Assembly: GCF_964275005.1 (NCBI RefSeq)
Contig: NC_092705.1
Location: forward strand, 13,238,385-13,302,384
Direction: 5' to 3'
Source: Diadema setosum
Lineage: Eukaryota > Echinodermata > Echinoidea > Diadematoida > Diadematidae
Length of the DNA: 64,000 nucleotides
The notes beneath the pieces were generated by a model that was not told the origin of the DNA, did no database searches, and saw only the letters and a list, made by a program, of their open reading frames with translations. Both the position numbers and the translations under genes were made by a program. Of the stretch, positions 1 through 64,000 are shown in pieces. Positions within the stretch are counted from its first letter, which is position 1; the number at the start of each line of letters is the position of its first letter.

Positions 1-1045
1 CTTAATACAACTGGGAATGAATGTGATGAAAGTGTGAGGCCTTTATATCAGAGCCAGATTTCAGATTCCATTAACAAAAAGGCAATGGGGATACAGTTAC
101 AACATGTTCAAAATTAGTACATTAAGGCATTCTCAATGCATTTCCATGCATCTTAAATGCAGTCATGCAAACTACAGCTGCCCCAACCCCAGCCCCACAA
201 AGAAAAACAAAATAATAAGAGGTGGTCTGCATGAAACTACTAAAAATTAAAGGTTTACTATTAAAAAAAATGCAAAGTTGAAATGAGGGACAATCCAGAA
301 ATTGGTATTTTACTAAATCAATCAGGCTGGTGTGATTATGGGCTATGAATGACAATTCTGATGTATGCAATTTCTTACATTTCAATTTTTTCTTTCATGA
401 TAATCTATTGCATAATTTTTGCCAGTTCCAGAAGAACTGTTGTAATATATTGTGTCTAAGAGTCTTTATATTTTTGTTAAAGTTTTTTTTTTCAAGTTGT
501 TTCATTTGTTTATCACTTATGACTATTGTGGAAAAATAAATCAAATCAAATCTAATCAAATCAAATCAAATGAAATCAGGAATGCTTAGCAGCTATTATG
601 GTGACAGACAGACTGTAAAACAAAGACCAAAATAAGATGCACTATTTTCACATCTACATTGTGGTTCATTTTGATTCACTTGATTTGGTGCATTCATTGC
701 ACAGAACAACTAACTTTCTGTAAAAAACAAACAAACAAACAAACAAAGATTGCAGATATGAACGTCCCATATCGATGCTCAAAATTGTCAGGTTGCTAAA
801 CACTCACGTACAAAGAATGAGAGTCTTGGGAGTAAGAAAAAAAAATGTTGCTCCTATGGATCTGAGACATTCACAAGTATTGGAACAAAAGTGGTCAAGC
901 AAACAAATGACATTGTTCCTTTGGCAGAATAATGTTCAGAAGGCATAGACAATGACAGCAATTTCATCGTGTCATCTCTGATTGTACGGCCCGGAGATCA
1001 AATACCCAACAAGATTGGATATGTCCACATCAATTGAGCAGTTGA
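1..1045. other. 3' flank and probable 3'UTR of the MINDY4B-like gene
   Basis: No exon was found here. The part next to the stop codon should hold the 3'UTR, but no clear AATAAA was seen on the minus strand. Short simple repeats occur at about 533-577 (AATCA-like) and 726-746 (CAAA). Confidence 0.4.
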
Positions 1046-1094
1046 TCAATAAAACGGAGGTGTTCCATTCCAGTCAACATTAGCACCTGGCCAC
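1046..1094 (-). CDS. MINDY4B: MINDY4B-like exon 14, C terminus (residues 477-492)
   Basis: The exon adds one base to a split Arg codon, then encodes WPGANVDWNGTPPFY and a TGA stop. It matches the family C terminus of the form W.GA.V.WNG..P. The acceptor is ACTTGCAG. Confidence 0.87.
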
Positions 1095-4000
1095 CTGCAA
1101 GTGATCAAAGTGATAAGAACATTTCTTGCAATTCATGGAGTAATTTTTTTTTAAGATACAAGCTGCTTTTTTCAAACATTTATACACATCATTGTTGTTT
1201 AATCGTCACTCTTGAAGTAATCAACAACTACAAAGAAAGAGAAACTAACCAGAAATATATAGATAAAATAATAAAACTACAACTGAAAAATGAGCAAAGA
1301 AAATGGGATTCCATTCAGTTTTGAGTCTGAGACCTCCAGATTGCTACACTGGTGCTCTTACCCACTGATCAATGGAAAACCTTAGTACAGTGTTCGCCCA
1401 AGAAACCCCCTTCCTTTTCAATGCTCATATGGTCAGAAGCTCACATAAACCTGACATAAGGCAGGATAGAAATCACCTTGTGACGTCCTGTATGGACAGC
1501 GATATAAAGAAAACACAAAGAGAATTCCACAAGATGTCCTTTTCCATGAAAGTACAAATTCTGTTGACATGTTACTGACCTTTTTTAGGGGTAATATTAT
1601 TCCCCTGCTTTCTGAAAGAGAAAATCAACCGCACTTTCTATATGCTACAAATATAAGTATACATGTATGTTGAATTTCTTTATATTTTCTTTTTATCATC
1701 CACACGTTACAAGACATTGTAGTCTACTTATCCAGCAATGGTGGTACTGAAACTATAAAATTCTTAACTTTTGAATGGACTGATCGAATTTCCTGAAACT
1801 TTGCATAAGTGTTCTACTAATATTCCTGCATTCCCTCCATCAATCCATGCATGTATTTCAGTTTCATTCTCCTTTAAGGCAAGGGTATCAAAAAGTCGAA
1901 AAGAAGAGATGATGAATGTGGGAAATGTGATGGACAGAACATGAAAGAGGAGAGAGATAGATAGATGGAGAGAGATACAGAATACAGACAGACAGACAGA
2001 CATTGAGACAGATAAAGAGGGAAACAAGATTGATATTACTCACCTGTCCTTGATGCACTCCTCGACCACCGGTATAACCTTATCATCTTTCTTCTTCTCA
2101 TCTCGTAACCTGATCCTTGAGTCTGCGGCATTCAAGAAAACATATTATGCAGACAAGTGACCTTCTACGTCTTTTTTCCAGCAATCACGGATCCACTCAT
2201 TCTTCCCCTCACCTCTGATGCAACATTTCAACCTTATGCATCATTAATTTTCATTACGCTGTGAATGTGCAGGTGACCTCAATTACATCCCTTGCCAACG
2301 GATATATGCTGTAAAGGATTTCAAAATATGACTTTTGTAACATCATTTACATAGAAACCTAGACCCCATCTCATTATGCGACGACTTCATTCAGATTTAT
2401 TTTTCATGAAAGCATTGACTACCGGTCTTAACGATATTGGACAGGGCTATCCAAAAAAAAAGATGAAGCCACTTAAGCCATATTATCTATCACAAAGAGA
2501 CAGGAAAGAAAGGGACTGGCAAATCATGAGAGACACTCCTGGAAAATATTGCTTAAAAATGGGTTCAAGAGAGAGACCAGGATGGGATACTGTATCAAAA
2601 AGTGGATATTTCTATGCAATTATTATGATTTTTTTTTTTACACTCTGCTAGGTAAGATGAATTTCAAGTGTTTTTTTTTTTACTTCACGGACGATCACAA
2701 CAATTGAGCAAGCACTTCAAACAGCACGCTGCAGCACAAGCTTCAGTAAAAGGTAACTTGTCCACATTATGCGAAATGGATGAAAAATATTCACTTTTAC
2801 AGTGGTTTACATATGCACATATATCAAGAACTTCATAAACTTCTTAAAACTGTCATTGCTTATGCATACTGACAGAATATGGCATTTTAAAGGGGAACTC
2901 CAGACTATTCAAAAAGAAAGAGTGAACTTTTACAAGAACATCTGAGAAAACTTTATTAAAAGTGGATGAAAATTATAAGACTTATGAAATTAAGAAATTA
3001 CTTTTTTTTCTCTTCTCAAATAGGTAAATTGAATATTCAAATAGTGAGTGAAGTCATTGCCTCACAACTTGCCATATAGTTTGTACATAGACATAGAAAT
3101 TTCCAGATTTTTGTTTAAAATCTGACATTCCATCTTATTTGAATTTATAATCATCATTTTGAAGTTACTTTTAAAGCCAGGATGAATAAAATGATGTTTT
3201 ACACTTTTAAGACAGAAGAATTAGATTTTCATCATCTAATCATCAGATTTTTTCATAGACAAGCATGAAAAATTGTGAGATGGTGACATCATCAGCTCTC
3301 TCATTTCCATATTTATATCATCTATTCACAAATTGTTTTTCAAAAATTATTAGATCTTTAAAATGTCATAACTCCCTCACATATAATCTGATTTTCATCA
3401 CATTTTCACTATTGTGCTAATAATATTTTGACTTTTTTCTTTCCAAACCAACTTACAACTGGCCTGGAATTAACTCTTTATGTGCCATGGTTGAAACCCC
3501 CTGTGTGCCACATTATTCTGAGACACCAACGTAGTCATCCATTGAGAAAACATTTTGTTTTTCAAATCTATCCTTATAACTTTTATAGATTTATGTTAAA
3601 TTGTAGACGAAGTGAGCAAAGTTGTAGAGAAAATGCAAAACTTTGCATTGATATAAATTCTATGACAAATCTATAATTTTGCACACAAAGCAGTGACAGA
3701 ACATTAGAATTTGCACGCAAATCCAGTGTGAAACACTGCTTGTTAGTCAATCACCACATAAAATGCAAGCTACTGACGAGAGGAACAGAATCGCGAGAAA
3801 CGCTTTCATTATACTGTGGAATTTGGCGATTTATCGATCGGTTTGGGCGGGTTTGTGCGTTTGAGCGGAATATGTAAAGTTGGCACGCCGTCGAATGAGT
3901 CGGACGTGCGAACGTGGCACATAAAGAGTTATTAGAGGCGAGAGAGAAAGAGAAAGGGATGGAAGAGAGGGGAAGTAAGAGAAGGAGAGAGGAAGAATGA

Positions 4001-7000
4001 TAGTAAGAGAGAGAGACCTACCAATGGTCAGTCGAGCCTCTTCCTTCTCCTCGGGCTGACCGGTGTAGAAGGAGAGGTGGAACCTGGACTCGCTCCGCCA
4101 GTCTCTGTTCAGGTTCAGGTTGCAGCAGAAGAAGAGGGAATAGCGCCCCCGCAGTCGTAGCACCCAGATGGGGCGGACGGGTGTCTTCAGCATGCTGCCA
4201 ATCTGGGGTGGTGGTGGTGGGGGGGGGGGGGGGTTAAATTGATGATTTAATATCAACAAACATATAAGCCTACCCACATGATTTTTTTTTAAAGTGCTGC
4301 ATACCTAATCTTTCTCTTTTGGTGTATTATTATCATTATTATTATCTATTTGGCTTTCAATCACAAATATCATATTACATTTTTCAAAATCAGAACATAC
4401 ACTGGAGTGGTAAGGGTGCACCAGGTTGGGCAGCCAGGGTCTGGAAAGAGCCAACTAAATGACTTGGGGTGCGTTCGAGCGCTCTCCTAAAGCGAACTGT
4501 ACCGTACCGTACCCGCGCCAGAGGAGCATTCGAACGCTCCTAAAGTGTACCTTACCGTACTGTACCGAGCCAAAAGTGGACCACTTCCCGATGTGCTCCA
4601 AAAGCGTACCAAAGCGTACCAAAAGTTCGTTGTAAAGCATGCGCGTATCATGCGCATACGTCACAATGCAAAAACATCATTCTCTTTATTCTGGACAGCT
4701 GTAAGTAGTTCAAGCGCCAGGGGTGAATGACATTCTTGCTACAAGCAAGCGTGACCTTTCTAAAAATAACTCGTGAGTACGCTTTCTCCACAGAGCGCTC
4801 GAACGCTCCAAAATTGGCATGGTACGGTACGGTACACTTTAGTTCAGTTCGCTTTGGTTCGCTTTAGAGCGCTCGAACGCACCCTTGGACCCTCAGGCCA
4901 TCCTCCCCAATCCACCCAGTGCACCCAAAACAGTCAGTTTACAATGTAAAAGATACAAATTTCATTAAGAGGCATACATTATTATATATCTCTCCTCTCT
5001 CTTTTCCGTTTCTTTGTCTCTCATGGTTATCATCTACTATTAATTCAATGTAATCTGAACAAATGTGAATCAATCACTTCATCCTACAAAGGCAGAAATC
5101 CTTTCTACAATGATTACTGCATTCAGATACCGTAAAAGTGGATATTTTCCCGCGATTAATTTTTCGTGCTTGGAATCAAGGCATCATGCACAGGAACGTA
5201 TGGCAAGCAAAAATATTTGCATGCTTTTATTTTTGCGCTAGTTTCTGGTTACGCGAAATGCGCGAAAATTTCAACACCGCGAAAATTTCCACTATTACAG
5301 TAACAGTAAGGACATGACAGTCAAATTTGCACCATTACACCACATTTAGGTCACAAGCCGATGCAAGACACAAAACTCTATCTGGTACAGGGAGTCCAGA
5401 TACCACGTGTTAAAACTAAGGCTGGTAAGTGTAGTTTCTCATTTTGTGGACCAAAGGCATGGAATACCTTGCCAAAGGAACTTTGCTTATCACCCTCAGT
5501 TTCAATATTCAAAAAGATATTGAAAAAGTTTGTATTTTCCCTTTGATTTTAAATTTGGATGTGAAGTGCTTTGATAAATTCATTGGGAAATGCGCAATAG
5601 AAAAGACTATAATAGTATTATCATTAATTGGTGCACCTTACCATAACTTTCTTGTGATTTTTTGCATCCTTCCCCTCAGGTCTGTCTACAACCAGAATTC
5701 CAATTTCTGCTCTTTTCTTGATACCACGCCTCACCACATCCTGTCAACAGAAGAGAACAATTGACCAATGACAAACTCACATATATTCAAATTAATGAAT
5801 TCATTCATTGAGTTGTTTTTATTGCAACTGATTGACAAATTGCCCTACATCAAAGTTTAAAAAAAGCACTGATTGATCAGTGTTTTAGTAGAGGAAAAGA
5901 TAGAAATCATGTGTAGGGCAATTTGTCAATCAGTTTTAATAGAAATAACTTAACAAAAGAATTCCTTAATTTGAATATATACACAGTACCCACTGCATGC
6001 TATAAGGTTTAGAACCAGCACTGGCTGTCGGGTGGGAGCTCGGTTGTCCAGTGGATATGAACGCCTGCCCAGTGATCAGGAGATTGATGGTTCGAATCAA
6101 ACCTAAGTTTGTGTGCCCATTATCTTTTTATCATGGCCACTACTAAAAAACTGATTAATTGCAGCTTATTTACACGTAGGGCAATTTATCAATCAGTTCA
6201 AGTAAAAACTCATTTCCGCTCCACCTCTGCAAGAAGTCAACCAAAATATGAAAAATAAAACAGACTTGAATTTGCCCATTAGCCTGCAATCATCAATGAA
6301 AAATCTGCTATTGGTACTATCATCAATACTCATGCCTTTTTCCGTTTTTAAGAGTCAACTTCACTGCCATGGCAATACAGAAAACTCATCAATCAAGTAA
6401 TGTTTTTCAAAAAAAACAAATAAGCATCGATTATTCAGTGTGTTAGTAGTAGCCAAGATAATAATAACAAAAATCATGGGCATACAAACACTGACACTAT
6501 ACTATGAAATTGCCTTCACATTAAATTCTATTTCTTTTTTGTTAGTACCACTCCAGCATGTTTGAATTCATGTGTCATGAATATTTCATAATGGAGAATG
6601 AAAGCCATTTTAGGGGCTCATCACTTATGAGATTTCATGAATAATGCCCAGCCCCTCACCTGTGTAGCAGAAAATTGCCATGACAATAAGCAAAAGTCAT
6701 TCAAAGTTAAACAGCTGTTGCCATAGTAACTGCTAAAACATCCCTGTAAGTCTGTCATGCTTTGCTGATGCCCTGGACTTGGGACACACGAGAGATTTTG
6801 ATTTGGGGTCAAACTCTCATTTCCCATCAGAAAGGAAGGGCTTAATTAGTTGTTGCCATGGGAACTGTTATCATATTATTGAAAAAGTGAAATATTCAAG
6901 CATTTCGCGCATCAGGAAACTAGCGCAAAAATAAAAGTATGCAAATATTTTTGCTTATAGTACATAATATATTTCAGCTCTTTGATTCCACAAAATAAAA

Positions 7001-10000
7001 AACATGAGAAATTCATTTTAACCGACTGAGCGTGAAAACATACACACATGAAAATTTCCAGTTTTATATTAACTTTAATTTTTATTCAATCCAGCCCTGA
7101 CCCACAACTTACTAGAGGTTTCGAGTTGAGGTCATATTCCTGGTTCCCATTAAACAGGTAGGGTGTGGCTTGACCATTGAGGATGAGATTGATGAGAGAG
7201 AGGGAGCACTGGTCATCAGCGGTCAGTAGAACATCCCCTTGCAGGTCATCTTCGAGTCTAGCGGAGGAAACACAAGCACCACATCACTTTCGGACGTTCT
7301 ACTAGCAGTCCTCATCATATTGCCATCATAACTCATGCATTTATCCTTTCATTTTGACCTTTGACCCAGGCAAATGGTAGCAAGAAGGTAATGGAACTCC
7401 TTTGTTAATCAATTGCTTTCAGTGGATTCCGCAATGTTAAAAGTAGTTGAACTTCAAGAAATTTGTGTTGTGACCTACAATATATAAACATGTTATACAA
7501 TCAACAATGCCTTCTTTCAGACCATTTTGCAAGGAAAAGATACTGTATAGTATAACGTAAATCAAGATGCGTTGTTTTTTAAGGCGATACAAAGGCCTTA
7601 AAAGAATAGATGTTTTCTCTGCAAGTATATCATTTAACAACAGAATTGCACAACAGATTTGAATTGCAAGTCATGAATAACATAAACACAAACAGTGATG
7701 GCAGAAGTTTGTGAAAAATTGGACAAAGACATTCACAAGTTATCGATTTTTAAAGTTTCATATATTTTCTTGGAAGAGAAATATTGGTTTCAACTATTTA
7801 CACACAGTAACTCAGGTGGTGTATTCATCAGTGCAAAGGTATCACAAGTGGTATTTGAATTAAAATTTCATCTTCCGAGAAATTGAGCAAGTTACACTTG
7901 AAAGTACTTCAGAAAGCCTTGTCCATGCTGACAACTTTAAACACATAAATGTAACAAAACCTTAGATCATAAAGTGTCTGATTGTGTGATTCTGTGGTTC
8001 TGATGTGAATGTTTTGTAATCAACATGTGCAAAATCACTTTGTTAAAATCATGATCTTTACATACACATCATTTAACATCCATACATAATCCTTGTGTAA
8101 TCCTATGTGTAGTTTCTAAACCATACATGATCTCAACGATCATGCACTTGGCATCCAAGACCCCGTTTACAGTGCGGGGCCGGGCTCGGCCGCGGCTCGG
8201 CCACGGCCGAGTCCGGCCTCAATTGCGCGGCCGAGCCTCGCAATTTTGTCCGTTTACACTGCTGGGCTCGGCCGCGCTTTTGATTCAAACCTTTCAATAT
8301 TTTGTCGTAGTGGCGCTCTGCTTGTAAACAAACGCAATTTGGTATTGTCTGGTTTTCAGACCCTTTGCGAAATGAATTCCGCCATTCGGGCAAAGGCCTT
8401 TGCCGAAGGAAAAAATCCTTTGCAGGACAAAACCACCTTAAACTATACTAATTTTCGACGTTGAGGGGGTTAATATCCTGAATAGCGAAAGATACAGGCA
8501 GAGGGTTTGGAAGCCAGACTAAAATTGGCTGCGCAATTGGCCGCACATTTGGCCCAGTTTGCGTTTACACCAAGAAGAGGCAGGGCTCGGCCGCGGCTCG
8601 GCCGCGGCCGAGACCACCTCCAGAGCGAGGCCAAATGCGAGGCCAATTTTGGCCTCGCATTTGGCCTTTTGCGCGTTTACACTGAAGCGGGGCTGGGCTC
8701 GGCCGCGGCTTGGCCGCGGCTCGGCCGTGGCCGAGCCTCGCACGGGGTCTAAGCTAGTCCATCCAAATATATCACAACCCAGACTAGACAGAATATGAAA
8801 ATTCTGAAGAGAAAAAAAAAATACCTGTAGCTTTCAAGTACACAGCTGGAACATTAGATGTACATGTAGACAATTTATTCTCATTTCATATCATTTCATT
8901 TCTTTTTCATTTCCAACAAAAAAGTACAATTGTAAATAAACATTTGAATACACATAACTACAAAAAATCAAGAGAGCATTGTAATCAAGGAGAATATTGT
9001 GAACTGGAATCCAATAATTTTGTGAATTTTATGACAAATACCAAATTGAAATTGACTGGAAATGGGAAGGACTTCTACAAAGGAAAAGCTTGTAGTTTGT
9101 AGCATTCTCATAAACAACAACTAATACATAACTGCTAACTAGTAATACTAGGCAAAGACCTAAAAATAAAGGACAAAAAGAAATACACAAACACATACAC
9201 ACACAAGGCAGCTCTATTGTGAATAAAAAAAACCAAAAACTAAAAAGATAATGAAAGTGCTAACTTACTGTGTTAATGTTCTTGAGAGGATAAGGCTGTA
9301 TAAGAACATGAGGGCTCCACCGCCATCTCGATTTTCAAACTGGAAAATTGAAACCCAGATAAGGAAAATATCATATAGGGGTAGATATGTCAAACATTAT
9401 TTCAACATAGAATATACATCAATGCATAATATAACTAGAAATGTCACTTGGAATGCCTCCGCCATATCACATTATTCTCCCAATAGGTCTACAAATCATA
9501 CTGCCAATGTGAGACCACAATTTCACATGATTAGTAAATATTTATAATCATTACCTAGTACTCATGCACCAATTTTCACCACAATACTTTGAGCCATTTT
9601 CAAAATAAGGAATACAGGTGAAATTTCAGCATATTCGCTTCACCTTTGACCCCATGACCCAAAGCTAAACCTATGCGCTATCACCAATCGCACTGCTGGC
9701 CTTATGAGAATTGACTTGAAAAAAGAAAATGATTATCAACATGCCATCACAGTTCACAATTAATGCGTATAAAAATAAATGCCTGTCTGCAAGTCTGACA
9801 ACAAGACATTATTGCTGGATCTATCATCTTTCAACAGTTCTCAATGCCTCCGAGAGCCATTATATGAAAATGTTTTCAATTACTTTAAATTGCAACAATT
9901 GTATTATTGCAACTGCTAGCAGGTGAATGGTTGTCTCCAGCCTCTTTCTATGGTTGATTGCAATTATTGCAAAATACAATAATGTGCAATTACTGCAACG

Positions 10001-12451
10001 TACAATAATATTTGCTGGCACCTCCATGAAGTAGGCCCCCGGTCTAATCTTCAATTCATCCACTATACCTTACAGCTAATACAATGACTATTTCATCAAT
10101 CATTTGATGGCTGAAGAGCTCTGCAAAACCCTCACAGTGTGTGTGTGTGTGTGTGTGTGTACTAATATGAATAGTCAATATGAGGAAGGGGCACTTGATA
10201 ATATGTGACCCGCGACAACGGTTTCAGGCAAAAGTCGCAAGAGCAAATTCCCTCCTAGGCGGGGTACAAAGATTTTGACCATTATTTTTGTCGATTTAGG
10301 TTTTTTGCAGAAATCGAATCTTTGATATGTTTTCTACATCTACACTAAATTTCATTGCATAAGACTAAGTGTTTCCTATCGAAAATGAAATTTTAAGCAC
10401 CCTATGTTGGATCGCACTCGTCAGTTTCGAGCTTCTTTCGAACGCCGCGCCAATATCCCCAGCGTTGCTACGGCGCAGGGTCTCGCACGCGATTGGCTGG
10501 TGCGTCGCACACATTTACATAATTCGGCTTTCGGAGACACCAGTTGCAGCGTTTGGGGAATGCTTTGTCCACGCATGCACGATTACATGCTCCATTGTTC
10601 TTGGTATAGTGGTTTATATACGCTCGCTCTGTATACTGCGTGCTCTTCGTTTGGCTTTCTATCCAAACTATTCTACCGCAATGTTCGACAACGGAAGTGA
10701 AACAAAAATCATGTAGCATAACATAATCGTGTGAAAAGAAAACTACAGTGTAAATATTCTCAAATTTGTCTACTTGTACATGTAGTATAAATTATGACAG
10801 CAGACTGACTCAATGGAAGGTAGATGAGAGGAAAGGAGCGGTCACATGTGACCAATTATATCCAAATACTACACGTCAAGTTCGCACCAAACTTACGAGT
10901 CGTGTTTGTTTGTTTGTTTGTTTGTTTGTTTTAATTCAATTAGCACCACCGAGCAAAGCAACATTATTATATATGCATGTCTTGTAAAAGCAAAACAAAC
11001 AGGAAGCGTGACCCTTGTCAGCACTAGCAATTTTCTGCCTTCAAAAGGGTCGCCAATGATAAAGACACATCAACCACAATGAAAACGCGATTTGTAAATG
11101 TGTGGATTCGCCACCGCTCCTGTTACATGCACAAGGACATGGCGTGTGGATGCCATTGCGTAATGCGTGCACCATATACACATGTACATGTACACCATAC
11201 GTGTAATTATCGTATTCGCCATCTTGAAAGACGTACTGGTAAACAAACCCGAGCGAAACGCATTGTTTCTCGGCTCCATACGCTGAGCTCCAAGGAAGGT
11301 GCCCGGGAAATTTGACTCTCTCAGTGAGCCAATCAGAAGGCGATGTGGTTGCTAGAGGCGGAGCTTAACATCAATTGACACCATCGTACGGATGGGTGAT
11401 TCTCCCCTCGCATCGCCGCTCGGACATTGTCTTTGAGAAAGAGGTGAATCTTCAAAGCCTGTTTTCTCGCAATTTTGTCAGGCTAACAACTTAGAAAGTG
11501 TATTTTATTTCTCTTTCTATGCCCACTTATGGTGCCGAAGAATACAAGTGTTTTATATCAATGCAAAGCTTAGGATATGGGCAATGTGATTCAGTGAAAA
11601 AATGAATTTTCAAAATTCGCGACTTTTGCCTGAAACCGTTGTCGCCGGTCACATATAACTGATGATTATCTAACAAAAAAAAAAAAGAATCATTTGAAAA
11701 GAAAGGCGATCACCATATAAAGCTCCAGTAATGACCATGACAATGACAAAATTCAAATTGAGCCCTAATTCTTCCCTGAGTGATCGGAGAAAAAAAAATC
11801 CATTATCTTTGTGTTTTCAATTGCATCCTGCTAACACTGACAAATATTACCACATGAAAAAAATAATGTGTATTTATCACCATGGCAACACGCAACAAAA
11901 AGAGACATTCTCTGGGACCTTTCACAAAACTGGAGAGAGATGCAAACACTAATCATCAGATACCTCTGGTTGCCATAGTAACAAGTTGGCTCTAGGTGTA
12001 GTGCTGGAGGGATTTAGTAAGCATATTCATTGGTAGTTATTTTGAAGGTTTTTTGAAGGTTTCTGCATAGTATGGCCTTTATCTCACCTGAAGGCAAAAT
12101 GTATATTCCTATATGTCTGCATATGTCATTATTATGTCTCTTGATCATTTTGTGTATTGCATCCTTCGTATAATGTGTGAATGAACACACACACACACAC
12201 ACAAAAGAACTTTCCATGTATCCCAAAATAGAGACCAATGCAAAGATTACATACAATTTAGTGACAAGAAATGTAGGGAAATCAAATAGAATGGAAGGAA
12301 ATGGAAGAGTAAAATGGAATGGAATGGAATGGGAAAAAATAAGATGAGAGAAAATTTTATGTCACAATAATGAAATTTGTGTTATATCACAGATCTAACT
12401 CGAGTATTTGATGTATCCATGTCGTGTGCATTTATGCATACATATATGAAT

Positions 12452-12541
<90 letters not shown>

Positions 12542-15500
12542 CATATATTCTTTTTTTCTTTAGCCAGTTATTCAACAAAGAGATAGAGGAGACAAAAGAC
12601 AGAAAGAGAGAGAGAGAGAGAACATTATAACTGAAACTGGAGATTAATGTATCATCTAAAACCCAACTTAAGCAAGGAAACAGAAAATAAAGACCTGGAA
12701 GATTGATGAAAATGGTGAGCACATGTGACCACCCAGCTCAACATCCACATCCACAAAGGGCAGGCCAAAATTATTTTCCACTTTTCTACATAGTTAAAGA
12801 GAGTAAGCTATAAGCTTTAAAATGATATATAACTTGTTATTATTGGACCATCCTAACCCATTCAAAAAGTGACTGAAATAAGAGAGAGAGTTAGGGGGTG
12901 CAGTTTCATAGAAAAGGGAGAAAAGAGGACTTAAGGATGAGGGTCAATCAGGCAAGCAGTGCAGGAGTATAGATGAAAACATCAGCTCTTCTATTTCACA
13001 CTGAAAGCAGTACCTGTCAGAAAAACAAATATTGTTCAGAAAAACTGCTAATTAGTAATATCTCAATTTCTATTTTGCTTAAAGCTGCCAAATTTTGACA
13101 GTAGGTAGAGGAAAGATTACTCTCCCAGATGAGACAAACTTTGAAAATTTGAGTCGGTCTACCCAGATGACACATTTTGGTTCATAACAGAGAATCCTAA
13201 TTTGTGACTTTTTGTGGATTTTTTAGCTAGGCAGTCACATGTATGTGAACAAGATGATAACAATATGATGTTACGATCCACTCCTCCTCATCAAAATCTG
13301 TCATTCTGATTGACAATGACTAGCTCGCATCACTTACCATGTGCAGCCTCTTCTCCATGACCTTTCTGAGCCGTTCATAGGTCACACACTCTACGACCTT
13401 AATCTGGATAATAAGGGAATAACCAGATCAAATAAACTAGGGGCGCATTTATGCTCAACATTTTGGGGCCATAACTCGTTCAGTACAAAGCATGGTTATA
13501 TCCCAACTCACTTTGTCATAACAACCTTTCAAAATGCTGATTGAAAAATACACAACTATGGGATAGAATTTAAACCCTGAGCACTTAACATAGTAACCAT
13601 CAATCATTGTTTGCTCAAATCTCAACTTGACATACAGATGCTTAATTGCACATATTCTGGCAACTCCACTTTTCCCCCACAATGTATGCACTGCTCTCGA
13701 ATGGGTAATTTTCCAAGCGGTGAAATATTATCATTGTCTGCCTTTTCTGCTGCAATAATTACTGGCTAAATTATGATTGCTGAAGTGCTGGCACTGAAAA
13801 TGCACTTGTTCATCTAAAGTCAACTTTAAAGGGACTGTACAGTACTGGTTGAGGTGAGGATTTAACTTTGAACGTTTTGCGAGATATTGAGAAACCACTC
13901 TATGAGGTGTCAAAGAGCATGCAATTCTAAGGGAAATTGAGAGTTTATTTGATGAAAATCGGTTTTGAAATGAGATATCCAAAAAAAAAGATGAAACAAA
14001 GAGATCCTAATAAAAGTCGTGGCCTGTCGCATTTTATTATTATCGCTTTTTTTAATATCTCAGGCATTTGAAAAACAATTTTTATCAAATAAATGTTGAA
14101 TCCTTCTTGAAATTACATGCTCTTTCATATTTCATAAGAGGTTTCTCATTATCTCAAAAAATTGTATAAACCTGAATCCTCACCTCAACCAATACTGTAC
14201 AGTCCCTTTAAGTCCATCAGTCATCAGAATTAGAGAAACCCATAGATATGGCAAATGAAAGCTCATGACTAGTTAATATCAACCAGTTTAAGATACTAAT
14301 GGTTTCAAAGTTCAAAACATATTGTCCTGTAATGGGCAATTGCTTTTCACAAGAGGAAAAGTCTTTAACTCTGTCATAAGATTTTCTGAACAATAAAACA
14401 CCTGACTGTTATCATGTTACTTTAAATACCTGAAATAACTCCTTCCTTCAGTTTACATGTCACAAAAACTCATAAAACAAATTTTGGTTAACAGGTTCCA
14501 AAGTGAGCAATAAATCATACAAGCACTTGTTGACACAGTCACACTCACAGAAAAATGTGGTAGAGCAATATTTGTACAGTAACAAAACTAAAGTTGATCA
14601 TAGGGCTTTTATACAAGAGGCAAAGTCATTTTGATTTTTGATGGATTGGAAGTATCATGGTGAAGTGCACAGTATGCATCATAATGATACAAAAGGATAT
14701 ATCAGGGCTTGACACTGTATTTTTTTTTCTGGTGGCCTGTTCAGGCCACTCACGTCTTGAAATCTGAAATTTTGGTGGCGCGAAATTAGAACAAACATAA
14801 CAATAAACCTAAATGTTAGTTGCCAGATCGGGTCACCAAAAGGTAGCCGCTTTTGAAATTTGGTGGCCTGACATTAATTTTTAGTGGTCCGGGCCACCGG
14901 GCCTCTGCTAATGTCCAGCCCTGGATATATCCTATTCCTAAACAATAATACATGTACAAGAGAATAAAAAAGTAAAAGTCTACGTTAGGAAGGCTCAATT
15001 TTTGACAATGCTAGAAGCACTAAATAGAGAGGGAACTCTTGGAAGACTAAACTGGCAAAACCAGAATGAAAACTAAAGGCCATCATCTTACCGTCTTTAT
15101 GAAGTGTTCGAGCCTCTTCTCTTCGGAGTAGAGGAGACCAGCATAGGCCGAGTAGAGTAGGACCACCTTGGCCTTCTTCTCCTGACCAGCCCGCCAGAGA
15201 ATCCTGGTCAGAGCTTCGACAAAACTTCTCCTCTGCTTCCTTTCAGACGACAGCTTTAGGCGGGCTGCCACTCTGGCAGGAAAAGTGAAAATGGACATCA
15301 AACATGGGCCCAAAATTATGACTTACTGATTACCTAGAATTTCCATTTCATTGTGGATCATAAACATACCAATAATGGCTTATGTAAACAAAATACAATA
15401 TCGAGTTGATTGCTCAAATGTAAGTGAAGCATATATACACTCATTTAAATTCATGTAAACATACCGCCTTTAACCAGTACATAAATTTATATGAATCTAT

Positions 15501-18500
15501 ATAGGAGAAACTAATGAATGATGGTTGATCATGCAAATATACATAGGGCCTATACATATAAATATATAACAACAAGAGACAAATTGAAACCAAAAAAAAA
15601 AAGAATCACAGAGGAAAATAATGTACCTTTTATATGTGACCGTACATCACAAAACGAACAAAAAGTCGCACCCCTTGATTTTACATGAGGACTCAAAATG
15701 GGTGAAATTGGTCAACTGAGTCAATCTTGAGTTGTGTATATTTTCTGAAAGGGCTATCCTTCTTCTATATTATTCTGTAGTTTGGGATCATAATATGAAT
15801 GGGAAAGTGTGTTTTCAGCAGTTTTTCTACAACCTTTTTTTGGAGGGGAGTAGAATGATCAGGTATGTCTCAGAGGCCCCTTTTTCATTTCTTGAAATCC
15901 TTTGCACACTCTTCACTTTCAAGTCTAATAACTTTTGAAAGGATATTGCTAATGCTTTGAAAGTTGGCATTAATCACGGACAGAATGTGTTAATAGAACA
16001 TGCTCAATTTCAGCTTAATCTTATAATCTCTTCACGGTTGCTGCTCTGGTGGTTTACATCCTGAGTTTTGTCCCTTTCATCGCATAGCTTGCACAGCTTG
16101 GTAAAGACTAAACACTTGAATAGACCTTGTACTTCAGAGCCTCTTTTCTCAGTTCACACTTTTCCAGAGTGTGTGCTTTCTTGGCAGTATTTAGGTAGGT
16201 TATGGGAGTTCATTTGAATCGAGTTATACATCATTTTAAAGCTTAGAGTCTGTTCTTTTAGAATCTGCCCTTAACTAAAAACCCATGCCTGGCGACTTTT
16301 TGTTGGTTTTGTGATACAGGGTCACATAGAAGAGAATGAGCCATTGTAGAAGAAGAAAAAGGAAAGGAGAGAGAGAGGAAAGGATAGAGAGAAGGAAGAA
16401 CAAGAGAAAGATGGGAGATGAAGAGAAATGAAAGAATGTATTAAAATCAACTCACTTTGCTGGGTCAAGGGCTGAGTGATTTGTCTCCTCATCTCCCCCT
16501 AGAATGATGTGAATGAGTTGAGCCTGTACTGCTATCATTAATCCTCGGGACTTATCCTTTAATAATGAGAGAGAGAGAGAAATAATAATATACTTATATG
16601 CATTATATCTCTGGTCCATTTAGTCACTGCTTAAAAACATATTCTATGCAAATGTTAACTTTGGAATGAGTAATTTCTTCTAACACCATAGCAACTCATT
16701 ATCATCTTTACATTAAAAACTGAATATACGAATGTCTGCTTTATGTTATTTGTGGTTGTTGTTGTTGTTGTTAGATTTGGCATTGGTACACAGGCAGAGA
16801 GACAACTGAAAACTGTAACATACCATACATGCCATATATTTAGCAAGTCTAATATTTTGCGAAATGGGCCATTTTTATGATTTTGTGAGTGGTTAAATTT
16901 GCACTGGATGGGGAATGATGTGAATGTCACACTCATGTCAGGATCAGTATTAATATTTTTCTCGCAAATAGCACCCGACTCAGCATGATAAAGGCCTGGC
17001 AAAATATACAGCATATAAAGTCACCAAGTCAGGGTAGAGGCATACAAATATATGCAATCAAAAATTAGGATGTCATACAATGTAATGAAGATCATTTTAT
17101 AAATCTAATCATGATATACCATAACTATGTTTCTGCTTTGAAGAAAAGTAAGAGAATATTTGTTATAACTGTGTTACCACGACAACTCAAACATATTCCT
17201 AACATTACTAAGTCAAAGTACAAATGCAGTGGTACAACATGAGTTCTCATAATGTCATACCATTGTACATAATTTGGGTAAGTGTATGACAAAAAATGTA
17301 ACACTGTTTGAGAATAGACATCTCTTCATTGCTATCTGGGGCGCAAGTGATAAGAAACATGGCCCAAAACACCCTGGCTAGGGTTATCTTGCTGTGACTT
17401 CCAAAATACAGATAAGCCCTTTTTACACTTGTGTTTCTTAACCCCGTACTTTCTCTGACCCAGGACTATCGTTAGTCCCGTACCAATTTTTTCAGCTTTT
17501 TACACTCGCCAATAAATCCCGTACTAAGCTCTTGTCCTGGGCCAAGGAGAAAACTGACCTTTTTACACTCATATTTCTTTCTCGCCCCGTACTTTCCAAA
17601 CCACATGAATATTCATCATTACGCTGTGCACTGATTAAGTACACGCACGCACCAGCAGCACTTGATTACCTCGTTTCTGATTGGTCAGTGGGGGGTCGAA
17701 CTTCGTCTCTGTCACCTAGCCCCAGATTATTTTTTCGTTGTATTTACACTCGCTTGCTTGGCACCGCAATTGCGGGGTTAGCACCGCAATTGCAGTGCTA
17801 ACCCTGCTATTTTGCAGGGCCAGATAGTACGGGATTATCGGTGGAGCTAGCCCACTTTCGCAAAAACAAGTGTAAACAGAAAGTGGGCTAAGGAAAGTCC
17901 GATACCAACGGTGGGGCTAAGGCCCCTCCCCCCCCCCCCCCCTTAGCCCCATCGTTGGTATGGGACTAAGCAAAAATTTTGCAAGTATAAAAAGCCCTAT
18001 AGTAGGTGAGAAGTATCCTCCATCAAAATATTTACACCAGTCTAGGAGGCAGCACTCTGTACCATTATCTGTATACTGTCTGCTTTATCATCAGATTATA
18101 AAATAATGTGCACTGAAATCAGACCAAGACCAGCTCTGACTTCAACTCTACTTTCAACACTCATGAGACTGTCGGATGGATTCGCTGGCTTTCCAAACAT
18201 CACACAAACTTCTTTTGTAAACTAGGCGGATGGAAACAAATTTGGATAACCCTTTCTTTGCAACTTGTTACTATAAGTGGCTGTGTTTTCAAGCGCATAT
18301 AACTGTCGGTGTCTCCGAGAGGAGGAAAACAGACAAAATGGGCTGAATTTTTATCCTCTGAATATATTAAATCATCCCTCTTAGACATTAATGAGCTACT
18401 TTCACTGTCACATTGAAAATTCAGTGAATGCAATGACTGAAACTTTGGCGAATGAGAGGACTGATACTGGGTCTGAACAAGAAGACTATCATAAGATTGT

Positions 18501-21500
18501 TCTTGATGTCTAATTATTCAACAAACAAACACTCAACTGATACTCTCCAGTATCATCGAATACTGAAGGTCGGCAACTGGGCAATGGCTAATAGTGAAGC
18601 CATATCACTAAACTGCAACAAATTTTGTAGGCTTGCTCATTTTGCAGCTAACTTCATCTCCGGAGGATGCCTAACTCGGCATAATTATCCCGCATTATCT
18701 AATTAGCACGTATTTGATCAGCTACCTAGAGCGTGCCTAATTCCCATGTTATTCCACTAGAATATATGGATTCTCTACTCATCGACGATGGTATTGACAC
18801 AACTAATGCCCCAAGGGTAATCAGCACCATGACAACAGATGTCTATTGTAAGGTAAATAGTCTCAGAGTGCAAACCCATTATTTTGTTCAAGTTCACAGA
18901 GACAAAAGTACATTTTGTAAGACAAGTTAAAAACATTTCTGTCCTTGTCAAACTCGAGATGATTGAATCTTCTCTCGCACTCATTTCAGTTGTTTACAGG
19001 CAATGTAGATTGGGCATATACTAGGCAAATTTGTTTGAAAGTGTACAAGATCCACACATCAAAGGGAAATCTGAAGTGTGATGCAAGAGAAAAGTCAAGT
19101 ACAGTTTAGATGGGAAGACTAATTTAATGGATCCAACATCCTAAACAGAACTATATCCATCTTGGGAGGTCATGCATACATAAAATACATCCAGCAAATT
19201 GGTTCCAACATTGATGGTATCATCAAGTGATGCATATCATTTGGTAGAACTTCCTCTCAGCATTTTGCTGTCTGACTGGGCAAAGTCACTGAATTACTGA
19301 GCGATGTCTCCAGAAATCAGCAAATTTTAGGTCAGCCTGGTTCTTGCTGCCCCAAGGTTTCAGAGCTTTTCATGAAATTGAAGCCTTGACTTACATATTT
19401 CTCTCTTTGATTGGAAGACAATTCTTGATATAAAGAGATATTGCAAATTGATGTGTGAATGATAACGGTAATCATCATCATTATCATCATTACCACAGGG
19501 GTGGAGCCAGGAATTCTGTAAAGGGGAGGCGCCTTTACAAAATGAAAAGCAGGAGCATGCCCCCCACCCCCTCCCTGTTTTCTCTTTATTTCTTTTGTTT
19601 TAACAAGAAATAAAGAGGGGGTGCGTGCCCGGTGCTCCCCCGCCTGGATCCGCCACTGTTACCATCACAATCATCACAACAATATAGATAAAAGAACAAA
19701 TAGATATCATGATAATGGTAATCATCATTCTGTAATCAGCATCATCGTCACGAATGCAGAATATTTATTAAGTTTGATATAAATGTGACAGAAAAAAAAG
19801 GGGAAAAAAAGGTACAGGCAGTGCACTGGACATTCAAAGAGATGTATTGATTGTAATGGCAAAGTTAAGTGACACAGTTTATGGCAGGTCATCAGTTTTC
19901 TCTTTAAAATCTCATCAATCATGCAATGATAACTTTATTCCCAATTGCCATAGTTTGTAAAACATCCTGTCACTTTCTTCTGTCATAATTGAATACTAAA
20001 CGAAATATTGGGGAAAATGGATACTTCTTATGTAAACAATATGAACTGACTTGTTACGACCAAAATCACTCTGAGAATGATCGCACAAAAGAAACAATCG
20101 ACTAATGTTCAGGCGGTTTATTAACAGTGATATTGTGGGTACAGACTCGTAATCGGTTTTCACATCAGTACAATAATGATCAATAGAAACAATTATAACT
20201 CGGTAATGAAATCACTTACACGTGTTACAGTCCAAAATCTGATAATGACGATGTTCACATAGTCCCCTGTTGATGTCCAGATACGATGTTCGACACACAG
20301 ATGAATGGTCCTTGATGCACCGATGAATGATTCCTCCAACGTAAATTCAGAGGCACTGGTTGCAATAATCCACGTTATAAATCCAGGGTATAGGTCCACA
20401 GCAAAATGTGCAGAATCCAATGTTATGACGACCACGTCCAGTCGATGCGTTGAATGATGATTCACTTTATAATGTCCAGCAAGGAATCCAGCCCGTCACA
20501 GCTTTGCCGTAACAATGTCCGTTGACACTAAAATATGGAGTCTATCTCCAATGTAGGCAAATTAATTCTCTGCAGGCAAAATGTCTCCCAGGCCTTATCT
20601 CCACAAACACAGTTTGTATAGCAGGTCAGCAGGTAACACAGGACTGACTATAACAAGTCGCTTCAGAGCCAGAAGTGACGTAACTCTCAGAGCAGAGGTG
20701 TTGGGTACTCTACCTACCTCAGAATTTCTCCTGCTTATATACTATCCATTCACCCCTTTCTAGTACATTCTGTAATTTTCTCCAACCTGGGGCCACATAC
20801 CTGAACATACTAGCAAGTCCAAATTCCAGGAATCCTGGATGACTCACTGCCTAATATGTGCATAACATCATTGCCAAAATTAACTACCAATCACATTGGG
20901 TTACAAGGGCAGTGCCTCACTCAGCCAGCACTTCCTAGAATTTTCTGGAATGGGTTAAATCATTCTAGATTGAATGAGCTATAATGTATTTCCTGTCACA
21001 TGCATACATGTACTGTAGCTACATTGTATACCACATAGAAAATTCTCCACTGATCTGGTCAGCCTGTATGTACTACATCTATATCATATAGAATGTTCTC
21101 CATTAATCTGGTCACCCTGTGTACATACACATTAAACAACCATGCATACAGCCTTGATACATGTACATAACTACTTGTGTGTACATTTGTGACACCATCC
21201 CCCATGGGAAAAAGAAAGCCTTGCCGTAGCAAGGGTTTCTTTTACCTTCACAATTTCTCATTGTTATTTACAACGAGTGTGAGGTAAAATCAAAATCAAG
21301 CAACCATAATCACATACTATCACAGGCCTTTTAAATAGCTGCATTAATTCCATGTTCTCTTTTCATGGATACCAGTTACATTGATATTGCTTGGATTCTC
21401 GAAGCTTATACAATCATGTCAAACTGTTTTGCATACATTAATAGAGCTATTTAAAACACATACACTGTAAGTGATATGCAGTGAAAACTTTTCACCCTTG

Positions 21501-24500
21501 AATTCTACTGTGCTATCGACTACCTATGTCACACCAACTGACTTTCTGTCATAGCACTCTTTCAACAGGTTGACATGACACATTCTCTGTTCTTTGCATC
21601 TGTCTGGCGTACTGAGCACATAGTTCACATCATTGAGTTTCTTTTTGACACAGTATGGGCCACTGAACTTGGCTTTCAGTGGTTCACCTTGTATGGGCAG
21701 CAGTACAAAAACTTTGTCACCTGGTTTGAAGGTTCGGGCTTTGGCATTTTTGTCTGCCTTTCTCTTCATTGAGTCTTGTGACACTTTCAAGTGTTCCCTA
21801 GCTACCTCACAAGCCTTTGAAAGCCTTTCACGAAACTTTGACACATAGTCAAGTAGGTGGACCTCATCATCCTCAGTCATGAATTTCTCTTTGATGAGCT
21901 TCAGTGGGCCCCTAACTTCATGACCGTACACCAACTCAAATGGGCTGAAACCCGTCGACTCGTTTGGGGAGTCCCTCGTTGCGAACAGCAGGAAAGGGAT
22001 GCCCTTATCCCAATCCTCGGGATACTCCTCACAAAATGCCCTAATCATTGTCTTTAGGGTCTGGTGGTAGCGCTCCAACGCACCTTGGGATTGGGGATGA
22101 TAAGCTGACGACTTCAGCTGCTTCACACCCAAACGATACATCACCTCTTGAAATATGCCTGACATGAAATTTGACCCTTGGTCAGACTGCACTTCCTTGG
22201 GCAACCCATACCTAGTGAAAAACTGCACTAGAGCATCTACCACAGTCTTGGCAGTGATATTTCTCAATGGGATAGCCTCTGGAAACCGTGTAGACATATC
22301 CATGATTGTCAAGAGGTACTTATGACCCGACCTAGTCCTAGGCAAAGGTCCAACACAGTCGACTAGAACCCGACTGAATGGTTCTTCAAACGCAGGTATC
22401 GGAATCAATGGCGCCGGCTTCACTGAATGCTGTGGTTTACCAGCCACCTGACATGTGTGACAAGTCTTGCAAAACTCAGCCACATCCACATTCAACCCTG
22501 GCCAATAGAAATGCCTCATGATCCGATCCTTTGTCTTTCTGACGCCTAAATGCCCGCCAACAGGTAACTCGTGAGCAATCCTCAAGATCTCACCGCGGTA
22601 ACAGGGAGGGACAACAACTTGACGGACCACCGTCCAATCCTCATCAGCTGGCCTATGGGGAGGTCTCCACTTCCTCATCAAAATGCCATCTTTGACATAA
22701 TAGCACTCAGGGACCTTTTCGGCCTCAGCCTCAGAACACGCCGTCTGAGACAAGCCTTTCAACTCAGAGTCTGCCTGCTGTGCTTCAACCAAGGAAGACT
22801 TGCTAAACAGCCCATCACTGTTAGCCTCGGAGCCTAATACAGCAACCCCATCATTCAAATCCTTGAAAAAGGTTTCTGCCAACCAAACACCGGAATTCTC
22901 CTCCACATCAACAGAATCCGCATCATCTTGAACAGCTCTACGAGCCTGAGACCTAGTCACAACACAATCTGGGAAAATCCCAGGAAACTCCTCCTGCAAC
23001 TGCTCAGTTTCAGCAACCACCACTGGTTTATCCGAAACAACTGGAGACGCAACCACCTTGTCCCCAGCCAAGTCATTCCCCAACAGGAAGTCAATGCCTG
23101 CCATGGGCAACTCAGGAACAACTCCAACAGTAACAGGACCAGAAACTAGGTCACACTTCAAATCCACTCTATACAGTGGTACTGACATATAACTGCCATC
23201 AACAGTCTGAATCAAGACTTTTGCATTAACTGCACTATCTGGTGGAAAAGTCATACCACCATCCACCATCAACGACTGAGAGGCCCCCGTATCCCGCAGG
23301 ATGACTACTGGTTTACCTGCCTCACCAGAAGTACATGGGGTCACCTCACCATCAAACAAAAAGCTACGACAGCTCTCATCCACCTGCTTCAGCCTATCTT
23401 TGAATTTGGGAGATCGACTTTCAATGGCCTGTGTTTCACTGAACGGGACACTATTTTCGGGTAGGACACTTTTTGACATGACAAATCCCACCTCCTTCGT
23501 TGCACCATTTTGCAACTTCCAACATTGCGACTTTATGTGCCCTTTCTTGTGACAATGAAAACATCTGATGACATTTGCACTTGTACTGGACCCTTTGTCA
23601 GATTGAGGCTGTGGTGCAGACAACATTCCTGAACCAGCATTCTGTTGGTTGCTCGACTGATTTTTGTCTCTCTTATTTCCAGAGAAATTTCTGAAAGGTG
23701 GTCTGTTTTCATGTCTGTGAGTCAACTCATACTCATCAGCCATAAAGGCTGCTTTATGCAAACTTGTCACTTTGTGATCTTCCAGGTGCAACCTCACACT
23801 GAAAGCAACACTCTTTTTGAATTCTTCCAAGAGAACAACCTCACGTAGGTTATCAAAATCCTGATCCACTTTCAGGGATCTATACCACCTATCAAACGTC
23901 ATTTCTTTTTCACGAGCAAACTCAACATGTGTCTGGCCTGGTTTGCGGTACGAATTTCTGAACTTGTGTCTGTATGCCTCTGGCACCAACTCATAAGCAT
24001 TCAGCACTGCCTTCTTGACTGTAGCATAGTCACGTGATTGCTCTTTTGAGAGAGATGAGTACACATCGGCAGCTTTGCCGACAAACACACTTTGAAGGAG
24101 CAAGGGCCAAAATTCCTGTGGCCAGTTCAAACTGTTAGCCACCTTCTCAAATGACACAAAATATGCATCAACTCTGTTTTCCTCAAACTTTGGCACCAAT
24201 CGAATGTTCTTGGCCAAATCAAATTCAGGGGGAGCCCTTTCATGATTTCCAACAGTCTGTGCATGAGCCATTTCCATCTCACGCAATTTCACTTGTTGCT
24301 CCACCTCAAATTTCTTCTGTTCCATTTCAAATTTCTTCTGTTCCATTTCAAGTTTCTTCATTTCCAGTTCTTTTTGTTCTTTCTCCCTCTCTCTTTCCAA
24401 TCTCATCTTCTCTTTCTCCATTTCCAATCTAGCTAGCTCAAGCCGTGTTTGATCTGAAATTTGAGCTTGATCTGGAGTGTCAATTTCTTCTTTGAGCTCC

Positions 24501-27500
24501 ATGTGACCAGCTACCAAGTCAAGAATTTCTGCCTTCCTTACACCTTGTGGAACATCAACATTCCAATGCTGTGCAATAGCAGTCAAATCACATTTGCGTA
24601 ACCTTTGCAAATCTTTGAGGGACAAATCTGTCCTCTGAACAAATGCCTGAACATCCATTGTACTGATTGACATTGTCACATGTATTACACACAATGTACA
24701 ATTGAACAATCAACTCACTGGTATTTTGTCTGTACCAATATTCTGGATTCCGGAACGTTCCAAATTCTAAGTTTTGGCTTTAAATTCACTTCTCGGACAC
24801 AAGCCTCCAATTTTGTTACGACCAAAATCACTCTGAGAATGATCGCACAAAAGAAACAATCGACTAATGTTCAGGCGGTTTATTAACAGTGATATTGTGG
24901 GTACAGACTCGTAATCGGTTTTCACATCAGTACAATAATGATCAATAGAAACAATTATAACTCGGTAATGAAATCACTTACACGTGTTACAGTCCAAAAT
25001 CTGATAATGACGATGTTCACATAGTCCCCTGTTGATGTCCAGATACGATGTTCGACACACAGATGAATGGTCCTTGATGCACCGATGAATGATTCCTCCA
25101 ACGTAAATTCAGAGGCACTGGTTGCAATAATCCACGTTATAAATCCAGGGTATAGGTCCACAGCAAAATGTGCAGAATCCAATGTTATGACGACCACGTC
25201 CAGTCGATGCGTTGAATGATGATTCACTTTATAATGTCCAGCAAGGAATCCAGCCCGTCACAGCTTTGCCGTAACAATGTCCGTTGACACTAAAATATGG
25301 AGTCTATCTCCAATGTAGGCAAATTAATTCTCTGCAGGCAAAATGTCTCCCAGGCCTTATCTCCACAAACACAGTTTGTATAGCAGGTCAGCAGGTAACA
25401 CAGGACTGACTATAACAAGTCGCTTCAGAGCCAGAAGTGACGTAACTCTCAGAGCAGAGGTGTTGGGTACTCTACCTACCTCAGAATTTCTCCTGCTTAT
25501 ATACTATCCATTCACCCCTTTCTAGTACATTCTGTAATTTTCTCCAACCTGGGGCCACATACCTGAACATACTAGCAAGTCCAAATTCCAGGAATCCTGG
25601 ATGACTCACTGCCTAATATGTGCATAACATCATTGCCAAAATTAACTACCAATCACATTGGGTTACAAGGGCAGTGCCTCACTCAGCCAGCACTTCCTAG
25701 AATTTTCTGGAATGGGTTAAATCATTCTAGATTGAATGAGCTATAATGTATTTCCTGTCACATGCATACATGTACTGTAGCTACATTGTATACCACATAG
25801 AAAATTCTCCACTGATCTGGTCAGCCTGTATGTACTACATCTATATCATATAGAATGTTCTCCATTAATCTGGTCACCCTGTGTACATACACATTAAACA
25901 ACCATGCATACAGCCTTGATACATGTACATAACTACTTGTGTGTACATTTGTGACAGACTGTTAATTTCAATATTCCACATTATATATTCAGTTTTTCCT
26001 CTTTTACCTTAGACAAAGTGCATAGTGAAAAAAAAAATCCATCATGTGTTGCTGCAAACTACTTTAAAATTGAAAATATCATAGGAAAAAAATTCAACCA
26101 TAAGGGCCTAGTTGAAAAATGAAATACTGCTTCTGAATGCCTGTAATGACTAATGCATACAAAAGGGCTTTAAAAGAACTTAATCATCCCTTCCAGGGAC
26201 CATCTCATTCTATTTGGCGACCGTCTCTATGGTTACACGTGATGCAGCCATCACTGATGCTATCACTAACCCCTCCTCTCGTCGTCATGGAAATGATAAA
26301 ACCAAGCTCACGGAGGTAGGGACAGTGTGTGATGAATGATTCAGCAAAGAGACATGCCGACGGGGGTACCATCAGGTAACTTGGTGATGCCATGGGAAGC
26401 CTCATTGCAGATAACATACAGGGATCTAGTATGTGTGTGTGTGTGTGTGTGTGTGTGTCTGTCTGTCTGTCTGTCTGTCTGAGGTAATGTGTGTATAGGT
26501 CTGTGTCAGTGCAGTGTACACGTCTGGATTAGTATGTCCGTGTCAGTGTGAGTATAGGTTTCTGTTAGTGTGTATGTGTATGTTTACCACAGAGTGAAAT
26601 ATCACTGGACAGCACAGGATTTCTGAATGCTTAATATTTCTATCTATTTTTTTTTTTTAATTCAGTTCGATTATTGCTTTCCTTCACCACATACAAAGAC
26701 AAAGAAAGCACAATGTATGAAAACTTGACATCTGATTGAAATAATCCAGACAGAATAATTTCACAACATTGTGATCACTGTCACAATGACAGTGACATAA
26801 TATCACAGAAAATAAAAGACACCAATACACACACATACACGCAGACACTTAAACATCAAGTTAATCTTAACCCTTACTGTCCTTCAAGAGTCAATTGGCC
26901 AAACCCTGGAGTGCTTTCTTTGCTAGCTGTCTCGTAGAGATGAATGAAAACTAACTGTCAATGAACAGAGATTACCTAAACTCCCTAATCTTCCTAATTC
27001 CCATTGTGTAACAATGACCTTGCTGTTGGACTGGGCCACTGGTTTGTCTGAGTTTGTTGTCCAACTTTTCATTAAAAGTCAAGGGGGATTGACCCACTGT
27101 GGGCTTTGAGTGCTGACTTGCACAGAAAACCCCATAGTATTGTACACACACTCCAAAGTCCCTGGTACAAAAAGGGTTAACTGAGAGCTATACAAACAGA
27201 GGTGCTAGGTGCCTGGGCACTATAGGTTTGAAAGGTGTCCATAAGTAGTTAGGTGATTTTTCAAGAGTTGCAACCATTTTTAGGTGCTAAGTATACTTTG
27301 CTTTTCTTTGTGTACATTGTTTGTTATTCTTTCTCCACAATTTCCATTAGGTTTTAAGCATTTTTGTCATGTTTCCCACAAACTCACCTTAGGCATGAGT
27401 AGTCCGTAAGGAAAAGTGCCCCCTATGGGCCGCCTCAGGAACGAGGCCTTTTTCCAGTCGTGGTCAACCATAAACATCCTGGAGCCATAGATCATGCGTT

Positions 27501-30500
27501 TGATGCCCTGCAAGTATAGGGTAACAACCAAGCGGGAGTTAGGGTCAAAGGTCATGCACAGGTCAGAGGTCATGCAAACCTGACTTGCTGATTGGCAAAC
27601 TTCAAATAGAAAATATCCCCATTGTCCTGCCATGTGGACAGATCAAACTCGTCTTCATATTTGAAGGGTATTTTATGATCAAGGCATTCCTGACCACTGC
27701 CTAGAAACGGACCACGGCATGAAACTACAATAAAAAACACATCACTTTTACCTCTTTTTAGCATTAAGTGGACTTTGACTGCAATAAATAGTGAGGTGTT
27801 CTCATAATTATCTTTTTCTTTATCATGTACTGGCATTTAGGTCTGCAAAAGAAGTAATTGATAACAATAATTGCTTCAAACTCCATGGCCTACAGTACAG
27901 ATTGCATTTCATTTCCATCTCTGTATGACAATGTTTATAGTGGGGAGATATCTTTGATGTGGGATTGAACCTACAGAATAAAATACTTTATTAAATGTAA
28001 CAGCCGGGTTCAAACAATTCTAATATTCATTTCATCCATGACATGGATCACATGACTGTTTCCCCACATGTGATGACACTTATTTTCTGCTTTAAACATT
28101 TGTTCTTTACAATTGAAATGAAACTAATTGATATCCCTTCTCGGATTATAAACGTTGTGCATCCCCCCCCCCACACACACACACGCAAACCAAGCCAACC
28201 ACGAAATGAACTAGCCCTTTATGTGCCACATTCGCTAGGCCAACTCAGTTGATGGTTTGCCAAGTTTGTATATTTTGCTCAAACACACATACCCACCCAA
28301 ACCGGTCGATAAATTGGCAAATGCCACAGTACAAACGAGATATGAAACTCGTCAGACTGACGAGTTAGGTGATACGCTTGGGGTTATCAGATGTCGGTCA
28401 TCTGTGATCGACAAAGAAAAGAATGTGATATAGACACCTTGAAGTTATAATTGAGTTTGCATGCAAAACCGTTTCCCTAACCTCTCGGCCACGGGACATC
28501 CACGGAAATGGTAAGGCAAAAAAGAAATGTATAGATATTACAGGGAGAAAAGTCAATGCCCACTCAACCAACGTGGCCGCGTGAACATGTATTGCATTGC
28601 TAGACGGAAATGCGGCCTTGTAACTACTGATGTCGCTATGCCATTTCTGGCAACTTGGGAAAAATACGTGCCGTAAACATAAAACCTATAATCGGCTGGT
28701 TTTGATACCTTGCCTTTAATCACAATTTTCAGTGTGATGACGTCATCAAAGTACAAAACAATGATGTGGTCTTGAAAGACAATTGTTCAAAGTACAACAC
28801 CTTCGTCGTCGTCATTACATATTATGATCAGTTTGACAAAGTCAGCCTGCAAAATTTTGCAGCAGTCGAAGCAATATGGTCTCCAACACAAAAAAGAGGG
28901 ATATGTTGTGTGTGTGTGTCTGTGTGTGTGTATAGGTGCGTTTATATACGAATGTGATTTCTACATGGACGATATATGTAATACAAAATTGAAGAAAAAA
29001 AAAGTAAAATAGCTAAGTAATTTGTTTCGTGATCTTGTGGGGTTCGAACCCGCACGTGTGCAACCTCACGTCTCTGAGACGTCGCCTTTAACCACTCGGC
29101 CATACGTCTCGACGAGAAAAAAAAGAGGAACGTAAACTTATGTATGTGAAAGATGAATCAGGAATCGTTTTGTCCACATTCCATTCTCATTTTCAGTTTT
29201 AAACTGCAAAATTGTCAAACTAATGAGGAGATTTCAAAGAATAACATGCATGATTACTGCAGCTTATTGTCTCAGTTACCACACACTTAAGTTACAGAGG
29301 AAATGGAGCAAAATCATCTGAGATAAAGGTGCTTAAACGTTGTCAAGTTAATGCACATAAAAAAAAAATCACCTCCCATAGAGATAACACGTAAACTTGT
29401 CTGATTTTGAGTCTTTACCTTTAATAACAATTTGAAGTATGATGGTAAGTCTTCTTGAACCAAGAGTGTGGAACGCAAGCTTCTACGTGAAAGATGAATC
29501 ATGACGATCACCCGTGACCGACACATCTTCAAAGGGATCAGTTATTAGAAGTGGAAGCCCTCGTGCCAAGCATATTGTCTCAGCAATTCCAAAGCAATGA
29601 TACCCTTACATTTATGCATACCATAATTTCCCTCTGAAATCAATGGTAGGTATATTCATGTACAATTGCTTGCCTTGTCCATAAACTTTGCTTTACAAAC
29701 TTTCAGTGAAACGTGTCATAACATAATTCTGTAACTCCATTAGCAGGGATTGACTTCATAAAGAAAGATAACTAAGGGGGATTTTAGCCTGATGCTCTGT
29801 TCTTCACTGCTCAGATACCAACAACACTCATTACCTACGGCTACGTATAGAGAAACAGCCATGACGAAAATAAGTTATTCCTTTTCTTTGGCAGATAGAC
29901 ACACAACCCCTTTAAACCACACTATAATTGACATGGAGGGACATGAAAAAGTTCATTACTACTACTGAACAGTGATGCCTTCTACTCATGTGGCACAAGA
30001 TTATAACTAGCAACATAAAACCTGTCTACAACTCCGTTATTGCGTCAAACAATAACATCCTGGAATTTCAAAGAGATGAGCGAGACGCCATACACCTGGC
30101 CTAGAGTTAATTCATTCAGTTGCCATTCCTGCTCCAGTTGAGTTATGCAAATTATTTTCCGACCTGTCTTGTGACAATATAACAGGAACAAACGTAGAGA
30201 AAAGGAAAGGGAAAAGGAAAGGTGGCAAGCGGGGCACTGTACCAAGGGCAATTTAAACAATACGTATGATAAATGAAGCAAATCCAACCTAGAGCCTCCG
30301 ACAAAAAAAAGAGGAACTTGAGCGACTGTGTGTCGTGGGGTAGTATAATTGATAAGATAATACGATAAATGACATCGATCGGAATAAAGCTGAACTGCCA
30401 AAAGAAACACAAAGAAAGAGAGAGAAAAAATGATAGCGTCCTGCGGGTCTCGAACATCTCGTCCTAAGGTAGTGCATAATGACCATGCAGCGCGCTAAGT

Positions 30501-30561
30501 GACTATAAAGCCACACGGCTGTACCGAAGATTGGATGTGAAATTTATCTTTAATCTTTTTT

Positions 30562-30605
<44 letters not shown>

Positions 30606-33600
30606 CTTAAATATTTATACCATATACAACATGAAAAAGTTCATTACTACTACTAAACAGTGATGCTTTCCATTCATGTGGCACAAGATACCTCTATAAC
30701 AACATATAACCTGTCTACAACTTCGTTATTGGGTCAAACAATAACAACCTGGAATTTCAAAGAGATGAGCGAGACGCCATACACCTGGACTAGAGTTAAT
30801 CAATTCAGCTCCCATTCCTGCAAGTTATTTAAACATACATGTTCCTACCTATCCTGTTACAGTATAACAATAACCAATGAAGAGAAAAGGAAAGAGCAAA
30901 CGAAAGGTGGCAAGCGGGACACTGTAACAAGGGGCAATTTACAACATTAAGTGTGACAAAATTAATGAAGCAAACCCAATCTCCAAACTCCAATACAAAA
31001 CAAGGGGAATAGAGCAGCCGTGTTCACGGGTTACGTACACTTGATAAAGTAATACGATAAATGACATCGGAGTAAAGCTGAACTGCCGAAAAAAAAAAGA
31101 GAAAAAAAGAAAGAACGGATAAAAGTCCTGCGGGAGTCGAACCTCTCGCCTTCCGGTATGGCGTTATGAACAACCAGCGCGCTAACCGATTATGCCACAT
31201 GGCTGTCCTGAAGATCGAGTGCGAAACTTAAATCTAAATACTATCGTGACAGTGTTGACTTGTGATGGCGCTATTCAACTTCCCACAAGTGGCAGCGTGG
31301 ATTCGATCAATATACAGTTGCAAAGAAAAATTGGGAATCGTTCCGTACAGATTGCATTCTCATTTTCAGTTTTAAATTGCAAAATTGTCAACCTGATGAG
31401 GAGATTTGAAAACATAAAATGCATGATTACTAAAGCTTGTTGTCTCAGCTACAACATATTTATGTTTCAGAGGAAATGGAGTAAAATCAGATGAGGTAAA
31501 GGTGCTTAAACGTTGTCAAGTCAATGCATGGTTTAAAAAAGAATCACCTCCCATAGACATAACACGTAAACTTGTCTGATTTTGAGTCTTTACCTATAAT
31601 ATCAATTTCTAGTATGATGACGTCATCATATTTCAAAACCATCACATGGCCTTGAAAGGCAAATGTTCAAAGTGCAACATATCTGAATTTGGGGTAATAT
31701 TGAGCTTAAACAACAGAGATACGAGCAAATGAATGTCAGAAACAGTACCTCAAAAAAATCAATTCCACTTTTTTGATTTAAAATGACGATATGATGACGT
31801 CATCGCGTATTCCTGGCAATACTGATACTTGGAATGTTACTTACAATTCATATGCTTTTGTAATATGCAATAGAAATATAGGGTCAACGGACGATTTAAA
31901 GAGCTATGGCGAAATAAACAAAGACATGTTTTTTCACTATATTTGCAGAAAGACGCGCACGCGGAATTTCAACTTTGACGCCAGTGCATTCCTTTGTTAT
32001 AGGTCGTAATCGATCGGAAATCAATGGATATTATTACTCAAAGTATCAGGAATCCAAATCAGTCAAAAAAAATGCATTTTCATGTTGCTTACGGGCTCTG
32101 CGCGCGAAATTGCGCGAACGGACGCGCACGCGAGAAAATGTTTGAAACGCTTAAAATTGTCTGAAACTTCGAGATTTCCCATTGGGAAGTCGTTTTGAGC
32201 CTTTTAAAATTTTGACGCGCGCTTACGCGCGCGTAATGATGACCTGTGTAACTAGCGTTAAAAAGTAAGATAGAGCATGACCTGAACTTCATGTCCACCG
32301 AAAATGATACAGAAATGACATCTAGTTATGAAGTTATGATCGATCATGTGACAAGGTCTGAAAATCACAAAATGGCGCCTAGATGACGTCATAGATATGT
32401 AACTGTCATGAAAACCTTATTGTGGCTAGATTTTGTCATGAGACATGTTGACTGAAAATGTCATGTTATTTCGTAATGTCATTCTTGAGATATTGACGAC
32501 ACAAAATTGTCCAGAAAGAAAGAAGAATAAAAAAAAATAAAGAGAGATTTTGACAATCACAATAGGTGATACGCTGATAGCGTATCACCTAATAAAGCAT
32601 CACTTGTGGTTCCATTCCTCAAATAAGCACATAGCTTGTGTTTCAGCATGATTGACTGGTGATATTCTACAGGGTTTCTTTTTTTTCAAGTACTTGGTAC
32701 ATTCTAATTTTCCATTGTGGTTATGTCTGCATCAATCAAGATAATGCCTATCTTCTTCACCTGCATTCCTTGCAACATGTAAAGCAGCTTGCTGACTGAA
32801 TTGAAAATATAATATTTCAGGAACTATGATTTTAAAAAAGAATGTTGGTATTTCAATTTTCAAAATGTTGAAGTTAATCATAAATCATTTCAGCTAGTCA
32901 TTGCTTATGAAAAAAGAGAAAAAGAAAACTTACCAGTGCTGTCTCATAGGAGATGTCTTCTCCTGCTTCTTCCCCTTCTTCCAGCTCTGCCTGCTCCTTG
33001 GTCCTTGTCACTTTAAACTCCTCTTTAGAAGTCTGTATAGGAATCCAAGAAAGAGAACATCATTATATCTATATCGACTAATGTCAAAGATTTGTATGTA
33101 CATCAATTTTATAAGACAGCAAACATATAAACATACCTGTAATCCTGTCTTCTTGTCATAATCAATAGATCATTATTAATACAAGAAAGATTACATGTTA
33201 AATTTTACAGTTTTTTTTTTTTTTTTTTTGGGGGGGGGGATATTCTGAGATGAGATCCAAACAGAACTTTACAATGTCTTCTATTATCCTTTAGGATTCC
33301 TATACTTCTATTTTACTTCTAATTCTGTGTCTTATTCTCATGCAATGATTCTGTTATTATTCTGTATCTTATTCTTGATGCAATGATTCTGTTATTTTTA
33401 TTTTGTCGTTAAATATTTCAATGTTTTCCTTTGTTGTTGTTTAACCTCAATTAAGTGATGATGATCTCTCACACACATGACAAAAGTCTTTGAAGTCTTA
33501 GCATAGATCAGTCCCAGTTAGAGAATAATAATTCGTACACATTCACGCATTCTGCATTAGTTTTGTCATAGATCCACACATTATACAAGAAAGAAAACAT

Positions 33601-33706
33601 GTTATATTCCTTGCAATGCTGCCCAAGTCCTCGACAGAAACCTTTTTTTCTTTTTTTTTCTGGCGGCTCATTTGGGCCACTAAAATCTTTAATCTGAAAT
33701 GTTGGT

Positions 33707-33754
<48 letters not shown>

Positions 33755-35675
33755 TGGCCGAAATAAATAGAAATATATAAATCCATTTTGAATTACGTGT
33801 TTGATAGGGCCATCAAAAGATATCCTTCTTTTTTTTTTTATTTGGTGGCCCGATATCAATTCTTTGTGGCCTCGGGCCACTCTTTATGTTGAGCCCTGCA
33901 TACCCCTCTTAGAAGAGTCTGCCTCTTTGAAAGTTTTCTTTCTTTAAACAGAAATAATTTCCCATACAATTCAAATGCTGGGAATCATCTTCGTCATACC
34001 ACTGTACGCAAAACAAGATTTTCATCTGAAGCGAGTTAACATTAATAAAAGATGGTCATGACGTTGATGAAGCACATTTTGGTTTTGATAGCATCCAAAT
34101 TGTTTGCAGGTGGGCAGTCCCTGCCTTCACTGGTGCATAATTTATTGTGCCACGTCTGGCTGGACGTGCAAAGTTGATCAGTTACCATGGAAATGGTAAC
34201 TGGCGTGCCTTGTAAACACTCTCGTATGCAGTCGTATTTCAGGCATCATTACATCCAATCTCGGACACCTGCAGGCAATGTGTTTGGATGATGTATGCTT
34301 TTGAGCACAAATAAGGGACACATGCACACAGACATAGATAGGTAGACATACAGACACGCACACACCCACATATAGACAGGACAACACCTCACACTAACAC
34401 AAACACACACTCACACACACATACATACTCCATCTCTCTCTATCTCTCTCTCTATCTAACTTTTTTTTTCTTTTGTTCTCCCCATCTATCCACCTATTAA
34501 TCTCTGCCTGTCATTCATTTGTGTATCAAATCGATGTATGCGTAACCAAATGCGGAAATCAATACAATCTAATTTCAGTCTCATTGACACTGACCGTTTG
34601 TGTTTCTTTGCTGTGGGGTTTTTTTCAGGAACTTTAGACACATTTCTATGGACACCTTTCTTTTCAGAAGATTTAAAACAAAAGAAAAACAAAACAGAAA
34701 AGGGTCTCCTGCCTTTAGCATAGCTCTCAATTAACACTGTGAACAGCAAAACCTAGCACTTGGTTTGGTAGTAAAGTGGAACCAATTACTTGAAGATTCC
34801 AATCATATGTGAGTGTAATGTAGCTCAGTTTGCTTCCATGGAGTTTCAAGCATGTTTCTCATGCTTTTGGCTTTCCTTGTTACCACATATGACCGATATT
34901 TAAAAGTAATAATTATTTTCTTCCTTCAAATATATAATCTTTATGTCATGCTTACTGCATTGTTACAAGTAATTTTCCTTTTGAAATAAGAGAAATAACA
35001 GTTATTTAGCTGGAGAGGTTCAGTTTGTGACATATGGCCATGTTGCATAAGAAGATGAATCAAACATATGTCGGAAAAATCAAGCATAAGTCAGGTTTCA
35101 GCCAATTAAAACTGAGTATTCAGAGACTATGTTTGATTTTCTGACTTAAATGTTTGATTTCATCTATTATGCAACAGGGCCCAGGTCTACATCTATGGGA
35201 GTTCTATGAATTCCTTTTTAAATAGTAAGGGAAGGGACAAAATGAAGAGCTTGGTCACAGCATTTCTTTAGCAATTTAATGTGTTGTTTTTTTTTGGCAC
35301 GCATTAACTCGTTATATGCTCAGGCACACACAACTTGACATACCAAGCTGTTTATATCGGCATTCAGTAATTCATCCAAACTTGACCTAGGTATAGAGTT
35401 GGCAAGCCCACTCAGGTGTAGCAATGTGCATTGGTCCATCAAGAGGGATGTGGTGACACAATAGGAATTAGGAGGATTATCTAATGTCACTTCTCAGGTC
35501 AATATAATTTTCTAAATATTTGTAAAGCACAAGGGGTTAATGATCCAAGCTAGCTTACCATAGGTCGGGCATGAGAGGCGAACAGGTTGTTAGGTGTGGC
35601 ATTCTCTAAGGCTGCAGCCAGCTTGAAGAGAGCTGGCTGGGGGGAGGCTGCCGGGACCGCACCCTTGGCAGACAT
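1046..35675 (-). CDS. MINDY4B: MINDY-4B-like inactive deubiquitinase, 14 coding exons, 492 aa
   Basis: Coding exons in transcription order are 35675-35559, 33032-32934, 32791-32761, 27724-27585, 27507-27388, 16556-16456, 15272-15092, 13403-13338, 9339-9269, 7257-7113, 5740-5642, 4202-4022, 2122-2044 and 1094-1046. Every junction keeps phase and the total is 1,479 nt including TGA. The protein follows the MINDY-4 fold region in order: GIKRMIYGS near residue 130, AVQAQL near 178, LTRILWRAG near 224, FLYSLILSR near 296, INLILNG near 329, RRGIKKRAEIG near 361, SMLKTPVRPIWVL near 393, FYTGQP near 435 and DWNGTPPFY at the C terminus. Active MINDYs cleave K48-linked ubiquitin chains using a Cys in GGPCG and a His in a SHFS-type motif. 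Here the aligned residues are DKSRG (Arg173) and RGRYS (Arg410), so a non-catalytic ubiquitin-related role is inferred. It most resembles MINDY-4B, which is annotated inactive in vertebrates. Introns range from under 0.2 kb to about 11 kb. Confidence 0.88.
2044..2122 (-). CDS. MINDY4B: MINDY4B-like exon 13 (residues 451-477)
   Basis: The exon completes the LTID block and encodes SRIRLRDEKKKDDKVIPVVE then ECIKD. The block CIKDRW, split with the next exon, matches the CIRTKW motif near the MINDY-4 C terminus. The acceptor is GCCGCAG and the donor GTGAGT. Confidence 0.85.
3471..3931. repeat. Inverted-repeat element, TAACTCTTTATGTGCCA ends
   Basis: Left end TAACTCTTTATGTGCCA is matched in inverted orientation at the right end. 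The 461-bp interior has no coding potential. The right part (GTGCCACGTTCG and onward in reverse) is clearly related to a truncated copy at 28,208-28,345, so this is a dispersed non-autonomous family. Confidence 0.7.
4022..4202 (-). CDS. MINDY4B: MINDY4B-like exon 12, degenerate histidine motif (residues 391-451)
   Basis: The exon encodes IGSMLKTPVRPIWVLRLRGR, then YSLFFCCNLNLNRDWRSE and FYTGQPEEKEEARLTI. Active family members have a SHFS-type motif where this protein has RGRYS, so the catalytic His aligns with Arg410. The acceptor follows a polypyrimidine and (CCA)n stretch, and the donor is GTAGGT. Confidence 0.9.
4467..4884. repeat. Foldback element with reiterated CGAACGCTC word
   Basis: The two ends GGGTGCGTTCGAGCGCTC are inverted copies, and TTG flanks both sides. 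Inside, variants of GAACGCTCC, AAAGCGTACC and GGTACGGTACGG recur on both strands. No ORF of note is present. The element lies in an intron of the MINDY4B-like gene. Confidence 0.75.
5128..5302. repeat. MITE-like element, GTAAAAGTGGATATTTTC ends
   Basis: The 175-bp element has inverted ends of the type TACYGTAAAAGTGGA with internal CGCGAAAATTTCC words. A second full copy lies at 35,921-36,116, and a degraded copy in inverted orientation lies near 6,890-7,060. Confidence 0.75.
5341..5545 (+). pseudogene. LINE ORF2 C-terminal fragment
   Basis: The translation contains PRVKTKAGKCSFSFCGPKAW then NTLPKELCLSPS and a K-rich end. This resembles the conserved C-terminal tail of non-LTR reverse transcriptase proteins (FSF.GPK.WN.LP..L). 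Only the tail is present, as expected for a 5'-truncated LINE copy. It lies antisense inside an intron of the MINDY4B-like gene. Confidence 0.6.
5642..5740 (-). CDS. MINDY4B: MINDY4B-like exon 11 (residues 358-390)
   Basis: Thirty-three codons encode DVVRRGIKKRAEIGILVVDR followed by a Lys-rich tail ending KKVM. The block corresponds to LLRGIAARSDIGFLSLFE of MINDY-4. The acceptor is GTTGACAG and the donor GTAAGG, both in phase 0. The loop after VVDR is slightly longer than in MINDY-4. Confidence 0.82.
5781..5980. repeat. Foldback element of 200 bp
   Basis: ATATATTCAAATTAA at the left is inverted at the right, and AACTGATTGACAAATTGCCC recurs inverted inside. Nearly the whole element can fold on itself. 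A further copy of the inner word lies near 6,175-6,205. Confidence 0.7.
7113..7257 (-). CDS. MINDY4B: MINDY4B-like exon 10 (residues 309-357)
   Basis: After a split Gln codon the exon encodes LEDDLQGDVLLTADDQ, then SLSLINLILNGQATPYLFNG, ending SKPL. The LINLILNGQA block corresponds to LVNLLLTGKA in MINDY-4. The acceptor is CCGCTAG and the donor GTAAGT. Confidence 0.88.
8158..8750. repeat. CpG-rich foldback element, AGACCCCGT ends
   Basis: The ends AGACCCCGT and ACGGGGTCT are inverted. The interior repeats the unit CGTTTACAC followed by GGGCTCGGCCGCGG about four times, making an isolated CpG-dense block in AT-rich intron sequence. ORFs here are products of the repeat and are not called. Confidence 0.75.
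9269..9339 (-). CDS. MINDY4B: MINDY4B-like exon 9 (residues 286-309)
   Basis: The 71-nt exon encodes FENRDGGGALMFLYSLILSR then TLT, with two bases carried over. FLYSLILSRT is a strong family block. The acceptor is TTTTCCAG and the donor GTAAGT. It supplies exactly the phase 0-to-2 link needed between the neighbouring exons. Confidence 0.85.
10204..11653. repeat. 1.45-kb inverted-repeat element, TGTGACC ends, TA flanks
   Basis: About 36 bp at each end are inverted copies, including CGACAACGGTTTCAGGCA. TA dinucleotides at 10,202 and 11,654 fit a TA target duplication of the Tc1/mariner type. No transposase ORF was recognised, so it is non-autonomous. Confidence 0.75.
12441..12538. repeat. (TA)n microsatellite
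   Basis: A long TA run lies inside a MINDY4B-like intron. ORFs of alternating Tyr and Ile here are artefacts. Confidence 0.95.
13338..13403 (-). CDS. MINDY4B: MINDY4B-like exon 8 (residues 264-285)
   Basis: Twenty-two codons, IKVVECVTYERLRKVMEKRL then HM, run from phase 0 to 0 between TATCCAG and GTAAGT. The other two frames contain stops within the first few codons. This block matches the region just before the GxxLFLYSxxLSR helix of the family. Confidence 0.82.
13826..14211. repeat. TTAA-flanked element with 38-bp inverted ends
   Basis: The ends read TTAAAGGGACTGTACAGTA and continue into GGTTGAGGTGAGGATT, inverted on the right. TTAA on both sides is the target preference of piggyBac and Kolobok transposons. 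The 386 bp carry no gene. Confidence 0.8.
14695..14932. repeat. Inverted-repeat element with GGGCCAC words, copy 1
   Basis: The ends GGATATATCAGGGCT and AGCCCTGGATATATCC are inverted. Interior words such as GGTGGCCTGTTCAGGCCAC and TCCGGGCCACCGG recur. A related copy occurs at about 33,627-33,900. Confidence 0.65.
15092..15272 (-). CDS. MINDY4B: MINDY4B-like exon 7 (residues 203-263)
   Basis: The exon encodes VAARLKLSSERKQRRSF, then EALTRILWRAGQEKKAKVV and ends EHFIKT. The LTRILWRAG block matches the LADIVWRAG-type helix of MINDY-4 proteins. The acceptor is CTGCCAG and the donor GTAAGA. Codon use is more GC-rich than the flanking introns. Confidence 0.88.
15635..16326. repeat. 692-bp inverted-repeat element, TGTGACC ends, TA flanks
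   Basis: The left end TGTGACCGTACATCACAAAA and its continuation to AAAAAGTCGC are inverted at the right. TA flanks both sides. It shares the TGTGACC terminus and an AAGTCGC word with the 10.2-kb element but little else. Confidence 0.75.
16456..16556 (-). CDS. MINDY4B: MINDY4B-like exon 6, degenerate nucleophile motif (residues 170-203)
   Basis: The exon opens with DKSRGLMIAVQAQL. Active MINDY-4 proteins have GGPCG followed by a hydrophobic stretch and AVQ at this position, so the catalytic Cys aligns with Arg173 and the Gly-Gly-Pro lead-in is lost. The AVQ motif is kept. The acceptor is TATTAAAG after a CT microsatellite and the donor is GTGAGT. The intron before this exon is about 10.8 kb and contains the LTR retrotransposon. 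Confidence 0.85.
17421..17991. repeat. Foldback element, TTTTACACTTG ends, AAGCCCT flanks
   Basis: TTTTACACTTG on the left is inverted as CAAGTATAAAA on the right, and AAGCCCT lies directly outside both ends as a possible 7-bp target duplication. The interior repeats CCCGTACT and TTTTACACTCG words and ends with a C-run. Confidence 0.7.
19495..19660. repeat. Short foldback repeat, CAGTGGCGGATCC type
   Basis: The ends (GGGTGGAGCCAGG and CCTGGATCCGCCACTG) are imperfect inverted copies. A centre hairpin pairs TCTTTATTTCTT with AAGAAATAAAGA. The same GTGGCGGATCC word starts the repeat block at about 49,590. Confidence 0.65.
20052..21194 (-). repeat. 3' LTR of the gypsy-type element
   Basis: This is the partner of the LTR at 24,814, offset by exactly 4,762 bp with no difference seen on reading. 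TATATAAG is at 20,734-20,741 and AATAAA at 20,117-20,122, read on the minus strand. Confidence 0.9.
21195..21523 (-). other. Short noncoding internal tail and polypurine tract
   Basis: About 330 bp separate the polyprotein stop from the 3' LTR. No reverse transcriptase sequence is visible. The last bases before the LTR on the minus strand are ATGGGGGATGG, suitable as a polypurine tract. Confidence 0.6.
21524..24709 (-). CDS. Gag-protease-integrase polyprotein of the LTR element
   Basis: The 1,061-codon ORF is intact; translation probably starts at the Met at 24,658 (MDVQAF). In order it shows a SAP-like helix pair (about residues 30-65), a Glu/Lys-rich coiled coil (88-150), a SCAN-like Gag core (160-335), a CCHC zinc knuckle (C383, C386, H391, C396), an aspartic protease with DTGAS (D473), an integrase zinc site (H713, H720, C750, C753) and an rve catalytic core with D784, D843 and E879, the last pair spaced 35 apart. 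A GPY/F-like tail (FSGPYCVKKKL) follows near 1015 and the ORF stops after CHVNLLKECYD. There is no RT or RNase H between protease and integrase or after integrase. The gene order fits Gmr1-like gypsy elements, in which integrase precedes RT, here with the RT part missing. Confidence 0.9.
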   Translation of the reverse strand: MFNCTLCVIHVTMSISTMDVQAFVQRTDLSLKDLQRLRKCDLTAIAQHWNVDVPQGVRKAEILDLVAGHMELKEEIDTPDQAQISDQTRLELARLEMEKEKMRLEREREKEQKELEMKKLEMEQKKFEMEQKKFEVEQQVKLREMEMAHAQTVGNHERAPPEFDLAKNIRLVPKFEENRVDAYFVSFEKVANSLNWPQEFWPLLLQSVFVGKAADVYSSLSKEQSRDYATVKKAVLNAYELVPEAYRHKFRNSYRKPGQTHVEFAREKEMTFDRWYRSLKVDQDFDNLREVVLLEEFKKSVAFSVRLHLEDHKVTSLHKAAFMADEYELTHRHENRPPFRNFSGNKRDKNQSSNQQNAGSGMLSAPQPQSDKGSSTSANVIRCFHCHKKGHIKSQCWKLQNGATKEVGFVMSKSVLPENSVPFSETQAIESRSPKFKDRLKQVDESCRSFLFDGEVTPCTSGEAGKPVVILRDTGASQSLMVDGGMTFPPDSAVNAKVLIQTVDGSYMSVPLYRVDLKCDLVSGPVTVGVVPELPMAGIDFLLGNDLAGDKVVASPVVSDKPVVVAETEQLQEEFPGIFPDCVVTRSQARRAVQDDADSVDVEENSGVWLAETFFKDLNDGVAVLGSEANSDGLFSKSSLVEAQQADSELKGLSQTACSEAEAEKVPECYYVKDGILMRKWRPPHRPADEDWTVVRQVVVPPCYRGEILRIAHELPVGGHLGVRKTKDRIMRHFYWPGLNVDVAEFCKTCHTCQVAGKPQHSVKPAPLIPIPAFEEPFSRVLVDCVGPLPRTRSGHKYLLTIMDMSTRFPEAIPLRNITAKTVVDALVQFFTRYGLPKEVQSDQGSNFMSGIFQEVMYRLGVKQLKSSAYHPQSQGALERYHQTLKTMIRAFCEEYPEDWDKGIPFLLFATRDSPNESTGFSPFELVYGHEVRGPLKLIKEKFMTEDDEVHLLDYVSKFRERLSKACEVAREHLKVSQDSMKRKADKNAKARTFKPGDKVFVLLPIQGEPLKAKFSGPYCVKKKLNDVNYVLSTPDRCKEQRMCHVNLLKECYDRKSVGVT
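24790..24813 (-). promoter_or_regulatory. Primer-binding-site-like stretch
   Basis: Read on the minus strand the first internal bases are AAAT followed by TGGAGGCTTGTGTCCG. A PBS normally begins with TGG opposite tRNA CCA. The matching tRNA is not identified, so the assignment is tentative. Confidence 0.4.
24814..25956 (-). repeat. 5' LTR of the gypsy-type element
   Basis: A TATATAAG box at 25,496-25,503 lies about 450 bp into the LTR and an AATAAA lies at 24,879-24,884, both read on the minus strand. This places U3, a long R and a short U5 in the normal order. Confidence 0.9.
26430..26482. repeat. (GT)n and (CTGT)n microsatellite
   Basis: A GT run passes directly into CTGT units. Confidence 0.9.
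26867..27179. repeat. Possible TTAACCCTT-ended inverted-repeat element
   Basis: TTAACCCTT near 26,869 is inverted as AAGGGTTAA near 27,173. The ends are short and the interior shows only weak pairing, so this is a low-confidence call. Confidence 0.35.
27388..27507 (-). CDS. MINDY4B: MINDY4B-like exon 5 (residues 130-169)
   Basis: Forty codons run in phase 0 to 0 between CTTGCAG and GTGAGT. The product begins GIKRMIYGSRMF and ends FPYGLLMPK. In MINDY-4 proteins this segment leads directly into the catalytic GGPCG motif, so the next exon should open with the nucleophile motif. Confidence 0.88.
27585..27724 (-). CDS. MINDY4B: MINDY4B-like exon 4 (residues 83-129)
   Basis: A TTTTTATTGTAG acceptor opens an exon encoding SCRGPFLGSGQE and then DEFDLSTWQDNGDIFYLKF, ending at CAA before a weak GTCAGG donor. 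That donor, with C at +3, is unusual, but it is the only one that leaves phase 0 as the next exon requires. The short intron of 77 nt to exon 5 fits a real exon pair. Confidence 0.7.
28208..28345. repeat. Truncated copy of the TTTATGTGCCA element
   Basis: The words CCCTTTATGTGCCACATTCGC and CCCAAACCGGTCGATAAAT match the inverted right half of the element at 3,471-3,931. Only one end is present, and it abuts the 21-bp palindrome at 28,346. Confidence 0.6.
29028..29110 (-). pseudogene. tRNA-Leu(CAG)-like SINE head or tRNA pseudogene
   Basis: The minus strand has an A box TGGCCGAGTGG, a B box GGTTCGAACCC, an anticodon loop CTCAGAG with CAG, and a long class II variable region. The acceptor arms do not pair and the T-stem has a mismatch, so it is not a working tRNA gene. 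Confidence 0.6.
30436..30523 (-). pseudogene. tRNA-like SINE head, degraded
   Basis: Minus-strand sequence shows GTGTGGC, TTAGCGCGCTG and GTTCGAGACC in the spacing of pol III A and B boxes. It ends the first member of the approximately 600-bp repeat pair. Confidence 0.5.
30566..30601. repeat. (TA)n microsatellite
   Basis: A pure TA run lies between the two members of the SINE-like pair. Confidence 0.9.
31124..31208 (-). pseudogene. tRNA-like SINE head with perfect B box
   Basis: The minus strand carries GTGGCATAATCGGTTAGCGC and a consensus B box GGTTCGACTCC. TTCATAA could be a CAT anticodon loop, but the anticodon stem has an extra base and the acceptor ends do not pair. It ends the second member of the approximately 600-bp pair. 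Confidence 0.55.
32761..32791 (-). CDS. MINDY4B: MINDY4B-like exon 3, 31-nt microexon (residues 73-83)
   Basis: This 31-nt exon encodes QAALHVARNA plus one base of the next codon. It was located because the flanking exons need a phase 0-to-1 connector. The acceptor is TTCAGTCAG and the donor is GTGAAG. A second AG four bases upstream is possible but would break the frame. With the exon included the whole gene stays open, which is the main support. Confidence 0.6.
32934..33032 (-). CDS. MINDY4B: MINDY4B-like exon 2 (residues 40-72)
   Basis: Thirty-three codons lie between a CTATACAG acceptor and a GTAAGT donor, in phase 0 to 0. The segment TSKEEFKVTRTKEQ is followed by a Glu-rich stretch. This part lies N-terminal to the conserved catalytic-type domain and shows low sequence complexity. 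Confidence 0.75.
33627..33900. repeat. GGGCCAC-type element, copy 2, with long A-run
   Basis: CTGGCGGCTCATTTGGGCCAC, TTTAATCTGAAATGTTGGTG and CCTCGGGCCACTC match the element at 14,695-14,932. It is expanded by a 38-base A-run at about 33,713-33,751. Confidence 0.6.
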
Positions 35676-35774
35676 TCTGATGGACCCTGGGTCCTGCCCC
35701 CACCCTCAGTAGATGTCAATACCTCTTTTTGTTCTAATGGCTCCTCCCAACACCCCAAGACTGGATGACTCCAC
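35559..35774 (-). CDS. MINDY4B: MINDY4B-like exon 1 (5'UTR part and residues 1-39)
   Basis: Translation starts at 35675 with MSAKGAVPAASP and runs to the GTAAGC donor after 35559, in phase 0. Upstream of the ATG, a long pyrimidine tract followed by TTTTTTAG ends at 35775. This marks a splice acceptor, so about 99 nt of 5'UTR belong to this exon and a noncoding exon must lie further upstream. The encoded segment is Ala-rich and has no recognised domain. The start is the first ATG of this frame in the exon, and alternatives in the UTR part are not in frame. Confidence 0.75.
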
Positions 35775-35920
35775 CTAAAAAAGAAAAGAAAAAAAAAAAG
35801 AAAAAAGGATCAGTTGGCTCTGTCAACAAAATGAAGATTGTTTGACTCCTCCCACAAGCAAGGATTGGTTTTTAATCTGCAACAGCAACAAGTACAGCAG
35901 ATGAAAGAATGAAGTACCTG

Positions 35921-36116
35921 TACTGTAAAAGTGGATATTTTTGCACGACTAATTTTTCACGCTCGGCGGGCTAAAAAGAGTTTGGCATGTTTTTAATTCC
36001 GCAGAATCAAGTCATCAACTGCTAGAACTTATGGCAAACAAAAATATTCGCAAGCTTTTATTTTGGCGCTAGTTTTGGGTTGTGCGAAATGCGCGAAAAT
36101 TTCCACTTTTACAGTA
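35921..36116. repeat. MITE-like element, GTAAAAGTGGATATTTTT ends
   Basis: This is the second full copy of the family at 5,128-5,302, with ends TACTGTAAAAGTGGATAT and its inverse. It lies upstream of MINDY4B-like exon 1. Confidence 0.75.
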
Positions 36117-37429
36117 ATGTCTTCACACTAGCAGAAGCATGACAGCGGCTGCAAATCAGATAATGTTCAATCATTGTGTTTTTTATGGAAAAAGATGGGG
36201 AAAGCAAGGGAAACATAACAAAAAGCATTATTTCACTCTGAAAAAAACAACAACACATCATAAGTAAATGAACTAGCCTATGGTAGCAGAACTGATCACC
36301 TAGTCTGATTGCAATTGCAAGGTATGCCATTATGAACCACTTCAGCATGACTTGGTGTGCCAAGAACATTGTGCATAATTTACTACCTTGGCAAGAATGA
36401 AAAGAACTAATACTACTACAGTTGTACTACTATCACTTTAACTGTTCATACAATATAGATACCGTACTACTCCAACAATTCATACTAATTCTGTAGCCCC
36501 TACTATCATCACTACCACTACACTGCTACTACCGGAACAAATAATACACAATAATTCCTTGGTGTGCACGTAAAGAGAAAGAAACAGATAGAGCAATGTA
36601 GTATCGAAACCTCCATATATCATGACACAAATTTGAAATGTGTCCATGAGTTCCAATGGGGAGAAAAATAGGCGGCTTTGGTATTCAGGCATCTCTAAAG
36701 GACAACTGGTAGTCACAACATTAATGTGACCATGGCATTTCCACCTGTAATCTTAATGTAATCCTCCTATAATTGTTTCACCCTCTATACCCTGACAGAG
36801 GTCTCATCAAGGTCAATACCAACATACAGCCCGACCTCTATTACCCAGCTAGATGTCGCGACTGGCGCCCGCTCATATGAGCAATCTGACTGGATATGGG
36901 AGAAACGATGTTTATGTGCATTTACATGTGATAGCTGCCGACCCAGTGGTAGCTAAGTAGGTAGCGTGCACCACAACTGTTGTGTAGTCTATGCTATATA
37001 CACATAGCCTACTGTGCTTTAAATTATAGTTGTTGGTTTTTTGTTACAGAAATGGAAACATTTCAATGTAAAATTCAGAACATAATTTTGTCGGGAATAG
37101 TCACAGGTAGATCTTGTGAGTTTCTAGGAGTTTTAATTGAGTTTGAAATCACTTTTTTTCCCTGTCTTCAAGGCGTGAATGCATCCGGATGATATAAGAA
37201 TTCCAAACAGTAAAGAGAATGCCAGATAATTGAGGTCGGACTATATCTGGTTTGGCAGAAAGGGCACTATGGTAGCCATTAACAGATAAGCTAATGACAT
37301 TTTGATAAATGGAACAATACTTCTTGGGTTTGAGGGGTTTTTTTGTCCATTCATAACTATGGACAACAATGAGGGAATTTGAAAACACATAGACCAATCA
37401 GCAACCTTTTGAGCAAATCTAAATAGATG
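36117..37429. other. Intergenic or upstream intron sequence, no gene seen
   Basis: Nothing beyond short AT-rich stretches is recognised. If the MINDY4B-like 5' leader lies in the duplicated unit, this is its first intron. Confidence 0.4.
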
Positions 37430-40400
37430 GGCCACATTCACAGAGCCATTGTGCTTACACCTAGTTTCCCCAAGCAATTATTCTACTGTATATTACCAGT
37501 GCTGTCACTATTAAGCATTTCAAATTTCCATCAAGTGGGTTTCCTCTATAGGCAGAGATATCTAATCATGAAATTAACTGCATATCTGTGCGCTCATTGT
37601 CGTCATAGCATCACGAAAGCTTGCTGAGGTCGTGCATCCATTTCCACGACGCCCATCAATCTACCCTCGTTGAATGGACACAAAACCTGGTTAAACTTTC
37701 ACGGCCGGGGCAATTCTGCAAATTGAATTCGCCTGGCGACGGTATGACCGCAACAATTCAAACACCACTTTTTAATTTCTTGCCATCTGGGAATTAGAGT
37801 AATTGCATGATACTTGTCAACCTCACTTTTGTGTGTCTGTCTCTTTTTATTTTTCATTCTCTTTCTATATTACTGTACAGACTTTCTCTCCCTCCATCTT
37901 TCTCTCTATCTCTCTGTTCATCTATCTATCTGCAGACCTGAGTAATTTTCATTACTTATTTTCCTTGTTTGCTACTTGTGTGCTCTCTACTCCAATTTCT
38001 CTTATTCAAATCAGATTCACTTTGATGTATTTTTTATTACAACATCTATCTAAACACAACTTTATATAATTATCTCTCTCTGATTCTGTCCTTTAATTTC
38101 TTAACCTTCTTGTCTCATTCATAATATGTTCTCTTCAGGTGTACGTCCATGTTAGGATGCTCATCATTCTATCTTCAAATTATTAATCAGGAAAATAGAT
38201 AGCTCACAAAGATCATGTGGCAGTAGATGCTGAATTTTTAAATTTCATCTCATTACTGGTATTTCATTTTTTTTTTATCCATAAAACTCTTGCACTTACA
38301 TTTTTTCTTTAATGTCCAATCTGTGCCTTACACTCCCAACCCAGGTGAAATGTACTTTGACTATGGAATAGTTCATGTCATTGGCATTTGATGATAATTT
38401 CACATTTATTTGTTGATAATTTCACATTTATTCGTTGATAATCATGAAATATATCTTTTGAAATACATAAAACTTTCCATCTTTTTATGAAAATGGAGAG
38501 ATATATTAATACTAGCTGAATGTGATGCACAGTTGACAAAGACATGCATAATGTTTTCTGCACCTATAAAATGCAGGCAAAAAAAAAAAACAAAACAGTG
38601 AAAACATGGACAACAATAAGTCCTATCTACTGTATATGCATGCTTATACAGCAATATATATAGCTGCAGAATAAAAATAGAATATATGACAGATATCTTG
38701 GTTGAATTTGAAAAATATATACATACATGTGTGAAAACATGTTTGAGTGTGTACGTGCATGTTTGTGTGTGTTTGGTTGTGAGTGTGCAGGCATAAGACA
38801 ACGACAAGGCTATGTAAACCTTCTCTTTGTTTGGGGAAATAACAGTGTATTGATCCAACAGATTTGTCCTCAGTCTTTGATACCTTGTAAGTAAGTGACA
38901 TAATTTTGTGCATGTTGAATGGGAACAGTAGACTAAACACATCATGTCACTTCTGTAAATATGTCTAATACTAGGACATTCCGGTGAACACTCACTGCTC
39001 TTTTATGCAATGGAAATCTAAGTCTGAGATTTCGGTATCCCAAGAGACGGAAATATGCAAGTCATCATAGGCCAAAAGGAAAGACGGGGGAAAAACACTG
39101 CAGTTTATAACACACACACCAAACAGCAGTTCAATCATCAAACAGAAGCTTATTGGTGGCTCTGTGTGTTAACAAACAATGGCCGCCCTCAAAGAGATTC
39201 CTCAAAAGGGATCACCGGGTATTGATTACTTCTCTGCACACAACAGTCAGTCCATTGTGGGAGCAGCTACATCAAGGAATCTTTGACACACTAGACTATG
39301 GTTGACAAAGAAAACTTTGGTGAGAAAATTGCTATAACTGCTGCACAATGGCTGGGTAGCTCCATTTGAACTCTAACTGCAGGAACTAGACATAATGTAA
39401 GCCCTCATTTTTCTTTTACTGTACAACAGATATGTGGGAACTTTGAGCTGATCTGTTTTGATCATATACAATGCCTACAACTTTATATCCCAGCAGTTGA
39501 GTTTGTTTGCTGTAGCTGGAAGAAGAAAATGAAATCTGTCCTATTGCTATAACATGATGATAACATCTCTTTTACGGTGAGTGTCTCCTACAAACAAAAG
39601 TGAAAAATGTCATCACATATTGAGATAATCCATTTCGTGCATTGTACAAGACATTATTTCTGTCTTTTGAAGCACCCACATAAAATGCCTTAGAAAATGT
39701 ATGCCAAAAAAACATACATTTACAACAAATTTAAATGTTAGAACCTCACTCATATATTGCATGACTTTTTATCATAAATGGTACATGTAGATGAGTACTG
39801 GTATGCAAAGTTGTGCTGTAACATAGCCTAATTATTGTTCTTTTTTCCTAGCAATATGAATGTTAGGAAAAGATTCCAACTTCTTACATTGACAAAACAA
39901 TAAAGACTCGGGGGGGGGGGGGGTATCAACTTTGATACATAAGTGGAAAATGGGAGATCTTACCAATTTTTTTTTTAAGCTCATGTTATTTTTAAAGTAA
40001 ATCAACAAAATCATGTGGACTGTTCGTGCAAACGATACCTCTCTCTTCCAAAGAATTTTCTTTTTCTGCAGTCTTATGATATCTGGAATCTTTCTGATAT
40101 GAGTGGTTAATAAGGACTTTATCCTTCCCTTTCTTAAGAAATATGTTACACTCACATGCTGTATTTTACTGTATTCAGCATCATTCTGGGTTTTTTTCCT
40201 GGCACACAGTACATGAAAGATGACCTGAATTATTGTACAACTTGTGCAAATATCACTGAAAGAATAAAAGAGATGGAGGGATTAACAGAATTGTACATAT
40301 GAACAAAAAAAAAAGGAAATGGAAAAAAGTATAGGAAAATAAGGGCTATTTTAATCATAACTTCCAAGATTATTCCTTGGAAAGGTTTTAGTATGTTCAG

Positions 40401-40835
40401 ATCTGAAAGTGGGCTAACTCTAGATTTTGAAAAATGTCACTTATTCCTTTTTGCAATCAAACTCCAGGCAACGCAAACGTCTGCTTAGCAGGTAATCATA
40501 TTATTTAGTTTATTTATGATATATGTTTGATAATTTTTATTGTATGATATGTTTGTATGCTATATTATTTATATACTCACTATACACTCATTTCCAGTTA
40601 TACATTGTTGAATGTGTTGCAAAGTGCCAAAAAATATTGCCAAGTATGTCATGTAACTATTAACTCATGCTCAACTTATATTTAATATATTGTGTATATG
40701 ACTTCAGATTTGTTATGCTCAAAAACATATATTTCGTTTCACAAACAGACATTAAAGCTGAGGAAGACCACGGTCGAAAGCTTCACATCTCTGCCGGTTT
40801 CATGCGACATCTTCTGTTATCTACATTGTCTCAAC

Positions 40836-40840
<5 letters not shown>

Positions 40841-40888
<48 letters not shown>
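40841..40888. repeat. (TA)n-(GA)n microsatellite (duplicated at 46,538)
   Basis: A TA run passes into a GA run, and both copies of the tandem duplication carry it. It follows a retroelement-like word GAAGACCACGGTCGAAAGC. Confidence 0.85.
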
Positions 40889-40891
<3 letters not shown>

Positions 40892-41926
40892 GCTCTCACC
40901 TGTCAGTAAATATCTAGTTTTTAGAAGATTATTTATTGATTAAATAATATTTTAGATTGTTAAATAGGATAGCATTCTAGATTGCCATACTGACAGAAAT
41001 AAATGACAGACTGATACAGACAGTGATAGATAGGTAGAGATGGCAGTATAGTAGAAATATAAAGAGAGAGATAAATTACTAGATGAAATGAAATATATCA
41101 GTTGGTATTAGAGCCCAGAGCCTATAGATAGGAGAAATATTTACAATTTGGCAATAATAATTCTATCCACATACATATCCAGACTCTTCTATACAATAGA
41201 GAGACATAAAGCAACAAAATTATATTATTAGATTGTGTCCAAGGGCTGCCAACCTCCGCAGACAAATTACAAGCAAATAAACAAACAAACAACCACACTA
41301 AAATGCATGGTAAAATGCACATATAGCAAACATCTTTAATTTCTGGCTTCAATATCTACAATTTCATACACTACACATACTTAACAAAAACAAAAATCTC
41401 ATAAAATATGTTAATTCTAAAACATATTTTCTGCAGTATGCAAAAAGCATAAAACTGCAACAGCTGTAGACCAGTGTCGTGTCCAGTTGTAAGAAGAAAA
41501 ATGCAGTAATAATGACATTAATTCTAAAAAACTGCACGGGGAACACTCTGGGAAGTACAGAGAAAGAGGTATTCTACCCCATAAGGATATCTATCACATC
41601 TGTATCTCTGTATTCAGAAACAATATCTAGAGGTATAGCTTACACCCTCCAAACATCCCGCATCAAAAGTACGGGTTTAGATTTTCACATCCCGCTGAGC
41701 CGAGGAGAGTGACAGGCAGCGGGTTTTCAAAATTTTCGTCCCCGCGTGTCGGGGGAGAAATCAATAGAGTATCGCTCTCGGAAGAGCGCTTGTGTCGCGG
41801 AAGGGGTCGCACACCCGAAAGCCTGATAGTTTGTAGTAGTGTATTCGCCCTAAATTACGTCTGACGAAATATCTTGAAAACACATAATTCTTACGACATA
41901 AATCAGATGGACAGTTCAAACCTTAC

Positions 41927-41990
41927 CTTCGATTAAATCCGCCTGTCAATAACTTTAAACCATCAGATGCACAAATTCACAGTATATAAC
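41927..41990 (-). promoter_or_regulatory. Candidate TATA promoter and leader exon, copy A
   Basis: On the minus strand GTTATATACT (41,981-41,990) lies about 55 bp before a strong GAAG/GTAAGG donor at 41,927. A leader of about 30 nt would splice to the acceptor at 35,775 in front of the MINDY4B-like start codon. The sequence beyond the TATA is CpG-richer than the surroundings. This is an inference from signals only. Confidence 0.3.
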
Positions 41991-42496
41991 GACAGTTTCA
42001 GAAGCCGTGCACGTCTGTCAGGTGGAACAACTATGCTGTATCTCAACAAGTTTGCAGTCTGCATCAACGGTGCACGGTGCACCGCAAGATCCGGTGATCC
42101 TGCTTATCGTACACAATGATGATGCTGGTGTTGGGTATGCCGCTTCAGTTGCCCCCAAGGCCATTGACTCCTGTGGAAAGCTGGCAGACCGAACTTCGCC
42201 CCTACCATCATAGACCTGATAAAGGTATAAAGTGATTGCTTATAGAGGAATGGATGCAGGTCGGGTCGACTTCTGCGGTTACCAAAACATGACAGGGGTG
42301 ATGCCAAGCCGCGATGAAGAGAATTAAAACATCCATACACATCACCTTGCTGGGTCGTATTACTTCGACTTTTGTACTAACTTGCCATTTGATGAGAACA
42401 GTTTCTCGAGTAGGAGCAGAGAGGTGAAAAGACCGATACATGGGCGTCACCAGGGGGGGGGGGTGCGTTGGGTGCGAACGCACCCCCCTTCAGCCC

Positions 42497-42545
<49 letters not shown>

Positions 42546-43127
42546 CTAGCGACCTCAACGCCGGACGATAAATAATTATACTTTTTTTTTTTTAATTTTG
42601 CACCAGGGACAACAAATTCGTGGGCAGAAACAATTTGCACCCCTGGCTCTGGCAGCACTGATTTTATCATATCTACTAGTATTCTATACAATGTTTACTA
42701 TTTATCAACCGTACTGTACATCCGTACGGTACGGAGCACGTACGAGTTTGCATGTACGTGTGCTACTTTCAAGTATGTCGGGTCTATGCACGTTACTTCT
42801 GACCAATCCATATTGCCAGCCCAAGTGCGAGCCTTAAAAAACAAAACAAAACAAAAAAATGGAGGGGCAAGTATATCATTTTGCCCACCCCCCCCCCTCC
42901 ATAATTCCAGAGACGAGAAGATTTCCTTCTTACCCTTTTTTTTTTTGACAGAAAAAAAAAGTTGCCCCCATAGAAATATTGGAGGAGCAAGCATATTATA
43001 ATTTGCCTCCACAATTAATAATTAATAATTGTTAAATTAGAAGATTTTCTTGCTTTTGAAAGAAAAAAATATGTTGCCCCCATAAAAATATTGGAAGGCA
43101 AGCGCACCATTTGCCCCACCCCACATT

Positions 43128-46100
43128 GGCCACATTCACAGAGCCATTGTGCTTACACCTAGTTTCCCCAAGCAATTATTCTACTGTATATTACCAGTGC
43201 TGTCACTATTAAGCATTTCAAATTTCCATCAAGTGGGTTTCCTCTATAGGCAGAGATATCTAATCATGAAATTAACTGCATATCTGTGCGCTCATTGTCG
43301 TCATAGCATCACGAAAGCTTGCTGAGGTCGTGCATCCATTTCCACGACGCCCATCAATCTACCCTCGTTGAATGGACACAAAACCTGGTTAAACTTTCAC
43401 GGCCGGGGCAATTCTGCAAATTGAATTCGCCTGGCGACGGTATGACCGCAACAATTCAAACACCACTTTTTAATTTCTTGCCATCTGGGAATTAGAGTAA
43501 TTGCATGATACTTGTCAACCTCACTTTTGTGTGTCTGTCTCTTTTTATTTTTCATTCTCTTTCTATATTACTGTACAGACTTTCTCTCCCTCCATCTTTC
43601 TCTCTATCTCTCTGTTCATCTATCTATCTGCAGACCTGAGTAATTTTCATTACTTATTTTCCTTGTTTGCTACTTGTGTGCTCTCTACTCCAATTTCTCT
43701 TATTCAAATCAGATTCACTTTGATGTATTTTTTATTACAACATCTATCTAAACACAACTTTATATAATTATCTCTCTCTGATTCTGTCCTTTAATTTCTT
43801 AACCTTCTTGTCTCATTCATAATATGTTCTCTTCAGGTGTACGTCCATGTTAGGATGCTCATCATTCTATCTTCAAATTATTAATCAGGAAAATAGATAG
43901 CTCACAAAGATCATGTGGCAGTAGATGCTGAATTTTTAAATTTCATCTCATTACTGGTATTTCATTTTTTTTTTATCCATAAAACTCTTGCACTTACATT
44001 TTTTCTTTAATGTCCAATCTGTGCCTTACACTCCCAACCCAGGTGAAATGTACTTTGACTATGGAATAGTTCATGTCATTGGCATTTGATGATAATTTCA
44101 CATTTATTTGTTGATAATTTCACATTTATTCGTTGATAATCATGAAATATATCTTTTGAAATACATAAAACTTTCCATCTTTTTATGAAAATGGAGAGAT
44201 ATATTAATACTAGCTGAATGTGATGCACAGTTGACAAAGACATGCATAATGTTTTCTGCACCTATAAAATGCAGGCAAAAAAAAAAAACAAAACAGTGAA
44301 AACATGGACAACAATAAGTCCTATCTACTGTATATGCATGCTTATACAGCAATATATATAGCTGCAGAATAAAAATAGAATATATGACAGATATCTTGGT
44401 TGAATTTGAAAAATATATACATACATGTGTGAAAACATGTTTGAGTGTGTACGTGCATGTTTGTGTGTGTTTGGTTGTGAGTGTGCAGGCATAAGACAAC
44501 GACAAGGCTATGTAAACCTTCTCTTTGTTTGGGGAAATAACAGTGTATTGATCCAACAGATTTGTCCTCAGTCTTTGATACCTTGTAAGTAAGTGACATA
44601 ATTTTGTGCATGTTGAATGGGAACAGTAGACTAAACACATCATGTCACTTCTGTAAATATGTCTAATACTAGGACATTCCGGTGAACACTCACTGCTCTT
44701 TTATGCAATGGAAATCTAAGTCTGAGATTTCGGTATCCCAAGAGACGGAAATATGCAAGTCATCATAGGCCAAAAGGAAAGACGGGGGAAAAACACTGCA
44801 GTTTATAACACACACACCAAACAGCAGTTCAATCATCAAACAGAAGCTTATTGGTGGCTCTGTGTGTTAACAAACAATGGCCGCCCTCAAAGAGATTCCT
44901 CAAAAGGGATCACCGGGTATTGATTACTTCTCTGCACACAACAGTCAGTCCATTGTGGGAGCAGCTACATCAAGGAATCTTTGACACACTAGACTATGGT
45001 TGACAAAGAAAACTTTGGTGAGAAAATTGCTATAACTGCTGCACAATGGCTGGGTAGCTCCATTTGAACTCTAACTGCAGGAACTAGACATAATGTAAGC
45101 CCTCATTTTTCTTTTACTGTACAACAGATATGTGGGAACTTTGAGCTGATCTGTTTTGATCATATACAATGCCTACAACTTTATATCCCAGCAGTTGAGT
45201 TTGTTTGCTGTAGCTGGAAGAAGAAAATGAAATCTGTCCTATTGCTATAACATGATGATAACATCTCTTTTACGGTGAGTGTCTCCTACAAACAAAAGTG
45301 AAAAATGTCATCACATATTGAGATAATCCATTTCGTGCATTGTACAAGACATTATTTCTGTCTTTTGAAGCACCCACATAAAATGCCTTAGAAAATGTAT
45401 GCCAAAAAAACATACATTTACAACAAATTTAAATGTTAGAACCTCACTCATATATTGCATGACTTTTTATCATAAATGGTACATGTAGATGAGTACTGGT
45501 ATGCAAAGTTGTGCTGTAACATAGCCTAATTATTGTTCTTTTTTCCTAGCAATATGAATGTTAGGAAAAGATTCCAACTTCTTACATTGACAAAACAATA
45601 AAGACTCGGGGGGGGGGGGGTATCAACTTTGATACATAAGTGGAAAATGGGAGATCTTACCAATTTTTTTTTTAAGCTCATGTTATTTTTAAAGTAAATC
45701 AACAAAATCATGTGGACTGTTCGTGCAAACGATACCTCTCTCTTCCAAAGAATTTTCTTTTTCTGCAGTCTTATGATATCTGGAATCTTTCTGATATGAG
45801 TGGTTAATAAGGACTTTATCCTTCCCTTTCTTAAGAAATATGTTACACTCACATGCTGTATTTTACTGTATTCAGCATCATTCTGGGTTTTTTTCCTGGC
45901 ACACAGTACATGAAAGATGACCTGAATTATTGTACAACTTGTGCAAATATCACTGAAAGAATAAAAGAGATGGAGGGATTAACAGAATTGTACATATGAA
46001 CAAAAAAAAAAGGAAATGGAAAAAAGTATAGGAAAATAAGGGCTATTTTAATCATAACTTCCAAGATTATTCCTTGGAAAGGTTTTAGTATGTTCAGATC

Positions 46101-46532
46101 TGAAAGTGGGCTAACTCTAGATTTTGAAAAATGTCACTTATTCCTTTTTGCAATCAAACTCCAGGCAACGCAAACGTCTGCTTAGCAGGTAATCATATTA
46201 TTTAGTTTATTTATGATATATGTTTGATAATTTTTATTGTATGATATGTTTGTATGCTATATTATTTATATACTCACTATACACTCATTTCCAGTTATAC
46301 ATTGTTGAATGTGTTGCAAAGTGCCAAAAAATATTGCCAAGTATGTCATGTAACTATTAACTCATGCTCAACTTATATTTAATATATTGTGTATATGACT
46401 TCAGATTTGTTATGCTCAAAAACATATATTTCGTTTCACAAACAGACATTAAAGCTGAGGAAGACCACGGTCGAAAGCTTCACATCTCTGCCGGTTTCAT
46501 GCGACATCTTCTGTTATCTACATTGTCTCAAC

Positions 46533-46588
<56 letters not shown>

Positions 46589-48198
46589 GCTCTCACCTGT
46601 CAGTAAATATCTAGTTTTTAGAAGATTATTTATTGATTAAATAATATTTTAGATTGTTAAATAGGATAGCATTCTAGATTGCCATACTGACAGAAATAAA
46701 TGACAGACTGATACAGACAGTGATAGATAGGTAGAGATGGCAGTATAGTAGAAATATAAAGAGAGAGATAAATTACTAGATGAAATGAAATATATCAGTT
46801 GGTATTAGAGCCCAGAGCCTATAGATAGGAGAAATATTTACAATTTGGCAATAATAATTCTATCCACATACATATCCAGACTCTTCTATACAATAGAGAG
46901 ACATAAAGCAACAAAATTATATTATTAGATTGTGTCCAAGGGCTGCCAACCTCCGCAGACAAATTACAAGCAAATAAACAAACAAACAACCACACTAAAA
47001 TGCATGGTAAAATGCACATATAGCAAACATCTTTAATTTCTGGCTTCAATATCTACAATTTCATACACTACACATACTTAACAAAAACAAAAATCTCATA
47101 AAATATGTTAATTCTAAAACATATTTTCTGCAGTATGCAAAAAGCATAAAACTGCAACAGCTGTAGACCAGTGTCGTGTCCAGTTGTAAGAAGAAAAATG
47201 CAGTAATAATGACATTAATTCTAAAAAACTGCACGGGGAACACTCTGGGAAGTACAGAGAAAGAGGTATTCTACCCCATAAGGATATCTATCACATCTGT
47301 ATCTCTGTATTCAGAAACAATATCTAGAGGTATAGCTTACACCCTCCAAACATCCCGCATCAAAAGTACGGGTTTAGATTTTCACATCCCGCTGAGCCGA
47401 GGAGAGTGACAGGCAGCGGGTTTTCAAAATTTTCGTCCCCGCGTGTCGGGGGAGAAATCAATAGAGTATCGCTCTCGGAAGAGCGCTTGTGTCGCGGAAG
47501 GGGTCGCACACCCGAAAGCCTGATAGTTTGTAGTAGTGTATTCGCCCTAAATTACGTCTGACGAAATATCTTGAAAACACATAATTCTTACGACATAAAT
47601 CAGATGGACAGTTCAAACCTTACCTTCGATTAAATCCGCCTGTCAATAACTTTAAACCATCAGATGCACAAATTCACAGTATATAACGACAGTTTCAGAA
47701 GCCGTGCACGTCTGTCAGGTGGAACAACTATGCTGTATCTCAACAAGTTTGCAGTCTGCATCAACGGTGCACGGTGCACCGCAAGATCCGGTGATCCTGC
47801 TTATCGTACACAATGATGATGCTGGTGTTGGGTGGGTATGCCGCTTCAGTTGCCCCCAAGGCCATTGACTCCTGTGGAAAGCTGGCAGACCGAACTTCGC
47901 CCCTACCATCATAGACCTGATAAAGGTATAAAGTGATTGCTTATAGAGGAATGGATGCAGGTCGGGTCGACTTCTGCGGTTACCAAAACATGACAGGGGT
48001 GATGCCAAGCCGCGATGAAGAGAATTAAAACATCCATACACATCACCTTGCTGGGTCGTATTACTTCGACTTTTGTACTAACTTGCCATTTGATGAGAAC
48101 AGTTTCTCGAGTAGGAGCAGAGAGGTGAAAAGACCGATACATGGGCGTCACCAGGGGGGGGGGGGTGCGTTGGGTGCGAACGCACCCCCCTTCAGCCC

Positions 48199-48254
<56 letters not shown>

Positions 48255-48835
48255 CTAGCGACCTCAACGCCGGACGATAAATAATTATACTTTTTTTTTT
48301 TTAATTTTGCACCAGGGACAACAAATTCGTGGGCAGAAACAATTTGCACCCCTGGCTCTGGCAGCACTGATTTTATCATATCTACTAGTATTCTATACAA
48401 TGTTTACTATTTATCAACCGTACTGTACATCCGTACGGTACGGAGCACGTACGAGTTTGCATGTACGTGTGCTACTTTCAAGTATGTCGGGTCTATGCAC
48501 GTTACTTCTGACCAATCCATATTGCCAGCCCAAGTGCGAGCCTTAAAAAACAAAACAAAACAAAAAAATGGAGGGGCAAGTATATCATTTTGCCCACCCC
48601 CCCCCCCTCCATAATTCCAGAGACGAGAAGATTTCCTTCTTACCCTTTTTTTTTTTGACAGAAAAAAAAAGTTGCCCCATAGAAATATTGGAGGAGCAAG
48701 CATATTATAATTTGCCTCCACAATTAATAATTAATAATTGTTAAATTAGAAGATTTTCTTGCTTTTGAAAGAAAAAAATATGTTGCCCCCATAAAAATAT
48801 TGGAAGGCAAGCGCACCATTTGCCCCACCCCACAT
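43128..48835. repeat. Tandem duplication, copy B (5.7 kb)
   Basis: This is the second copy, ending at CCCCACAT before the unique TAATTCCCGCGATG-containing flank. It is about 10 bp longer than copy A because of a longer A-run at about 48,202-48,249, extra G and C bases in homopolymers and the GGTG insertion. Confidence 0.92.
47624..47687 (-). promoter_or_regulatory. Candidate TATA promoter and leader exon, copy B
   Basis: This is the duplicate of the signal pair at 41,927-41,990, unchanged, 5,697 bp further out. If used, the gene would have two tandem alternative promoters. Confidence 0.28.
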
Positions 48836-49589
48836 AATCATAATTCCCGCGATGAAATAAAATTCTTGCTTTTTTGTTAGAAATCTGTCCAATTATTTCA
48901 CCCAAAAGCAGTGGCGTAACTACGGGGGGGGGGGGGGGGAGAGGGAGAGGGGGCGCACGGGGGGGGGGGGGTGCCCCCCCCCCCATCCGCTGGTTTAAAA
49001 AAAAAAGACTTGCCAAAATGGTAAATCAAGGGTTAGTAAACTGCTTTTGAAATCGACATGAAAGGGTGATCAAGAAATAAGATATTTTTCTATGATTTCT
49101 TTTAACCATATAATTCAAGAGGTATATAGTGTGAAACATTGTTCAAAAAGCCCGGAGCCGACAAAAGGTTGTGATTCAACGTGATTCCTGGTTGGCATTC
49201 TGCTTATAAGCAGGGTGTGCGTAGTGTACTCAGAACATCCGAACGGCAAAAAGAGTCGGTGCAATGTTGCGCAATGTGATGTAGAATGTACACCTTTGTA
49301 CCTTGCGCTTCGTTATATCAAAGCTAGATCATTGATTTTGCAGCGTTGCTTTACATACTAGTCTATATAAAAATGTCTTGCATTGCCAATAAAAAGACTT
49401 GACCTGGGCTAATTTCTAACTTTTCCTTGTACAACGGTGTATATAATACACACACACAAACAAACACGCACAATTATGGGTTGCTCTAAAGTGCAGATTT
49501 TGGACATCCTTACCCCTCTTGGTCACTTCGACGCCACCTCGCTGGTCAAACCTCCCCAAATCATGAACATAAACCGACACCCTTGACTA
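48836..49589. other. Gene-free stretch with G-runs
   Basis: The stretch contains a CAGTGGCGTAACTACGG word followed by long G and C runs (48,924-48,984), similar to other high-copy repeats in the window. The rest has no recognisable feature. Confidence 0.5.
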
Positions 49590-50735
49590 CCAGTGGCGGA
49601 TCCGGGGGGGGGGGGGCGCACCGGGCGCGTCCCCCCCCCTTAATTTCCAAAGCGAAAAAATATAGCTACAAACGGCAAAAAACTGTAAAATGTCAAAATT
49701 TTCAAGCTCGCTCACTCCGCTCGCTCGCATTTAGTCGTAATGCCATTCTCCTGAAGTTGCTGCCAGTAATTGCCAGCAGTTGCGCCCGGTGCGCCCCACC
49801 CCTTAATTTCCAAAGCGAAAAAATATACTGAGCTACAAACGGCAATTTGGGGATTCTAAAATGTCAAAATTTTCAAGCTCGCTCGCTCCGCTCGCTCGCA
49901 TTTAATTGTTATGCCATTCTCCTGATATTGCTGCCAGTAATTACCAGCAGTTGCGCCCGGTGTCCCCTCTTAATTTCGAAAGCAAAAAAAATATAACTAC
50001 AAACGGCAGTTTTTGGACTGTAAAATGTCAAAATTTTCCAGCTCGCTCGCATTTAATTGTTATGCCATTCTCCTGATATTGCTGCCAGTAATTACCAGCA
50101 GTTGCCGCCGGTGGCCCCCCCCCCCCCCTTGATTTCGAAAGCAAAAAAATATAGCTACAAACGGCAGTTTTTGGACTGTAAAATGTCAAAATTTTCAAGC
50201 TCGCTCGCTCGGCTCGCTCGCATTTAATTATGCCATTCTCCTGATATTGCTGCCAGTAATTGCCAGCATTTGCGTCCGGTGCGCCCCCTTCCTTTATTTC
50301 GAAAGGGAAATATATAGCTACAAACGGCAGTTTTTGGACTGTAAGTCAAAATTTTCAAGCTCGCTCTCTTCGCAAGCTCGCATTTAGTCGTGATGCCATT
50401 CACCTGATGTTGCTGCCAGTAATTGCCGGCAGTTGTGTCCGGTGCGCCCCACCTCTTAAATTCCAAAGCGAAAAAATATGGCTACAAACGGCAGTTTTTG
50501 GACTGTAAAATGTATAATTTTTAAGCTCGCTCGCTCCGCTCGCACACATGTTATTGTTATGCCATTCTCCTGATATTGCTGCCAGTTATTGCATCTTTTT
50601 AAAAACTGCATCTTTTTAAAAACTGTAAAATGTCAAAATTTTCAAGCTCGCTCGCTCCGCTCGCTTGCATTCAATCGTGCAATTCTCCTGATGTTGATGC
50701 CAGTAATTTGTCGTTTCACACCGGCATTCTATAAT
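49590..50735. repeat. Degenerate tandem array, about 120-170-bp unit, about 7 copies
   Basis: The word AATGTCAAAATTTTCAAGCT followed by CGCTCGCTCCGCTCGC recurs near 49,686, 49,857, 50,026, 50,180, 50,340, 50,508 and 50,627. Each unit also has ATGCCATTCTCCTGAT, TGCCAGTAATTGCCAGCA and a C-run. Copies differ by point changes and indels. Confidence 0.85.
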
Positions 50736-51600
50736 CCATTTGTAGGGGGGACAACTCTCTCCCACAACCTCCCCCCTTGCTCGCTTCGCTTGCTCGGGCT
50801 CGGTCTCGTTCATGACATCAGTGTGTAAGAATTAATACTAGAAGTATATCTTAAATGATACCATTTATAGGCAAATTGTTCAATAACAATTTACTTCAGA
50901 ATGTACTGATACCTTAATTAAGCGGGACTTTTTCAAGTCCATGAAACACGCAAAAAACCTGCATCAAATTGCACCATTTACAACATCAAAATGCAAAAAG
51001 TGCCCGTGGGAGGGGGACACTCCCTCCCACATCCTCCCCCTCGCTCACTCCGCTCGCTCTTGCCTGGCCGCGTTCATGATATTCAGTGTAAATATCAAAA
51101 CAGGAAGTTTATTTGGATGATACTATTTTATAGGCAAATTGTTCAATAATAATCTACCACAAAATATATTTCTACCTTAAACAAGTGGGACAGTTTCAAG
51201 TCGATAAAACAAGCAAAAACATGCATCAAATTGCACCATTTACAACATCAAAATGCAATTTCAGTTCTAACCGTGCAGGGAGGGGGTTGGCCCCCTCCCA
51301 CACCCTCCCACACCCTCACCCTCGCTCCGCTTGCTCGGGCTCGGTCGCGTTCATGACATCAGTGTAAGAATAAATATTAGAAATTTATTGAAATGATAGG
51401 TACATTGTTCAACAACAATTTCCATCAAAATGTACTGCTACCTTAAACAAGTGGGACTGTTTCAAGTCGATAAAAACACACAAAAACCTGCATCAAATTG
51501 CACCATTTACAACATCAAAATGCAAAAAGTTCTCACCGTGGGAGGAGGGGGGACAACAGGCACTTCCACACCCTCTCCCCCCCCCCCCACCCCTTGCTGG
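50736..51600. repeat. Degenerate tandem array, about 265-bp unit, about 3 copies
   Basis: TCAAATTGCACCATTTACAA recurs near 50,964, 51,225 and 51,491, each followed by a GGGAGGGGG/CCCTCCCACA block and a CTCGCTCCGCTCGCTC word. The last word is shared with the preceding array. Confidence 0.8.
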
Positions 51601-53460
51601 CTCCCTCGCATACTAACATCTCCCCCCCCCCCCCCAGATGAAATCCTAGCTACGCCGGTGCCCTTTCCCCGCTTGGTTTCCCTAAATATAGTCTGGGGAT
51701 TGAGAGCTTCCTATATTCCAAATGTCTGTCCAAAAATCTCGTTACATTTAGTGTCAAAACGCACCCCCCTTGAAAAAAAGCTGGTGACGCCCCTGCGATA
51801 CCTTCTACCGCGGTAGGAGGCATGTGTGTGTGCGCAGTATGGGTGTTTGGGGTTGTGTTCTCCTTATTATTTAATCTTGTATAAACTGCATTAGGTATAG
51901 GTTCATACCGGTAAAGACACGCGTAGCTCCATGCATCTGATGGTATAAAAACCAAAATATTGGTACCAGAGCCGAGAGAAAGGGAAAGGTCTAGAAATTG
52001 GTTTTAAAAAGTAGACAAATAAAAAAAAAATAATAACAGTAGTTTATTACGTGACTGGGTGAGGGAGGGGGTGTTCAGGTGTTCAGTTCGAACACCCCCT
52101 CCCCCCCCCCCATTTAATTAGGGTCCGCTTGAATCCCCCCCCCCCCCATAAAAAGTGAAAATCTTTCCCCATATAATAGCTTCAAGTAAAACAGAGGAGT
52201 GAAGATTTTAAAATATTAAAAAAAAAAACTCTAATAATCTAGATTGAACCCCGCTAGGTTGGCGTTTATGGTTGAGAACTCGACTCCGAATGATGGATGA
52301 GCGAGATATCTTGAGAGTCAGTATGACCCAAACCAAGGTTCCTTGCTGTGCCCCTCTCCCATTTCTTTAAATACTGATAATATTTTCACATAATTTGATT
52401 TGTGAATTAACAATATAAATTGGTGGTTTTTTTTGTCTACCATTTCCTAATGCTAATTACATTCTCGTCATCCTGTTGTGAGATTACGCGATATTGTGTT
52501 GATGTCACCCCGATGTGCCCGAGGAGCGCTATCCCATTTCCATATCAAAAATAGACGTAGACAGCAAGAACAGTGAAGACGCATAACCGTAACAAGTCAT
52601 GAGAGGATATTCAGTGTACAAAGGGTAGACATTCACATATTCCCTGAATATTATTTGTCTTACTTTTTTTTTATCAAAAATTCCCAAATATTCCATTGAA
52701 AGTGTTCAACAGAAATTCAATTCTAAAATTGTAAAAGCTCCTTCTTGTGGGAGGGGCATACAATGTATCCACTTCCTAAACTCTCCCCGCTCGATCTGTT
52801 GCTGCATGCGCTTATGCAGATACAATGAGATCTCAAATAAACTTGTTATGTATGGAGAACCGTACAACGATTACACAATATTATTTAACTTGTTTGGGAC
52901 TTTTTCTTGCAAACTAGAGTAGGTAACCATCGTATCTTTTACATTTTTGATTGAAAATTTCACAAATATGCCACCACAACGTGAGTGTGCACTAGATCGC
53001 TGAGTTTTAATTCCAACAAATGAAAAGGCTGCCGCATGAAGGAGCGGGGTATCCCCTTCGTCATGCAACAATCATAGAATTTAGTTTGTTGGGGGCTTTC
53101 TCTGGCAACCTTAATAAATAGAAAAGTATCATCTAACTTACTGGATCTGAAAAAAATTTTCACATTTTCCAACAAATGTGTGCACCAGATCGTTGAATTT
53201 CCATTCTAAAAATGCAAACGCTCCCTCGATTGGGAGGGGGGAAACCCCCGTCCCGCAATACTCTCATCCCCCCCCCCCCCCGGGGGGGGGGGGGGCTCGG
53301 TCTCTACGCCCCCTTAGGAAAAAAGTATTTTCTCCTCTTCCGTATGCCACCCTTACCCCTCTTCTACACCATCATCATCATCATCATCATCATCAATCAT
53401 CGTCATCATCTTCATTATCATCAGAATGAGCCATTTTATTTTTTTTTTCGCTACAGATTA
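51601..53460. other. Gene-free repeat-rich stretch
   Basis: Contains C-runs, a GTGACGCCCCTG repeat word near 51,780, and three degenerate copies of a unit with AATTCAATTCTAAAATTG-like, GTGTGCACTAGATCGCTG-like and GGGAGGGG blocks near 52,700, 52,890 and 53,080. No exon was recognised. Confidence 0.5.
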
Positions 53461-53599
53461 TTCAATTTTTGGAATAACGATCTTTATTTCGTTTACCGAT
53501 TAAGTTTCATCTTCGGGTTGACGAATCTTCGGAATAACGAACCCCACTTCGTTCTCGGATTAACGAACGTTCGGGATAACGACACAATTCTCTAAAGTC

Positions 53600-54010
53600 C
53601 TTATATTGAAAATCGATCTATAAGATTGTGGCAAGGGACAAATCCAACACTGAAGAGGGATGAAGACATGCTAGAAAAAGTCCAGCAAGGAGCCACAAGA
53701 CTTCTTCCTGAACTGAGACAAAAGACATACCCAGAAAGACTTAGAGAGCTGCATGAGCTGACCTGCATTCAAAATCCTAAAAGGCTTCGACAGAGCAAAT
53801 CCTTCAAACTTCTTCCAGTTGGCCAGTGGTTCAACATCAAGAGGTCACGATCTCAAACTTGTCAAACAACGTTTCCATTCTAGTCTGAGGCAGTCTGCTT
53901 TCTCAATAAGAAATGTAAACAATCGGAATGCACTGCCTTAGAAAGTCATCAACGCTACGACCATAAACCAATTCAAGTCTTCCTGAGAAGAATACAGGAG
54001 AAACAATCCA
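53600..54010 (+). pseudogene. Degraded LINE ORF2 C-terminal fragment
   Basis: The translation gives LEKVQQGATRLLPELRQKTY then PERLRELHELTC, followed in another frame by GHDLKLVKQRFHSSLR. This is the conserved end of many non-LTR reverse transcriptase proteins (LE.VQ..AT...PELR..Y..RL..L). At least one frameshift and stops show it is dead. It is flanked by GGAATAACGA words at 53,470-53,582 and 54,231. Confidence 0.7.
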
Positions 54011-55385
54011 ATCAAGTATGAACACTGAGACGGGACAGAACAGTAGCGAGGGACAAATAATCTTTGCTTCCAATCTTTTTATACACCCAAGAATACTCAG
54101 GTAAGTTAGTAAATCCAAAATTAGACTACGAAAATTGACTGACTTCTAGATCTATTAGATTGACGTTTCAGTCTAATTTTGGGTTTGTCCCTCATCTCAA
54201 TTTAGAATAGGTAAATGAATTTGCGTATTTTGGAATAACGAACTTAGATTTCTCATGACGGCATGGGTGAAATGGCAGAGGTATTAGGGAGAGCAACAGT
54301 GATAATGATCTCATGACAGTCACTCTAATGCAAACGAAAAAGTAAGCTCCCTAAAATTGGGTGAGCTAGTGGTAGTCTGCAACAGAAGATAGAATAAATC
54401 GAAAGAAAGAAAAAACGTATGACATGATGATGAAGACGACTACAATGAATGACTTGAACCCCCCCCCCCCCCATGATGCTGGTGGAGGTGGTGACGATGC
54501 CATGGTGGTATGGTGGTGGTGTTGATGGTAAAGTTGATCTCGATGACGGTGGTACTAACTGATTAATGAATGTAACGTGCTTTTGAATGAGGTGTATAAA
54601 CCAGTGGCAGTCAGAACAGTAATGGCAAGAAAATCAAATCACTATCCACCCTTTTCTCTGAAGAAGAATAAAACTTGTAAGATGCACTACGATAATTTGA
54701 CGCACTCCGCCTCTATTGGTACGGTATACATCAGTACAGTGTGTATTATGTGTGTGTTGAGTGCACAGAACTCGCTGGCTGGCTCGATCGCTCGAGCTAG
54801 CTCGCTCGCTCGCGGATGAGGAGGATGCGTGCGGTGGCTTTCATCCAAGGAAACGACAAGCGGCCAAACGGAACTGCAGACCTCGTTCGTGAAAAATGGT
54901 AATTCGATTATCATGTTACCACAAACCATATTGCCGGGCGTATCTGCATGATGTACCGTGACTAGGGAAGAAATATTAGGCAACAGAATCCATGACAACA
55001 GAATATATGGTGGTGAAACACCTGCGGCATTAGTGCAGTGATTAGCCGAGTTCACAGGAAAGTAAAGGTGTGGGACTGTTGGAATAACGTGTTGCCATAG
55101 TCCATGATACACTGTAGTGTATTCCCTTCTTCGTTTCCTTTTTCAAATCAAATCTCGATAACTAGTCTAGAGTAAATTCGACTAGAGTTCTAGACGGTTT
55201 CTAGTCTAGATCCAGTCGGGTTCAAAAGGGGTTGACATACAGTGTGTATAAATCTACATGATTTACACAATTTTTCTTCTTCTTGGCTGGTCGACCTGGC
55301 TGTCCTGGGGCCTGGGCTGGAGTGGTGGTGAGCTGAGCTGAGCTGAGTGACTAGACTGCTTGGCAAATCAACATAGCATAGCCAG
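54011..55385. other. Gene-free stretch
   Basis: Only simple sequences are visible: GGTGGTGGT-type runs near 54,480 and CTCG repeats near 54,780-54,815. No splice-supported exon was found. Confidence 0.4.
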
Positions 55386-55444
55386 AACTGCGACCAGCAG
55401 CCCCATACTATATACGCATGCGTATGAGGCTGCTGGTCGCAGTT
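55386..55444. repeat. Perfect 17-bp inverted repeat, hairpin
   Basis: AACTGCGACCAGCAGCC (55,386-55,402) is perfectly inverted at 55,428-55,444. Inside, CATAC pairs with GTATG and the loop contains the palindrome ATACGCATGCGTAT. Confidence 0.85.
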
Positions 55445-55999
55445 AAGCCATAGACTTTACGTTCTCCCTAGATCTAAATTTATCTAACGCTAGATATCTA
55501 GACCTCTACCTCTACAGTTAGCAATGGTGGTTAGCTATCTAGACTAAGCTAGACTGTTGCTCTCCAACTTACTGTTCGCTGTTGGTGTTACAAAATGGGG
55601 TTGAAAAAAACCTGCTTGCAAGACCTCCTGTGCCAAAATGTGACTGCGTGCAAAAGCATTACCATTTAATAGTTGCACGTGTAACTGGCAGTCAAATTTT
55701 AGATAGGATTTTATGGTAAAATTATGGGCTGCTTGCTTCAATAGAATGCTACATGTATGCTGGATTCCAGAATACTAGTAGATACTAGAGTAAAATGCCC
55801 CGTTTGCAGCAGTTTAAGGGTTTTTCCGCACTGGTAAACAAATCAGGCAAATTATTTTCAACCATTTCATATCTCTTAGGCAAGATTATTCATTAACGCT
55901 GTTGTTTTCATAAAAAATTTGACCAATGACAAACACAATTTTCACGATTTACCAGGCCAAAACCCGGCACAATTATCGCCGATATGCGCCGTAGTAGCT

Positions 56000-56279
56000 C
56001 TGCTTGCAGCACGATGTACAATCCCTATGCAATACGCGCGTGCTCCGCGATATTCAGCTGAACGCCTTCACATGTCTCGCGAACATTGCGTAAGCGCCAA
56101 TTCCCATTGCGAAAGCACATGAAAATAGCGGGCGTACATGCACTGGCTGCAAACAGGATCGCAATTTCTGGCGGTGTTGTTGATGTCTTTCTCGTGTTTT
56201 TCTCATTTTTTTCGATGGTAACATCCACTTTCCGAAAAAAAATGGCGGCCCACATCGGCTCGCGAAAGTTCTATTTTAC
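56000..56279 (+). promoter_or_regulatory. Candidate promoter and 5'UTR exon of the zinc-finger gene
   Basis: A CpG-rich block contains AAAATGGCGGCCC at 56,238-56,250, a YY1-type word often found at transcription starts. A GTGAGG donor follows after 56,279. The short uORF MAAHIGSRKFYF would hit a stop soon after splicing to the acceptor at 57,445, so the exon is taken as untranslated leader. Confidence 0.4.
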
Positions 56280-56776
56280 GTGAGGATATGTTTTCAAAAT
56301 CCATGAACATCGGGAAAAACGACAAAACAATCCAGTTTCTTGGACCATTGTCTCTTAACTGTTATGTTAAGAAGTACCGAAAATACAATTTTGGATGCAA
56401 TATGTTGTCATTTAGATGAGAAAATTTCACTTTTGTCGGAGATTGTGCCCATTTTTTCGGTTGATTTTTGTTGATTGGTAGTGTGCTAGTATATGTGTAG
56501 TGTGCATGTAACAGTGCAATGCTGTGTTTAGCGGTATATTACCGAGTATGTTGTACCTGCCGCGAACGGGCGCACGGCCGCTTACTGCCGCAGTTACTCT
56601 AGTAGAATCTACTCCAGTCTATTCTCTGTGGGTCAATTATTTCTTTCATAATCACAACGTTCCCCCTAATTAAGATGACACATACCAATTTTTACTTGAC
56701 CCCCTCAAAAGTGTTTTCCTGTAGAATGTTGGAATAGAGCAAAAACAAAAATCAAATTGTAGATTTCCAGGGGTGG

Positions 56777-56830
56777 GTACACACACACACACACACACAC
56801 ACACCCACACACACACACACACACACACAA
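56777..56830. repeat. (CA)n microsatellite
   Basis: Two CA runs are separated by a C. Confidence 0.9.
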
Positions 56831-57004
56831 AAGACTCCTTCCCAAATACACAGTATCTATTATAGTCTCCAATTGCAAGCTTTTATCATTGTGGTGTATT
56901 TTGAGAGAAAGTGTTACAACTACAACCAGTACACAAGTACTGTGGTAGAGAATCTATGCCTTCAATGACAGATTCTGTGTATAAGGAAATACAGCGATAT
57001 TTAC

Positions 57005-57361
57005 TTAAAGGTCCAGTTTACCTTTGGGAGCAGTGATTTCAAAAATTTTCAAGATATCATATTTGATGCATATGTGTAGGTCTGTTGTATCATAAAACAT
57101 CCTACCATATGAAATATTTGCAATAAAACCTAAAATATAAGGAGATATCAGGGTTTTTCTCAATAAACCGTAACTGTATACGGTTTAGTCTGGAAATTTT
57201 TTTATTATAACTATTGTTCACATTTTGTGTATTTAACAACACTTAACATCGATTATACGGATTCAAATTTTGACAGTGGTTGTTTCAATCCCTAACTCAC
57301 ATTTTAGAACTATTTTATAGCACTAATGCTTTCATCTGCAAATGGTAAATTATGCCTTTAA
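57005..57361. repeat. TTAA-flanked inverted-repeat element
   Basis: The ends TTAAAGGTCCAGTTTACC and GGTAAATTATGCCTTTAA are imperfect inverted copies with TTAA on both sides. It lies in the first intron of the zinc-finger gene. Confidence 0.7.
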
Positions 57362-57445
57362 GCTTGTTCTTGTGATTTTTGTTAGTAATGTTTCAAGTTT
57401 TAGTTTCAGACTTTGTATTAGATATGATTATCCTTTCTTCCACAG

Positions 57446-57867
57446 AACTCCAATCTGAATTGAAAGCTTATCCACTCATGAAAAATAAAGGAGTGGTAGA
57501 GGTCGGAGCAGGAGAGTTGCTATGATGGATGTTAAGACGCCCAGGGCGCAAAAGAACCATGAAGGGAACACAGCTAAACAGGCGAAGGGATCGCTGGGGA
57601 GCGAGGAGGAGTTTGTACATAAAGATGCCTCTGCATCCTCCCCTGCCCCGAGATCCCAAGACACTGGGGGTGAAGTCACTGGTGACTTTGGAGGACAGAA
57701 TCCGTCTTACACGCTGTCCCTTGGCCAGGGGGAAGGAGGAGGAGCAGGAACCACTCTGTTGGTCTACGAGGACAGGACTTCGTCCAGCAGCGAGGTGAAG
57801 ATGAAAGTGATCTCCGTGACGCCCGAAGATGCTCCTGCTCCCGGACAGATGGAGAAAACAAAGGATG
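57446..57867 (+). CDS. Zinc-finger gene exon 1 of CDS (residues 1-115)
   Basis: A TTTCTTCCACAG acceptor ends at 57,445, so 76 nt of 5'UTR precede the tandem ATG ATG at 57,522. The exon encodes MMDVKTPRAQKNHEG and ends MEKTKD plus one base at a GTGAGA donor. The encoded part is rich in Ser, Gly and Glu. Confidence 0.82.
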
Positions 57868-60800
57868 GTGAGACGACAAGTGAAGCAGAAATGGCAATAA
57901 ATAGTTCTTCACAATTCTTTAATTCATACATTCTTCAATAATAACAATCATTTAGAAATACAGTGTGAAGCCACAGGCTTGTTGAAATAGAATGTATACA
58001 TACATACAAATCGTATACATATTGCAATTCAAAACATTACAATACCAAATTATAAAAGATACCAACAATGTAAAGGGGGCATAGAGTAACTAAAACACGC
58101 TAATTTAGTAGTGACTGTTTATTCTTTGTCACATTCTGACAATATTCCAGACAACAAAGCTTACAAATGCTTTTAAGCAACTGAGCAGAAACAAGCAATC
58201 CTAATGTTCTTATGCTCAAACATTTATCAATGTTTCAAGAAATAAATTATCTTGCTTTTGTGTGTGTGTGTGTGTGTGTTTTTTTTGTTTTTTTTTGTCC
58301 TATATTTCACTCATGGGAGGGAAAAAAACCCACCAACATTGAAGTCTACTCTTTTTTTGTGTGTGTGTGTGGGTAGTTTTTCCTCTCTGATAATATTTTT
58401 ATTCCTGTGCCACAAAGGCATATTTTTGTTTTCAGTTGTCTGTCCATTTGTCCATCTGTCCATCCATCCTACCATCTGTAATGGAATTTGTGGATGATGT
58501 AACTTCAGAATCATTTTAGGTTTCAAAATGAACTAACTTGCCGTATGTACAACATGTGTGAGTGGACGAAGCTGTTCAGCTTGTGGGCACACACACTCAA
58601 GGTCAAATTCTAATATTTCACCAATTCCCTCATATCTCTGCAATGCATGAACATGTTTTTATGAAATTCAGTGTGTGCATGTATTATGAGATAGAGAGTC
58701 TGTAGGGAAAGTTTTAGGCCATGGCATCAAAGATAAGTGAAAGATGCTCAAATAAGTGTCATGAAAACTGGTGTATTCAGACAATAAATCTTTGCCAATA
58801 TTGTGAAACTGTAGTCTCACAGTGGCAAGACGTACAATAGACCTGTTGAAAAGAGTAATGCCATATGGCGGAGGCATACCAGCCAATACAGCATCATTTC
58901 TAGTTTTGTAATAAAAGGAATAAGGGGTTGATGTCTTGTCATCCTCTGCAGATTTTCTTCTCAACAATTCAGGGGATACTGCTAGTAACGAGGAGGAGGA
59001 TCAAGCTGCTCCCATGGAGACGGAGCTGCAAAAATCAGATCCTGTCACATGGTCGTGCGAAGACTGTGACTTCACCACGACCAAGAGACACGCCTTCCTC
59101 AGTCACCGCGTGACCCATGCCAGACCGGACAAAGAGCAGCTGTACCACTGTGTGGAGTGCTCTTACACCACGCCCCACCGGTACAACCTCAAGACTCACC
59201 TGAAACGCCACATGGACTTCAGCGACCTGGAGGACTCGGAGATCTTCAAATGCGACAAGTGTGACTACACAACCATGTACAAGCACGACCTGATGACCCA
59301 CAGCAAGAAGCACGACCCGGAGAAGCAGTTCCGCTGCCTCCACTGCGACTTCACCAGCATCTACAGGCACAGTCTGGTGCAGCACAACCTCTCCAAGCAC
59401 CAGGGTCTCCGCCCCCACGCCTGCCCCCATTGCCCCTACTCGGCGGCCCGCAAGCAGGACCTCGACACCCACATGTGGCGGCACTCCAAGCAGAAGCGGT
59501 TCAAGTGCCCCGAGTGCGACTACGAGACCCAGTACAAGCTCAGCTTCCAGTCCCACATGGACAAACACAAGGGAGTGCGTGCCTACCAGTGCAGCATGAA
59601 AGGGTGCCACTTCTCCACCACCACCAAATCCAACCTGAAAGCCCACTTGGAACGGCACAGCAAGAAATTCCGGTGCGACAAGTGCGGCATCGAAGCCACC
59701 ACAGCAAAGAAACTGGAGAAGCACAGGTGTGGGGAAAAGCAAAGCATTCCAATCACTCCCATACCAGTGAAGTCAAATGATGGTTCAGATAGGGTCACCT
59801 TTGAATATAAATGTCCGAGCTGTGACTTCAGGACGAAAAGCAAGCACAGCTTAAAACGGCACAGCGAGCGACACGAACCTAACCGACTGATGCCCGAAAA
59901 GGCATTCACGTGCGAGTACTGTGGGTACGAGACGGCCTACAAGACGAGCCTTAAGAGGCACATGGCCAGACACTCGCTGGTGAAGCCGTTCAAATGTGGA
60001 CACTGTGATTACACCGCCATCAACATGTCACAGATGCGTGTACACATAGCCAAGCACACAGGTAAAGTATTGACTAGTAGGTACAAAATACTGCTGTTGC
60101 AAATAAACTACACTTACATAGTTATAAAATGGGTAATCATCATAAGTGAGAAGTAACAGAGTCTAATGCTGGACCTCTTGAAATCTTTTACAAGAATGTT
60201 ACCTATATGATTTTTTTTTTTTTTAATCAAAACCTTTTTTATTATTTAAATACTAATAGCTTATTCCTGCTTTCACCAAAAAATAAAGAAATTGAAAGAT
60301 ATAGAGAACACCCTTGCAAAATAGTGTACATACGCAGTGCAGATATTTCCTTAAAACATCAAATAAACATAAACAATTTTATCAAAATGCTATTTGTGCC
60401 ATTCCCCCCCCCCCCCCTCCCCCCCCAGGGATCAAGCCCCATCAGTGCCACGTCTGCAGCTATGCCACGGCCAACAAGCAGCACCTCATTACGCACATGT
60501 CCAAGCACTCTCACCTCCGGCTCCAGTGTATCAAGTGCGGCTTCATGACGGCATGGAAGGACCGCATGCGCATCCATCTGAAGGCGCACCAAGAGGGGCG
60601 CATCTTCAACACCAGCTCGCAACCCATCCACACGTCCTACACCGTCAGGGTCAAGCCGGTGTCCGACTCGGACGACGCCGCGACTGTGCCGCCTGCGTCA
60701 GACGACGTGCTGGAGCCCGATGCGGGCAGCTACCTCGTGATTGACGGCATCGAGGTTCTTGGAGCCAATCAAGAATCGCAAGATGGTGTTGAAGAATCGA

Positions 60801-63023
60801 GTGGTGATGGGGACGTTGCAAGCAACGATGCAGTGATGATGGTAGCGGTGAGGATTTTGTTGACAGCAGAGTTACATTTCATTTGGTTTTGGTGGAAGAG
60901 AAATGGAACCATTGGTATTGGGTGTGTGTCATTGTCAAGGCTAACATGATATTTTCCTTGCATATCCTTTGCTCATTTGCAAATGCCTGATTGCTGAATA
61001 GTTGACAGAATCACAGTAGGAAAACAGTCTTATGGCTGTGCATTGTTTGGTTTCATGACAGTTGAATCTTTTTGCTCAGTAGTGCGTAGGAACATCAGAG
61101 CTGACAACTCCTGTGCAAGCTGTTATTGTCACGAGGGTTTAATTTTCACAAATTTCGCGAATAACAGTACGACGTTTGATAGTAGTAAGAATTCAACAAC
61201 ACGCAAAAATATCGCCGTGCGCTAGGGTAATAGCGCATTTATAATAGCCTCAGTGTCAACTCACGAAAACAACATCTCGCAAAAATGTCTGTGACTTCCC
61301 CATTCGTGAAAGTATCTGTACGCAAAAAAAAAGCTCATACAGTAATATATCTTTACAATATTACTTTTTGTGGCTGTTTCCAGGACAACAGTGTGGACAA
61401 GACGATGAAGCTGAATGTAGGACACACTAAAGGTGGCAAAGAAGAAGGCAACGTTATCATTGTCAGTGAGGAGCTAGGAAGACAGGTATGATAGCCTTCA
61501 TGGTGAGGCCCATCAGCTGTTTCAGTATTGCCTGAGTTAACAGATTTAAACCCTGCATATTTTCTTTTTTCTATTAATTGTAATGTCTAAAAAAAAAAAC
61601 AAACCCCAACAACAAACGAACAAAATCAGTAGTATTGTCGTGGTTCATAGCAGAAGTAAATACTACCTGATTTCTTTTCTTGTAAGTATTCACACTGCAT
61701 TCATGGTTCATCGCTTTTGAGCCATGGTGCATACATAAATTTGTTTTTGTTTCTGTACTTTTTATTTTAAACTAGTAAAGCACTCAGAGAATGTAGACCT
61801 CCACCAAGCAGCTCATTTCCACCCATACATGCATGCTGAAAATAGGAAATCAGAATGACTCTATGGCCAGAATTCAAATTGATTGTTTAAAATCTGGTCC
61901 ATGAATTATGCAAATTTCGACTGGGTAAATGCAAACAATGTATCGCATACATGCATGCTGAAAATAGGAAATCAGAATGACTCTATGGCCAGAATTCAAA
62001 TTGATTGTTTAAAATCTGGTCCATGAATTATGCAAATTTCGATTGGGTAAATGCCAACAACATATCGCATATGCCAAGAGACATCCAATAATGAAAGTAC
62101 GCTGACATGTGCATGTGAAAGGTATGCCTATTTTGTGCTCATTGTAGTTGATGGACTAAATCCAAACCATGGATTTGATTTAAACTACATATTTATTTGG
62201 GCCTATATTATGTACATGAATTATCTTCCCTGTTGTTGTTGGGTTTTTTTATGTCATTTTATAAGGAGAAGAAATGGCCGGAGAAACAGACTTTTGAATT
62301 TACAGTGTGACAAAGCTATGACTGAAGGATGCCTTCTTTCTTGTTTTTGTGCCTGAAAGATACAACTATTGCAGCATGAGGTGTCACAAAGATCAGAGCT
62401 GCATCCAGACAGTACCGCTGAGGCAGACCCCGTCTACTCTGTGGTGACTGGGGAGAATGAAGAGATGGACACCACCTCCGGTGAGTCGTTATGGTGTGGC
62501 TACGTATCTTCCTTTAAAGGACAAGAGCAATGAACACGCAATTACACTTTTGAGGAAACATTAAAGGGTTTTGCTTCTTTTACAATCAGATTGAAAAGTC
62601 AATGATATGATATGTGGTCCGGGTATTCAAAGGTTTGTAGAATTAAAAACAAAACAAAAAAGAACCCAAGCGTTCCCCTCATGGCAAAAATGTTGTATGG
62701 CAAAAATGCTGTGAAGCAAATGGCAGAAACCAGTGCTACATGCTGTAGTCAACTAGCCCAATTCCAAGTTGTTCGTTTTGAGTGTTTAATACTGTCTTGG
62801 CAATACGCAAAGTATGAAGTGAGCTTGCAGTGTTTTGAAGACTGGCTATTCTCTACCATCTTATATGTACATGTAGCTATATAGTTGAGATGATGATCCA
62901 TTTTTTCTTTGCTAGAAAAAGTCTAAACTCAAGATTTAAACATTCTCCTCCCCCTTCCTCCCCACCCCCACAGCCATGAATGCAGATGAGACGAGGAGTG
63001 CTGCAGTTGATACCCCATCATGA
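57522..63023 (+). CDS. C2H2 polydactyl zinc-finger protein, 6 coding exons, 715 aa
   Basis: Coding exons are 57522-57867, 58952-60061, 60429-60847, 61384-61485, 62360-62480 and 62974-63023, all with GT/AG borders and continuous phase. The N-terminal 150 residues are Ser/Gly/Glu-rich and likely disordered. Thirteen C2H2-type fingers follow (about residues 151-545), most of the form CxxC-x12-HxxxH with aromatic Y/F-x-C starts. Finger 4 has HxxxxH, finger 7 has CxxxxC and finger 8 is degenerate with a final HxC. The acidic C-terminal 170 residues carry no finger. A nuclear DNA-binding transcription factor is the usual role of this class. Its target and ortholog are not recognised. No KRAB, BTB, SCAN or ZAD domain was seen. 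Confidence 0.9.
58952..60061 (+). CDS. Zinc-finger gene exon 2, fingers 1-11 (residues 116-486)
   Basis: The acceptor CCTCTGCAG joins a split Asp codon, giving DFLLNNSGDT. Eleven fingers follow, beginning CEDCDFTTTKRHAF and ending HIAKHT, with the donor GTAAAG inside the linker after finger 11. GC content is much higher than in the flanking introns. Confidence 0.92.
60429..60847 (+). CDS. Zinc-finger gene exon 3, fingers 12-13 (residues 486-625)
   Basis: After a C-run acceptor, the exon completes the HTGIKP linker and encodes fingers CHVCSYATANKQHL and CIKCGFMTAWKDRM. An acidic tail with SYLVIDGIEVLG follows, ending before a GTGAGG donor. Confidence 0.9.
61384..61485 (+). CDS. Zinc-finger gene exon 4 (residues 626-659)
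   Basis: Thirty-four codons, DNSVDKTMKLNVGHTK to EELGRQ, run between TTTCCAG and GTATGA in phase 0. The segment NVIIVSEELG is hydrophobic within an otherwise polar tail. Confidence 0.8.
61824..62067. repeat. Two tandem copies of a 122-bp unit
   Basis: CATACATGCATGCTGAAAAT starts at 61,824 and again at 61,946, and the 122-bp units differ at only a few bases near the end. They lie in the intron between exons 4 and 5 of the zinc-finger gene. Confidence 0.9.
62360..62480 (+). CDS. Zinc-finger gene exon 5 (residues 660-700)
   Basis: The exon encodes IQLLQHEVSQRSELHPDS and on to EEMDTTS plus one base, with acceptor CTGAAAG and donor GTGAGT. It is acidic and has no domain. Confidence 0.78.
62974..63023 (+). 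CDS. Zinc-finger gene exon 6, C terminus (residues 700-715)
   Basis: After a C-rich acceptor, the exon encodes MNADETRSAAVDTPS and a TGA stop, in phase with exon 5. Confidence 0.78.
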
Positions 63024-64000
63024 AGTGAGACCCCGTATCACCGAGTTTCCTCTAGTACCACTTTTCATCGTGGGCCCCATACCAAGCAGCCTCCCAGGAG
63101 CAGCCTTGGGGATCCTGTCACCAGAGGATAAGACTTTGTCCTGTCATGTGACCCTGTGTCACATGACCTTCTCATTGTCACCTGACCTGATAAGGTCACA
63201 TGGCAATCCCAGGAGAGGTCCTTATAGAGAGTGGTTGCATCGTATATTCCCTTGATGAACAACTCAGTCCCTTTGCATTGTGTGACAATCCTCCCTTGCC
63301 CACTGTTTTATACCGGGAAAATATTAATTTTTGCTCTTTCAACTTGCCTTATATGTTGTTGTTGGTTTTTTTTTTGTCTTTGTTGTATTTTTGTGTATTG
63401 GTTAGTCAAAGACCAGTCATCGATTGGATGACTTAGTTGTATGCGACCATTTGCTGACCAACCCATATACAGTCAACCTCATCTAAGTCAAATCTATTTG
63501 GACTGAAGAAATAGCTTTGACTTTGAGAAAATTTGACTTATGAGGGATTAAAATCAATAGAATATAAAGAGAAGAGGACCTGAAAAGACCTTTGACTTAA
63601 GGGATTATTTGACTTATGCAAGGTTGACTTGAGCAAGGTCGACTGTACAATGTGATATAATAGATGATGGCTTTTGTTGTTGGGAGGGACTATACAGAAT
63701 GTTCCAACCTCAGGGTTTGCTAATATGCTATTTTGGGAGGTTATATGTCCTCAGTAGCATTTTATAAACTGTTTGGGTAGAACATTTAGTGTGTTCCACA
63801 CCAAAGCAGACATCAGCTGTATTAATGAGCAGTGTCAGTATGTGTTTCTGTCAAACCTGGATGATTTTAAAGGATTTATATTCCTCTAAAAGAAGTGAAC
63901 TGAAAGCATAGTGTAACATCCTTTTATGTATTTATCAACTTTTAAGTATGAATGAAAATGTATTCAGATGTTAAATCACTGTATTTTCTTTTTGTCAAAT
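63024..64000 (+). other. Probable 3'UTR of the zinc-finger gene
   Basis: No further coding exon was seen. An ATTAAA lies near 63,547 inside a repeat, and no clear AATAAA was found before the window edge, so the transcript end is not defined. Confidence 0.4.
63468..63647. repeat. MITE-like element, TACAGTCRACCT ends
   Basis: TACAGTCAACCTC is inverted as AAGGTCGACTGTA, and internal TTGACTTA words repeat in both orientations. The 180-bp element lies in the probable 3'UTR. Confidence 0.75.

Follow-up and report, generated by a model that had tools for sequence, protein, structure and literature searches.

A multi-copy Gmr1-like retrotransposon without reverse transcriptase, and its RT-bearing sister, in Diadema setosum

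A stretch of 64,000 nucleotides from the Diadema setosum genome (contig NC_092705.1; hereafter the window) raises the question of how a retrotransposon can move with Gag, protease (PR) and integrase (IN) but without reverse transcriptase (RT). The window, which is free of N, carries a complete LTR insertion at 20052-25956 on the minus strand. Its paired TG..CA LTRs and short target duplication are those of an LTR retrotransposon, and the identity of the LTRs over 1,143 bp, with the intact GACT duplication, upholds the recent insertion that the first-pass annotation had proposed. The parts of the insertion, in window coordinates, are as follows.

20048-20051, no strand: left copy of the target-site duplication, GACT on the plus strand
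20052-21194, minus: 3' LTR, 1,143 bp, TG..CA, identical to the other LTR
21195-21203, minus: putative polypurine tract, a purine-rich stretch adjoining the 3' LTR, recognized by eye
21195-21523, minus: 3' noncoding region, which from roughly base 23 on is also present in RT-bearing sisters
21503-21556, minus: core of the RT-less junction, bounds set by eye, holding the deletion point as well as the TAG stop at 21524-21526
21524-24673, minus: Gag-PR-IN ORF, 1,049 codons from the ATG conserved in relatives
21560-21661, minus: integrase C-terminal domain, from GPY on (Pfam PF22938, Integrase_p58_C)
22094-22381, minus: integrase core, rve (Pfam PF00665 and invariant columns)
22442-22612, minus: integrase zinc-binding domain, H2C2 (Pfam PF17921, Integrase_H2C2)
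23285-23293, minus: DTG of the aspartic protease (motif DTGAS; columns invariant in the 17-row alignment)
23714-23983, minus: SCAN domain, the capsid part of Gag (Pfam PF02023, 28.8 bits against a cut-off of 27)
24674-24813, minus: leader, from the 5' LTR to the ATG, with a TGG a few bases past the LTR as putative start of the primer-binding site, by eye
24814-25956, minus: 5' LTR, 1,143 bp, identical to the other LTR
25957-25960, no strand: right copy of the target-site duplication, GACT on the plus strand

Read from an upstream TTG at 24709, the ORF (21524-24709, minus strand) has 1,061 codons; most aligned relatives start near MSIST (ATG at 24673), which gives 1,049. SCAN, Integrase_H2C2, rve and Integrase_p58_C all score above their Pfam cut-offs, and the protease is assigned from its DTGAS motif. 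In a protein alignment of 17 rows (the window and 16 relatives), D784, D843 and E879 of the 1,061-codon numbering are invariant, E879 lying just outside the Pfam rve stretch. No RT or RNase H family is among the seven Pfam matches of this ORF with E up to 0.1. Three frames were read across the 329 bp 3' of the stop and none is open for long, and a probe of RT and RNase H (RT-RH) has no match there. These results confirm the earlier description of a Gag-protease-integrase element devoid of RT.

Relatives ordered Gag-PR-IN-RT-RH place the missing RT after integrase. Integrase precedes RT both in the RT-bearing sister described below and in database relatives, so that the Gmr1-like order assumed at first holds for the family, the window element itself being RT-less. 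This order is presented as an unusual trait of Gmr1 in the passages drawn from PMC6238403. The Gag has a SCAN-like capsid (PF02023), a domain whose origin is taken up in the portion of PMC3424704 cited here, and the integrase is of Ty3 type with H2C2, DDE and GPY; the best PDB match by sequence is Ty3 Gag-Pol. The nearest named relatives are from Lytechinus pictus (65%) and Saccoglossus kowalevskii (59%). Because it lacks the RT and RNase H that its sisters have, the window element is a derivative of the Gmr1-like clade and not an autonomous member. Some database proteins also lack an RT domain, namely P0001 (81% identical, 1,172 aa, 30 members), P0087 (1,006 members) and P0085 (297 members), counts that may include fragments. 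We set these aside as evidence of recurrence in other animals and keep them as a lead, since they are protein records only, in which a stop or frameshift before RT looks the same as a deletion.

Was RT lost from this copy alone? All of 20 further copies, fetched by similarity to the 3' region and lying in different flanks, carry the same RT-less junction, and none has a match to RT-RH. The junction pattern occurs at 120 places in the 913-Mb genome and at 0 in the control, and the junction core is nearly constant among the RT-less copies printed. The shared junction excludes a deletion after insertion, which the first-pass annotation had kept as its alternative. An accident of this one copy, whether deletion or assembly error, found nothing in its favour, is already refuted by these counts and by a window without N, and has a probability close to nil.

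The search for a full partner was also answered. An RT-bearing sister, with LTRs 92-98% identical to the window LTR, shares the leader, Gag-PR-IN and 3' region of the RT-less form and continues in the same frame into RT-RH. It occurs at 70 places by a matched pattern (69 by a second pattern), and at 32 of 61 RT places the frame is open for at least 1,530 codons (1,530-1,612). Where the sister has CAG, within the tether between IN and RT, the window has its TAG stop. The deletion of RT-RH lies just past this codon: its 5' break is in the tether and its 3' break is beyond the RNase H stop, in noncoding sequence. The proposal that the 3' RT part was lost and that a stop follows integrase stands, with the stop now placed inside the tether. 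We considered a spliced retrocopy, from which an intron with the RT had been removed, and rejected it from the positions of the two breaks and from a junction core unlike RT-bearing sequence cleanly joined, the splice sites being judged by reading alone. With an intact Gag frame, many copies, no RT and an autonomous partner of similar LTR and leader in the same genome, the RT-less form corresponds to a semi-autonomous LTR element, and the RT-bearing sister is its likely partner. Other related families with RT, 61-65% identical, are present at at least 23 places and could also supply it.

Seven RT-less copies have LTR pairs that are 100% identical, and full-length LTRs in the majority of the 20 copies match the window LTR at 86-94% identity, with shorter pieces reaching 98%. 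As LTRs agree within a copy yet differ between copies, and the flanks differ, each insertion was evidently reverse transcribed. An intact integrase in an element without RT might instead suggest that RT is not used at all, the integrase moving the element as a Ginger-like DNA transposon or the frame being a domesticated Gag-integrase gene. Ginger transposons and domesticated integrase genes have no LTRs, and show terminal inverted repeats or a single-copy locus. The LTRs and some 120 places here fit neither the transposon nor a host gene, and identical pairs that differ from copy to copy are expected only if both LTRs are made anew from one template; we regard an RT-independent origin as very improbable. 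We infer that the RT-less form depends on RT in trans, as was first suspected.

How closely the two forms are connected can be read from their common part. Between 20 RT-less and five RT-bearing copies there is no differentiation in Gag-PR-IN (Snn 0.693, permuted mean 0.661, p 0.458), and copies of both forms are intermixed in trees of this region. Clear differentiation is confined to the last ~100 nt before the stop, except for six fixed sites in a variable coil. Linkage weakens over short distances: r2 is 0.42 for sites less than 50 nt apart and 0.05-0.08 for those more than 200 nt apart. The RT-bearing sample in these tests is small (five copies, and six ends). Gene conversion among chromosomal copies could explain part of the exchange, although mosaic sequence is already present in the ten youngest RT-less copies. 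Judged from their sequences, the two forms behave as one recombining pool.

The reading that we favour, with a probability of about 0.85, is that a single RT deletion segregates in a recombining retrotransposon population, its carriers being mobilised by RT from the sister within particles that both share. On this reading the window holds a recent insertion of the RT-less, multi-copy variant of a Gmr1-like Ty3/gypsy retrotransposon. A single ~1.5-kb deletion, probably old, removed RT and RNase H, leaving Gag-PR-IN with the stop in the tether that the junction displays. The RT-less RNA would be packaged together with that of the sister, whose Gag-PR-IN-RT-RH polyprotein is the presumed source of the RT that left its trace in the LTRs. 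Reverse transcription would regenerate the LTRs, and integrase would then insert the copy with a 4-bp duplication. Template switching in the shared particles is the probable site of the exchange seen between the forms, and the RT deletion would thus behave like an allele in a recombining population. The RT-less form's own Gag-PR-IN would probably still be needed, or at least supplied.

Whether this frame still matters was approached through age and lesions. Of the 13 young RT-less insertions, 12 have an open ORF. It is open in every one of the 12 copies whose LTR pairs show three mismatches or fewer across more than 800 bp; the thirteenth (L018) has one mismatch in 434 LTR bases compared, yet its ORF is broken by an insertion of ~0.4 kb. 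None of nine copies with four or more LTR mismatches is fully intact. Seven of the 20 RT-less copies carry 21 disabling lesions, of which none is shared, privacy in old copies being partly expected from age. Among 221 synonymous and 212 nonsynonymous variants, 89 and 51, respectively, occur in at least two of the 20 copies. These two indirect tests took the place of an argument from dN/dS, which is likewise indirect: the ratio among the 12 intact copies is 0.24 overall (IN 0.11, PR 0.09), but we withdrew it as proof of selection on the RT-less copies themselves, as Gag-PR-IN is shared with the sister and purifying selection could be imported through recombination. The open ORF in young insertions suggests that Gag-PR-IN probably still matters to the RT-less form.

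Two finer versions of the segregating-deletion reading differ on what the frame is for. The RT-less form may be a pure parasite, like a defective interfering genome, with everything supplied by the sister and the intact frame a by-product of youth and recombination. Its genome is shorter, its places outnumber the sister's (120 versus 70), and in a shared Gag-PR-IN pool selection on the sister alone could keep the frame clean. Broken templates, however, should leave shared lesions, and there are none against many shared ordinary variants; moreover, the protein search, whose list is ranked by similarity to the window, gives 40 RT-less places, of which 38 are stop-free. We consider pure parasitism possible but doubtful. 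The excess of RT-less places would also suit a two-component mutualism, in which the RT-bearing form falls short of Gag, both forms draw on surplus Gag-PR-IN that the RT-less form provides, and the RT-less form is maintained for that reason. The sister's single Gag and Pol frame at the 32 places above agrees with this, as does a similar proposal for wheat Quinta and Cereba (in the section of PMC11302176 concerned); however, a single frame of this kind is also seen in other Gmr1-like families, and mutualism seems unlikely to us. Equally speculative is a balanced recombining animal pair in which a minority form carries RT, both encode Gag-PR-IN, and surplus Gag and integrase are needed by the single-frame form.

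RT would here be a public good within a retrotransposon family, with coat, protease and integrase still encoded by both forms. Because the forms recombine freely except beside the deletion, three questions can be approached from genome sequence by itself: which functions are required in cis, how often RNAs are co-packaged, and whether an RT-less partner acts as a parasite or a contributor.

The element resembles the Gmr1-like clade in the integrase-before-RT order of its sister and in its SCAN-type capsid, but where the sister has RT and RNase H, it and ~120 other places have neither. HeT-A of Drosophila also has no RT and keeps a coat-like protein, as a non-LTR element without integrase. The same holds for HAL1, a half L1 with ORF1p only, as outlined in PMC5753468. 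Animal TRIMs are non-autonomous LTR elements, but small, and the sections cited for ant (PMC3532108) and tapeworm (PMC4558846) mention no Gag-PR-IN frame. In barley, BARE2 has lost one function, presumably complemented in trans by its close sister BARE1, but the loss is the reverse, Gag gone and the rest kept (PMC9744471, in its remarks on the pair). Onsen of Arabidopsis shows pairwise recombination of family members during transposition, whereas the relevant part of PMC5668417 describes no segregating RT deletion. The 'semi-autonomous' RLG_Sabrina_SA and RLG_WHAM of wheat are LTR elements that reach high copy numbers, encode Gag-protease but no RT, and presumably depend on an autonomous partner for their movement. 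They are, however, plant elements without integrase, and in that portion of PMC9744471 their partner belongs to another family and a pool that recombines freely goes unreported. RLG_Quinta is an RT-less derivative that shares LTR parts with autonomous RLG_Cereba and keeps Gag, with mutual benefit proposed, but it has Gag and an unknown domain without integrase, and its Gag is strongly diverged from that of Cereba, in contrast to the one Gag-PR-IN pool here (PMC11302176, same section). A literature search for an animal case returned, in the texts as available, RT-less LTR elements with a Gag frame for wheat only, without integrase, and small TRIMs also for ant and tapeworm. Published RT-less partners in wheat thus have Gag alone or Gag with protease; against these, a version in an animal, with integrase retained, is new.

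The minus strand of the window carries a complete LTR insertion, composed of a 5' LTR, a leader, a single open reading frame (ORF), a noncoding stretch and a 3' LTR:

24814-25956, minus strand, 5' LTR, identical to the 3' LTR
20052-21194, minus strand, 3' LTR, identical to the 5' LTR
329 bp, minus strand, noncoding sequence between the ORF and the 3' LTR

As the first-pass annotation had claimed, the LTRs are identical (1,143 bp without a difference, TG at the start and CA at the end) and the target duplication is intact, with GACT on either side. The ORF encodes a Gag whose capsid domain is of the SCAN type, together with an aspartic protease (PR) motif and a Ty3-type integrase (IN) whose zinc-binding, core and C-terminal domains are all present. 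Neither reverse transcriptase (RT) nor RNase H (RH) was found within the ORF or in the 329 bp that follow, again in agreement with that annotation. The 1,061-codon ORF that it reported is indeed intact, but the listed start is a TTG, and relatives favour an ATG start at 24673 and so a length of 1,049 codons. The Gag N-terminal coiled coil (24261-24507) is rich in E/K/Q repeats, and the 200-nt bin of the ORF that varies most between copies falls there.

Alignment of the related proteins places the integrase first, followed by RT and RNase H, and the Gmr1-like order proposed earlier is therefore correct; integrase before RT is described as a mark of the Gmr1 clade (PMC6238403). The DALSR motif at the RNase H end is the terminus of 48 of the 120 relatives listed (1,762 found), with close variants in others. 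Five related proteins from other data sources (P0001, P0005, P0059, P0085 and P0087), some of them clusters with hundreds of members, have no RT domain, and P0001 departs from the RT-bearing frame elsewhere than the window family does. RT loss may be recurrent in the clade, or these proteins may reflect stops or frameshifts. Two retrotransposon proteins recorded as bacterial, P0017 and P0096 (Breoghania, Campylobacter), are most likely animal contamination of bacterial assemblies.

Elsewhere in the window, positions 37427-48835 hold a tandem pair of blocks of about 5.7 kb with 99.7% identity (5,713 aligned positions, one mismatch, 15 gap positions), explained either by recent duplication in tandem or by an assembly artefact. 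Tandem repeats also form two arrays at 49633-51530, one with a period of 322 bp and the other of 263 bp, and a 406-codon open frame at 58936-60156 (plus strand), in which many C2H2 zinc-finger motifs were recognised by eye, is probably a host-gene exon.

The genome (912,680,840 bases, 102 contigs; window at G000:C22:13238385-13302384) was searched with the 329-bp 3' piece. Among 205 first-look candidates, 40 were scored, every one 91-100% identical, and the best 20 after the window's own match were fetched. Other copies with the same RT-less junction, which the first-pass annotation had suggested looking for, are present: in 20 of 20 fetched copies Gag-PR-IN is joined directly to the 3' piece, and none of the 20 has an RT-RH match, in a ranking biased to RT-less copies by probe bases 1-22, which are peculiar to that form. 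At least one lower-ranked place among the 40 (C18:23466872) is RT-bearing. The ORF is intact in 11 of the 20 (1,041-1,076 codons), with SVGVT as the terminal residues in all 11 and in the window ORF. A 26-base pattern spanning the stop (up to three mismatches) occurs at 120 places in the genome, with 0 for the control. A protein search, ordered by similarity to the window and thus favouring intact copies, scored 44 places of 2,781 candidates: 38, including the window, are RT-less by frame length and stop-free, two are RT-less with one stop each, and four are RT-bearing, their open frames 1,549-1,564 codons long. At G000:C12:13818899-13826725, two RT-less ORFs (L040 and L041) are spaced 4.7 kb apart with a 3' region, a single LTR and a leader between them; this is a tandem pair with a common middle LTR, such as LTR recombination would produce.

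A probe of the LTR end and leader gave 973 candidates, of which 40 were scored. The best 23 places comprise the window, two known RT-less copies and 20 newly fetched pieces (12 RT-less, six with RT-RH following the same Gag-PR-IN, two with no element at that distance), or 15 RT-less, six RT-bearing and two unclassified. The six carry RT after integrase, the order by which a partner was to be recognised, and represent the likely partner; their integrase ends are 94-98% identical to that of the window element. Between the end of the shared integrase sequence and the start of the shared 3' sequence, the RT-bearing L030 has 1,534 bases and the window 40, which amounts to a net loss of some 1.5 kb; the TAG stop of the RT-less form is CAG in the RT-bearing tether. 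The matched 26-base pattern for this tether occurs at 70 places (control 0), versus 120 for the RT-less form, and a 33-base pattern for the RNase H end at 69, 60 of them exact. With the RT-RH piece as probe, 84 of 2,412 candidate places were scored; 61 of them reach at least 95% identity and 23 fall at 61-65%. At 32 of the 61, the match spans the entire piece, is stop-free and lies within an open frame 1,530 codons or more in length. Six Gag-PR-IN pieces from RT-bearing copies were examined: those of L049-L052 are stop-free, that of L053 is broken and that of L054 is internally deleted. In the four stop-free copies the LTR pairs have identities of 100% (949 bp compared), 97.8% (four mismatches plus 22 gap positions), 99.9% and 100%. 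From stop-free frames and near-identical LTR pairs, young, apparently intact copies thus exist in both forms. The places at 61-65% are other Gmr1-like elements of the same genome, and many of their open frames group into a class of about 1,587 codons and one of about 1,313.

The two LTRs of a copy show 100% identity in the window, L010, L012, L014, L020, L024 and L025, and one or two differing positions in L021, L027 and L022. Between copies, the window LTR has 86-94% identity with full-length LTRs in the fetched copies, 85-91% with the split LTR pieces of L009, and up to 98% with LTRs in RT-less pieces retrieved subsequently. The 4-bp duplications are exact in 16 of 18 loci with both flanks and differ by one base in two; by eye, three further loci gave one exact, one off by one base and one by two. 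Taken together, LTR identity within young copies, LTR divergence between copies and separate target sites mean that RT acted on the RT-less element, despite none being encoded there.

Twelve intact RT-less copies have a dN/dS (Nei-Gojobori) of 0.24 (capsid 0.14, protease 0.09, integrase 0.11, N-terminal coil 0.40), which alone is no proof of selection on them because the pool is common with the sister. Two other observations point to such selection. All 21 stops and frameshifts, found in seven of 20 copies, are private; by comparison, 89 of the 221 synonymous variants and 51 of the 212 nonsynonymous ones are shared by at least two of the 20. Age was compared in 25 RT-less copies (the window, the 20 best 3'-piece matches and four more), with the undatable L011, L015 and L065 outside the comparison. 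The ORF is open in 12 of 12 copies in which more than 800 bp of LTR show three or fewer mismatches, and none of nine with four or more is fully intact (L017 is in frame, its first ATG apparently lost); L018 has one mismatch in 434 comparable LTR bp, yet is broken by an insertion. Private lesions and open ORFs in young copies suggest that new insertions derive from intact templates, a conclusion of moderate strength since private old lesions are partly expected from age alone.

Gag-PR-IN was aligned for 20 RT-less copies (the window and 19 of the 20 fetched, omitting L018 for its insertion) and five RT-bearing copies (L054 omitted). Neither form is monophyletic in the Gag part or the PR-IN part, divergence between groups exceeds that within RT-less copies by 0.004 at most in 15 bins, and a nearest-neighbour permutation test found no differentiation of the forms in any of seven stretches. 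Fixed differences are confined to six sites of the length-variable coil (bin 201-400). Among RT-less copies (94 sites), r2 drops from 0.42 at distances under 50 nt to 0.05-0.08 past 200 nt, a range in which 76-82% of site pairs show all four gametes; the ten youngest decay similarly, from 0.42 (under 100 nt) to 0.09 (past 1,000 nt). Comparing 28 RT-less and six RT-bearing ends, divergence between groups stays at 0.009-0.024 over the stretch 600 to 100 nt ahead of the stop, matching within-group values, and reaches 0.135 and 0.167, with two fixed sites, in the last two bins. By eye, a core of about 50 nt at the stop and deletion is near-invariant in the RT-less copies printed, and RT-bearing-type variants flank it in some (downstream in L021 and L024, upstream in L039). 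The near-constant core, the neighbouring variants and the linkage decay point to a deletion that most likely had a single origin, probably predates the present insertions, and has since taken part in exchange with the RT-bearing form. Such exchange probably proceeds by template switching of co-packaged RNAs, a known route in Onsen (PMC5668417).

Judged from sequence, the RT-less form is most likely a non-autonomous yet protein-coding element moved by its sister's RT in shared particles, to which it probably supplies Gag, protease and integrase. It may be a parasite or a contributor. Gag and Pol share a single frame in the RT-bearing form, for which extra Gag made by the RT-less form could therefore matter; barley BARE, likewise with one ORF, is reported to translate and replicate from separate RNA pools (PMC3735527). 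In wheat, the LTR elements Sabrina_SA and WHAM (Gag-protease; PMC9744471) and Quinta (Gag; PMC11302176) lack RT, and autonomous partners have been proposed for them; unlike the window element, they are described there without integrase and are not from animals. The literature searched, with subscription journals mostly outside its coverage, showed no animal LTR family with Gag-PR-IN and without RT. Within that literature, RT-less LTR elements with a Gag frame are known already, and what is new here is the animal host and the retained integrase.
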